Made by a program: the position numbers and the translations under genes. Shown here in pieces: positions 1-36,840 of a DNA stretch of 36,840 nucleotides. Numbering within the stretch: the first letter of the stretch is position 1; every line of letters starts with the position of its first letter. The DNA lies in IMG/VR virus record IMGVR_UViG_3300028571_002140, positions 1 to 36,840 of that record. The stretch is one strand, 5' to 3'. This DNA comes from a virus. Below the pieces are notes generated by a model, which searched no databases, had not been told where the DNA came from, and worked only from the letters and a program-made list of their open reading frames with translations.

Positions 1-1025
1 TCTATATCGTCACTCTCAAGAAGTAACTCAGATTGAATGCTGGCCTCCCAGCGCTCAGCCCAGGGCGTCATGGTGTGCATGACGAACTCCAGACTCTGCT
101 GCTCGATGTTGGAGAAGGTCGCTCTATCAAGATCAGCAATCATGTGCGGTGGTACACGAAAGAGCCGGGCCACGTCGGTGATCTGAAACTTGCGCAGTTC
201 CAGAAACTGGGCGTCTTTGTTTGTGACGCCCACTTCGTGAAACTTCATGCCGTTTTCTAACACCAGGACCTTGCCCCGGTTGGAGCCGGACTGCGCCTGC
301 TGATAAGACTCACGAAACACCTTCTTGGCCTCGGAGTCCTTGAACGAGCCAGGAAATTCAATCCACCCTCCTGTAGGCTTGGCGTCATTGGCAAAGAAAC
401 GTGCGCCATAGCCTTGGGCTGCTAGTGCAGTACCCAGATTCTCCCGGGCAAGCTCAATCGGGCTCATACCCATCAAGCCGTCCGAGGACAGGCCACGCAA
501 ATGCCAGACCTCACCTCTTGGCAAGATCACCTCAGTGCCAGAGCGGTCGCTAATTCGGTAGCGGTATTCACCTGATGGCAACAACTCAATCTTGACCCGG
601 TCCGGGTGGATCGGCATGAGTTCGATGATCTCGCCACGCGGGTTGGTGATGATCTGGTTGAAGGCGTTACCTCGCAAAGCCAGGTGTCCTTGCAGCATCT
701 CACGCCACTCAAAAGGATTTTGAAACCGGTTCGGCCGCTTGGCCATCAAGCGGTAAAGCCAGTGGTCCGTGACCCTGTCCTTGCCGCCGTCAGGGCGGCG
801 CTGGTAAACCACCAACGGCAGTGATGCAATTGTTTCGGCCAGGATCCGCACGCATGCATACACAGCAGCTAGGCGCAGCGCGCTATCGGGCGAGACACGC
901 ATGCCACTGCTGGTACGCGCAGATATCGACTCAAATGAAAAGTCACCCCATGGCGAACGATCTCCACCAGAGGCGTTGGAGCTACCAGATCCGCGAAAGC
1001 GATCAAAAAAGGTAAACAGTCCCAT
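1..1025 (-). CDS. HK97-type phage portal protein (3' end cut by window edge)
   Basis: The minus strand reads open from an ATG at 1025 to the window edge, giving about 341 residues with no stop. The start (MGLFTFFDRF) and the segments SALRLAAVYACVRILAETIA, LPLVVYQRR and FRVPPHMIADL are typical of the HK97/Phage_portal family. That protein forms the dodecameric vertex ring through which DNA is packaged and binds the terminase. The gene starts 4 nt after the large terminase stop, in the usual packaging order HNH, small terminase, large terminase, portal. Family members are usually about 400 residues, so only the C-terminal part is missing. Identification is by recognisable family sequence, not a search. 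Confidence 0.93.
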   Translation of the reverse strand, partial: MGLFTFFDRFRGSGSSNASGGDRSPWGDFSFESISARTSSGMRVSPDSALRLAAVYACVRILAETIASLPLVVYQRRPDGGKDRVTDHWLYRLMAKRPNRFQNPFEWREMLQGHLALRGNAFNQIITNPRGEIIELMPIHPDRVKIELLPSGEYRYRISDRSGTEVILPRGEVWHLRGLSSDGLMGMSPIELARENLGTALAAQGYGARFFANDAKPTGGWIEFPGSFKDSEAKKVFRESYQQAQSGSNRGKVLVLENGMKFHEVGVTNKDAQFLELRKFQITDVARLFRVPPHMIADLDRATFSNIEQQSLEFVMHTMTPWAERWEASIQSELLLESDDI

Positions 1026-1029
1026 CAGT

Positions 1030-2742
1030 TCAGAGCAACATCAACTCGTAGTCGGATCCCAGCACCACCGAGTCGCCCGGTTTGATCGCGCGCGACAGCG
1101 CCATGATCAGTGCCACGATGCCGTCGATCTTGTTTTCTGCTCGCTCCTTGCGTGGGTAAATGTTGTCTTTGGCGTCCAGATGGGCCACCACGTTGCTGAC
1201 CATCCAGCCGAGTACCGGGTCGCCGTCGTGAACCAATTTCTTTTGAAGCACTAAGGCTTCAAGCGTCTTCATCGGCTCTGAGAAATTCAGCACCGTTGGA
1301 CGCACTTCAATCATGGGCAGACCCTCACTCATCATTCGAGTCGAGAGTTGCGTCGCCTGAAATGGATCAAACGCGACGGCCTGCACGGCAAATCGCGAAG
1401 ACAAGTCGTTCAAATCCGCTTCGATCCAACTGAAATCAATCACATTGCCCGGCGTCACGGTGAGACGTCCGGTGTGCATCCAACCGGGGTACTGGCTGTT
1501 ACCGTTGGCGTTCACCGTGTCTTCGGGCAGGTAGTACTTGCCAAAGACAGCGAATGCGTCAGCAATCTCGGGATGGGCAAACACAATCACCAGTGCCGCA
1601 ATGTCCGTCTTGCTGGCCAAGTCCAGGCCCACCCAACAGGGCTGGCCCACAAAGGACTCGATGTCCAGGTCCTGATCAGCACAGGCGTCCCAGGAGCGCA
1701 TGTCCATCCATGCGGTGTCGGCATTGACCCACTCGTTCAAGTGTTTGGTCTTGAAGTTATTCATCGCACTGGGCAACTGCATGGCCTTGGCCTGCAGCGG
1801 TCCCAGAATTTCCGGGCGCACCGAGATGCCCCAGTTGGGGTTGGCCTTCATAAGCGAGTCTTCGCTGGTCCAATCGTCCCCATCATCCAGGCCATAGACG
1901 ATGCCAAACTGGCTGTCGTCCTCGAACACGCCATCGAGCAGCCGGGTCACAAAAGTGCGCACCTCGTAGCAAATACCTGAGCGGTTGCTACCTGCGGTAG
2001 TGATCACCCACAGAAGTGAGTTGTCTCGTTTACCGGTCCCGGTCTCCACCACGTCATAGACGGTGCGGGTTTTGTGGGCGTGCAATTCATCGATGCAGCC
2101 GAAGTGAATGTTCAGGCCATCAAGCGTCGAACCCTCTGCAGAGAGCGCTTCAAACTTCGATCCCGTCTGCAGCACGTTCATGTTGTGCGCACCGACATTG
2201 ACAGAAAACCGGCTTCGAAATCCCTGTGACCTGCGCGCCATGGTCTGGGCATCACCAAAAACAATGCGCGCCTGATCACGGGTTGTGGCCAACGAGTAGA
2301 CCTCCGCACCACCTTCGCCGTCGGCAGCCAGCATGTACAGCGCAAGCGCAGACGACAGGGTCGACTTGGCGTTGCCACGCGGCACTTCGATGTACGAACG
2401 CCGAAAGCGGCGGTTGCCGTCGGGCTTGACCCAGCCGAACACGGTGGTCAGGATGAATACCTGCCAAGGCTCCAACTTGATCGTCTCGCCTGCCAGCGGT
2501 CCTTTAACGTGGGGCAACCGCTCAATGAACGCGCACAGGTTGTCGGCGGGATGGAATACACGCCCGTCCTTGTCGGTTAGCTTTGGATTGAATTGGTACG
2601 GACTGGACTTGCCTTTAAACCTTGCCAGGTCGTTCAACTGTCGTTGGCATGCATGCTGGACCCATTTGCAGGTCAGGATCTCACCGGCAACGACTGCCTG
2701 CGCATACTGACGGGCAATAGCGACGTAATTTCCTTCTGCCAT
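1030..2742 (-). CDS. phage terminase large subunit
   Basis: 570 residues, full length for the HK97-like large terminase (Terminase_1) family. This enzyme is the ATP-driven motor that packages DNA into the prohead and cuts concatemers. A Walker A-like motif PRGNAKST is at residues 121-128, preceded by an aromatic-rich adenine-binding region (EPWQVFILTTVFGW). A Walker B acidic pair (CIDELHAH) is at about 218-219. The C-terminal nuclease half carries acidic motifs such as VGLDLASKTD and VAFDPF. It starts 9 nt after the small subunit stop and is followed 4 nt later by the portal, so the three genes form one late operon. Confidence 0.95.
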   Translation of the reverse strand: MAEGNYVAIARQYAQAVVAGEILTCKWVQHACQRQLNDLARFKGKSSPYQFNPKLTDKDGRVFHPADNLCAFIERLPHVKGPLAGETIKLEPWQVFILTTVFGWVKPDGNRRFRRSYIEVPRGNAKSTLSSALALYMLAADGEGGAEVYSLATTRDQARIVFGDAQTMARRSQGFRSRFSVNVGAHNMNVLQTGSKFEALSAEGSTLDGLNIHFGCIDELHAHKTRTVYDVVETGTGKRDNSLLWVITTAGSNRSGICYEVRTFVTRLLDGVFEDDSQFGIVYGLDDGDDWTSEDSLMKANPNWGISVRPEILGPLQAKAMQLPSAMNNFKTKHLNEWVNADTAWMDMRSWDACADQDLDIESFVGQPCWVGLDLASKTDIAALVIVFAHPEIADAFAVFGKYYLPEDTVNANGNSQYPGWMHTGRLTVTPGNVIDFSWIEADLNDLSSRFAVQAVAFDPFQATQLSTRMMSEGLPMIEVRPTVLNFSEPMKTLEALVLQKKLVHDGDPVLGWMVSNVVAHLDAKDNIYPRKERAENKIDGIVALIMALSRAIKPGDSVVLGSDYELMLL

Positions 2743-2751
2743 GAATCAGTC

Positions 2752-3210
2752 TCAGCCTGCAATATCGGCCCAGGGATCCAGATCAACCTGCGTATCTGTG
2801 GGCTGTGTGATGCGAGAGCGCGATGCTGGCGTAAAGCCCATTTCCACCGCTGCCTTGGTCATGATCTGGGCCTGCTTGTTGGCAATGGCGAGATATGGCG
2901 ACTGCATCGGCACGCCGGTGTTCGGCGCTTTGATTAGCAGTCCAGTCTTGGTGATGCCAATTTGTGCCTTGCGGTACAGGTCAGCCGCGCAGGACCAAAC
3001 CTCCAGCACCGACATATCGAGTTTGCGCAGCAAATGCTCTGGCGCACTTTCAATGGCGTAACGCCAAGCCTGCTTTGCACCGTCAGACATGTACTCTGGC
3101 GGCGCAACCAGATCACCGTGGGGCTGTGGCTCAAGCGGGTTGGACCTGCACTTTTGCAGGGTGCCCCTGAGCTTTTTAATCTCTGTGGGCAGTGGCTTTC
3201 TTCCGGCCAT
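2752..3210 (-). CDS. phage terminase small subunit, P27-like
   Basis: 152 residues from the ATG at 3210; a TTG one codon upstream is a less likely start. The N-terminus MAGRKPLPTEIKKLRGT and the helical core ending SPYLAIANKQAQIM match the P27 small-terminase family (Terminase_4), which recognises the packaging site and loads the large subunit. It lies immediately upstream of the large subunit and downstream of the HNH gene, which supports the call. The gap just upstream of its start has unusual G/C runs and may be the DNA this protein recognises; that part is inference. Confidence 0.9.
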   Translation of the reverse strand: MAGRKPLPTEIKKLRGTLQKCRSNPLEPQPHGDLVAPPEYMSDGAKQAWRYAIESAPEHLLRKLDMSVLEVWSCAADLYRKAQIGITKTGLLIKAPNTGVPMQSPYLAIANKQAQIMTKAAVEMGFTPASRSRITQPTDTQVDLDPWADIAG

Positions 3211-3328
3211 CAATATTCCGTTCTGGGGTAACCCCCCTAGGTTTCAATTTGCACGCGCAAAAATCTTGGCAGGCGCACGCATCTTTGGCCGCCGTCTGTA
3301 GAGATTGAGACCCCCCCGGGGGGGGTAG
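3211..3328. other. non-coding gap between HNH and small terminase; candidate cos/packaging site
   Basis: 118 nt with no convincing gene. It holds two striking G/C-run symmetries: GGGG-TAA-CCCCCC at 3225-3237 and a run of seven C then eight G at 3311-3325, which is nearly self-complementary. In several HK97-like phages the cohesive-end site lies next to the HNH and terminase genes, so this gap is a reasonable cos candidate. No cut position can be read from the sequence alone. A GC-rich hairpin limiting read-through into the terminase genes is the alternative. Confidence 0.35.
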
Positions 3329-3694
3329 TCAACGCCGACCTGCGGTCTCACGCGCCGTCTTTCGGTTGTGACATGAGACGCACAGCCCTTGCAGATTGAC
3401 CCAGTCAAAGCGCTCGCCGCCGTCCTTGAGCGGCCTGATGTGGTCGGCAACCTTGGCTGCCACCACCAGACCCGCCCCCTTGCACGCCACACACAACGGG
3501 TGTTCGCGCAGGAACGCAGCACGTACCTCACGCCAGCGCACCGACTGATAGAAGCCCACCTCGGCATCAAAGCCACGCCTGGCACGCCCGTAGTCCCGGT
3601 GCGCCTGGGCGCGGTGTTGGTCGCAGTAGCCGGGCTTGTCCAGCACCAGCGCACAGGCGGGATGTCGACAGGGTGTTGGGGCACTGCGGGACAT
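3329..3694 (-). CDS. HNH endonuclease of the phage packaging module
   Basis: 121 residues. The C-terminal half has the HNH core: CVAC zinc knuckle, ADHIRPLKDGG with the catalytic His, then NLQGLCVSCHNRKT with the second zinc-binding pair and the asparagine/histidine. The N-terminus carries further cysteines (CRHPAC, GYCDQH). HNH proteins next to the terminase in HK97-like phages help the large terminase cut DNA at cos (family knowledge). Position directly upstream of the terminase genes on the same strand fits that role. Confidence 0.88.
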   Translation of the reverse strand: MSRSAPTPCRHPACALVLDKPGYCDQHRAQAHRDYGRARRGFDAEVGFYQSVRWREVRAAFLREHPLCVACKGAGLVVAAKVADHIRPLKDGGERFDWVNLQGLCVSCHNRKTARETAGRR

Positions 3695-3812
3695 TGCGGC
3701 TTATTCCCAACTCATTCAAAAAACTAATCGGATTTGATGCGGGTATTGCTTGGCTTCACTGGGGTTCAGAGCGTTCATAGGAACGTCATCAACAACCCAA
3801 GGAGCTTTGCAA

Positions 3813-4019
3813 ATGACCTACACCACACAGTTCACCGTCGACGAGGTCGGGTTCATCCAGATCGCACTCACCAAGGTGCTGGCAGCCGCCGCACGCGGTG
3901 AGCTTGACCTCAATCTACTGGCACGCGAAGAGCTGGCCTCACGCGGCCTTGACACCCAAGGCGAGTGGGTCGGCTTTGACCGCGCCCGACAGATCCACCA
4001 GGTGCGGGGTGCCAAGTGA
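3813..4019 (+). CDS. small hypothetical protein, first gene of a plus-strand trio
   Basis: 68 residues from the ATG at 3813, which has a good ribosome site (AAGGAG, 8 nt upstream). An upstream in-frame start at 3750 lacks one. The sequence MTYTTQFTVDEVGF is followed by an Ala/Leu-rich helix and ends in RARQIHQVRGAK. I recognise no domain. Its stop overlaps the start of the DUF6900-like gene by 1 nt, so the two are translationally coupled. It runs against the surrounding minus-strand phage genes. Confidence 0.7.
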   Translation: MTYTTQFTVDEVGFIQIALTKVLAAAARGELDLNLLAREELASRGLDTQGEWVGFDRARQIHQVRGAK

Positions 4020-4207
4020 TGGACGCCAAAACATTTGAGCGTCTGCTCAACCAAATCGCCGCAGAGCATCTGCACATCGACACGCTAGCAACACGCAACA
4101 GCGACCGCTTGGACTTTCACGAAGTCAGCGTCTGGGGCCTCAAAGAAGCCCTGCAAGCCGCATTCACGGCTGGCCAGAAATCCAAACAAACAACCCAACC
4201 AAACTGA
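4019..4207 (+). CDS. DUF6900-like small protein
   Basis: 62 residues from the ATG at 4019, whose first base is the last base of the preceding stop. The core (LLNQIAAEHL, TLATRNSDRLDFHEVSVW, LKEALQAAF) resembles the small DUF6900 family found on plasmids and phages, often near anti-restriction proteins. Function is unknown. It is followed 14 nt later by the DUF3489 gene, which has its own strong GGAGG site. The family name is from memory and should be taken as probable. Confidence 0.7.
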   Translation: MDAKTFERLLNQIAAEHLHIDTLATRNSDRLDFHEVSVWGLKEALQAAFTAGQKSKQTTQPN

Positions 4208-4221
4208 TACCGGAGGTCAAC

Positions 4222-4698
4222 ATGAAACTCACACCCAGCCAAACCTTGCTTCTCAACGCCGCTGCCATCCATCCTCAGCATGTGCTGACCGACTTCCCGC
4301 CCAACCTCAAAGGTGGTGCGTTGATCAAGGTTCTGACCAGCCTTGGTAATGAAGGCCTGATCCGACCCCACAGCAAAGGCGCTGCGGGCTCGACCCGCTT
4401 TGCCATCACCGTCGCAGGGTTGCAGGCCATCGGCATTGAGCCGCCAGCCAAATCCAAACGCGAAGGCAGCAAGCAGTCGGTGCTCATCGATTTGATGAAA
4501 CGCCCCGAGGGTGCAACCCTTGCGCAAATGGTGGAAGCCACCGGTTGGCAGGCGCACACGGTGCGCGGCTGCATGGCAGGGACTTTGAAAAAGAAACTGG
4601 GCCTGACCATCGACTCCGTCAAGGAGAGCGGTGGTGAGCGGGTCTACAGGGTCTCACCCTCCAGCTCGCTCCCCACAGCATCAACTAAAACCGACTGA
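4222..4698 (+). CDS. DUF3489 domain protein
   Basis: 158 residues, starting 11 nt after a GGAGG. The N-terminal half (LTPSQTLLLNAAA, LIKVLTSLGNEGLI) looks like a winged helix. The C-terminal half (LIDLMKRPEGATLAQMVEATGWQ, HTVRGCMAGTLKKKLGL) matches DUF3489, a predicted DNA-binding domain common in mobile elements of proteobacteria. Role unknown; a small regulator is plausible. Its last 55 nt overlap, tail to tail, the 3' end of the ParB-methyltransferase gene on the other strand, so the two genes must constrain each other's sequence and possibly their mRNAs. Confidence 0.88.
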   Translation: MKLTPSQTLLLNAAAIHPQHVLTDFPPNLKGGALIKVLTSLGNEGLIRPHSKGAAGSTRFAITVAGLQAIGIEPPAKSKREGSKQSVLIDLMKRPEGATLAQMVEATGWQAHTVRGCMAGTLKKKLGLTIDSVKESGGERVYRVSPSSSLPTASTKTD

Positions 4699-5930
4699 GC
4701 CTGCGGCGAAAGATCCGCAAACGCAGAGCCATCCGATTCACGGGTGGCTTTCTGTCCTGTGAAGTCCTCCCAACGCTTGACGATCACGTCCACGTACTTG
4801 GGGTCCATCTCCATGAGCCTTGCCTGGCGATTGGTTTTCTCGCAGGCAATGAGCGTTGTGCCAGATCCGCCAAACAAATCGATCACGATGTCGCGTGTCT
4901 TGGATGAGTTCTTGATGGCACGCTCGACCAACTCCACCGGCTTCATCGTCGGGTGCAAATCGTTCACACGGGGCTTGTTGTAATTCCAAATGTCTGACTG
5001 GTCGCGGTCACCGCACCAGAAGTGTTTTGCGCCATCTTTCCAACCATAAAGGATGGGCTCGTACTGGCGCTGGTAGTCGGCGCGACCGAGCGTGAAAGTG
5101 TTCTTGGCCCAGATCACAAATGTGGACCACTTGCCGCCCGCATCAAGCCAGGCTTTTTGCAAGGTGTGCAACTCAGAGGAGCTCATGCACACGTAGCAGG
5201 CACCTTTGGTGACCACCAACAAGTTAACGCAGGCGTCGTAGAGGAACTTGTAGAAGCCGTCTCCGAGCGCATCGTTCATGATGCGGCGGTCCTTGCCGCG
5301 CATCTTGTCCTTGGCGTTGTTGCCGTAGTCCACGTTGTAGGGTGGATCGGTGAAGGCCATGTCGGCGAGCTGACCGTTCATCAGGCGCTCGACATCGGAG
5401 AGCACAGTGGAGTCGCCGCACAGCAAACGGTGCTGACCCAGGACCCACACATCGCCTGTTTTGGAGACAGGGTCAGTTGGCACATCGGGTACTGCATCGT
5501 CTTCGGTCAGTCCCGTGGTGTCGCCGTCGCCATTGAGCAAACGCTCGAGTTCTTCGTCACCAAAGCCCATCAGATCCAGATTGAAGTCAGCCTCATCGAG
5601 TTCGGCAATCTCAAGCTTGAGCAACTCTTCGTCCCAGCCAGCGTTGGCAGCGATGCGGTTGTCGGCCAGGATGTAGGCTTTCTTTTGAATTGCGGTGAGG
5701 TGGCCCAACTCGATCACGGGCACTTGTGTCAGTGCAAGTTTGCGCGCCGCAGCCAGGCGTCCATGCCCTGCGATCACGCCTTTGTCGCCGTCGGTGAGGA
5801 TCGGATTGGTGAAGCCAAACTCAGCGATCGAGGCGGCAATCTGTGCCACCTGGTCTTCGCTGTGGGTGCGGGCGTTTCGCGCATACGGGATGAGCGAATC
5901 CACCGGGACCATTCGGATCTCGGGTGTCAT
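4644..5930 (-). CDS. ParB-like nuclease domain fused to a beta-class DNA methyltransferase
   Basis: 428 residues from the ATG at 5930. An upstream GTG at 6032 is unlikely because that reading runs through a terminator hairpin at 6025-6054. Residues 1-100 are a ParB/sulfiredoxin-like domain (VIAGHGRLAAARKL at 52-65). After a linker, the methyltransferase has motif IV DPPY at 195-198 before motif I FGGSGT at 353-358. That order is typical of beta-class N6-adenine or N4-cytosine enzymes. No restriction partner is visible, so it is an orphan phage methylase that probably protects phage DNA from host restriction or marks it for regulation. The modified base and site cannot be read from sequence. 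Confidence 0.92.
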   Translation of the reverse strand: MTPEIRMVPVDSLIPYARNARTHSEDQVAQIAASIAEFGFTNPILTDGDKGVIAGHGRLAAARKLALTQVPVIELGHLTAIQKKAYILADNRIAANAGWDEELLKLEIAELDEADFNLDLMGFGDEELERLLNGDGDTTGLTEDDAVPDVPTDPVSKTGDVWVLGQHRLLCGDSTVLSDVERLMNGQLADMAFTDPPYNVDYGNNAKDKMRGKDRRIMNDALGDGFYKFLYDACVNLLVVTKGACYVCMSSSELHTLQKAWLDAGGKWSTFVIWAKNTFTLGRADYQRQYEPILYGWKDGAKHFWCGDRDQSDIWNYNKPRVNDLHPTMKPVELVERAIKNSSKTRDIVIDLFGGSGTTLIACEKTNRQARLMEMDPKYVDVIVKRWEDFTGQKATRESDGSAFADLSPQAQSVLVDAVGSELEGETL

Positions 5931-6017
5931 AGGAAAGCTTTCGGGTTGGGGTGCGGCGTGCAGGTCAACCAGCGAGGGTTGCTTGCAAGCGCGATAGATG
6001 CGGGGAAGTGAAGACCC

Positions 6018-6054
6018 AAACAAAACGCCCACAAGGCGCGAACAGTGTGGGCGT
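6018..6054 (-). terminator. rho-independent terminator after the toxin-antitoxin operon
   Basis: A perfect 9-bp inverted repeat (ACGCCCACA at 6025-6033 and TGTGGGCGT at 6046-6054, 12-nt loop) is followed on the minus strand by TTTGTTT (6024-6018). It lies about 80 nt past the antitoxin stop and upstream of the methyltransferase ATG, so it would separate the two transcripts. A second short stem (ACCCC/GGGGT, near 6093-6107) lies between the antitoxin stop and this hairpin. Confidence 0.7.
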
Positions 6055-6132
6055 AATTTGAGTGATTAGCAGAATGCTACCGCTTCGATATATACCCCGT
6101 CAAGGGGTTTTCGTACGATTTTTAAATCAGAT

Positions 6133-6480
6133 TCACGCCATGATTTGATAGCTCTCGGCATGAGCGATCGGACGCACCGAGCGTTCGTTCTTTTCCATCT
6201 TCACCAGCCCATACCGGGACATAGTTTTCAGGGTGCGAGACAAATTACCCTGCTTACGCCCGGTTATGTCCGCCAGTTCACTGATTGATGCCGGTCGAGC
6301 GGTGCGAATAACGTCCAGGAGCGCGCGATTCTCATCGCTTAAGACTTGGGATAAAGATCGCATTGAGGTGAACCAGATTTTGGGGTCTGATGCCTTAGGC
6401 TTGATCTCGCCTTTGGCGATAGCCAAAACCCTCTCGCGGATCTTCTCCTGCGGAGCAATACCAATTTTTATGACTTTCAT
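6133..6480 (-). CDS. HTH antitoxin/regulator of a TumE/TumA-type toxin-antitoxin pair
   Basis: 115 residues with a winged-helix DNA-binding segment at about 65-105 (SISELADITGRKQGNLSRTL, then YGLVKM as the wing). The start overlaps the toxin stop by 4 nt (ATGA), so the two are translationally coupled with the toxin first. Partners of DUF6516/TumE-type toxins are usually HTH proteins of this size that neutralise the toxin and repress the operon. An inverted repeat in the promoter at 6846-6862 is the likely binding site. The gene is followed by a terminator. Confidence 0.8.
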   Translation of the reverse strand: MKVIKIGIAPQEKIRERVLAIAKGEIKPKASDPKIWFTSMRSLSQVLSDENRALLDVIRTARPASISELADITGRKQGNLSRTLKTMSRYGLVKMEKNERSVRPIAHAESYQIMA

Positions 6481-6836
6481 TTTGACCTCACCTCTTTCAA
6501 AACCGAATCGACTTCGGTAAAAAAATCTGACAACAACTGATTCGCATCCTTGAATTCATAAGGCACGCCCTTATCGGCTACATGCCGGTGCTTGTGGTCA
6601 AACGGGAGTCGCTGACCAGAGTACTTCTTCCCCTTCACTTTGACAGCGTGCGCGTTGTCATACCCCAATATCCTTTTTCCACTGGGCGCGTGCAGCGTAA
6701 GCGTGTACCTGATTCCGTGAGGAATATCCTTGCTGGGCGCAACTTCCCAAGCCTCGATCTTGAGCCAATAGCCGTCCTCCTGATCGATGATCTGGTCATG
6801 GAGGTCAAGGAGCGTACGGATTTGGTGTTCTTCCAT
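6477..6836 (-). CDS. TumE-like (DUF6516) toxin
   Basis: 119 residues. The conserved core GYDNAHAVKVKGKK, LPFDHKHRH and the tail VPYEFKDANQLLSDFFTEVD match the DUF6516 family, which NCBI names TumE-type toxins; the biochemical target is not established to my knowledge. It is the first gene of a two-gene operon with an HTH antitoxin (toxin-first order). The ATG lies only 6 nt from a strong -10 hexamer, so its mRNA is predicted to be leaderless or nearly so. In a prophage such a pair would act in maintenance or exclusion (inference). Confidence 0.82.
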   Translation of the reverse strand: MEEHQIRTLLDLHDQIIDQEDGYWLKIEAWEVAPSKDIPHGIRYTLTLHAPSGKRILGYDNAHAVKVKGKKYSGQRLPFDHKHRHVADKGVPYEFKDANQLLSDFFTEVDSVLKEVRSK

Positions 6837-6842
6837 GGTCTC

Positions 6843-6871
6843 AGTATATCACCGGATGATATTTGTGTCAC
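6843..6871 (-). promoter_or_regulatory. toxin-antitoxin promoter with overlapping operator
   Basis: On the minus strand a -35 GTGACA (6871-6866), a 17-nt spacer and a -10 TATACT (6848-6843) each match consensus at five of six positions. An inverted repeat ATATCA-N5-TGATAT (6846-6862) fills the spacer and overlaps the -10, the usual layout for autorepression. The toxin ATG at 6836 falls where transcription should begin. The -35 overlaps the stop codon of the upstream gene. Confidence 0.65.
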
Positions 6872-7389
6872 CTACTGTACCCGTAGTGAACAGCCAGCAC
6901 CCCCAAAGCGCCAACCAAAATGCCCTTGGCCTCGTACTGGTTGAGCGTTCGTCCATTCCACCCCTCTTGGGCTGACCACTCCCTCACGCTTTGACCCAAA
7001 CCTGCCACATGCCAGACCGCGCAGCCGCCGGGGCTGCCGATGCCGCCCACCGCATCAAGCGCCTCGCCCAGGCGCTTTCTGGCCCAAGCACAACGCTCGG
7101 TCATCGTGTCCTGCCAATGACCGCCGGGGATGCGATCAAGCGGCGGTGAGCCCGCAGAACTTAGCTGCGCGAACACAAAGGTGCGAGAGAAGTCCTGACC
7201 CGCGTCATGCATCTGCGCCGTGATCGCGCCGTTGCGCATCAAGAGTCCCAGCGAGTCCACGGTCCGGAAATGCTCGGTGCGGTAGCTGGTGCCTTCCTCC
7301 GCCTCACTGATCCACTCACCAACCCGACCGCCGGGCAGACTCACCAAAGTGCCATGGGTTAATGGTTGTGCAACTTGCTTTTTAGCCAT
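6868..7389 (-). CDS. phage protein of unknown function
   Basis: 173 residues, with a strong ribosome site (AAGGAGG, 6 nt before the ATG). It overlaps the resolvase stop by 8 nt, so it is co-translated with it. The C-terminal two thirds is the conserved-looking part: ERCAWARKRLGEALDAVGGI, GSPGGCAVWHVAGLG, SVREWSAQEGW, then a Gly/Ala/Leu helix (GILVGALGVLAVHYGY). I recall similar proteins next to RuvC-like genes in proteobacterial prophages but cannot assign a function. No signal peptide or metal site is evident. Confidence 0.8.
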   Translation of the reverse strand: MAKKQVAQPLTHGTLVSLPGGRVGEWISEAEEGTSYRTEHFRTVDSLGLLMRNGAITAQMHDAGQDFSRTFVFAQLSSAGSPPLDRIPGGHWQDTMTERCAWARKRLGEALDAVGGIGSPGGCAVWHVAGLGQSVREWSAQEGWNGRTLNQYEAKGILVGALGVLAVHYGYSR

Positions 7390-7924
7390 GGCGCACCTCC
7401 TTGCTCAAGGCGGGATCCGTACACTGCGCCAGCGCCCAGTGCAAGAGTGCCAGCGCATCCGCTTCGTTGTCGTCGGTGACTGGGTGGCCCAGCGCTTTCA
7501 TGGCCGCAATCACCTCGGCCTTGCCCGCGTTGCCCTTGCCAGTGGCATGGCGTTTGATGGTGCCCACGGGCACGCCTTGGTAGGGGATCTGGTGGTGCTC
7601 ACACCAGGCGGTCAGCGTGGCCAGCAGGCCGCCGTAGACGTGCGCGGCATCCACGCCGAGGTGACGGCGCACCTCTTCAAAGTAAACGGCTCCAATGCCC
7701 GTTAAATTGGGCTGTGCGCAAGTCTTTGGCGCATTCAAGGTCAGCATGTCAGCGAGCCACCGGCCAAAGCGCAGGTAGCGCATGCCGCCACCCTCAAAGC
7801 GCTGGGACTTGAAGCTCACAAAGCCATGCGCCACAGGGCCGTTGGCCGAGCGCAGCGCCCAGCCGGTAGTGGTGCCCAGGTCCAGGGCGAGGATCACAAG
7901 GCGCGGGGTGGATTCGGTATTCAT
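7382..7924 (-). CDS. RuvC-like Holliday junction resolvase
   Basis: 180 residues with an RNase H-like fold. The first catalytic Asp is in ILALDLGTTTGWAL (about residue 15), an acidic pair is in VYFEEVRRH (about 84), and the C-terminal acidic cluster is DDNEADALALL (about 152-156). Between them is the phage RuvC-type segment VPVGTIKRHATGKGNAGKAEV. Phage RuvC-like enzymes resolve branched recombination intermediates before packaging. It is the first gene downstream of the origin-like gap, with GGAGG 9 nt before the ATG, and is coupled to the following unknown gene. Confidence 0.9.
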   Translation of the reverse strand: MNTESTPRLVILALDLGTTTGWALRSANGPVAHGFVSFKSQRFEGGGMRYLRFGRWLADMLTLNAPKTCAQPNLTGIGAVYFEEVRRHLGVDAAHVYGGLLATLTAWCEHHQIPYQGVPVGTIKRHATGKGNAGKAEVIAAMKALGHPVTDDNEADALALLHWALAQCTDPALSKEVRHG

Positions 7925-8378
7925 CAGGGATGTCCTCCAAGGGTTCGTACAAGGGTTCTTGTGCGACCTGGAGGAGCGCTGGCACCAAGGCCGTGTCAGG
8001 GCGGGTGCGGCTCCCTCATGTCTGTCATTGCCGATTTGCTCAATCGGATGCGGTTATCAGGGCTGGCAAAAAGTCGTCAACAGGTGGCGGGGGCTTTCTT
8101 CAATACTTCATCTTTCAAAGGTGGAGTCCGGGTCTGGGAGGTACTTATTTCAATACTTCTTCTTTCAATATATATACCTATGTCTCTCTCTACCCTCTCT
8201 GACCCCTCCAGAGCGCACGTTTTCGCGCGCGCGAGGGATTTTTTGTGTGTATAGGGCCCCCGAATATTTATTTGTATATAGAGGCACCCCCATTGAAAGA
8301 AGGTCGTAATTGAAAGAAGTCACCGCGAGGGCTTCTTTCAATACTTCATCTTTCAAACGTGGAGTCTGTTTGGACCGT
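7925..8378. repeat. 454-nt non-coding gap with iteron-like repeats; candidate replication origin or control region
   Basis: Two near-identical 39-nt direct copies lie at 8091-8129 and 8329-8367, with a degenerate third copy at about 8147-8170. The core 11-mer ATTGAAAGAAG occurs at 8292-8302 and 8309-8319. It occurs in the other orientation at 8159-8169 and 8332-8342, with a permuted variant at 8094-8104. The last pair makes an 11-bp inverted repeat with a 12-nt spacer. Between the copies are AT-rich stretches (8165-8178, 8262-8280) and an alternating CG run (8224-8233). The gap lies between the prim-pol/helicase and the resolvase, fitting an origin, but operator sites for the resolvase operon are equally possible. 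Confidence 0.5.
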
Positions 8379-10688
8379 CTACTCATATGCGTCAGCCAGT
8401 TTGACCCATTGGCTGGGCCTGCCGCCCGTTGGCTTGGCGAAAACCTCGACCAGATGGGCATCGGTCAAGGTGCGCAGCACGCCGTCCCGCTGGCGGTGGT
8501 CCATGAACTGGGTGCGCCGGGTGAACTCGCTCTTGGACATTCCAGCGGCGTCGCCATCACGCAGGATTTGCAGGGCGCGTTTGTGGTTGGACTCGACCTG
8601 ATTTTCTGAGACGCGCGCAGTGGCTTCTCGGATTGTCAGTTCAGCGCAGTGGCGCGAGAGCGCAATCCCCCAATGCGCATCGTGGTCCTCGATCTGCGGC
8701 GTCACTGCATCGCGCGACACAGCGCGGATGAGCGCCAATTTGGTGGCGTTCTCCTCAATGCGCGCCAGGATCGATGAAAAACCGGTGCCTCGCGACAAGC
8801 GAAGCCGCACCAGCAACTCGTGGTCCAGCACGCGAAACGCGTCACGCGCCTGCGCGCTCATAGGCACCACGCGCGGATCGACAAGCACCTCGTCAATCGC
8901 ACCCACATCCGTGAGGTTGCCGCTCAACTGCCCACCGCCCTGGTGGATCAGCAGCAGCCGGTCGATCAGGTCTTGCGGCGGATCGATCGTGCCAAAAAGC
9001 TCGTTGCTGTCGGGAAAATCGTCCTCGCTCTCCAGAATAAGAAAACGCGCCAAAGAGCCGTCGGCCACATTGGATGCTTGGAGCGCCTGCCAAAAGTGAA
9101 TCGGCGTGGTGGTGCCGTAGATGCAGGCGCAGGGCTGGTGAATGGCCCGGTGCGCGTTGTTGAGCTGGTTGCTTGCGTACTCAATGCCAAAGTAAGTCGT
9201 GCCTGATGTGGTGTACAGCTCGGTCATCAGGTCCAGGATTTCACACACATAGCGTGGCGAGCGTTTACGGTCAGCGGCTGCCGACAAAAACATACCGAAC
9301 TCATCAAGCTGAAACAGAATGGCGGGCTGACGCTGGATGGCCGTCAAAAGACCGGAACCCGATGCGATCTTATTGCCGCCCAGGTATTGCAGCAGCCCGG
9401 CTTTGCGAAACAACTCATTGATCACCACGCGGCTGTGGTTTTTTCCTGCGCCGCTTTCAGCGATGCCTACGACATACAGGTTTGAGCGCGTGTTGCTCTC
9501 AGTGCGGTACTTGCGCCCCATTAGCGCGCCGATGGCGCATAGGCTGGCTCCGAGCGCCAGCACGGGCTGGGGACGTTTGGCCGTCGCCGCCATGAGCGTC
9601 ATCATGTCGGCAATCACGCCGCCCACCTGGTCCCAGCCCGTAGGCAGTGGTTTGGGTGGTGGCAGCACTGGCGGTGCACCTGATCCATCAATCGTGATGG
9701 GGTTTGATGTTTGCAGCGTTTGCAGCATCTCCTTGGCCGGGTGGTGTCCGTTCATCACAATTTCACCGTTGAGTTGCAGGTCCGGGTCCGGAATCCAACC
9801 GTTGTCCAGCGCCAGCTTGTAGATGGTGCCCGCCCCAATGCGCTGAGGTGAAAAGCTCCCCCAACTTTTAGCGGTTGTCTTGGCATCGTTTTTACTGGAC
9901 GACGCAGACCAGGACTCAAAGAGCGGCCACCCCTGCTCGGCAAGCGCACCTTTGATGGCCATGCCAATGCGCACCCAACTGTCGTAGTCCAGGTCCTGGT
10001 TGGGTATGTACTGAAGCGCGTCTTGCACTGCCTCGAACGTGCCGCGTTGCTCGGGCAGATTGGCGAACGCCTCTGGAGACTTCAAACCTACAGCCAGACT
10101 TTTGGGGCGCATAGATTCGGGGACCATCTCGTACGCCTGGCGCGCAAACTCTCGAGCCTGTGCCTCGGTGATGACAGGCAGTTCTTCGATTTTCAGGTCG
10201 GCCAAGGTTTGCACGGGCCACTCGTAGGGCTTGCCGGTATCCGGGTGAATGCCATAGGCGATGAACTGCTGCCCCACACCCAAGACCTCAATGGGCGGGA
10301 ACTTAAAGCCACTGAAGGGCTGGGCCGCACGGTACACCAGCAATCGCTTGGGGGCGTTGCCGATACGAACTGCAGGTGTGTCGCCCAGCAGCCGCTTAGC
10401 TAAGCCCTCAATCTGAACCGCGATGTCTTTGGACTGCAGCACATCAATGTCGATGCCAATCACCTTGCCTGCGGCAATACCAATGCCAGCTTCGGGCCAG
10501 TCGCCCCAGATATCGACTTCGTTTTCAGTCGTGTCGCGCTCACAGTGACGGCTCCACTTGGGATAGTCTTGCCAGGCACCCAGGCGAAACATGCCCGGCT
10601 TCTTAGTGCTAGGCTGGATCGGCAAAATGGCATAACCGCGATCTACGAGCGTGGCCCCAAGATGGGCCATGTAATTATTTGGATTCAT
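8379..10688 (-). CDS. primase-polymerase/helicase replication protein
   Basis: 769 residues from the ATG at 10688, which has AAGGA 4 nt upstream; a TTG at 10700 has no such site. Residues 1-175 look like a bifunctional primase-polymerase domain (LVDRGYAILPIQP, acidic pair GIDIDV at 80-82). Residues 229-300 resemble PriCT_2 (LDYDSWVRIGMAIKGAL). The C-terminal half is a helicase-type ATPase with Walker A GIAESGAGKNHS at 408-419 and Walker B ILFQLDEFG at about 457-464. Such fusions prime and unwind phage or plasmid origins. The gene lies beside the iteron-like region, as expected for an initiator. A short winged-helix-like tail follows. Confidence 0.9.
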   Translation of the reverse strand: MNPNNYMAHLGATLVDRGYAILPIQPSTKKPGMFRLGAWQDYPKWSRHCERDTTENEVDIWGDWPEAGIGIAAGKVIGIDIDVLQSKDIAVQIEGLAKRLLGDTPAVRIGNAPKRLLVYRAAQPFSGFKFPPIEVLGVGQQFIAYGIHPDTGKPYEWPVQTLADLKIEELPVITEAQAREFARQAYEMVPESMRPKSLAVGLKSPEAFANLPEQRGTFEAVQDALQYIPNQDLDYDSWVRIGMAIKGALAEQGWPLFESWSASSSKNDAKTTAKSWGSFSPQRIGAGTIYKLALDNGWIPDPDLQLNGEIVMNGHHPAKEMLQTLQTSNPITIDGSGAPPVLPPPKPLPTGWDQVGGVIADMMTLMAATAKRPQPVLALGASLCAIGALMGRKYRTESNTRSNLYVVGIAESGAGKNHSRVVINELFRKAGLLQYLGGNKIASGSGLLTAIQRQPAILFQLDEFGMFLSAAADRKRSPRYVCEILDLMTELYTTSGTTYFGIEYASNQLNNAHRAIHQPCACIYGTTTPIHFWQALQASNVADGSLARFLILESEDDFPDSNELFGTIDPPQDLIDRLLLIHQGGGQLSGNLTDVGAIDEVLVDPRVVPMSAQARDAFRVLDHELLVRLRLSRGTGFSSILARIEENATKLALIRAVSRDAVTPQIEDHDAHWGIALSRHCAELTIREATARVSENQVESNHKRALQILRDGDAAGMSKSEFTRRTQFMDHRQRDGVLRTLTDAHLVEVFAKPTGGRPSQWVKLADAYE

Positions 10689-10696
10689 GCGTTCCT

Positions 10697-11020
10697 TCAA
10701 AATGGTGGATCGTCTGCATAGGCAGTACGAAGTGAGTCTTGAAACGCGGTCACGACCACATCAATCAAGGTTGACCACTCCACTGCGGTGAAACTGGCCA
10801 GATCTGTTTTGGCGAGTGACTCGACGTACTCGCCCCCTGTCTGACAGGCCGTTGCCAGCGCATTGGTTTCGTGTTGGTTTGGATCAATCATTCCCTTTAG
10901 CCTTGCTGCAATGTTTTGACAGCGCCTGGAGCACAACTTCACGCTCGGCGCATCAATACGGATCAAACAAGGCGCGAACCCATACCCTCGGGCATCACGC
11001 CTGCAAATAGCACACAACAT
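10697..11020 (-). CDS. DUF6511-like cysteine-containing small protein
   Basis: 107 residues. The N-terminus has a zinc-binding look (LCAICRRDARGYGF and then LCSRRCQNIAARLKG), followed by an acidic helical C-terminus. This resembles DUF6511, a small family found beside phage replication helicases; the assignment is from memory. It ends 8 nt before the prim-pol ATG and begins 14 nt after the helicase stop, so it belongs to the replication operon. A role as a replication accessory protein is inference. Confidence 0.72.
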   Translation of the reverse strand: MLCAICRRDARGYGFAPCLIRIDAPSVKLCSRRCQNIAARLKGMIDPNQHETNALATACQTGGEYVESLAKTDLASFTAVEWSTLIDVVVTAFQDSLRTAYADDPPF

Positions 11021-11034
11021 TTATGCGCTCGTCA

Positions 11035-12609
11035 TCAAAAGCGTGCGCCAACGATTTCTGTGTAGCGCCCGCTCGGGCGCACCGCGATCTGTGAAGGGCA
11101 CTTAAGCCGCTGCGACACCGCCAGCGCCTCGTCAACACCACGGGGAAGCGGTAGGCCCGGTGCCCGGTTGGCCCACCAACTGGCTGCCTTTTGCCGGGCA
11201 TAGCCTTGGTGCTCAATGCAAACCCACTCGCTGTGGGAACTCAGGCCACTCCAGTAATCGACCCGAAGTGACGGCGGTTTGCCACTCTTGTCGTGCCGGG
11301 CATAGCTCACCCGTGTCACCGGGACCCACTCGGGTGGGCCACCGGACAGGATGTCCAAAGTGCTGGCCCTTGCATCAATTTTGATTTGCGGCTCAGGAAA
11401 CATGTGGCCGCAGTCCGGGCACTGGCGCACCGCCGCATGAACGATGCTGTCGCACTCTGGGCAGGCTTTGGTGGGCGCATCACCGTCTTCACCCGCTTTT
11501 GGCGTTTTAGGCTTGATGGCGTCAATCGGGCCGTGACGGGCAATATTCCCGGCAAAGTCGAGTACCAGACAGTCGGTCTTGCCCGGTGCAAGGCGGCAGC
11601 CACGACCCACGATCTGCACATACAAACCCGCTGACTTGGTCGGGCGCAGCATCGCAATCAGGTCTACCGCAGGTGCATTGAAGCCGGTCGTCAGCACATT
11701 GGCATTGGTCAGGCATTGAATACGCCCGGCCTTGAAGTCGTTGATGATGGCCTCGCGCTGGGCGCTGGGCGTATCGCCCACAATCGTCTCGCAGGTCACA
11801 CCTCTGCTTCGCACCGCATCACGCACGTGGTACGCGTGGTCCACGCCAGCACAAAAGATCAGCCAGCTTTTGCGGTTAGTTGAGTACGAGAAAATTTCAT
11901 TGACCGCGCTTTGCGTGATGGCGTCCTGGTCAATGGCCGCCTCAAGATCCTTAGGGATGAACTCGCCGCCGCGCGTGCCCACACCAGTGAGGTCAATTTG
12001 CGTTGCCATGCGCTTGGAGATCAGTGGCGAGAGGTAGTGGTCGTCGATCAGCTCGCGCACCGACACCTCGTAGGCGATGTCGGTGAAGATGGCCTCTTCG
12101 CCTTCGTGCAACAACCCTGAGTCCAAGCGGTACGGCGTTGCCGTCAACCCAATGACTTTAAGGTCGGGGTTCAGGCGCTTTAAACCATCGAGAAATTTGC
12201 GGTACATCGTGTTCGAAGAACGTGGTATCAGATGCGCTTCATCGATCAACACCAGATCGCATTGCTGAACGTCGTACACGCGCTTGTGGATGGACTGAAT
12301 ACCAGCGAACAAAATCTGTGCGCGGATCTCTCGCTTTTTAAGGCCTGCTGAATAAATGCCTGCCGGTGCCTGAGGCCAGAGCTTTTGGAGTTCGGCAAAG
12401 TTCTGCTCAATCAGCTCACGCACATGCGTCACGATCAGAATGCGCTGATCGGGAAAAGCCTTGAGCACGCCTTCGACAAAGGTGGCCATGACGAGGGACT
12501 TGCCACCAGCGGTGGGGATCACCACCAGCGGGTTGCCGCTCTCATCTTGGAAGTAGTTGTAGATGCCTTGAATGGCAGCGCTTTGGTAGGGGCGAAGGGA
12601 AAAGCTCAT
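11035..12609 (-). CDS. superfamily 2 DEAH-box helicase with Zn-ribbon
   Basis: 524 residues. Motif Q/I: LRPYQSAAI, then VVIPTAGGKS (29-38). Motif II is DEAH (123-126), motif III GLTATPYR, and motifs V-VI are TTGFNAPAVDLIAMLRPT and YVQIVGRGCRLAPGK. A C-terminal zinc ribbon (ACPECDS, QCPDCGHMFPE) follows. The architecture is that of phage and UvrB/RecQ-like DNA helicases (ResIII plus Helicase_C). It sits just downstream of a Cas4/AddB-like nuclease gene, so the two may act together in end processing or recombination. Confidence 0.92.
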   Translation of the reverse strand: MSFSLRPYQSAAIQGIYNYFQDESGNPLVVIPTAGGKSLVMATFVEGVLKAFPDQRILIVTHVRELIEQNFAELQKLWPQAPAGIYSAGLKKREIRAQILFAGIQSIHKRVYDVQQCDLVLIDEAHLIPRSSNTMYRKFLDGLKRLNPDLKVIGLTATPYRLDSGLLHEGEEAIFTDIAYEVSVRELIDDHYLSPLISKRMATQIDLTGVGTRGGEFIPKDLEAAIDQDAITQSAVNEIFSYSTNRKSWLIFCAGVDHAYHVRDAVRSRGVTCETIVGDTPSAQREAIINDFKAGRIQCLTNANVLTTGFNAPAVDLIAMLRPTKSAGLYVQIVGRGCRLAPGKTDCLVLDFAGNIARHGPIDAIKPKTPKAGEDGDAPTKACPECDSIVHAAVRQCPDCGHMFPEPQIKIDARASTLDILSGGPPEWVPVTRVSYARHDKSGKPPSLRVDYWSGLSSHSEWVCIEHQGYARQKAASWWANRAPGLPLPRGVDEALAVSQRLKCPSQIAVRPSGRYTEIVGARF

Positions 12610-12654
12610 GACGGGACTCCTATTTCAATTGCGTTTAGGTTTGCGGTTGGGGAT

Positions 12655-13608
12655 TCAGTTGGCGGCGTGCTTGTTCAAACCGGCATCGCGCCAGCGCACC
12701 CCGTTGGAAAATTCGTAGTCAACCCAGTCGTCACCTGCATCGACTTGCGTTGCAGGGACAAGTGGCGGCAAATACAGGTGCTGCTCACAGCCGGTGCGCT
12801 GATCGACTTCGGTCAGGCGTTTTTGATGCCGGTCGCAATGCCAACCACCATCCACGGGTGTTGAGTGCAGGCAAGTACGGCAATTGATCGCAGGTGCCAC
12901 CACGCTGTTTCCGCTTGCATGGCAAACCGGTGCGTGGTCACACATGCGGCACTGATACCAACTGGGGTCCTCGCTGATGCGTGGCAGTGGGGTTTGGACG
13001 AAGATGATTCGACGGGCTTTTTCCAGAAGAAGTTCCGCATAAGTGACATCTGCCTCCACGCGTTCGACATACAGGTCATCGGTGTCCTTGTTCACAGCCA
13101 AGTACATCGCTCGGGTAATGCCTATCAGGTGCATGTAGATTTGCATCTGGGCAAAGTGCTGCTGCTTGGACTCGCGCACCTTCTTGGCCACCAGATCGCC
13201 AAAGCTCTTGTTGGAGTGCGTCTTGAACTCCAGCACGTGCCAGGCTTTGGGTGCTTCAAGCAAATTGATGGCAAGACCGTCAAGCGAGCCACCAAAGTGG
13301 CCGCCATGGGCCTGCACTCGAAACTGACGCCCGGTCTCGGGATCGACTTCGAGCACGGTTGCACCGGTGCGCCGCAGGTTGAGCACCAGACGTGCTTCCT
13401 CCAGTTGACCGGTTTCAAACAAGCGCAACAACCGTCCTGGGTGCTTGCTGCGCGTCACCCACCGAAAGTCGTACCAAAGCGCACGCTCGCATTCCTTGCC
13501 AATGAGGGACGCGCCAAGGTGGCTGCGAAACCCGTCACTGGCATCCGCTTCATAGCCCGAGAAGATGGCCTCGCGGGTGAGGCTTGTGATGACGGGCAGT
13601 TCAGCCAT
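12655..13608 (-). CDS. PD-(D/E)XK nuclease with likely Fe-S cluster (Cas4/AddB-like)
   Basis: 317 residues from the ATG at 13608, preceded by AAGGAGG. The nuclease motif is GSLDG (D110) and VLEFKT (E127, K129), with a downstream QQHFAQMQIYMHL helix (QxxxY motif). A lone cysteine before the core (C40 in GKECERALWY) and a Cys-x2-Cys-x5-Cys after it (QCRMCDHAPVCH) match the four-cysteine iron-sulphur arrangement of Cas4 and AddB nucleases. A second Cys/His group (NCRTCLH, WHCDRHQ, GCEQH) lies near the C-terminus. In phages such enzymes are recombination exonucleases; the neighbouring helicase and DUF669 protein support this. Confidence 0.85.
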   Translation of the reverse strand: MAELPVITSLTREAIFSGYEADASDGFRSHLGASLIGKECERALWYDFRWVTRSKHPGRLLRLFETGQLEEARLVLNLRRTGATVLEVDPETGRQFRVQAHGGHFGGSLDGLAINLLEAPKAWHVLEFKTHSNKSFGDLVAKKVRESKQQHFAQMQIYMHLIGITRAMYLAVNKDTDDLYVERVEADVTYAELLLEKARRIIFVQTPLPRISEDPSWYQCRMCDHAPVCHASGNSVVAPAINCRTCLHSTPVDGGWHCDRHQKRLTEVDQRTGCEQHLYLPPLVPATQVDAGDDWVDYEFSNGVRWRDAGLNKHAAN

Positions 13609-14002
13609 GGTTTCCTCCTTGGCTCGCGTGTAAGTAACGCGCACGCTGCACCAGGCCCGCCCACTCTTGGTCATTGCAGTTTTCACGCACCACTTCAATC
13701 AAGGTGTCTTTGAAGGCATCACGGTGATTGGGCGCAGCGCGTTTATCAAAGGTCGCAAGATGCACAGTCACCTGCGCCAGCTCCTGCTGCTTTAAACGCA
13801 GCGCGGTTTTGGCGCGGTGGAACCAGGCAGCATCAAGCGTCTTTTTCTCCGTCTGCCGCCGAATATCGGTTGTGGCAATCTGGATGCGGATGGAGGCAAT
13901 CTCGCCTTGCAGCGCTGCCATTCGCTCCCGACAGCCCTGCGCTGAGTCCGGCAGGTGAACCGGCTCAAGCGCGTGTTGATGCAATGTGAAGTGTTCGTGC
14001 AT
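13601..14002 (-). CDS. phage hypothetical protein with coiled coil
   Basis: 133 residues. The segment from about 25 to 80 (RMAALQGEIASIRIQIATTDI through LRLKQQELAQV) is a predicted amphipathic coiled coil. The C-terminus (DAFKDTLIEVVREN) is helical. No enzyme motif is visible. Its stop overlaps the nuclease start by 8 nt, and the nuclease's ribosome site lies inside this gene, so the two are coupled. A structural partner of the recombination proteins is possible but unproven. Confidence 0.72.
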   Translation of the reverse strand: MHEHFTLHQHALEPVHLPDSAQGCRERMAALQGEIASIRIQIATTDIRRQTEKKTLDAAWFHRAKTALRLKQQELAQVTVHLATFDKRAAPNHRDAFKDTLIEVVRENCNDQEWAGLVQRARYLHASQGGNHG

Positions 14003-14013
14003 GCAGTGGGACC

Positions 14014-14526
14014 TCAGGCTTGGCGCTTCCAGGGCAGTCCGTTGGCAGCAGGCGTTGCTGTAGCAACGGCAGGACGCGCTGGCGGGTTGGCTGGACCAGT
14101 GCTGAATGTGGGGGCGTTTGCAGCCTGACCGCTGCGAGGCAGGTAGCGGACCGAGTTGCTCTCGCCATACATACCCTTCGGGGGGCGCACACGCACATCA
14201 GCAATCAATGGAATGAGGTGCAACTGCTCCGAATTGCTGACCTGCAACTTGCCAACGGCACGGCAGATAGATGACAGCGTGCGCTGTGCGATTTGCACAG
14301 CATCTGCATTGGCGTTGATGAGGTTCAGGCGGTCAAAGAGCTTGCGCCCTGCGTACTGCCCCTCAATGACATCTACCTCAAGGTAGAGGTACTGGCCCAT
14401 GCCGTCTTTGGTTGCACGCATTTCGCTTGCAACAATTTGGGCGAGGTATTTACCGGGTGGCAGGACTTCGTAGCCGCTGCTGGGTTCAACTGAGGATGCG
14501 TCGAAAGTTTGTCCGAATGAAGCCAT
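14014..14526 (-). CDS. DUF669 protein, probable phage ssDNA-binding protein
   Basis: 170 residues. The N-terminal 110 (PPGKYLAQIVASEMRATKDG, YLYLEVDVIEGQYAGRKLFDRLNL, LSSICRAVG) match DUF669, a phage family usually placed next to a RecA-like NTPase and nuclease. It is believed to act as a single-strand DNA-binding or annealing factor. The C-terminal 45 residues are low-complexity Pro/Ala-rich, ending in LPWKRQA, like the flexible acceptor tails of SSB-like proteins. It follows the RecA-like gene by 22 nt. Confidence 0.85.
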   Translation of the reverse strand: MASFGQTFDASSVEPSSGYEVLPPGKYLAQIVASEMRATKDGMGQYLYLEVDVIEGQYAGRKLFDRLNLINANADAVQIAQRTLSSICRAVGKLQVSNSEQLHLIPLIADVRVRPPKGMYGESNSVRYLPRSGQAANAPTFSTGPANPPARPAVATATPAANGLPWKRQA

Positions 14527-14548
14527 GGTGATTTCTCCTTTTTCAATT

Positions 14549-15343
14549 TCAGGTGGTGGGGTTGGTGGGGGTAACTGGGTTGGTGATCAACATGGGCTTG
14601 ATCACATCGGGCATGGCCTGGGCAAAGGACTGCCAGTCCAGTGGCAGGGTCTCGGGAAGGCCATAGCGGTTCTTGGCCAAAAAGGCTGGGCGCTCGGCGG
14701 TGTGAATCACCCGCTCCCCCGAGCCCATGGCGCGGTTTACTTTTTTGTTGAAGCCGACATCGGCCTTCACGGTGGAAATGCGGTAGTTGGCAAACAGCAC
14801 GATGTCGGAGTGCTCCTGCATCAGCGCCGCTGCACGGGTGTGCAACTTGATGACGTACCGGTCATAGGGGTCGTGCTCGGGCGAGTCAAAACGCTTGATG
14901 TCGGTGTGCGCGATTTGCACAACGGTCATGCCACGGTCGTCACGCAGTGCGTTCAGGCCGTCGATGTACTGACGCCATAGGCTCAAAGCGGCCACGTAGC
15001 CTTTGCCGTACCCGGCGTCTTCAATCGATCCCCAGCCGTTGTCGCGGCAGGCCTTGCCCCAAACTAAGGGCTCGAGCCAGTCAACGCTGTCAATGACCAC
15101 GGTTTTGAAGTCATGGTCTTCGGTGTAGAGCGAGGCCAGTGACTCAAGGACTTCCTCAAACGTGCGTGCAAGCGGAAAGCTAGCTGCCGGAATTGTTCCC
15201 AGACCGTCTTCCGTTTGCACGAACACAGGTTTGCTGGCTTCTGCGGCGAAGGTGGTTTTACCAACGCCTGCAACACCGTGAATCAGAATGCGGGGTGGCT
15301 TGGGCGTATTGGCGCGGGTGAGTTGTGCAAGTGAGATTGCCAT
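14549..15343 (-). CDS. RecA-like ATP-binding protein (AAA_24-like)
   Basis: 264 residues from the ATG at 15343; the reading extends further upstream but overlaps the preceding gene. Walker A is GVAGVGKT at 23-30, Walker B is TVVIDSVDWLEP at about 80-90, and a VVQIAHTDIK segment corresponds to motif III. This is the AAA_24 phage NTPase family, commonly paired with DUF669 and a nuclease in recombination operons. The start shares one base with the preceding stop (TGATG), indicating translational coupling. Confidence 0.88.
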   Translation of the reverse strand: MAISLAQLTRANTPKPPRILIHGVAGVGKTTFAAEASKPVFVQTEDGLGTIPAASFPLARTFEEVLESLASLYTEDHDFKTVVIDSVDWLEPLVWGKACRDNGWGSIEDAGYGKGYVAALSLWRQYIDGLNALRDDRGMTVVQIAHTDIKRFDSPEHDPYDRYVIKLHTRAAALMQEHSDIVLFANYRISTVKADVGFNKKVNRAMGSGERVIHTAERPAFLAKNRYGLPETLPLDWQSFAQAMPDVIKPMLITNPVTPTNPTT

Positions 15344-15867
15344 CAAACACCCCCGCCAAAGTGACTGTCGTTGGCAGCGTCGGGGATTTCTCCGGTCTTG
15401 ATCTGCTCGAGCTTGTAGCTGGGCTTGCCCGTTTTGAGCGTGCGTGCAGGCTCGAATAAGTCGCGGATACCGGGTGGCCAGGCGGTGTACTTGGACTCGG
15501 CGACTTTGATTTCGATGCCGACATAGTTCTCCGGGTCCTCGCCCCATTTACGCAGCGCTTCCACGGCTTCTTTGAGCTTGACCTGGTTGTATTCAGGGCG
15601 CTTAGGCAAATCGGCGACGACCATGTAGCCATCGACCTCAAAGCGCACAGTGCCGGTGGATTTGCCAGCCTCTTGGCGAAGCTGTTGGGCATGGCCGCCC
15701 AAGCGACTGTGCAAGGTGGACTGCAATGCGTTGAGGTACAAAGCGGCAGTGTCTTTGGCAGCAGTGACCTGTTTGATCATCCGGTCAAGGTCTTGCAGCG
15801 GGAGCTTGTCCAGCTCATTCATGTAAAGCTGGCCTATTTCATCCAGCACTTCTGGTTCGGGCGTCAT
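15343..15867 (-). CDS. phage hypothetical protein, recombination operon
   Basis: 174 residues. The N-terminal third is helical (DEIGQLYMNELDKLPLQDLDRMI, then TAALYLNALQSTLHSRLG). The remainder alternates strands and Lys/Glu-rich helices (VRFEVDGYMVVADLPKRPEY, ENYVGIEIKVAESKYTAW). I do not recognise a domain, though similar proteins occur just upstream of AAA_24/DUF669 pairs in proteobacterial prophages. Overlap with the ATPase start by one base suggests joint function. Confidence 0.78.
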   Translation of the reverse strand: MTPEPEVLDEIGQLYMNELDKLPLQDLDRMIKQVTAAKDTAALYLNALQSTLHSRLGGHAQQLRQEAGKSTGTVRFEVDGYMVVADLPKRPEYNQVKLKEAVEALRKWGEDPENYVGIEIKVAESKYTAWPPGIRDLFEPARTLKTGKPSYKLEQIKTGEIPDAANDSHFGGGV

Positions 15868-15881
15868 GGGTGCTCTTTCTT

Positions 15882-16307
15882 TCAGTGGGGCTTTGGGTTG
15901 CTTGGAGCCATCTGCGCGATACGCAGCTGGGTACGGATTTCGGGGGGCTTCAGAGGGGAACTGGAGCGCATGGCCATGTATCGGTAGTGGTCATCGCCCA
16001 CCTTTTGGCTAAAGAGGTGAACCAGCCCAAGTTCACAGGCGATCCAGGCGCGCCGTGCGACGGAGTGAATTCGTGCGCGATCTTTGGTGGTCAGGTCGCT
16101 ACTTGTCTCAGAGCGATCGCGCAGCAGCAGGCCCTCGTGGTACTGAATGCAATGGCCAACCAGCGCACTAGCCACCCAGTCACACAGATTGGCCTCCGAC
16201 AGTTTTTCAATAGGGACGTAAACCGGCTGCAACGCTGCGCGGCCAATATCCACACCCAGACCCAAGTGGCTGCGTGAGGTTTCAATTAGGTCGTTTTTGT
16301 AATTCAT
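15882..16307 (-). CDS. phage hypothetical protein
   Basis: 141 residues from the ATG at 16307, which has GGAG 5 nt upstream; a GTG ten codons earlier lacks this. The protein is mostly helical (ANLCDWVASALVGHCIQYHE, RIHSVARRAWIACELGLVHL) with a basic Pro-rich tail. No known motif is visible. It is the last gene upstream of the ATPase set and is separated from the sigma-like gene by a 116-nt gap. Confidence 0.7.
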   Translation of the reverse strand: MNYKNDLIETSRSHLGLGVDIGRAALQPVYVPIEKLSEANLCDWVASALVGHCIQYHEGLLLRDRSETSSDLTTKDRARIHSVARRAWIACELGLVHLFSQKVGDDHYRYMAMRSSSPLKPPEIRTQLRIAQMAPSNPKPH

Positions 16308-16423
16308 CAAATCTCCGGGCGTGAGTTGGCCTACCACCGCTGCCCAAGGGGGCGCGGAGTTTGCAGGTGTTAAAGGTTTTTACTGAGCGAGGTGGGCGTT
16401 TTTCTCAGCCACCCCGCGATCGG

Positions 16424-17122
16424 TCAGGCGGCAGTCCTGATACCGAACATGCGAAGGTGCATTTGCAGTTCGGCGACGCGGCGGTAGAAGGTGGCGGTAG
16501 ACATACCGCAGGCTTTGGATGCCGTGGGTAGGTCCTGGTGCGAAGCAAGCAAGTCCAAGAGTTCGGCTTGTTCTTCGCTCATGTGCGCCAGTGCTGTCTC
16601 CAGGTCGTGGAGAGTGTTGGAGTTTGAAAAGAGATCGTCGTCCCCATCAAACCATTGAGATCGGTGATTTGATCCACTTGAACCGATCGGCGCAGCATCG
16701 TCGTCATTGGCCGCGTCCTGCGTCTGGTCCATTCCTTGTCGTACTTGGCTGATGTTGACAATCTCCAACGTGTCAACGTCTTCACCCGAGGCAAAGGTCA
16801 AGCGCTCTCTGTCTGTCTTGCGGGCCTTGAGAAATTCGGCGGTTCGGTGCTCGGACACAAAACCGGTAAATGTTCCGGGGCTGCCCTTCTCGGGATTAAA
16901 TTGAGCCTCACGTTCGAGAAGGTCAAGCAAGATTTCCTGATACAGGTCTTCCCGCTCCGAGGTGCTCAGCCGGGCAGAAACCGCTGCTCTGTATGTGCGG
17001 GTCTTGGCTGCATTGATTGCAGCCCGGAAGTAAGGGTCGTTGGCCGCATCGCGGATGATGCGGGGACTGCGCATGGCAGTCGTGTATGAAGTATTTTCCT
17101 GTCCGTCTTCGAATTGCAACAT
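16424..17122 (-). CDS. sigma-70-like (ECF-type) factor of the phage
   Basis: 232 residues. Residues 53-105 resemble sigma region 2 (SEREDLYQEILLDLLEREAQ, FTGFVSEHRTAEFLKARKTDRERL). An acidic spacer follows (about 115-165, rich in Asp/Asn/Ser), and then a C-terminal helix-turn-helix like region 4 (ALAHMSEEQAELLDLLASHQ, TASKACGMSTATFYRRVAEL). ECF-like factors with this split occur in Burkholderiales prophages, where they could redirect host RNA polymerase to phage genes. Two phased inverted repeats lie about 65-100 nt upstream. The AAGGTG ribosome site is 5 nt before the ATG. Confidence 0.78.
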   Translation of the reverse strand: MLQFEDGQENTSYTTAMRSPRIIRDAANDPYFRAAINAAKTRTYRAAVSARLSTSEREDLYQEILLDLLEREAQFNPEKGSPGTFTGFVSEHRTAEFLKARKTDRERLTFASGEDVDTLEIVNISQVRQGMDQTQDAANDDDAAPIGSSGSNHRSQWFDGDDDLFSNSNTLHDLETALAHMSEEQAELLDLLASHQDLPTASKACGMSTATFYRRVAELQMHLRMFGIRTAA

Positions 17123-17185
17123 GTCATCACCTTTTTCGTTTTCGTTTACATGAAGCCATTGGACCGGGGTTACTTCATGAAATCA

Positions 17186-17221
17186 CCGCAAATGCGGCAA
17201 GCACTACCGCAACTGCGGTAG
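17186..17221. promoter_or_regulatory. tandem palindromic operator pair upstream of the sigma-like gene
   Basis: Two related inverted repeats share the core CCGCA-N2-TGCGG: 17186-17197 and the longer 17204-17221 (CTACCGCA-AC-TGCGGTAG). Their centres are 21 bp apart, two helical turns, so bound dimers would lie on the same face. They lie in the 116-nt gap ahead of the sigma-like gene. A third, unrelated 7-bp inverted repeat (CATGAAG/CTTCATG, 17149-17179) lies closer to the start codon. Confidence 0.55.
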
Positions 17222-17238
17222 CAGGGTATGTATTTGGG

Positions 17239-18006
17239 TTACGGGTCCAGGCTCTTCTTGGCATCTGCGAACTTGGTTTCAAGCCCTCGTTTTGAGATTC
17301 CAGGCTGGTTCCCAAAGTTAATAACTAGTGCTTCAATCACAGATGCTTGGTTTGAGAACACCGAATGTGCTTTACCTGCAGGGCTTTTCATCAGGAACAA
17401 GTTCAGCATTCCACCGATGATGTTCAGGTAAGTGGTCTCAGCTCTGAGCCCAAGTTCTTTGGCGGGCTTAATCTGTTCAGTGAGTTTTGCTTTTTCGACA
17501 ACCAACTCGTCACGCTCGCTCCTCAACTTACGGTACTCATCGGCAGCTTTTTCAAGTCGTGCCCGTAATCCATCGCGTTCGGCTTGCAATGACTGGTAGG
17601 CATCTTTATTGATGGCTGTATGGGTGTTGCGCTCGATTTCGTCAAACAGGAACTTAGGCTTGTCAGACGGGAACTGCGCCGCAATCCAGTCCTTGAGGTG
17701 TTGCCGAGAAATGTGACGTCGCTCTGGGGCAACGTGTTCTTCTTTGGGCACGACTTTTCCGTTCTCCCTGCTGTAAGGAAGAAGTCCAGTCACGATTGCG
17801 TCGTGGATCGCCCGGCACCTCGGTTCGAGGCAGTTGATGTATGGGTGCTTCAAAACGCCCCTTGCGACTTCCGTGGACAGTGCCAGATGTTCTTCCACTT
17901 CACCTGGCTCGATGCCACACCACAACGCTGCAGCAACCGGCACGCGATACACCGTGAAGTAAGACTGGACTGCTTCACAACTGTCGTTTTCCCATGTTTT
18001 TTTCAT
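17239..18006 (-). CDS. phage hypothetical protein with coiled coil
   Basis: 255 residues. The N-terminal part (VYRVPVAAALWCGIEPGEVEEH, HPYINCLEPRCRAIHDAIV) is followed by a segment that looks DNA-interacting (RHISRQHLKDWIAAQFP). A clear coiled coil runs at about 137-185 (LQAERDGLRARLEKAADEY, LRSERDELVVEKAKL), and the C-terminal helix is followed by NFGNQPGISKRGLETKFADA. The layout of an N-terminal DNA-binding part plus coiled coil resembles KfrA-like or phage regulatory proteins. That is analogy only. Confidence 0.7.
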   Translation of the reverse strand: MKKTWENDSCEAVQSYFTVYRVPVAAALWCGIEPGEVEEHLALSTEVARGVLKHPYINCLEPRCRAIHDAIVTGLLPYSRENGKVVPKEEHVAPERRHISRQHLKDWIAAQFPSDKPKFLFDEIERNTHTAINKDAYQSLQAERDGLRARLEKAADEYRKLRSERDELVVEKAKLTEQIKPAKELGLRAETTYLNIIGGMLNLFLMKSPAGKAHSVFSNQASVIEALVINFGNQPGISKRGLETKFADAKKSLDP

Positions 18007-18047
18007 ATTTGTCTCTTTTCATTTATGTGCCTGTGGTGGCGCTACGG

Positions 18048-18587
18048 TTATGTTGGGTTGCTGTCTTCTGCAGGCTTTGCGGGTTCCATGTCGCTTGCGC
18101 CAATAGCTATGGCACGTGTCTGCAGCTCCCTAAACATGCCCTCCTGAATGCGATCCTTCAGGTCCCACACCACCTTGTGTGGGTTGAAGAGCAACACATA
18201 GTGGTGCGCGCCAGTGGGGCCTTCCTTGGCATCGATAAAGCCCAGCTCAACCAAGGAGCGCATCCGGTCTTTCCAGGTGCTCAATGCCCTCTCGCCGGTA
18301 AATCCGGACTCAAACGCCAAGGTCATCGGGTTGTCGATTGCTAACAGTGACTCGTCAAAAGTGCGGCACCACAAAACGAAATAGACCATGCCTGCCGGTT
18401 TGTTCTTGGTCAGCGAATCGATGATGTTCATGATCAAGGGCATCGTGCGGGGGATGGTGGTGAAGCCCTTCACCAGCTTTCGGTTCCAGAGCTTTTCATC
18501 GTCCAGGTCTGGCCAGCAGCTGTCACGCAGCGCTTTGGCCTTTTCTTGGCCCTTGGAGATCTTTTTGGCGTTTGATGCAGCGGACAT
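18048..18587 (-). CDS. hypothetical protein, first gene of the phage early operon
   Basis: 179 residues from the ATG at 18587, which has AAAGGA upstream; the reading extends 12 codons further to 18623 without a ribosome site. The core (GFTTIPRTMPLIMNIIDSLTK, GMVYFVLWCRTFDESLL) and the HTH-like segment (FTGERALSTWKDRMRSLVELGFID, then HHYVLLFNPHKV as a wing) resemble a winged-helix DNA-binding protein. Similar proteins occur on Burkholderiales plasmids and prophages. No function is assigned. It is the first minus-strand gene of the long leftward set. Confidence 0.7.
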   Translation of the reverse strand: MSAASNAKKISKGQEKAKALRDSCWPDLDDEKLWNRKLVKGFTTIPRTMPLIMNIIDSLTKNKPAGMVYFVLWCRTFDESLLAIDNPMTLAFESGFTGERALSTWKDRMRSLVELGFIDAKEGPTGAHHYVLLFNPHKVVWDLKDRIQEGMFRELQTRAIAIGASDMEPAKPAEDSNPT

Positions 18588-19011
18588 TTGGTTTTCCTTT
18601 GGGTTTTCGATTTCAGTGCCCAAATTCTAGGGCCAGATACTCAAACTCGCCATGATTAAAGCAGCGCTTTTGACACCCAGTGCTCGTCTAATATAGGTAA
18701 CTAAGATGTTGAGTTAATTATTTTCATCGCTTTCAAAGTAATTAAGATGCGCAAAATATTGCATCAAAAAATCACTTTTCCTATTTAAATCAATGGCTTA
18801 TAAAATTTTTGCTGTGCTCAGCGTACTCAGTGATCTTGTGATTCTGTGCTCCTTAGTTATCCTGTGCCCGCCACGGGCGGGCACAGGATGCAGCCAAATT
18901 GCCCAAATACCCCCTTCAACCCCCCTCTGACATTGCACGTGGGCGCAGTTTTGGGCTTCAAAGCACTGCCCTATCTGAGAAAAACACCCCCCAACGGCGG
19001 TATGAACCTGC
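18588..19011. other. 424-nt AT-rich intergenic region between divergent modules
   Basis: No convincing gene. The left part (about 18640-18810) is AT-rich and should hold the leftward early promoter, but I cannot single out one pair of hexamers. The right part (18820-18858) has the repeated octamer CTGTGCTC and related CTGTGCCC, a periodic CACAG/CAGTG-like pattern, then a perfect 14-bp hairpin. A short minus-strand reading frame across it has a repetitive, unnatural composition and is not called. Confidence 0.5.
18859..18889. repeat. perfect 14-bp inverted repeat
   Basis: Arms of 14 nt (ATCCTGTGCCCGCC at 18859-18872 and its exact complement at 18876-18889) flank the 3-nt loop ACG. The stem is GC-rich and lacks a T-run on either side, so it is not a standard terminator. 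It lies between the phage early operon and the integration module. It may be a recombinase or replication site, or part of a dispersed repeat family. Confidence 0.75.
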
Positions 19012-19206
19012 ATGACCGCCCCAAAACACACCCCACAACAAAACATACCCGCCGAGCCAAGCCCAATGGCAGTCGTCGGTGCAATCCTGGCCCAAGGCGC
19101 AATTCGCCTGCTGGACCGCCAAAAACGCGAAGCTCAACTTGCTAACCGTACCGAAGAGAGCGTTCATACAGTTGTTTTGACTACCAAGGACAACACCCAT
19201 GAATGA
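19012..19206 (+). CDS. small protein opening the recombinase operon
   Basis: 64 residues. It has a Pro/Gln-rich start and one helix (MAVVGAILAQGAIRLLDRQK). No domain is recognised, and the ATG lacks a clear ribosome site. Its stop overlaps the DUF2924 start by 8 nt, consistent with a coupled operon. Small ORFs like this are often seen ahead of DUF2924-recombinase pairs, which is my main reason for keeping it. Confidence 0.5.
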   Translation: MTAPKHTPQQNIPAEPSPMAVVGAILAQGAIRLLDRQKREAQLANRTEESVHTVVLTTKDNTHE

Positions 19207-19642
19207 CTCACTTGTTGCACGCGTTGCAGCCCTTAAAACCTCGCCCACACCTGACCTCAAGCAAATGTGGCGAGAAATGTTTCAGACCGAACCACCACCG
19301 TTTAACCGGCGCTTCCTTGAAACGCGTCTGGCATACCGGATTCAGGAGCTGGCCCTTGGGGGCCTACGCCGCGAGACCGTCAAGCGCCTGGAGAAGCTTG
19401 GGGAACAACTCGATGGCGGCAAAGCCGATGTCCGCCGCCGCAGAGTTGATGGCAGGCCCATCTGCGGAACGCGCCTGATTCGGGAATGGGATGGTGAGCG
19501 CCACGAGGTGGTGGTGCACGTTGACGATTTCGAATACGCAGGTCAACGCTACAAGTCCATTTCACGCATAGCCATGGTGATTACAGGCACCAACCGAAAC
19601 GGTTGGACCTTTTTTGGCATGTCTTCTGGAAGGAGCGTCTGA
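19199..19642 (+). CDS. DUF2924 protein of the recombinase module
   Basis: 147 residues. The core PPPFNRRFLETRLAYRIQEL, GTRLIREWDGERHEVVVHVD, FEYAGQRYKSISRIAMVITG and NGWTFFGM are typical of DUF2924. This family is almost always encoded directly before a large serine recombinase in phages and genomic islands of proteobacteria. Its role is probably as an accessory or directionality factor (inference from association). Its stop shares one base with the recombinase ATG. Confidence 0.9.
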   Translation: MNDSLVARVAALKTSPTPDLKQMWREMFQTEPPPFNRRFLETRLAYRIQELALGGLRRETVKRLEKLGEQLDGGKADVRRRRVDGRPICGTRLIREWDGERHEVVVHVDDFEYAGQRYKSISRIAMVITGTNRNGWTFFGMSSGRSV

Positions 19643-20985
19643 TGGCTACCACCCCTAAAGTCCTGTGCGCGATCTACACGCGCAAGTCCACAGAAGAAGG
19701 CTTGGACCAAAACTTCAACTCACTGGACGCCCAACACGATGCATGCGCAAATTACATTGCCAGCCAAAAGTCTGAGGGCTGGGTAACGCTCAAGGACCGG
19801 TATGACGACGGCGGCTTCTCAGGAGGCACGCTTGAACGCCCGGCCATCAAGCGTCTGCTCGAAGACGTCCGGAAGGGTCTGGTGAACACCATCGTGGTTT
19901 ACAAGATTGATCGGTTATCACGGTCGCTTGCCGACTTTGCAAAGCTGGTTGAGCTGTTTGATCAGCACAAGGTGACCTTTGTTTCGGTCACCCAGTCCTT
20001 CAATACCACCACATCTATGGGGCGGTTGACGCTCAACATCCTGCTGTCCTTTGCGCAGTTTGAGCGTGAGTTGTCAGGTGAACGGGTGCGCGACAAGATT
20101 GCTGCCTCACGCAAGCGTGGCATCTGGATGGGTGGGATGCCCGCTTTGGGCTATGACGTGGTTGAGCGAAAACTGGTGCCCAACCCCAAAGAAGCAGCCA
20201 TTGTTCAGGAGATTTTTGCTCGCTTTGCGGCTACGCCCTCGATGTCCACCATCGTCAAAGACCTGCGCAAGCGCGGTGTCACCTCCAAATCATGGACAAC
20301 AGCCAAGGGCGTTGTCCGCGAAGGCAAGTTGATCACTAAAGGCCTTGTCTACAAGATCTTCAGCAACCCGGTCTACATTGGCATTGCGGCCTACAAGGGT
20401 CAGCACTTCCCTGGTGAGCATGACGGCATCATCACGCAAGAGCTGTGGGATACGGTGCAGACGCACCTGAAAAACGGCACCCCTATGAATAAGGCGAGGC
20501 TGGCGGGTAGGGGCAGCGCGCCCTCTCTACTGCGCGGACTTATTTTTTCTGAGCAAGGACGGGCCTTCACGCCTGGCTGGACGCGCAAGCAGCACAAGAC
20601 CTACCGCTACTACATCAACACCGACTCGATCAAGATCGGCAAAGAAAGCTGCGACATCTGCCGCATCCCCGCCGGTGAGATCGAACAGGTGGTGGTTGAG
20701 AAGATGCGCGGTATCCTGCGCTCACCAGAGGTGCTGGCCCACGCGGTGCGTGAGGTAAATACTCAGCGGCCCAAAGTTGAAGAGACAAACGCCATCAGCG
20801 CATTGCAGTCCATCGACGCGGTCTGGGACGAACTCTTCCCAGCGGAGCAGGCCAAGGTTCTGCATACCCTGGTTGATCGAATCACAGTGCGCAAGGACGG
20901 CATCGCAATCAAATGGCACGACAAGGGCTTGAACAAGCTGTTGCGCGACACGCTTGAACCACAAAAAGAAATGGAGGCTGCATGA
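19642..20985 (+). CDS. large serine recombinase (integrase/resolvase)
   Basis: 447 residues from the ATG at 19642, with AAGGAG upstream. The N-terminal resolvase domain (about 1-150) has AIYTRKSTEEG with catalytic Ser16 and the arginine motif YKIDRLSRSLADF. The FAQFERELSGERVRDKI segment marks the end of that domain. A recombinase domain follows (GYDVVERKLVPN to NPVYIGIAAYKGQ), then a basic region and a short C-terminal helix set. It lacks the long coiled coil of phiC31-type integrases. It probably integrates or excises the phage or the island. The host target site is not identifiable from this window. Confidence 0.93.
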   Translation: MATTPKVLCAIYTRKSTEEGLDQNFNSLDAQHDACANYIASQKSEGWVTLKDRYDDGGFSGGTLERPAIKRLLEDVRKGLVNTIVVYKIDRLSRSLADFAKLVELFDQHKVTFVSVTQSFNTTTSMGRLTLNILLSFAQFERELSGERVRDKIAASRKRGIWMGGMPALGYDVVERKLVPNPKEAAIVQEIFARFAATPSMSTIVKDLRKRGVTSKSWTTAKGVVREGKLITKGLVYKIFSNPVYIGIAAYKGQHFPGEHDGIITQELWDTVQTHLKNGTPMNKARLAGRGSAPSLLRGLIFSEQGRAFTPGWTRKQHKTYRYYINTDSIKIGKESCDICRIPAGEIEQVVVEKMRGILRSPEVLAHAVREVNTQRPKVEETNAISALQSIDAVWDELFPAEQAKVLHTLVDRITVRKDGIAIKWHDKGLNKLLRDTLEPQKEMEAA

Positions 20986-21392
20986 GCACCGATACCGAAG
21001 CGGGATTCACCACCGAGATTCCGATGACTTTTCGCAGGCGTGGGGGCAAGGCGGTGATCGTAATGCCCGACGGTTCTCGGGCGATCGAGCGGCGCGAGGC
21101 ACTGATTGACAACGCCATGGTCAAACTGCTGGCTCGCGGCCACCGCTGGCACCGGAAACTATTTGACGGTACCCACGCTTCAATTGAAGACATGGCCAAG
21201 TCAGAGAACATCAGTCCATCGTTTGTCAGCAGAATACTGCGCCTGGCCTATCTGTCACCCACAGTCATTGAAGCCATCCTAGACGGAAAGTACCCGGCGC
21301 AACTAACGATGAAAGATCTGATGGAGCCGTTTCCAATGGAGTGGGATGCGCAGGCCAGGCATTTTGGAATTGAAAGCAACCACGTCGCTTAA
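20982..21392 (+). CDS. HTH-like protein coupled to the recombinase
   Basis: 136 residues. The start overlaps the recombinase stop by 4 nt (ATGA). A helix-turn-helix is likely at about 60-85 (ASIEDMAKSENISPSFVSRIL), followed by RLAYLSPTVIEAILDGKYPA, as in ParB-type or site-specific DNA-binding proteins. The N-terminus is strand-rich and basic (PMTFRRRGGKAVIVMPDG). It is a frequent third partner of DUF2924 and serine recombinase genes and may help recognise the attachment site. Its 3' end overlaps the convergent minus-strand gene by 4 nt. Confidence 0.8.
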   Translation: MSTDTEAGFTTEIPMTFRRRGGKAVIVMPDGSRAIERREALIDNAMVKLLARGHRWHRKLFDGTHASIEDMAKSENISPSFVSRILRLAYLSPTVIEAILDGKYPAQLTMKDLMEPFPMEWDAQARHFGIESNHVA

Positions 21393-22156
21393 AAAGATCT
21401 CAGGCCTTCATAACGGATGTGCATACCAACACCCCTGTTAAGGGGAGCGTAATTTCCATTGCTTTTAGCACCGGGATCAAAAGGATCATCAGCACTCGCT
21501 ACGGCTACTGAAGCAAAGTGTCCAGGAAAGCCCATCTTGCCGAAATGCGATTTGAGTTCAGACTTATTCTCTGGCTCAGTGGCTTCTTTTTCCGGGTGGC
21601 GAACAGCTCGAACGAGTACCCACTCTGGGCCACCAGAGGAACCGACAAACCAGACCGAGGGATCAATGCGTGGATCACCATTCCACGACATAAGCTGATG
21701 CCCCTCTTTTTCAATTTGCTGCCGTACAACTTGTACCGCAAGGTCTTGCAGCTCCCAATCGGTCATCTCCAACATCTCATCGGTAATCAGCGCAGGCGGA
21801 TTAACAGGTAGTCGTGTTCGCGCGTCGATAAGACCCCAGCCACTTTCAGTGGGCTCCCAGTCTTGGCCAACTCGTTTCATAGGCATCAAACACGCATGGC
21901 CTGCGCAACCATCTGCGATCGTCAGCAACCCTTCCTGGCTGCCCGGAGTTTGAAGAACGCCTTCAACATCTTCAACTTGAATGTAGAACAACTGGTTGCC
22001 GAGACGAAAAGACAGGTGTTCTAAAAATGGAGGGTTGAGGTGCGAACGAAGCCAACTCTGCAATTGACCTTGCGCTTGATTTTGAATTCGCAAGCCAGCC
22101 GCATTCCAGCAACGAGCAAAGTCCTCGGTCACTTCAGCCATTTCAATGTTGTGCAT
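21389..22156 (-). CDS. hypothetical protein, last gene of the minus-strand island operon
   Basis: 255 residues from the ATG at 22156, which has AGGA 5 nt upstream; a TTG four codons earlier is less likely. The sequence begins MHNIEMAEVTEDFARCWNAA. It contains a strand-rich middle (HLSFRLGNQLFYIQVEDVEG) and a segment LQDLAVQVVRQQIEKEGHQL. The C-terminal part includes PEWVLVRAVRHPE and a Gly/Asn-rich tail. No signal peptide or catalytic motif is evident. It begins 8 nt after the stop of the preceding unknown gene, so the pair probably works together. Confidence 0.78.
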   Translation of the reverse strand: MHNIEMAEVTEDFARCWNAAGLRIQNQAQGQLQSWLRSHLNPPFLEHLSFRLGNQLFYIQVEDVEGVLQTPGSQEGLLTIADGCAGHACLMPMKRVGQDWEPTESGWGLIDARTRLPVNPPALITDEMLEMTDWELQDLAVQVVRQQIEKEGHQLMSWNGDPRIDPSVWFVGSSGGPEWVLVRAVRHPEKEATEPENKSELKSHFGKMGFPGHFASVAVASADDPFDPGAKSNGNYAPLNRGVGMHIRYEGLRSF

Positions 22157-22164
22157 CACATTCC

Positions 22165-22980
22165 TCAATGCTTTGTCTGATTGCTTGTTCCGACCATTGA
22201 CACAAAATTTGCCAATGTGCTCATGACACAGTCGACCATGTACTGCTCGCTGCGATCGTCAAGGGTCAGTCGTAACTTGAAGAAAAAATCGCGAAATGGC
22301 GATACCAGTACAACTGACAAGATCTCACCGTTTTCAAAAATTGTTAAGCGAACGCCACCTTGTTCATGCTCACGTGCAGGTCGCGCTTCAGGATTCACGG
22401 ACCGAAAGTCTGCAATAGCTTGGGCGTACTCCAAGGATGCGTATTCATCAGGTCTATCGCGAATTTGATCCGAGATGCCCTTGTCGTAGGCGTAGACCAT
22501 CATTTTTGCTTTGGGAGCGGAGTACGCAACCGAGACCCCAAGCCCAGGGTGTTCCGGTTCATTGTTGGTAATGCCGTCAAAGTGAAACCATCCGATTTGT
22601 CTCGGAAAATTAAGCTCTGCGGGTGGACCAACTGGTACAGATAGATTTTCTAGACGTGCAGCATCAGCACTGATGACTGAACTCAAATCGAAATATAAGT
22701 TTCTTTTCTCAGTGACGATCTGGTCGCCTTCAACGTATTTGACTTCACTGGAAAATTTTTCGACAACTGCTCCAACTACGCCAGCGGATGTTCGTTCAAT
22801 TTGCCGCCAATACCACCCCTGCACACCATAGATACGTCGTGCGATTTCCAATTGAACAAGAGCGGCCTCAGCAGGGTCTTGAGAGGTCAACACAATAGGG
22901 TCATCAGCGGATTGGCCCCACCCCCCAGTTATTGGAAAATCAATTCCAAAGTCCTTGTGAAGCATTTCCCGAAGGGTCAT
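22165..22980 (-). CDS. hypothetical protein of the minus-strand island operon
   Basis: 271 residues from the ATG at 22980, with AAAGG upstream. A TTG 11 codons earlier would give an N-terminus unlike the rest. It starts MTLREMLHKDFGIDFPITGGWG, then has IYGVQGWYWRQIERTSAG, a strand-rich middle (KNLYF-like pattern, GWFHFDGI) and a C-terminal half resembling a beta-sandwich (VRLTIFENGEILSVVLVSPF). No known family recognised. The combination with the downstream gene recurs only as an unknown pair in my memory. It is co-transcribed with DUF3293 and macro-domain genes. Confidence 0.78.
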   Translation of the reverse strand: MTLREMLHKDFGIDFPITGGWGQSADDPIVLTSQDPAEAALVQLEIARRIYGVQGWYWRQIERTSAGVVGAVVEKFSSEVKYVEGDQIVTEKRNLYFDLSSVISADAARLENLSVPVGPPAELNFPRQIGWFHFDGITNNEPEHPGLGVSVAYSAPKAKMMVYAYDKGISDQIRDRPDEYASLEYAQAIADFRSVNPEARPAREHEQGGVRLTIFENGEILSVVLVSPFRDFFFKLRLTLDDRSEQYMVDCVMSTLANFVSMVGTSNQTKH

Positions 22981-23069
22981 TTGGTGCCTTTGCTTGTGTG
23001 TCGACAACAGCAAACCATTTCCGAATGGCCTTCTGCTTGGATTTTTGGGGACGTAGGTGAAACTCTCAT
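22977..23069 (-). CDS. possible 30-aa linking ORF
   Basis: A 31-codon frame starts within the DUF3293 stop (ATGA overlap) and ends overlapping the next gene's ATG by 4 nt. The peptide starts MRVSPTSPKIQ and contains a CCC run. Translation through it would couple the flanking genes. The composition is not especially protein-like, so it may only be chance. Confidence 0.2.
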   Translation of the reverse strand: MRVSPTSPKIQAEGHSEMVCCCRHTSKGTK

Positions 23070-23500
23070 CGAAGCAAAATCAATTGAGGTACAGCATCTG
23101 GACCGCACCAAACAATGGCGTTCTGATTGAATTTTCTGCCCAGCGTTTTTGCCGCCTCTAAAGAGAGGTCAAAGACGAGGTAGCTTGGTTCACCGGGCCA
23201 ATCCCCAACAGGGTGTTTGCCTTCTCCGGCAATGAGCACTAGACCCCTGAATTGGATCTCTTCTTCAAGCTGCTTATGCAAATCAGAATTTTGCTCATTA
23301 CTGAGAAGCTCGCCAAAAGGATTGCAGGCAGTAATGAAGGCGCAGGTCTCGCTTCGGTGCTTTTTGTACAAGCCCATCAGAGCTTCACATTTTTCAAAGA
23401 TCTTCAGGACCAACGAAGCTTCTGAAAAAACACGGAATTCTGTCTCACGGTATGCCTGTATGGTCTCAGGAGAAATTACAGAAGAATTTATCAAACTCAA
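23066..23500 (-). CDS. DUF3293 protein
   Basis: 144 residues if the TTG at 23500 is the start; an in-frame TAG lies two codons upstream and the next ATG is at codon 42, inside the conserved region. The segments AFITACNPFGELLSNEQN, DWPGEPSYLVFDLSLEAA and LGRKFNQNAIVWCG are hallmarks of DUF3293, a small family of unknown function widespread in proteobacteria. The gene is 55 nt downstream of the macro-domain gene. No catalytic role is known, so its presence in an island operon is the notable point. Confidence 0.82.
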   Translation of the reverse strand: MSLINSSVISPETIQAYRETEFRVFSEASLVLKIFEKCEALMGLYKKHRSETCAFITACNPFGELLSNEQNSDLHKQLEEEIQFRGLVLIAGEGKHPVGDWPGEPSYLVFDLSLEAAKTLGRKFNQNAIVWCGPDAVPQLILLR

Positions 23501-23555
23501 GCCCTAGGTTTACGATTTATGACAAAGGAAAAAGCCATTTCTAAAATCAAATGGT

Positions 23556-24077
23556 CTATGCAGGAGAAGATATTTTTGCGGCCAAAGTAGAAGCGAAAAC
23601 GGCCTTCATTTCTTGCGTGCCAACGCAAATCCGTACCAAATGGATCTCTGGGTAGTCCTCACTTCGACTCACTAGGCCGTTAATGATGATTTCAGCCGAC
23701 AACTCTGGTGGGAACTTGAAAACGCCAGTTCCGATCGCGGGCATGGCCATTGATTTGATTCCTGCTTCTTTGGCCACACGGAGAGTCTGCGCAACAGCAA
23801 GGTCGAGGTATTTCTCGGGGTGATCGTCATTGATGAAGCTGGCTGCCCTAGTGTGAATCACAAAGGGGTTTGGCAATTCAAAGCCGGGGGTCACAACCGC
23901 CTCACCCAGCGCAATAGGCGAATGGCGTCGGCAATACTGCTCGAGTTCTGGCCCGGCTGCCGTATGAATGGCACCGGCAACACCTGATCCAAAGCGAAGG
24001 TTGGCATTTGCTGAATTAACCAAGGCATCGACGTCAGGTTGATGGACGATGTTACCTACGACGATTTCAATGCGCAC
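23556..24077 (-). CDS. macro-domain protein (ADP-ribose binding/hydrolase)
   Basis: 173 residues starting at GTG 24077. The sequence IVVGNIVHQPDVDALVNSANAN, FGSGVAGAIHTAAG, ALGEAVVTPGF and AMPAIGTGVFKFPPELSAEI is a near-complete MacroD/YmdB-type macro domain, which binds ADP-ribose and often removes ADP-ribosyl marks. The catalytic-type Asn/Asn-Ala-Asn and glycine loop are present. The start overlaps the 3' end of the upstream frame by 8-11 nt, suggesting coupling. In defence islands macro domains may reverse ADP-ribosylation or sense NAD-derived signals. That role is inference here. Confidence 0.93.
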   Translation of the reverse strand: MRIEIVVGNIVHQPDVDALVNSANANLRFGSGVAGAIHTAAGPELEQYCRRHSPIALGEAVVTPGFELPNPFVIHTRAASFINDDHPEKYLDLAVAQTLRVAKEAGIKSMAMPAIGTGVFKFPPELSAEIIINGLVSRSEDYPEIHLVRICVGTQEMKAVFASTLAAKISSPA

Positions 24078-24648
24078 GCTTTTTCCCTCGAGATTTCTTC
24101 TTTTCCCACATCGACAAAATCACCTGATCCGAAATATCGCCCATACGTGGAATGACCCAATTGAAGCCGCCATCGCCCACGGCTTCATAAAATTCGTCGG
24201 GGGTCTTCCAAAGTCCCCACCATTAACAAACTGGCCCGCCTTGCCCATGTATTTCAATCAGACAGCCTACAAAAGCATGAGATCCGTCACTGCCAATCAA
24301 ACGGTAAGCGTGTAACGAAGCAAGCAAATAACCATCGTCACCGGCTTGCGCATATTCAATTCGTTGTCGCGCCCAATTCACACGATCGGCATCTTGAACT
24401 TCAACTTCCTTGGGGATTTCAAGGTTGTAACGAGTCTCTGAGTCTGAAAATTCAAGTTGAGCGATGTAACCCAACTTAAGGGCAGATTGCTCCCCAAGAT
24501 CGTTTATCAAAAAGTCCCATCCATCGACCTCCAGCCACTCGTAGATAAGACTTAGCCCCTCAGGCGCTTCTACACCAGCCGAAAATTCTCGCAATGCAGT
24601 GTCCGCGAGAGCTTGAAGGTTAGGAGGCAAATGCGGGGCAGTATTCAC
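24067..24648 (-). pseudogene. acidic protein gene interrupted by an in-frame TAA (141-aa ORF plus 51-aa extension)
   Basis: From GTG 24648 the frame reads 141 residues (MNTAPHLPPNLQALADTALR, then EWLEVDGWDFLINDLGEQSA and acidic/aromatic segments) to a TAA at 24225-24223. The same frame then continues for 51 codons (WWGLWKTPDEFYEAVGDGGF, NWVIPRMGDISDQVIL, basic tail) to a TGA at 24069, overlapping the macro-domain start. The extension looks like real protein and fits the gap. The gene may therefore be a nonsense pseudogene, a truncated functional 141-aa protein, or the product of a sequencing error. The family is unknown. Confidence 0.6.
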
Positions 24649-24668
24649 TCGGGACTTTCATTCATTTT

Positions 24669-24959
24669 TTACCAGTTGTCGTCGCTCATGCCAAACTTAT
24701 CGGCTTTTGAGTTTGGCCAGTCATCTTTGTCGTTAAAAACGGCTCCGAGTCCTGTGGCCGAGCTTCCCAAGCGGGTGCTGCCGTCAGTGCTAAAGCTTCC
24801 CATCTGAGTGAAAACAGACCCATCTGACCCAAAGGTGGTTGAGCCCATCTTTGTGTAGGTCGTGCCATCGGACGATACGCTGGTGGTATCCGAGACTTTT
24901 TGCAAAGTCTCCCCTGAATCGGAGACAGCGAATCGCCCCAAGATTTGCCAAAAAGACAT
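24669..24959 (-). CDS. small protein with tandem SDG-type repeats
   Basis: 96 residues from the ATG at 24959, with AGGAG 6 nt upstream; an ATG two codons earlier abuts the ribosome site and is unlikely. After a short N-terminus (MSFWQILGRFAVSDSG) there are three or four imperfect repeats of about 14 residues of the type SSDGTTYTKMGS, GSDGSVFTQMGS, STDGSTRLGSS. The C-terminus DDWPNSKADKFGMSDDNW is acidic. Repeats of this kind are expected to form beta-structure. No family is recognised. It is the first gene of the minus-strand island operon. Confidence 0.72.
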   Translation of the reverse strand: MSFWQILGRFAVSDSGETLQKVSDTTSVSSDGTTYTKMGSTTFGSDGSVFTQMGSFSTDGSTRLGSSATGLGAVFNDKDDWPNSKADKFGMSDDNW

Positions 24960-25022
24960 GTTCATCTCCTAAAAGTGATGATTTCGGTCTAAGCGACCGG
25001 GTACGACCTTCTCGTTCAAAAA

Positions 25023-25031
25023 ATTCTAGCA
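25023..25031 (-). promoter_or_regulatory. extended -10 promoter for the minus-strand island operon
   Basis: On the minus strand TGC-TAGAAT (25031-25023) is an extended -10 element. No good -35 is seen at 16-18 nt, as often with extended -10 promoters. Transcription would start near 25016 and give a leader of about 57 nt before the first gene. Confidence 0.4.
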
Positions 25032-25059
25032 CCAATGACGCCTATCTGCATCAAAATGA

Positions 25060-25088
25060 TTAAGTGCAGTCATTGAATATGCTAGAGT
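25060..25088 (+). promoter_or_regulatory. weak promoter candidate for the WYL regulator
   Basis: TTAAGT (25060-25065), a 17-nt spacer and TAGAGT (25083-25088) precede the regulator start by about 32 nt. Matches are 3 of 6 and 4 of 6, so it is a weak candidate. It lies back-to-back with the extended -10 on the other strand, so the two promoters could share a control protein. Confidence 0.3.
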
Positions 25089-25120
25089 AGAACATTCGCA
25101 AATAAGGTGGAGACAAATCC

Positions 25121-26029
25121 GTGGTCAACAAACGTGTCGCTGCTGCACTTGACGACCTGACGCAGACGCAAAGAGAGCGACTTTTCTACATTGAAGTCAA
25201 AGCTTTCTTCTGTGGCGATCTGACCCGCGCGGATATTGAGAGACGCTTTGGGGTCAAGCCTGCTGCTTCAGCACGCGACCTAAGCACATACCGTCGCCTG
25301 GCACCACTCAACCTCTTCTACGACGCCGGTCAACGTAAGTACGCAACGACCGACCGCTTCACACCCTTGTTTGAACACTCAGCAGAGCGCGTTCTCACCT
25401 GGTTCCGAGCAGGCTTTGGCGACAACATGGACCAGAAGCTCAAGCGCTCTGTCCCCTGTGAAAGCGCCAGCGACCTGGTCAAACCCGAAATAGAAACACT
25501 GGCGACGCTCACTCGCGCCATTGCCGGAAGACGCCAGGTCAAGGTCAACTACCTGTCGTTGACCTCTGGAGCCTCAACAAAGACGCTGTGCCCCCTAGCC
25601 TTAGCCGACACTGGCCTGCGGTGGCATTTGCGCGCATATGACCGCGAAAAAGACCGCTTTGCTGACTTTGCGTTAACCCGAATCGTCAAGGCCAAGGCTC
25701 TTGACTCACCCATCCCTGTCGAAGAGCAGATCGAATCAGATGTGCAGTGGGCGCGGATTGTCCATATTGAACTGGTTCCACACCCTGGCATTGCACACCC
25801 AAAAGCCATCGAAGCAGATTTCAGAATGAACAACGGAGTGTTGGCACTCGACATGAGAGCCCCGCTGGTTGGGTATGCCCTGAGGCGATGGTCGGTAGAT
25901 TGCTCTCCCGAGCACAGCCTTGACCCCAAAGAACACCATTTATGGCTGCACAACCCACAAACCCTTTACGGTGTTGAAAGCGCCTCATTGGCTCCAGGCT
26001 TCGCCTCTTTCAGGTCATCCTCACAATGA
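25121..26029 (+). CDS. WYL-domain transcriptional regulator (BrxR/CapW-like)
   Basis: 302 residues, GTG start with AAGGTGGAG upstream. The N-terminal winged helix spans about 20-95 (LFYIEVKAFFCGDLTRADIE, RRFGVKPAASARDLSTY). A WYL domain follows at about 125-200 (GRRQVKVNYLSLTSGAS, LRWHLRAYDREKDRFADFAL), then a WCX-like C-terminus. BrxR/CapW proteins of this layout sit ahead of BREX and CBASS operons and repress them until a signal releases them. The WYL core reads WHL here. It precedes the ATPase operon by 130 nt, and an inverted repeat lies in that gap. Confidence 0.88.
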   Translation: MVNKRVAAALDDLTQTQRERLFYIEVKAFFCGDLTRADIERRFGVKPAASARDLSTYRRLAPLNLFYDAGQRKYATTDRFTPLFEHSAERVLTWFRAGFGDNMDQKLKRSVPCESASDLVKPEIETLATLTRAIAGRRQVKVNYLSLTSGASTKTLCPLALADTGLRWHLRAYDREKDRFADFALTRIVKAKALDSPIPVEEQIESDVQWARIVHIELVPHPGIAHPKAIEADFRMNNGVLALDMRAPLVGYALRRWSVDCSPEHSLDPKEHHLWLHNPQTLYGVESASLAPGFASFRSSSQ

Positions 26030-26070
26030 ATATGATTGAAATAAATATCATGCCTTTTTTGCCTGTAAGT

Positions 26071-26095
26071 GGTTGTACTGGCGTTGAGTACAACC
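26071..26095. promoter_or_regulatory. perfect inverted repeat between regulator and defence operon; likely operator
   Basis: Arms GGTTGTACT (26071-26079) and AGTACAACC (26087-26095) are exactly complementary, with a 7-nt spacer. There is no T-run, so it is not a classic terminator. The position, 65 nt before the ATPase ATG and just after the WYL gene, fits a dimer-binding operator. A smaller repeat, GCCATT-ACG-AATGGC, lies at 26115-26129. Confidence 0.6.
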
Positions 26096-26159
26096 TGCTT
26101 GTTGACGAATTGCAGCCATTACGAATGGCAATTAATTTCTGTATCACGGAGAAAAAATA

Positions 26160-28898
26160 ATGCTTGGACTGACCCTACGCGAAGAATTTCGGGGCAAGCG
26201 CCTCAAAGGGACAGCCATTGAGCTCTCCAACGATACGAACACCGGCGCGACACAGGTTGCCGCAAAGTCATTTCTGGAGATCACCTACCCCACACACGAT
26301 CTGCTGAAAGGTATCGAGGCTGTTGGGCCTAACAAAGGTCAGCCAATTGCCGTCATTGGTGAACGTGGCTTGGGGAAATCACACTTGATGGCAGCGCTTT
26401 ACCATGCTGTAAACGATCCGGTTTCGACGGAAGCATGGCTCAAATCTTGGGCGACGACCCTTGGGGATCCGAGCATTGGGAAGATTGCCCTTCGGAGTGA
26501 AATGCTGGTGATTGGCGAAAGCCTGCACCGCCAGCGATTCAAATTCCTCTGGGATCTACTGTTTGAACGCCATCCGAATGGCGCTTACATCAAGGGTAAA
26601 TGGGAGGGCATGGGTGCTGCCAAAACAGACATCCCATCAGACACACTAATTCTCGAATTGCTTCAGCACAGTCCAACGATGCTGCTGCTTGACGAGTTTC
26701 AGACCTGGTATGACGGTCTGACCAACACCAAGCAGTACCCCTGGAAGAACTGGGCTTTCAATTTCATTCAAATTTTGTCTGAGATCGCTAAGGAGCACCC
26801 AGACTTATTGGTGCTGGTTATTTCGGTTCGGAATGGTGGAAGCGACGCCTACCAACAAGTTCATCGCGTCAATCCGGTCGCAATTGACTTCAAGGCTGGT
26901 GGTAACGCCGAACGCATTCAACAAGACCGTCGACGTATGTTGCTGCACCGCCTGTTTGATAACCGATTGCAAATCGCCCCAACGAGCATTGAAGCCTTGG
27001 TCGCAAAGCATGTATCTGAATATTTCAGACTCATCGATGTTCCGCCTTCTGAGCAAGATCGAAAGCGTAAAGAATTTGCAGAGTCTTGGCCATTTGCGCC
27101 ACACTTGTTGCGACTGCTTGAAGAGCAAGTTCTTATCGCAACAGATGCTCAAGAAACACGAGACATGATCCGCATCTTGGCCAATTTATTCAAGAGCCAT
27201 GGCGAACTTGCACCGGTTCTGACCGCAGCAGATTTCAGGCTAGATGACGAATCCTCAGGTATCGGAGCTTTACTTGATTCGGTATCAAATGAGCACCACC
27301 GTACTCTTCGAGCCAAAGCCCAGCAGAACATCATCTCGGTGACTGAAGCAGTTCCGGACCATGCCAAATTGGCCCCGCATCTGCAAGAAATTGTGGGCGC
27401 GTTGTGGCTACGTTCCATCGCCGTTGGTAACCAAGCAGGTGCAGAGCCAGAAACACTCCAGACAGATGTCACACGTGATCGAGCCATTGATGACAATGCC
27501 TTCCAGGTTGAAATGGCCACGATCGTTGAAAACAGTTTTAACATTCATCAAGACGGGAATCGACTTGTCTTTAAAGAGGAAGAAAACCCCCAAGCCAAAC
27601 TTATGGCTTGTGCACGCAACGACAAGTTATTTTCTGACGGCTCTGACATGGCTCACCTCGCCAAGGAAGTTCGATACGTCATTGGCGGGACCGAGGAGGT
27701 TGCGAAAACATTCAGAGTAATTGCTTTGCCACAATCTTGGTTGTCGTCACCATGGGCATCGCTTGGTGAAGCCGAACAACCTGAACGCTGGGATGACAGA
27801 CTTCCAATTCTCGTCCTGCCCGAAGAGCCAGACAGCCTGGATCAGCGACTTGGACGTTGGATTAAAGACCATCTGCAAAAACGTCGCAACACTATTCGTT
27901 TTTTACTTCCACGTTCAGGCTCACTAAATGCATTCCAGGACCGTGATCTTTTGATCCTCGCCCGTGCTTCGATGAAGGCCCAGGAATGGAGTAGCCAAAG
28001 CCCGGAATACAAAAAACTGCAAACCAAATATCAGAACGATTTGCGTGAGATATTAAAAAAACGATTTGATCGCTTTGCAGTTCTCCATCGCTGGAATTTT
28101 TCCGATCCCAATCAATGCATATTTAATGTCGAAAGCCTTAAAAAACAAGGTTCCCAGATACCAGAAGGAATCGAAGAGGCAATTCTCAACGACTTATTTG
28201 TTCCAGAAGATTTCGAAGACTTAGTGCTTGCCGCCGCAAGTGAAAACACATCAGTTGGAAAACTGCTGAAAGAATTGCAAGAACCCCGACCCGCTGGCCA
28301 GGATTGCATTCCTTGGCTTGGGGAAACGCTGATGAAAGAACGCATTATTAGACTTTGCTCACGTGGCAAGGTGGTTATCAACTTACGCGGAATGGAAACT
28401 TTGCAGGCCCAGCCCGGCGAGGATGAAGACACGGCCTGGCGGCGCTTGAGGCCTAAGCTCTCCTTTACAGGGCGACAGCTTGATGAAGTCACTTTATTGG
28501 AGCCATCTGCTGTTCCAACTACTGGCGGATCAACTCATACAGCGACTGTATCAACTGATTTATCGAGCCCAGGTGGTCTTTTTGGAGTACCCACTCCATC
28601 GACACTAAACGACCCTACTCCAGGCGGATTCACGACAGTACCACCAAGTGGAGGCGGTATTTTTGGAGGCGGCGGAACAACGGCTAGAGCTAAGCCGCGT
28701 GTTGCACTAGGCAATCCGGCAACTTCACCGTTAAACCTAATTGGCAAACTCGAGGGTTGGGGCATTGGGCCAGCAACACAGGTTACAGAGGTGTCGATCA
28801 AAGTTTCAGCCGCCACCGGCGCACAACTTAAAGAGCTTCTCAAGAAGTTGCCCGATGGCATGACTTTCGAACTTAATCTTGAAAAAGAGGACAGCTGA
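26160..28898 (+). CDS. DUF499-type AAA+ ATPase (COG1483-like), BrxC/PglY-like role
   Basis: 912 residues. The N-terminal P-loop is GERGLGKSH (67-75) and Walker B is TMLLLDEFQTW (about 173-183), followed by ISVRN-type sensor sequence (LLVLVISVRNGG). The layout fits the DUF499 ATPases, large proteins found in defence loci beside DUF1156 methyltransferases. After about residue 785 is a Gly/Thr/Pro-rich linker (GGLFGVPTPSTLNDP, GGGIFGGGG), then a small alpha/beta tail. In BREX, the comparable ATPase (BrxC/PglY) is essential. The stop and the PglZ start share one base, so the two proteins are made together. Confidence 0.85.
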   Translation: MLGLTLREEFRGKRLKGTAIELSNDTNTGATQVAAKSFLEITYPTHDLLKGIEAVGPNKGQPIAVIGERGLGKSHLMAALYHAVNDPVSTEAWLKSWATTLGDPSIGKIALRSEMLVIGESLHRQRFKFLWDLLFERHPNGAYIKGKWEGMGAAKTDIPSDTLILELLQHSPTMLLLDEFQTWYDGLTNTKQYPWKNWAFNFIQILSEIAKEHPDLLVLVISVRNGGSDAYQQVHRVNPVAIDFKAGGNAERIQQDRRRMLLHRLFDNRLQIAPTSIEALVAKHVSEYFRLIDVPPSEQDRKRKEFAESWPFAPHLLRLLEEQVLIATDAQETRDMIRILANLFKSHGELAPVLTAADFRLDDESSGIGALLDSVSNEHHRTLRAKAQQNIISVTEAVPDHAKLAPHLQEIVGALWLRSIAVGNQAGAEPETLQTDVTRDRAIDDNAFQVEMATIVENSFNIHQDGNRLVFKEEENPQAKLMACARNDKLFSDGSDMAHLAKEVRYVIGGTEEVAKTFRVIALPQSWLSSPWASLGEAEQPERWDDRLPILVLPEEPDSLDQRLGRWIKDHLQKRRNTIRFLLPRSGSLNAFQDRDLLILARASMKAQEWSSQSPEYKKLQTKYQNDLREILKKRFDRFAVLHRWNFSDPNQCIFNVESLKKQGSQIPEGIEEAILNDLFVPEDFEDLVLAAASENTSVGKLLKELQEPRPAGQDCIPWLGETLMKERIIRLCSRGKVVINLRGMETLQAQPGEDEDTAWRRLRPKLSFTGRQLDEVTLLEPSAVPTTGGSTHTATVSTDLSSPGGLFGVPTPSTLNDPTPGGFTTVPPSGGGIFGGGGTTARAKPRVALGNPATSPLNLIGKLEGWGIGPATQVTEVSIKVSAATGAQLKELLKKLPDGMTFELNLEKEDS

Positions 28899-29887
28899 TG
28901 ACCATCGATGCTGGGGTTCTACATCGCCTAACCAAAGGCTCGCCTGAAGATGCTTGGCGCGTAATCATCAACAAAGCGCTTGAGATCAGCAGCAAGCCGT
29001 TGACCCAAAGCAATGCGGCCAGCGAGGTACTAAAGAGAGACCGAGAGATCGGGGCCTTTGACTACTTCTTGTCTTCCAGCGGCTGGGATCTTTGGCAATC
29101 ATTCGGTAACACGGTTGAAAGAACATCCGACCGCCTTGTGCGGTGGTGGAGCGAGCCCTACAGCGCAAAAGCTGTGTTGATACTTGATGGGTTGTCACTT
29201 CGTGAATTGCCTTGGCTATTGCAGGGTGCAAAAGAGCGAGGTTTTACCCTTCACGGGGCTACAGCGCACGCATCTGAATTACCCGGAGAAACCAACGAAT
29301 TTGCGAGAGCCCTTGGATTCGGTAGCCGCAGTCAACTTCAAAATAACGGCGGTGGGTTATCGCATCGCTTGCAATTGACAGAAACCGAATGTCTTGACAT
29401 GCCTTGGGCTGACTGTGCGAACCTAATTAACTCATCTCCAAATTGGGTTTTTTGGCACCATTGGCCGGACAGCAAACTTCATGATGGCGCGGTCGCTGGC
29501 CAAGGGCTTGACACGCTGTCACCAGACGCGGCATTACAACTGAGCAGCGACGACTTTTGGTCATTCGTTGAACGTTTAGCCACAGGCAGAAGATTAGTCA
29601 TTACATCAGACCACGGCTATGCCGCAAGTGGCTACTTTCCAGATGCGGAGGGTGAAGTTGGCCAGTTTTTGAAGAAAACTTTTTCCAGCGGGCGAAGCAA
29701 GTCTGGAAGTGGCGATACAGGTCCTTTTGTGCCGCCTGTAGCCCTTCAGTTAAATAGCCCTCATGGGGAATATCTTTTGGCAGTTGGACGTTGGAAGTGG
29801 AAAAGCCAGGGTGGCTACCCAACACTGACTCACGGTGGACTTTCAATTCTTGAGGTCTTGTCACCTTTCGTTGAACTAACAAAGTAA
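28898..29887 (+). CDS. PglZ-domain protein, short form
   Basis: 329 residues. The alkaline phosphatase-type metal motifs are visible: LILDGLSLRELPWLL with Asp97 and LVITSDHGYAASGYF with Asp238-His239. A C-terminal His (PTLTHGGLSILEVLSPF) completes the typical PglZ end. PglZ proteins of BREX and Pgl systems are commonly much longer, so this one is close to the bare catalytic domain with about 85 N-terminal residues. It starts inside the ATPase stop codon and is followed 8 nt later by the methyltransferase. It probably acts in the same complex; its chemistry in defence is not settled. Confidence 0.9.
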   Translation: MTIDAGVLHRLTKGSPEDAWRVIINKALEISSKPLTQSNAASEVLKRDREIGAFDYFLSSSGWDLWQSFGNTVERTSDRLVRWWSEPYSAKAVLILDGLSLRELPWLLQGAKERGFTLHGATAHASELPGETNEFARALGFGSRSQLQNNGGGLSHRLQLTETECLDMPWADCANLINSSPNWVFWHHWPDSKLHDGAVAGQGLDTLSPDAALQLSSDDFWSFVERLATGRRLVITSDHGYAASGYFPDAEGEVGQFLKKTFSSGRSKSGSGDTGPFVPPVALQLNSPHGEYLLAVGRWKWKSQGGYPTLTHGGLSILEVLSPFVELTK

Positions 29888-29895
29888 AGAAGATC

Positions 29896-32800
29896 ATGGC
29901 AACAAAAAAAGAACAGATTGCACAAGAAGCTGGTAAGGCCGTAAACGCTGGAAAAGCGGTTTCTATGGAAACAGTTGATTTCAACGACCCCAATCGGCCT
30001 AAGACCTGCCTTGAGGTCGATTTTCCGATTATTTCGGTTAATCAAGTTGCAACCATTGAAGCTGCATCTGGTGCTGCGAAGAAACCCATTTATCAGATGT
30101 CGAAATATTGGGCAAGGCGTCAATCTAGTGTATTCCGCTCCATGCTAATTGCAGCAGCGACGAAGTCTCCGGAAGATAAATCCCACGCAGCAAAGTTAGT
30201 TTGGGACAACTACTACGCTAATCACCAGAAAAAAGGTTCATTCAAGCAGCTTAAGGTAGCCGATATTTTTATGGGGGGCGGTACCACTCTTGTAGAAGGC
30301 TCACGTCTGGGCATGCAAATGGTGGGCAATGACCTAAATCCAGTCGCTTGGTTTGTAGTGAAGCAAGAATTGGCAAACGTTGATCAGGAGGAGGTACAAA
30401 AACTGCTGGCCGACATTGAGGCCGAAGTCAAACCGCAAATCATGCCGCACTTTTTTTGTGACGGCCCGGGTGATGAAAAAGGCTCATGGACGCACATTAC
30501 TTCCGATAAGGTGATGCCCGCCGATTTCAACCCGACCACGATTCCACGCGATGAGCGCAAGAATTACCGCTACGAAGGCCCTGAAATCATTTACACCTTT
30601 TGGGCCAAACACGGCCCTTGTCAGGTGACTGGGTGTGGTCACCGCACACCGATCATGAGCAGTCCGGTTGTGGCAATGAAAACCATCAGCGTTAAATTTT
30701 GGGAGCATACCTGCAGCAAATGTGAGAGCGCATTTCATGTTGAGGAGCATGCGGCGCGGCTGGCCCCCGATTCGCCGCTTTTTGTTGCACAGACTGAAAC
30801 TCCATTCACTGCACTTGATCCAAAAAAGGGAGTTCTATGTCCACACTGTGCTCATGTGGAAATGGTCAACCTAGGAAAGGGTAAGAACAAAAAAGTTGAT
30901 TTGAGCGTTCTTGTACATCCACAGTGGCTTTCTGGATCGTCCAAACAGGGCGACAATGGTGAAGAGTTTGGCGGCTCCGCTCAGGACAATGCCGCATCTT
31001 CGGCGCGATGGGATCAGGATCGTTCAGCAAAAAATCGGCTGTTAGAGGTACGAGGCGCATTACCGGATCAGGTTATCTGCCCAGAGACAGGTATATCTTT
31101 TTCCCCAGAAAAAGGTACGGTACCTAAGCGTTCAAACTTCACCTGCGCTGCCTGCGGTACGGTGCAAGACGTGATGAACTCAATAAAAGCCACTAAAAAA
31201 ACTGGTCAGATGGCGGCCTACGCAGTGCAAGGCTATTCACCGAAAAGAGATGCGTCAGGAAAACCCAACAGTGGACGCTTCTTTGCTGCCTTTGATACTG
31301 TGCGCGCACAACAGTACGACGCTGCTTCAGCGGAATGGGAAGAGCGCAAGAATACTGACCTTAAGGATTACTGGCCACGCTCTGAAATCCCCTACGGATT
31401 CATGACTGCTATTGCAAACAGTGATTTACGCGAAAACCATGGACTTACACATTGGTGGACGATGTTTAATCCGCGTCAATTACTGGTTCACGCACAACTA
31501 CTTAAAGCAATTGTGGAGGTCGGAGATTACAGCTGGCAAGTTCGAGAATTTGTTTTGTGTGCATTTCAACAATATGTTCGCTGTAACAACGGCTTGAGCA
31601 TTTGGCACATGAAAAACAACCAAATATCCGCTGCTCTTAGCAACAACAATTTTCACCCGAAATCTACAAGCTTAGAGCCAAGCGTTTTCAATAAAACTGG
31701 TGACGGTAATTGGAAGTCTGCAATTGGTGGTTTGATTGACTCATTAAACTGGGTAGCTAATCCGTGGGAGCTTGTGAGTGCTGAAGGTTTGATTACAAAA
31801 GATTTGGAACTATCAAAAAGTATCACAGGCAAAAGTGAAAAAGTTTTTCCTGGGGATCGAATTCAGCCAACTCAAATATTTTGTGGCTCATCGACTGATC
31901 TATCGCAACATCAAGATTCGAGCATTGATTTAGTCATTACTGATCCTCCGTTTGGTGGTCTGTTGCACTATTCAGAGCTTGCTGACTTCTTCTATGTTTG
32001 GCTTAGACTTGTACTCAAGGACAAGTATCCTGAGCACTTCGGCACCGAATACACACCCAAATCTTTAGAGGCGGTAGCCAATAAGGCTCGGGAGCCGGAA
32101 GATTCAGATGGTTTTTATCAACGGTTACTCACCCAATGCTGGCGTGAGGCATACCGAATGCTCAAGCCAGGCGGTATCCTTGCATTCACCTTCCACCACA
32201 GTGAAGACGAGCCATGGGTGGCCGTGCTTGAATCTCTTTTCGACGCTGGGTATTACCTAGAGGCCACTTACCCGATTCGCTCCGACGAGACCAAGGGTGA
32301 AGGCGAATTCGGCTCTAAAACTATCGAATACGACATCATCCATGTCTGCCGCAAACGAACCGAAGAGCCCAAGCCCGTGAGCTGGGGCCGGATGCGACGT
32401 GAAGTGATGGCCGATGTCAGGCAATTGCAGGGCATGCTGGAGAATCACGCCAAGGAGGGCTTGCCTGCTGCTGATATCCAAGTTATTCGGCGTGGTAAGG
32501 CTCTAGAGTATTTCTCCAGGCATTACGGAAAAGTTTATGTCGATGAAGGTCAAGCAATCTCAGTACGAGACGCGCTCATAGGCATCAATCAGCTCATTGA
32601 TGAAGATGCAGACAAAGGCAAAGAAGCCCCCCCGGTTAATTTGGAACCTATGTCTCGTCAATTTTTGCGGACATTCGATGGCAAGTCAGATATACCTCGT
32701 GACCAACTGCAGAAGTTTCTTAAAGGCTCCATCACAACACCAGATGAATTCGTACAGCGCGGGCGGTGTACAGAAAAGAATAAAGTTTTTACCTTAGTAG

Positions 32801-33108
32801 ACCCACTCGACTTTGCTCGCGACTGGCAAGGCAAGCACAAACGCAAACTCACATCTGATCTAGATCAGGCGCTCGTCTTGATTGGTGCCTGTATCGACGG
32901 TAGCGGAATCAATGCTGCCGACACATTAAAAAACGACAACTTCAAGCCTCATGCTGCCTTAAAACCACTTCTCGATTGGATGAGCAGACGTGCTGCCACG
33001 TCGCACTCGCGGAATGCGGCGATTCGAGCTATCTCGATTTATAACAACTGGGCTGCGCAAAATCAAAAGCAAGTCCAGCAGATGGCTCTATTTTTCGAAG
33101 AGGCGTAA
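29896..33108 (+). CDS. DUF1156-type Zn-ribbon adenine DNA methyltransferase (COG1743, PglXI-like)
   Basis: 1070 residues. The N-terminal DUF1156-like region (KPIYQMSKYWARRQSSVFRS) is followed by motif I VADIFMGGGTTLVEG (122-134) and GNDLNPVAWFV. Several CxxC pairs form zinc ribbons (HTCSKCESAF, LCPHCAHVE, FTCAACGTVQD). Motif IV DPPFGGLLHYSELADFFYVW begins at 683. A C-terminal helical region of about 300 residues may bind DNA or partners. This family includes PglXI of type 3 BREX and methylates adenine to mark self DNA, presumably. The modified site is unknown. It lies 8 nt after PglZ and 2 nt before the small gene. Confidence 0.9.
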   Translation: MATKKEQIAQEAGKAVNAGKAVSMETVDFNDPNRPKTCLEVDFPIISVNQVATIEAASGAAKKPIYQMSKYWARRQSSVFRSMLIAAATKSPEDKSHAAKLVWDNYYANHQKKGSFKQLKVADIFMGGGTTLVEGSRLGMQMVGNDLNPVAWFVVKQELANVDQEEVQKLLADIEAEVKPQIMPHFFCDGPGDEKGSWTHITSDKVMPADFNPTTIPRDERKNYRYEGPEIIYTFWAKHGPCQVTGCGHRTPIMSSPVVAMKTISVKFWEHTCSKCESAFHVEEHAARLAPDSPLFVAQTETPFTALDPKKGVLCPHCAHVEMVNLGKGKNKKVDLSVLVHPQWLSGSSKQGDNGEEFGGSAQDNAASSARWDQDRSAKNRLLEVRGALPDQVICPETGISFSPEKGTVPKRSNFTCAACGTVQDVMNSIKATKKTGQMAAYAVQGYSPKRDASGKPNSGRFFAAFDTVRAQQYDAASAEWEERKNTDLKDYWPRSEIPYGFMTAIANSDLRENHGLTHWWTMFNPRQLLVHAQLLKAIVEVGDYSWQVREFVLCAFQQYVRCNNGLSIWHMKNNQISAALSNNNFHPKSTSLEPSVFNKTGDGNWKSAIGGLIDSLNWVANPWELVSAEGLITKDLELSKSITGKSEKVFPGDRIQPTQIFCGSSTDLSQHQDSSIDLVITDPPFGGLLHYSELADFFYVWLRLVLKDKYPEHFGTEYTPKSLEAVANKAREPEDSDGFYQRLLTQCWREAYRMLKPGGILAFTFHHSEDEPWVAVLESLFDAGYYLEATYPIRSDETKGEGEFGSKTIEYDIIHVCRKRTEEPKPVSWGRMRREVMADVRQLQGMLENHAKEGLPAADIQVIRRGKALEYFSRHYGKVYVDEGQAISVRDALIGINQLIDEDADKGKEAPPVNLEPMSRQFLRTFDGKSDIPRDQLQKFLKGSITTPDEFVQRGRCTEKNKVFTLVDPLDFARDWQGKHKRKLTSDLDQALVLIGACIDGSGINAADTLKNDNFKPHAALKPLLDWMSRRAATSHSRNAAIRAISIYNNWAAQNQKQVQQMALFFEEA

Positions 33109-33110
33109 CC

Positions 33111-33632
33111 ATGAAAATCCTGCAGGGTGATGTCTGGAAGCGAAGGGGGGTTAGCCTCCTATGGGAGGCTAACTCGCTGTCGGCTTTGGTCGAGCCTAAA
33201 GATGTTGTTTCAATAAGGCAGTTTTTCTCACTCGTGGGAAATTGGCCGAATGATTTACCTTGCAACGAAGGGAACACATTGGTCGTCGCGGGGCTTGAGG
33301 GTTGCGTTGATTTGATGGAACCTGAGGAAGCTGAAGGCTGGTTGAAATCAGAATTCCTGCCCGCTGTTCTTGCGTTTCAAGATGAATATAGTCTTGAGGC
33401 TGCACTTGTCTTTTGGTTACCCACTGGAAAGAGCCGGGTCCGTATGAACCGAGCAACAGAGGCCTATACGTGGATTTGTTCCGCCCCACATAGTAATCAA
33501 CACCTCGACATTGGTCGAATACTTTGGGCCGGAGCTGAGGCTGATGTTGGCCGAATCATTGATTCTGACAATAACAACCCAGACCCAGACGGGGCGGCTT
33601 GGATTGGACTTCATCACTCGAGGTTGTCTTGA
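33111..33632 (+). CDS. unknown protein between methyltransferase and helicase
   Basis: 173 residues, spaced 2 nt from both neighbours, so it is part of the same tight operon. It starts MKILQGDVWKRRGVSLLWEA, with VVAGLEGCVDLM and AALVFWLPTGKSRVRMN in the middle. The C-terminus (WICSAPHSNQHLDIGRILWA, DPDGAAWIGLHHSRLS) has several aromatic and acidic residues. No catalytic motif or known domain is visible. PTGKS is not a full P-loop. Conserved position would suggest an adaptor or specificity subunit, but this cannot be shown here. Confidence 0.85.
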   Translation: MKILQGDVWKRRGVSLLWEANSLSALVEPKDVVSIRQFFSLVGNWPNDLPCNEGNTLVVAGLEGCVDLMEPEEAEGWLKSEFLPAVLAFQDEYSLEAALVFWLPTGKSRVRMNRATEAYTWICSAPHSNQHLDIGRILWAGAEADVGRIIDSDNNNPDPDGAAWIGLHHSRLS

Positions 33633-33634
33633 TA

Positions 33635-36412
33635 ATGGCCGAGGAAGTCTTTACCCCTGGCGAGCGAATAACCCATCCAGAATACGGCCCAGGCGTTGCA
33701 CTTGAAATTGCACGTGACGGATATTTGCGGGCATTTTTTGGGGTTGGTGAACGCCGAGTTCCGCTTGGGTCTATACGTCGAGAACTATCGCGGACAGAGC
33801 GTATTTTGCGTGCTGTAGATGGAACAGCCGATAGATCACGCAAGGCTTGGCTGTCTTATGAAGCCCACGCTCTGCCAGTTATGGAAAGTGCATCGGCATT
33901 AACCTCGGCAAAAATTGATCTACTCCCTCACCAAGTAGTGCTGACACACCGCATTGCGACTGCATCACCACGTCGTTACCTTATTGCTGACGAAGTGGGC
34001 CTCGGTAAGACTATCGAGACCGCTCTGATCTTGCGGGAGCTCGCAAGCCGTGGGGAACTAAGTCGAGCACTTATGGTGGTACCAGCTGGTTTAGTAAACA
34101 ACTGGCATCGTGAGTTGAATGATGTCTTCAACCTTGATTTTGAGGTGTTCGGATCTGAGGGTGACATTACCGATAGAAAAACGAACGCATTTTCTAAGCA
34201 CGATCGCTTGATTGCAAGTATCGACACGCTCAAAAGGCCTGCACGTATCAAACGCCTATTGGACGCTCCACGTTGGGATTTAGTGGTTTTTGACGAAGCT
34301 CACCACTTAACGGCATACCGCACCGGTGGAAAAGTTCGAAAGACTGAAAACTACAAACTTGCAGAGGCATTAAAAGACCACTCGCGGGACCTTTTGCTGC
34401 TTTCGGCCACTCCTCACCAAGGCAACCATTTTCAATTCTGGATGTTGGCACAGCTACTTAACCCAACAATGTTTGGCAGTCCTGAGGAAATGCTTGAGCA
34501 CAGGCACCGTCTAAATACTGTGATGTATCGACGAACCAAGGCAGACGCATGCCAGCCAGATGGATCCCCTCTGTTCGCTCGACGATGGGTACATACCGAA
34601 TCATTTCTCATGGGCATAGAGGAAAAGCTCTTTTACGAAAAACTGCGCGAGTACCTTGAAGACGGTTTTAATTTAGCAAGGCGGCAAGGCGGCAAGGGTC
34701 AGGCACTTGGATTTTTAATGGCAATTTTCCAAAAAATTGCTGCATCCAGTTTTGCTGCCGTTCGACGAACACTCAAACGTCGTCTTCTGATGTTGACACT
34801 TCATGAAGCCTTTTTAAGAGACAAAGAACTCGACATCGAAGGCCGTGAATTGTTGACCAATGAAGCCAGGGAATTGGTTCATGAAGAATTTAACCTGTCT
34901 CGCGACAGCATTGGTCGCAGTGAGGTTGATCGTGTCATTGCCGATTTGAAATTCCGATTAGTTAAGAAGCTAGATGCCGAAGCACTGGAACTTGCTTCAG
35001 ATCCCTACGGAAGTGAGTATTCCTCAGCACATGCTGAGGAGGCGGCATCAGCCGTAGTCGAAATGCATTTGCCAGAAGAGCGCTTACGCATCGGGGACTT
35101 GCTCAATGTTTTCCCTCAACAGCGGGAAACCAAAGCCCAGAAATTGTTAGATGGATTGGGAATTTTGTGGCGACAGAATCCCAATGAAAAAATCGTAATT
35201 TTTGCAACTTACCTTGGCACTGTCGATTTAATTGCACGTGAGATCGACCAGACATTTCCTGGGCAAGGCGTAGTGGTTTTGCGCGGTGGTGATCACGGTG
35301 CAAAGGTCGCTGCTGAACGTCGCTTCCGCCAAAAAGATGGACCGAGAGTATTGGTATGCACGGCTGCGGGCCGAGAAGGCATCAACCTTCAATTCGCTAG
35401 GATTCTATTTAACTTCGACCTGCCCTGGAATCCCATGGATATCGAACAGCGTATCGGTCGAATCCACCGTTATGGGCAAAACCATACGGCGCAGGTCTAC
35501 AACCTAGTGATGTCTGACACGATTGAGGGCAGGATATTTTTACTTTTAGATGAAAAGTTAACTGAGATTGCTCGTACCGTTGGCAAGGTGGACGATGAGG
35601 GCAACGTTGCTGAAGACCTTCGCGCGCAGATTCTCGGTCAACTCTCCGAGCGCTTGAACTATGACCGTCTCTATCAAGAGGCTCTGTCTGATCCGGAATT
35701 GAAACGCACGAAGGTTGAACTTGAAGCTGCCATGTCAAATTCGCAGGAAGCGAGACAAGTAGTTTTTGATCTGTTCCAAGACCTCAATGGATTCAGTCTT
35801 GATGACTACAAACCCTTTTCTGACGTTTCGTCTGGGCTTGGTCGCTTGGTTAGATTTATGTCAGCTGCTGTTGAAGATCGACAGCAAAAGCTAATCAAAA
35901 TCGACGAAGAGACATATGACCTCGTGAGTGTCGACGGGACTCGGCGCGCTAGATTTACGTTGAACCGAGAAACTGCAACTGGGAGTGACACTATTGAATT
36001 GATGGGCTTAGATCACCCTTTGGTACAAGAAGAATTAGGCCGGTGGCGAAGTGTGCCCCCTGAAGAAATTGGCGTGGCTGTTAAGGGCGATTTGGCCGAA
36101 CCCGTAATGCTTTCTTTATGGATGGTTGAAGCCTCAGGAAAAAACGGCGAGCGAAGAGTGGTTGTTCAAGCCATTGCTGTCAAACAAGACGGTAGCCGTG
36201 TGCCGTCCGTGGAGCGGCAAAGTGAGCACTACATGCAATCTTCACCATCAAAGCCAGCATTTTCACCAGAGCGACGAATAGAGCTATTTTCTACTGCCGT
36301 TGAACCGACCTTGCAACGTGAACTTAAGCATAAAGGGGCTGCAAATGGCGATGGCAGCTACTCGGCCGAATTGATCGGATATGTTGAGATCACAAATCTA
36401 GTGCCTCAATAA
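33635..36412 (+). CDS. SNF2-family DEAH helicase (BrxHII/DrmD-like)
   Basis: 925 residues from the ATG at 33635, 2 nt after the preceding stop; a TTG at 33599 would overlap it. N-terminal residues include a small strand-rich domain (FTPGERITHPEYGPGVAL). The SNF2 core has YLIADEVGLGKTIETALIL (motif I), VVFDEAHHLTAYR (motif II), LLLSATPHQGN (III) and the C-terminal helicase lobe ending QRIGRIHRYGQ (VI). The C-terminal 250 residues have no known domain. Similar translocases in BREX type 3 (BrxHII) and DISARM (DrmD) act on phage DNA. It is the last gene of the operon. Confidence 0.93.
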   Translation: MAEEVFTPGERITHPEYGPGVALEIARDGYLRAFFGVGERRVPLGSIRRELSRTERILRAVDGTADRSRKAWLSYEAHALPVMESASALTSAKIDLLPHQVVLTHRIATASPRRYLIADEVGLGKTIETALILRELASRGELSRALMVVPAGLVNNWHRELNDVFNLDFEVFGSEGDITDRKTNAFSKHDRLIASIDTLKRPARIKRLLDAPRWDLVVFDEAHHLTAYRTGGKVRKTENYKLAEALKDHSRDLLLLSATPHQGNHFQFWMLAQLLNPTMFGSPEEMLEHRHRLNTVMYRRTKADACQPDGSPLFARRWVHTESFLMGIEEKLFYEKLREYLEDGFNLARRQGGKGQALGFLMAIFQKIAASSFAAVRRTLKRRLLMLTLHEAFLRDKELDIEGRELLTNEARELVHEEFNLSRDSIGRSEVDRVIADLKFRLVKKLDAEALELASDPYGSEYSSAHAEEAASAVVEMHLPEERLRIGDLLNVFPQQRETKAQKLLDGLGILWRQNPNEKIVIFATYLGTVDLIAREIDQTFPGQGVVVLRGGDHGAKVAAERRFRQKDGPRVLVCTAAGREGINLQFARILFNFDLPWNPMDIEQRIGRIHRYGQNHTAQVYNLVMSDTIEGRIFLLLDEKLTEIARTVGKVDDEGNVAEDLRAQILGQLSERLNYDRLYQEALSDPELKRTKVELEAAMSNSQEARQVVFDLFQDLNGFSLDDYKPFSDVSSGLGRLVRFMSAAVEDRQQKLIKIDEETYDLVSVDGTRRARFTLNRETATGSDTIELMGLDHPLVQEELGRWRSVPPEEIGVAVKGDLAEPVMLSLWMVEASGKNGERRVVVQAIAVKQDGSRVPSVERQSEHYMQSSPSKPAFSPERRIELFSTAVEPTLQRELKHKGAANGDGSYSAELIGYVEITNLVPQ

Positions 36413-36421
36413 CCGACTCGA

Positions 36422-36500
36422 TACCGGTTTGCGGTCATAGCGCTCTGAAGAACAAAATTTCGTTCGGCTTGATTCAAAGCCCGTTTTGCCGAAACCGGTA
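36422..36500. repeat. near-perfect inverted repeat downstream of the helicase
   Basis: TACCGGTTTGCGG (36422-36434) and CCGAAACCGGTA (36489-36500) are complementary except for a one-base gap. They are separated by 54 nt and lie between the operon end and the tRNA. This could be a terminator-like structure or a remnant of an attachment site. No T-run follows. Confidence 0.4.
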
Positions 36501-36610
36501 AATTCACGGCTCGGAACCAAGTCCGAAAAAGTCATGAGGTTTTGAGACAAACGGGGTTTGAGACGCCTTTACCGGGCCAATGGCGCAGGTCGCAGTCAGG
36601 AGCCCAAAGC

Positions 36611-36634
36611 AAAAAGCCCCGCGTGGTGCGGGGC
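36611..36634 (-). terminator. rho-independent terminator after tRNA-Ser
   Basis: A 7-bp GC stem (GCCCCGC 36616-36622 and GCGGGGC 36628-36634, 5-nt loop) is followed on the minus strand by five T (36615-36611). It lies 47 nt past the tRNA 3' end and ends that transcript. Confidence 0.8.
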
Positions 36635-36680
36635 CTGAGGCTGCCTCAAGGCCTGCTGAGCAGGTTTGAGGTCTTTGTAC

Positions 36681-36770
36681 TGGCGGAGGAGGAGGGATTC
36701 GAACCCTCGGTAGTGTTGCCACTACGCCTGATTTCGAGTCAGGTACATTCGACCACTCTGCCACCCCTCC
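36681..36770 (-). tRNA. tRNA-Ser (anticodon CGA)
   Basis: 90 nt including encoded CCA. The acceptor stem GGAGGGG pairs with CTCCTCC, with discriminator G. The anticodon stem-loop reads CTGACTCGAAATCAG, giving anticodon CGA, which reads UCG. A long variable arm (GTAGTGGCAACACTAC) is typical of tRNA-Ser, and the T-arm has GGGTTCGAATCCC. Its 3' end faces the defence island, as expected for a genomic-island insertion site. Confidence 0.96.
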
Positions 36771-36840
36771 GGATTAGGTTTCGCTTGTCGAAGGCAAGAT
36801 TCTAGCAGAGCGGTAATTGCTTAAATGCTCAGCAGCGGCA

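What the first reader, a model, noticed from the sequence alone, without database searches (positions are those of the whole stretch)
25121..36412. BREX/DISARM-like defence operon of unusual composition
A WYL regulator is followed by five tightly packed genes: DUF499-type ATPase, PglZ, DUF1156 Zn-ribbon methyltransferase, an unknown 173-aa protein and a SNF2 helicase. The parts match type 3 BREX (ATPase, PglZ, PglXI, BrxHII) but the order differs, PglZ is short, and no BrxA or BrxF homologue is recognised. DISARM hallmarks DrmA/DrmB (DUF1998) are also absent. DUF499 (COG1483) and DUF1156 (COG1743) are known neighbours in defence islands, so this may be a distinct or transitional subtype.
Basis: partly seen in the sequence, partly recalled or inferred. 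Interest (0 to 1): 0.85.

Follow-up and report, generated by a model that had tools for sequence, protein, structure and literature searches.

The report
Prophage-linked Type-3 BREX-related defence operon
Next to a virus hidden in a bacterial genome lies a complete five-gene anti-virus defence system with its own switch gene; it belongs to a recently named class (Type-3 'BREX-related'), found with the same gene order in dozens of unrelated bacteria, so it is a real system but not a new kind.

Summary
In detail: a BrxR/CapW-type WYL regulator and five tightly packed intact genes at 25121-36412. The gene order is not unique. All 68 fetched loci carrying the five genes have exactly ATPase-PglZ-methyltransferase-small protein-helicase on one strand, from Pseudomonadota, Acidobacteriota and others; Klebsiella plasmids carry it too. 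Composition matches the 'Type-3 BREX-Related (BR)' system named in January 2026 (PMC12839542): DUF499 ATPase, Zn-finger N6-methyltransferase, nuclease-less BrxHII-like helicase, standalone PglZ and a small 'iSTAND'. So it is neither Type-3 BREX nor DISARM, and not an undescribed subtype. PglZ is supported by structure (PorX); calling the 173-aa protein an iSTAND is inference, since comparison with BrxF and a fold search were both non-significant. Most likely it is a methylation-based restriction-like barrier using PglZ as nuclease. Additional observations: the operon lies between a prophage's serine recombinase and a tRNA-Ser, an arrangement repeated in two other contigs; the 173-aa gene occurs as two allele classes exchanged between operons, its similarity tracking the methyltransferase C-terminus; relatives carry complete second defence systems inserted inside this operon. 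New member of a known kind, interest moderate.

The parts
25121..26029 (+). WYL-domain transcriptional regulator of the BrxR/CapW family
   Evidence: Pfam WYL 48 bits; phmmer to solved WYL proteins: 7qfz E 9e-75, CapW 9c5g 1.5e-36, BrxR 7t8k 2e-16
26071..26095 (.). candidate operator: perfect 9-bp inverted repeat GGTTGTACT-N7-AGTACAACC between regulator and operon (function inferred)
   Evidence: only one other of about 83 upstream regions has an 8-bp or longer repeat, and the motif is not conserved even in L044, whose regulator is 91% identical, so weak
26160..28898 (+). DUF499-type AAA+ ATPase (912 aa), Walker A and B intact, fast-evolving stretch at residues 781-870
   Evidence: Pfam DUF499 33.1 bits vs cut-off 23; motifs in 79/80 rows; variability profile
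28898..29887 (+). standalone PglZ (329 aa), alkaline-phosphatase-fold metal-dependent nuclease/phosphatase domain
   Evidence: AF2 model to PorX PglZ, 17 PDB chains with E 2e-5 to 3e-4 and probability 1.0; next hit 9zn5 (BREX BrxC-BrxB/PglZ) E 0.01; SDHGYA in 80/80 relatives
29896..33108 (+). N6-adenine-type DNA methyltransferase of the HmaB/PglXI group (1070 aa) with a target-recognition insert between motif I (125) and motif IV (683) and two 4-Cys clusters (C242/C247/C273/C276; C315/C318/C417/C420)
   Evidence: PADLOC HmaB 125 bits, PglXI 93, DUF1156_MTase 77; NF042963 95 bits; conserved cysteines
33111..33632 (+). 173-aa protein, presumed inactive STAND (iSTAND) sensor/adaptor; one of two exchanged allele classes
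   Evidence: present in every complete locus; AF2 pLDDT 87.7; fold search non-significant, 38 of top 50 hits P-loop folds; no sequence link to BrxF
33635..36412 (+). SNF2/RapA-type helicase of the BrxHII group, no nuclease domain (925 aa)
   Evidence: PADLOC BrxHI|BrxHII 345 bits; SNF2 and Helicase_C, no nuclease, in Pfam; RapA structures E about 1e-40
36445..36680 (.). conserved non-coding block downstream of tRNA-Ser; its left edge marks the junction with the inserted, variable DNA
   Evidence: 74-89% identical beside tRNA-Ser in several Burkholderiales genomes, similarity ending near 36423-36445 in the best matches
36681..36770 (-). tRNA-Ser (CGA), 3' end facing the operon
19603..20985 (+). 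large serine recombinase (with DUF2924 gene 19199-19642 and HTH gene 20982-21392), presumed integration module of the element
   Evidence: Pfam Resolvase, Recombinase and zinc ribbon; same module beside a BR operon in L006 and L022
3..18006 (-). prophage early/packaging genes: portal, terminase large and small subunits, ParB-MTase, primase, helicase, Cas4-like exonuclease, Sak4, sigma-like factor
   Evidence: PHROGs

Best explanation
It is a complete, apparently intact Type-3 BREX-Related (BR) phage-defence system, controlled by a BrxR-like WYL regulator and carried at the end of DNA inserted beside a tRNA-Ser gene, probably as cargo of the prophage that fills the rest of the contig. Proposed working: the Zn-finger methyltransferase marks a specific sequence on host DNA by N6-adenine methylation. 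The DUF499 ATPase and the 173-aa protein form the DNA-scanning and sensing core. When unmethylated invading DNA (or a phage signal) is met, the SNF2 helicase moves along or unwinds the DNA and the standalone PglZ cuts it. The WYL protein keeps the operon low until infection. Shown here: gene content, order, intact motifs, fold of PglZ, family of the WYL, MTase and helicase, recurrence in many bacteria. Inferred from literature on relatives: methylation as self mark, PglZ as nuclease, helicase role, WYL repression. Inferred with least support: iSTAND identity of the 173-aa protein.
For: Five-gene order identical and co-oriented in 68/68 loci carrying all five, including one with the ATPase only about 50% identical (L005). 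Published definition of Type-3 BR: DUF499 ATPase + N6-MTase (a subset with two 4C Zn-fingers) + BrxHII-like helicase without nuclease + standalone PglZ + iSTAND (PMC12839542); each part except the iSTAND was met by tests here. The PglZ profile also touches PorX by sequence (E 0.07). BREX PglZ has been shown to be a metal-dependent nuclease contributing to defence (PMC12205998). In a sample of 398 genomes of one phylum, the 173-aa family and this PglZ family occur together (4 genomes with both) and never with BrxF; the two exceptions are a contig break and a decayed remnant.
Against: No experiment on a Type-3 BR system was found, so defence itself is by family. The DUF1156 Pfam domain was not detected in this MTase at E <= 0.1; the link to DUF1156 proteins runs through PADLOC and NCBIfam models and through the plasmid relatives' annotation. 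iSTAND identity of the 173-aa protein: hhalign to BrxF probability 0.3%, Foldseek best E 0.23. The loci were collected with ATPase and MTase queries, so they sample relatives of this subfamily rather than all Type-3 BR. No second attachment repeat was found, so carriage by the phage rather than neighbourhood is inferred.
Confidence: 0.85

Rival explanations
1. A divergent or reduced Type-3 BREX system that has reordered its genes and lost BrxA and BrxF.
For: Helicase closest to the BrxHI/BrxHII models (345 bits) and MTase hits PglXI; PglZ tail touches NF033449 BREX_PglZ_3 (15 bits).
Against: PglZ scores 15 bits against a cut-off of 250 and is half the length (329 vs 642); the ATPase hits DUF499, not DUF6079; the small protein has no Walker A and no profile similarity to the fetched BrxF proteins; one fixed order in 68/68 loci is not what sporadic reduction would give.
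Confidence: 0.06
2. An undescribed, transitional subtype between BREX and BR/Hma.
For: 2023 PADLOC models recognise the parts only as distant relatives and do not recognise ATPase, PglZ or the 173-aa protein.
Against: The composition is that of Type-3 BR as published in 2026, and the family is widespread.
Confidence: 0.05
3. The operon is a host-side defence island that merely neighbours the prophage; the phage does not carry it.
For: Another defence operon (DrmD/DpdE-like helicase, DrmMI-like MTase, HNH) sits at the same tRNA-Ser edge in G485; a TmtA-like defence gene pair flanks the operon in L004; IMG/VR contig ends are not prophage ends; no att repeat found.
Against: Serine recombinase + HTH + BR operon + tRNA-Ser in the same order and orientation in three unrelated contigs (window, L006, L022); L003 has the operon between a phage-type integrase and endolysin genes, L002/L004 next to endolysin and tail genes.
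Confidence: 0.35
4. The locus is decayed and inactive.
For: Remnants exist elsewhere (L133), and the ATPase ORF of a Klebsiella plasmid relative lacks the N-terminal 213 residues with the P-loop.
Against: In the window all frames are open and all catalytic motifs are intact.
Confidence: 0.04

Closest known systems
Type-3 BREX-Related (BR) system (Rakesh & Krishnan, NAR 2026, PMC12839542)
   Same: DUF499 ATPase, Zn-finger N6-MTase with two 4C fingers, BrxHII-like helicase without nuclease, standalone PglZ, small extra core gene
   Different: iSTAND identity of the 173-aa protein not demonstrable here; the prophage/tRNA-Ser location and the nested IetAS and SIR2-HerA systems of relatives were not found in that paper's main text (for IetAS/SIR2)
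Type-3 BREX (BrxF, BrxC, PglXI, BrxHII, PglZ, BrxA)
   Same: homologous MTase, helicase, PglZ domain and AAA+ ATPase logic
   Different: no BrxA, no BrxF, PglZ half-length, DUF499 instead of DUF6079 ATPase, other gene order
Type-1 BR / Hma system (HmaABC)
   Same: helicase (309 bits to HmaA) and MTase (125 bits to HmaB) homologous
   Different: no C-terminal nuclease on the helicase; PglZ and the small protein added
DISARM (DrmD/DrmMI) and Dpd (DpdE)
   Same: SNF2 helicase of the DrmD/DpdE superfamily
   Different: no DrmA, DrmB, DrmC or other Dpd genes; scores below curated cut-offs (298 vs 610 for DrmD, 231 vs 500 for DpdE)

Membership tests
Type-3 BR system | DUF499 AAA+ ATPase | tested here: met
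   Pfam DUF499 33.1 bits over cut-off 23, no DUF6079 hit; Walker A and B intact
Type-3 BR system | N6-MTase with TRD insert after motif I, 4C Zn-fingers (two in a subset) | tested here: met
   HmaB/PglXI/DUF1156_MTase hits; motif I at 125 and IV at 683, two conserved 4-Cys clusters between them
Type-3 BR system | N-terminal DUF1156 domain on the MTase | tested here: inconclusive
   no Pfam DUF1156 hit at E <= 0.1; plasmid relative annotated DUF1156
Type-3 BR system | BrxHII-like Swi2/Snf2 helicase without fused nuclease | tested here: met
   345 bits BrxHI|BrxHII; no nuclease domain in Pfam; RapA-like
Type-3 BR system | standalone PglZ with intact metal site | tested here: met
   PorX matches; motifs conserved; N-terminal 85 residues are a helical extension
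Type-3 BR system | iSTAND protein (82% of members) | tested here: inconclusive
   small core gene present, no Walker A; fold search E >= 0.23 though 38/50 top hits are P-loop folds; no BrxF profile match
Type-3 BR system | ATPase in a DUF499 clade distinct from BrxC | not tested
   no tree with BrxC or other BR types was built
Type-3 BREX | BrxF present | tested here: not met
   no NCBIfam hit; hhalign to fetched BrxF proteins probability 0.3%
Type-3 BREX | BrxA present | tested here: not met
   no unassigned ORF in the operon, no BrxA hit
Type-3 BREX | full-length BREX-3 PglZ | tested here: not met
   15 bits vs cut-off 250
DISARM | DrmA and DrmB (DUF1998) | tested here: not met
   no DrmB/DUF1998 hit; the only DrmA hit is the shared helicase core
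Hma / Type-1 BR | helicase with C-terminal PD-(D/E)XK nuclease | tested here: not met
   925-aa helicase, no nuclease domain
BrxR/CapW regulators | wHTH-WYL architecture related to solved BrxR/CapW | tested here: met
   near full-length match to 7qfz, 9c5g, 7tb6, 7t8k

The most novel reading that the evidence does not exclude
The 173-aa protein is an exchangeable recognition or trigger subunit that works together with the methyltransferase C-terminus. It exists in at least two allele classes (77-82% within, about 38-50% to the other class) that are swapped between operons whose ATPase and helicase are otherwise about 75-95% alike (single origin of the window's class on the ATPase+helicase tree rejected, p-AU 7e-8). 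Its similarity between loci tracks the last 70 residues of the methyltransferase (rho 0.69, partial 0.57) and almost nothing else in the operon. This would make Type-3 BR specificity modular and horizontally retunable. Plain physical linkage during recombination is not excluded.
Probability: 0.3. Interest if true: 0.55.

Novelty: new member of a known kind. Interest (0 to 1): 0.36.

Why it matters
It adds an intact, regulator-equipped, prophage-linked member to a defence class that is named but, as far as found here, experimentally untouched. It also shows that an HMM set in common use (PADLOC 2023) misses three of its five genes. The same operon, with another defence system nested inside, sits on conjugative Klebsiella plasmids including a KPC plasmid, so the class is medically present. 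The fixed order with hot spots for inserted second systems, and the swapped 173-aa allele, give simple tests of which part decides specificity.

Tried and rejected
Type-3 BREX (BrxF, BrxA, PglZ and BrxC tests fail). DISARM and Dpd (only the shared SNF2 helicase). Hma/Type-1 BR (no nuclease, extra PglZ). Sequence search of the 173-aa protein in PDB: only a designed propeller, spurious. BrxF profile link: none. Attachment-site search: the left edge of the tRNA-Ser block is a single copy in the window and occurs once each in two other genomes; the only direct repeat in the right half of the window is a 16-mer judged chance. Inverted repeat as WYL operator: not conserved in L044 (91% identical regulator) or elsewhere, so left as a candidate. 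Papers on phage carriage of BREX-related systems or on IetAS nested in BREX: nothing relevant. Annotated phage records: no relative of the MTase beyond a distant Sulfolobus virus enzyme. Whole host genome: not available, the record is a 36.8-kb IMG/VR contig. An intact-looking 173-aa gene alone in G111 turned out to be a remnant with truncated neighbours.
Full report
What is there. The five core genes are packed with gaps of -1, 8, 2 and 2 bp; the helicase most likely begins at ATG 33635. No frame is broken and every catalytic motif is intact. The record is a 36.8-kb IMG/VR virus contig, so the host genome is not available.

What the genes are. The regulator is a BrxR/CapW-type WYL protein (7qfz E 9e-75). 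The 912-aa ATPase is DUF499 (33 bits over a cut-off of 23) with no hit to the BrxC family DUF6079. The 1070-aa protein is an N6-MTase of the HmaB/PglXI/DUF1156 group (NF042963), with motif I at residue 125, motif IV at 683 and two conserved four-cysteine clusters between them. The DUF1156 Pfam domain itself was not detected. The helicase is of the BrxHII/RapA type and has no nuclease domain. PglZ is a 329-aa protein: its AF2 model (mean pLDDT 70) matches PorX PglZ chains with probability 1.0, followed by the BREX PglZ complex 9zn5. The 173-aa protein has no family hit. Its model is confident (pLDDT 87.7), but Foldseek gives nothing significant (best E 0.23); by my count 38 of the 50 listed hits are RecA, AAA+, ABC or other P-loop folds.

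Recurrence. Scans with the ATPase and MTase gave 85 loci beside the window. Sixty-eight hold all five genes, and all 68 have the order ATPase-PglZ-MTase-173 aa-helicase on one strand. Record titles name alpha-, beta- and gammaproteobacteria, Acidobacteria, Chlorobi and others. In an even sample of 398 genomes of one phylum, the 173-aa family occurs in 5 and this PglZ family in 5 (plus one weak hit in a genome that has BrxF), 4 of them shared. The exceptions are explained by a contig end (G153) and a decayed remnant (G111). No genome of the sample had both BrxF over its cut-off and the 173-aa family.

Comparison with the known. Rakesh and Krishnan (NAR 2026, PMC12839542) define three DUF499-centred BREX-Related types. 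Type-3 BR has a DUF499 ATPase, an N6-MTase (a subset with two 4C Zn-fingers), a helicase like BrxHII without nuclease, a standalone PglZ and, in 82%, an iSTAND. The window operon fits part by part. The iSTAND is the only assignment not demonstrated: the BrxF proteins fetched here keep a Walker A motif, and hhalign between the two families gives a probability of 0.3%, no better than unrelated controls. It is assigned by position, size, lack of a P-loop motif and fast evolution.

How it probably works. [quoted passage not shown] BREX MTases mark host DNA; BrxR-type WYL proteins repress defence operons (general knowledge). So methylation marks self, the ATPase and 173-aa protein sense and assemble, the helicase moves on DNA and PglZ cuts. 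No experiment on Type-3 BR was found.

Fast-evolving parts. Conservation along the proteins dips at ATPase residues 781-840, at the MTase recognition region 541-660, at its last 50 residues, and over the whole 173-aa protein. The 173-aa protein comes in two classes. The window shares its class with L002, L004, L009, L015 and L072 (77-82% identity); the rest are 38-50% identical to it. On an ATPase+helicase tree L072 sits beside L069, which has the other class, and a single clade for the window's class is rejected (p-AU 7e-8). Pairwise similarity of the 173-aa protein follows the MTase C-terminal 70 residues (rho 0.69; partial 0.57 given the ATPase core), weakly the helicase N-terminus (0.47; 0.20), and little else. 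Either a recombination block or a functional pair would give this; elevation on both immediate neighbours favours at least some linkage.

Nested systems in relatives. In 24 loci the PglZ-MTase junction and in 6 the 173 aa-helicase junction hold more than 250 bp of extra DNA. Three of the inserts tested are whole two-gene defence systems: IetAS (L025; same-sized gene pairs in several others), SIR2-HerA (L026; also the Klebsiella plasmids) and HEC-01, an OLD-like ATPase with DUF4276 (L027). ORFs with Schlafen/AlbA (L069) or lipase (L005) domains lie in the MTase-173 aa gap. The 2026 paper reports OLD-ABC/TOPRIM and Schlafen partners, but its main text has no mention of SIR2, Iet or subtilase. 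The window's own junctions are empty.

Genomic setting. Left of the operon lie prophage packaging and replication genes and a serine recombinase with DUF2924 and HTH genes. Right of it is a tRNA-Ser with its 3' end facing the operon. Recombinase-HTH-BR operon-tRNA-Ser recurs in the viral contig L006, which also has phage terminase and tail genes, and in the Rhodospirillaceae MAG locus L022. In L002, L003 and L004 the operon lies next to endolysin, tail or integrase genes. The 236 bp between the block's left edge and the tRNA-Ser are conserved beside tRNA-Ser in other Burkholderiales, with similarity stopping about 10-35 bp from the operon's end in the best matches. In G485 the same edge borders a DrmD/DpdE-like helicase, a DrmMI-like MTase and an HNH protein. 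So this looks like an insertion hot spot for defence systems. That the phage itself carries the operon is likely (about 0.65) but not proven; no second attachment copy was found.

Verdict. A well-made observation of a real, intact defence operon whose class was named shortly before. New member of a known kind; the modular 173-aa/MTase-tail idea and the nested systems are what a specialist might follow.

Noticed in passing
L025:13802-17454, L026:13778-16655, L027:17441-19182 (and similar loci): Complete two-gene defence systems (IetAS, SIR2-HerA, HEC-01) are inserted inside the five-gene operon of relatives, at the PglZ-MTase or 173 aa-helicase junction, in the operon's own orientation.
   Followed up: partly
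L141 (NZ_CP007734.1, plasmid pKPN-262) and L142 (NZ_CP022349.1, plasmid pK516_KPC): Conjugative Klebsiella plasmids carry this operon with SIR2-HerA nested in it; on the KPC plasmid the annotated ATPase lacks the N-terminal 213 residues that hold the P-loop, as in several similar plasmids.
   Followed up: partly
window 36445-36680; L111, L112, L113: A conserved non-coding block downstream of tRNA-Ser in Burkholderiales marks the edge of variable defence DNA; in G468 (L113) the block, with 14 bp of the tRNA end, lies away from any tRNA, next to a transposase-like gene. No Rfam family matched it.
   Followed up: partly
L111:1436-9060: At the same tRNA-Ser edge in another genome: DpdE/DrmD-like helicase (618 bits to one DpdE model), DrmMI/type IIG-like methyltransferase and HNH protein, possibly a distinct three-gene restriction system.
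   Followed up: partly
L004:1012-5819: A TmtA-like defence protein split into two ORFs (1043 + 467 aa) next to the BR operon.
   Followed up: no
window 23066-24965: Between recombinase and regulator: DUF3293 protein, macro-domain protein (weak DarG similarity) and two small unknown genes on the minus strand, possibly further accessory or defence cargo.
   Followed up: no
L133:7612-8866: A decayed remnant holding only MTase C-terminus, the intact 173-aa gene and helicase N-terminus in one genome.
   Followed up: yes
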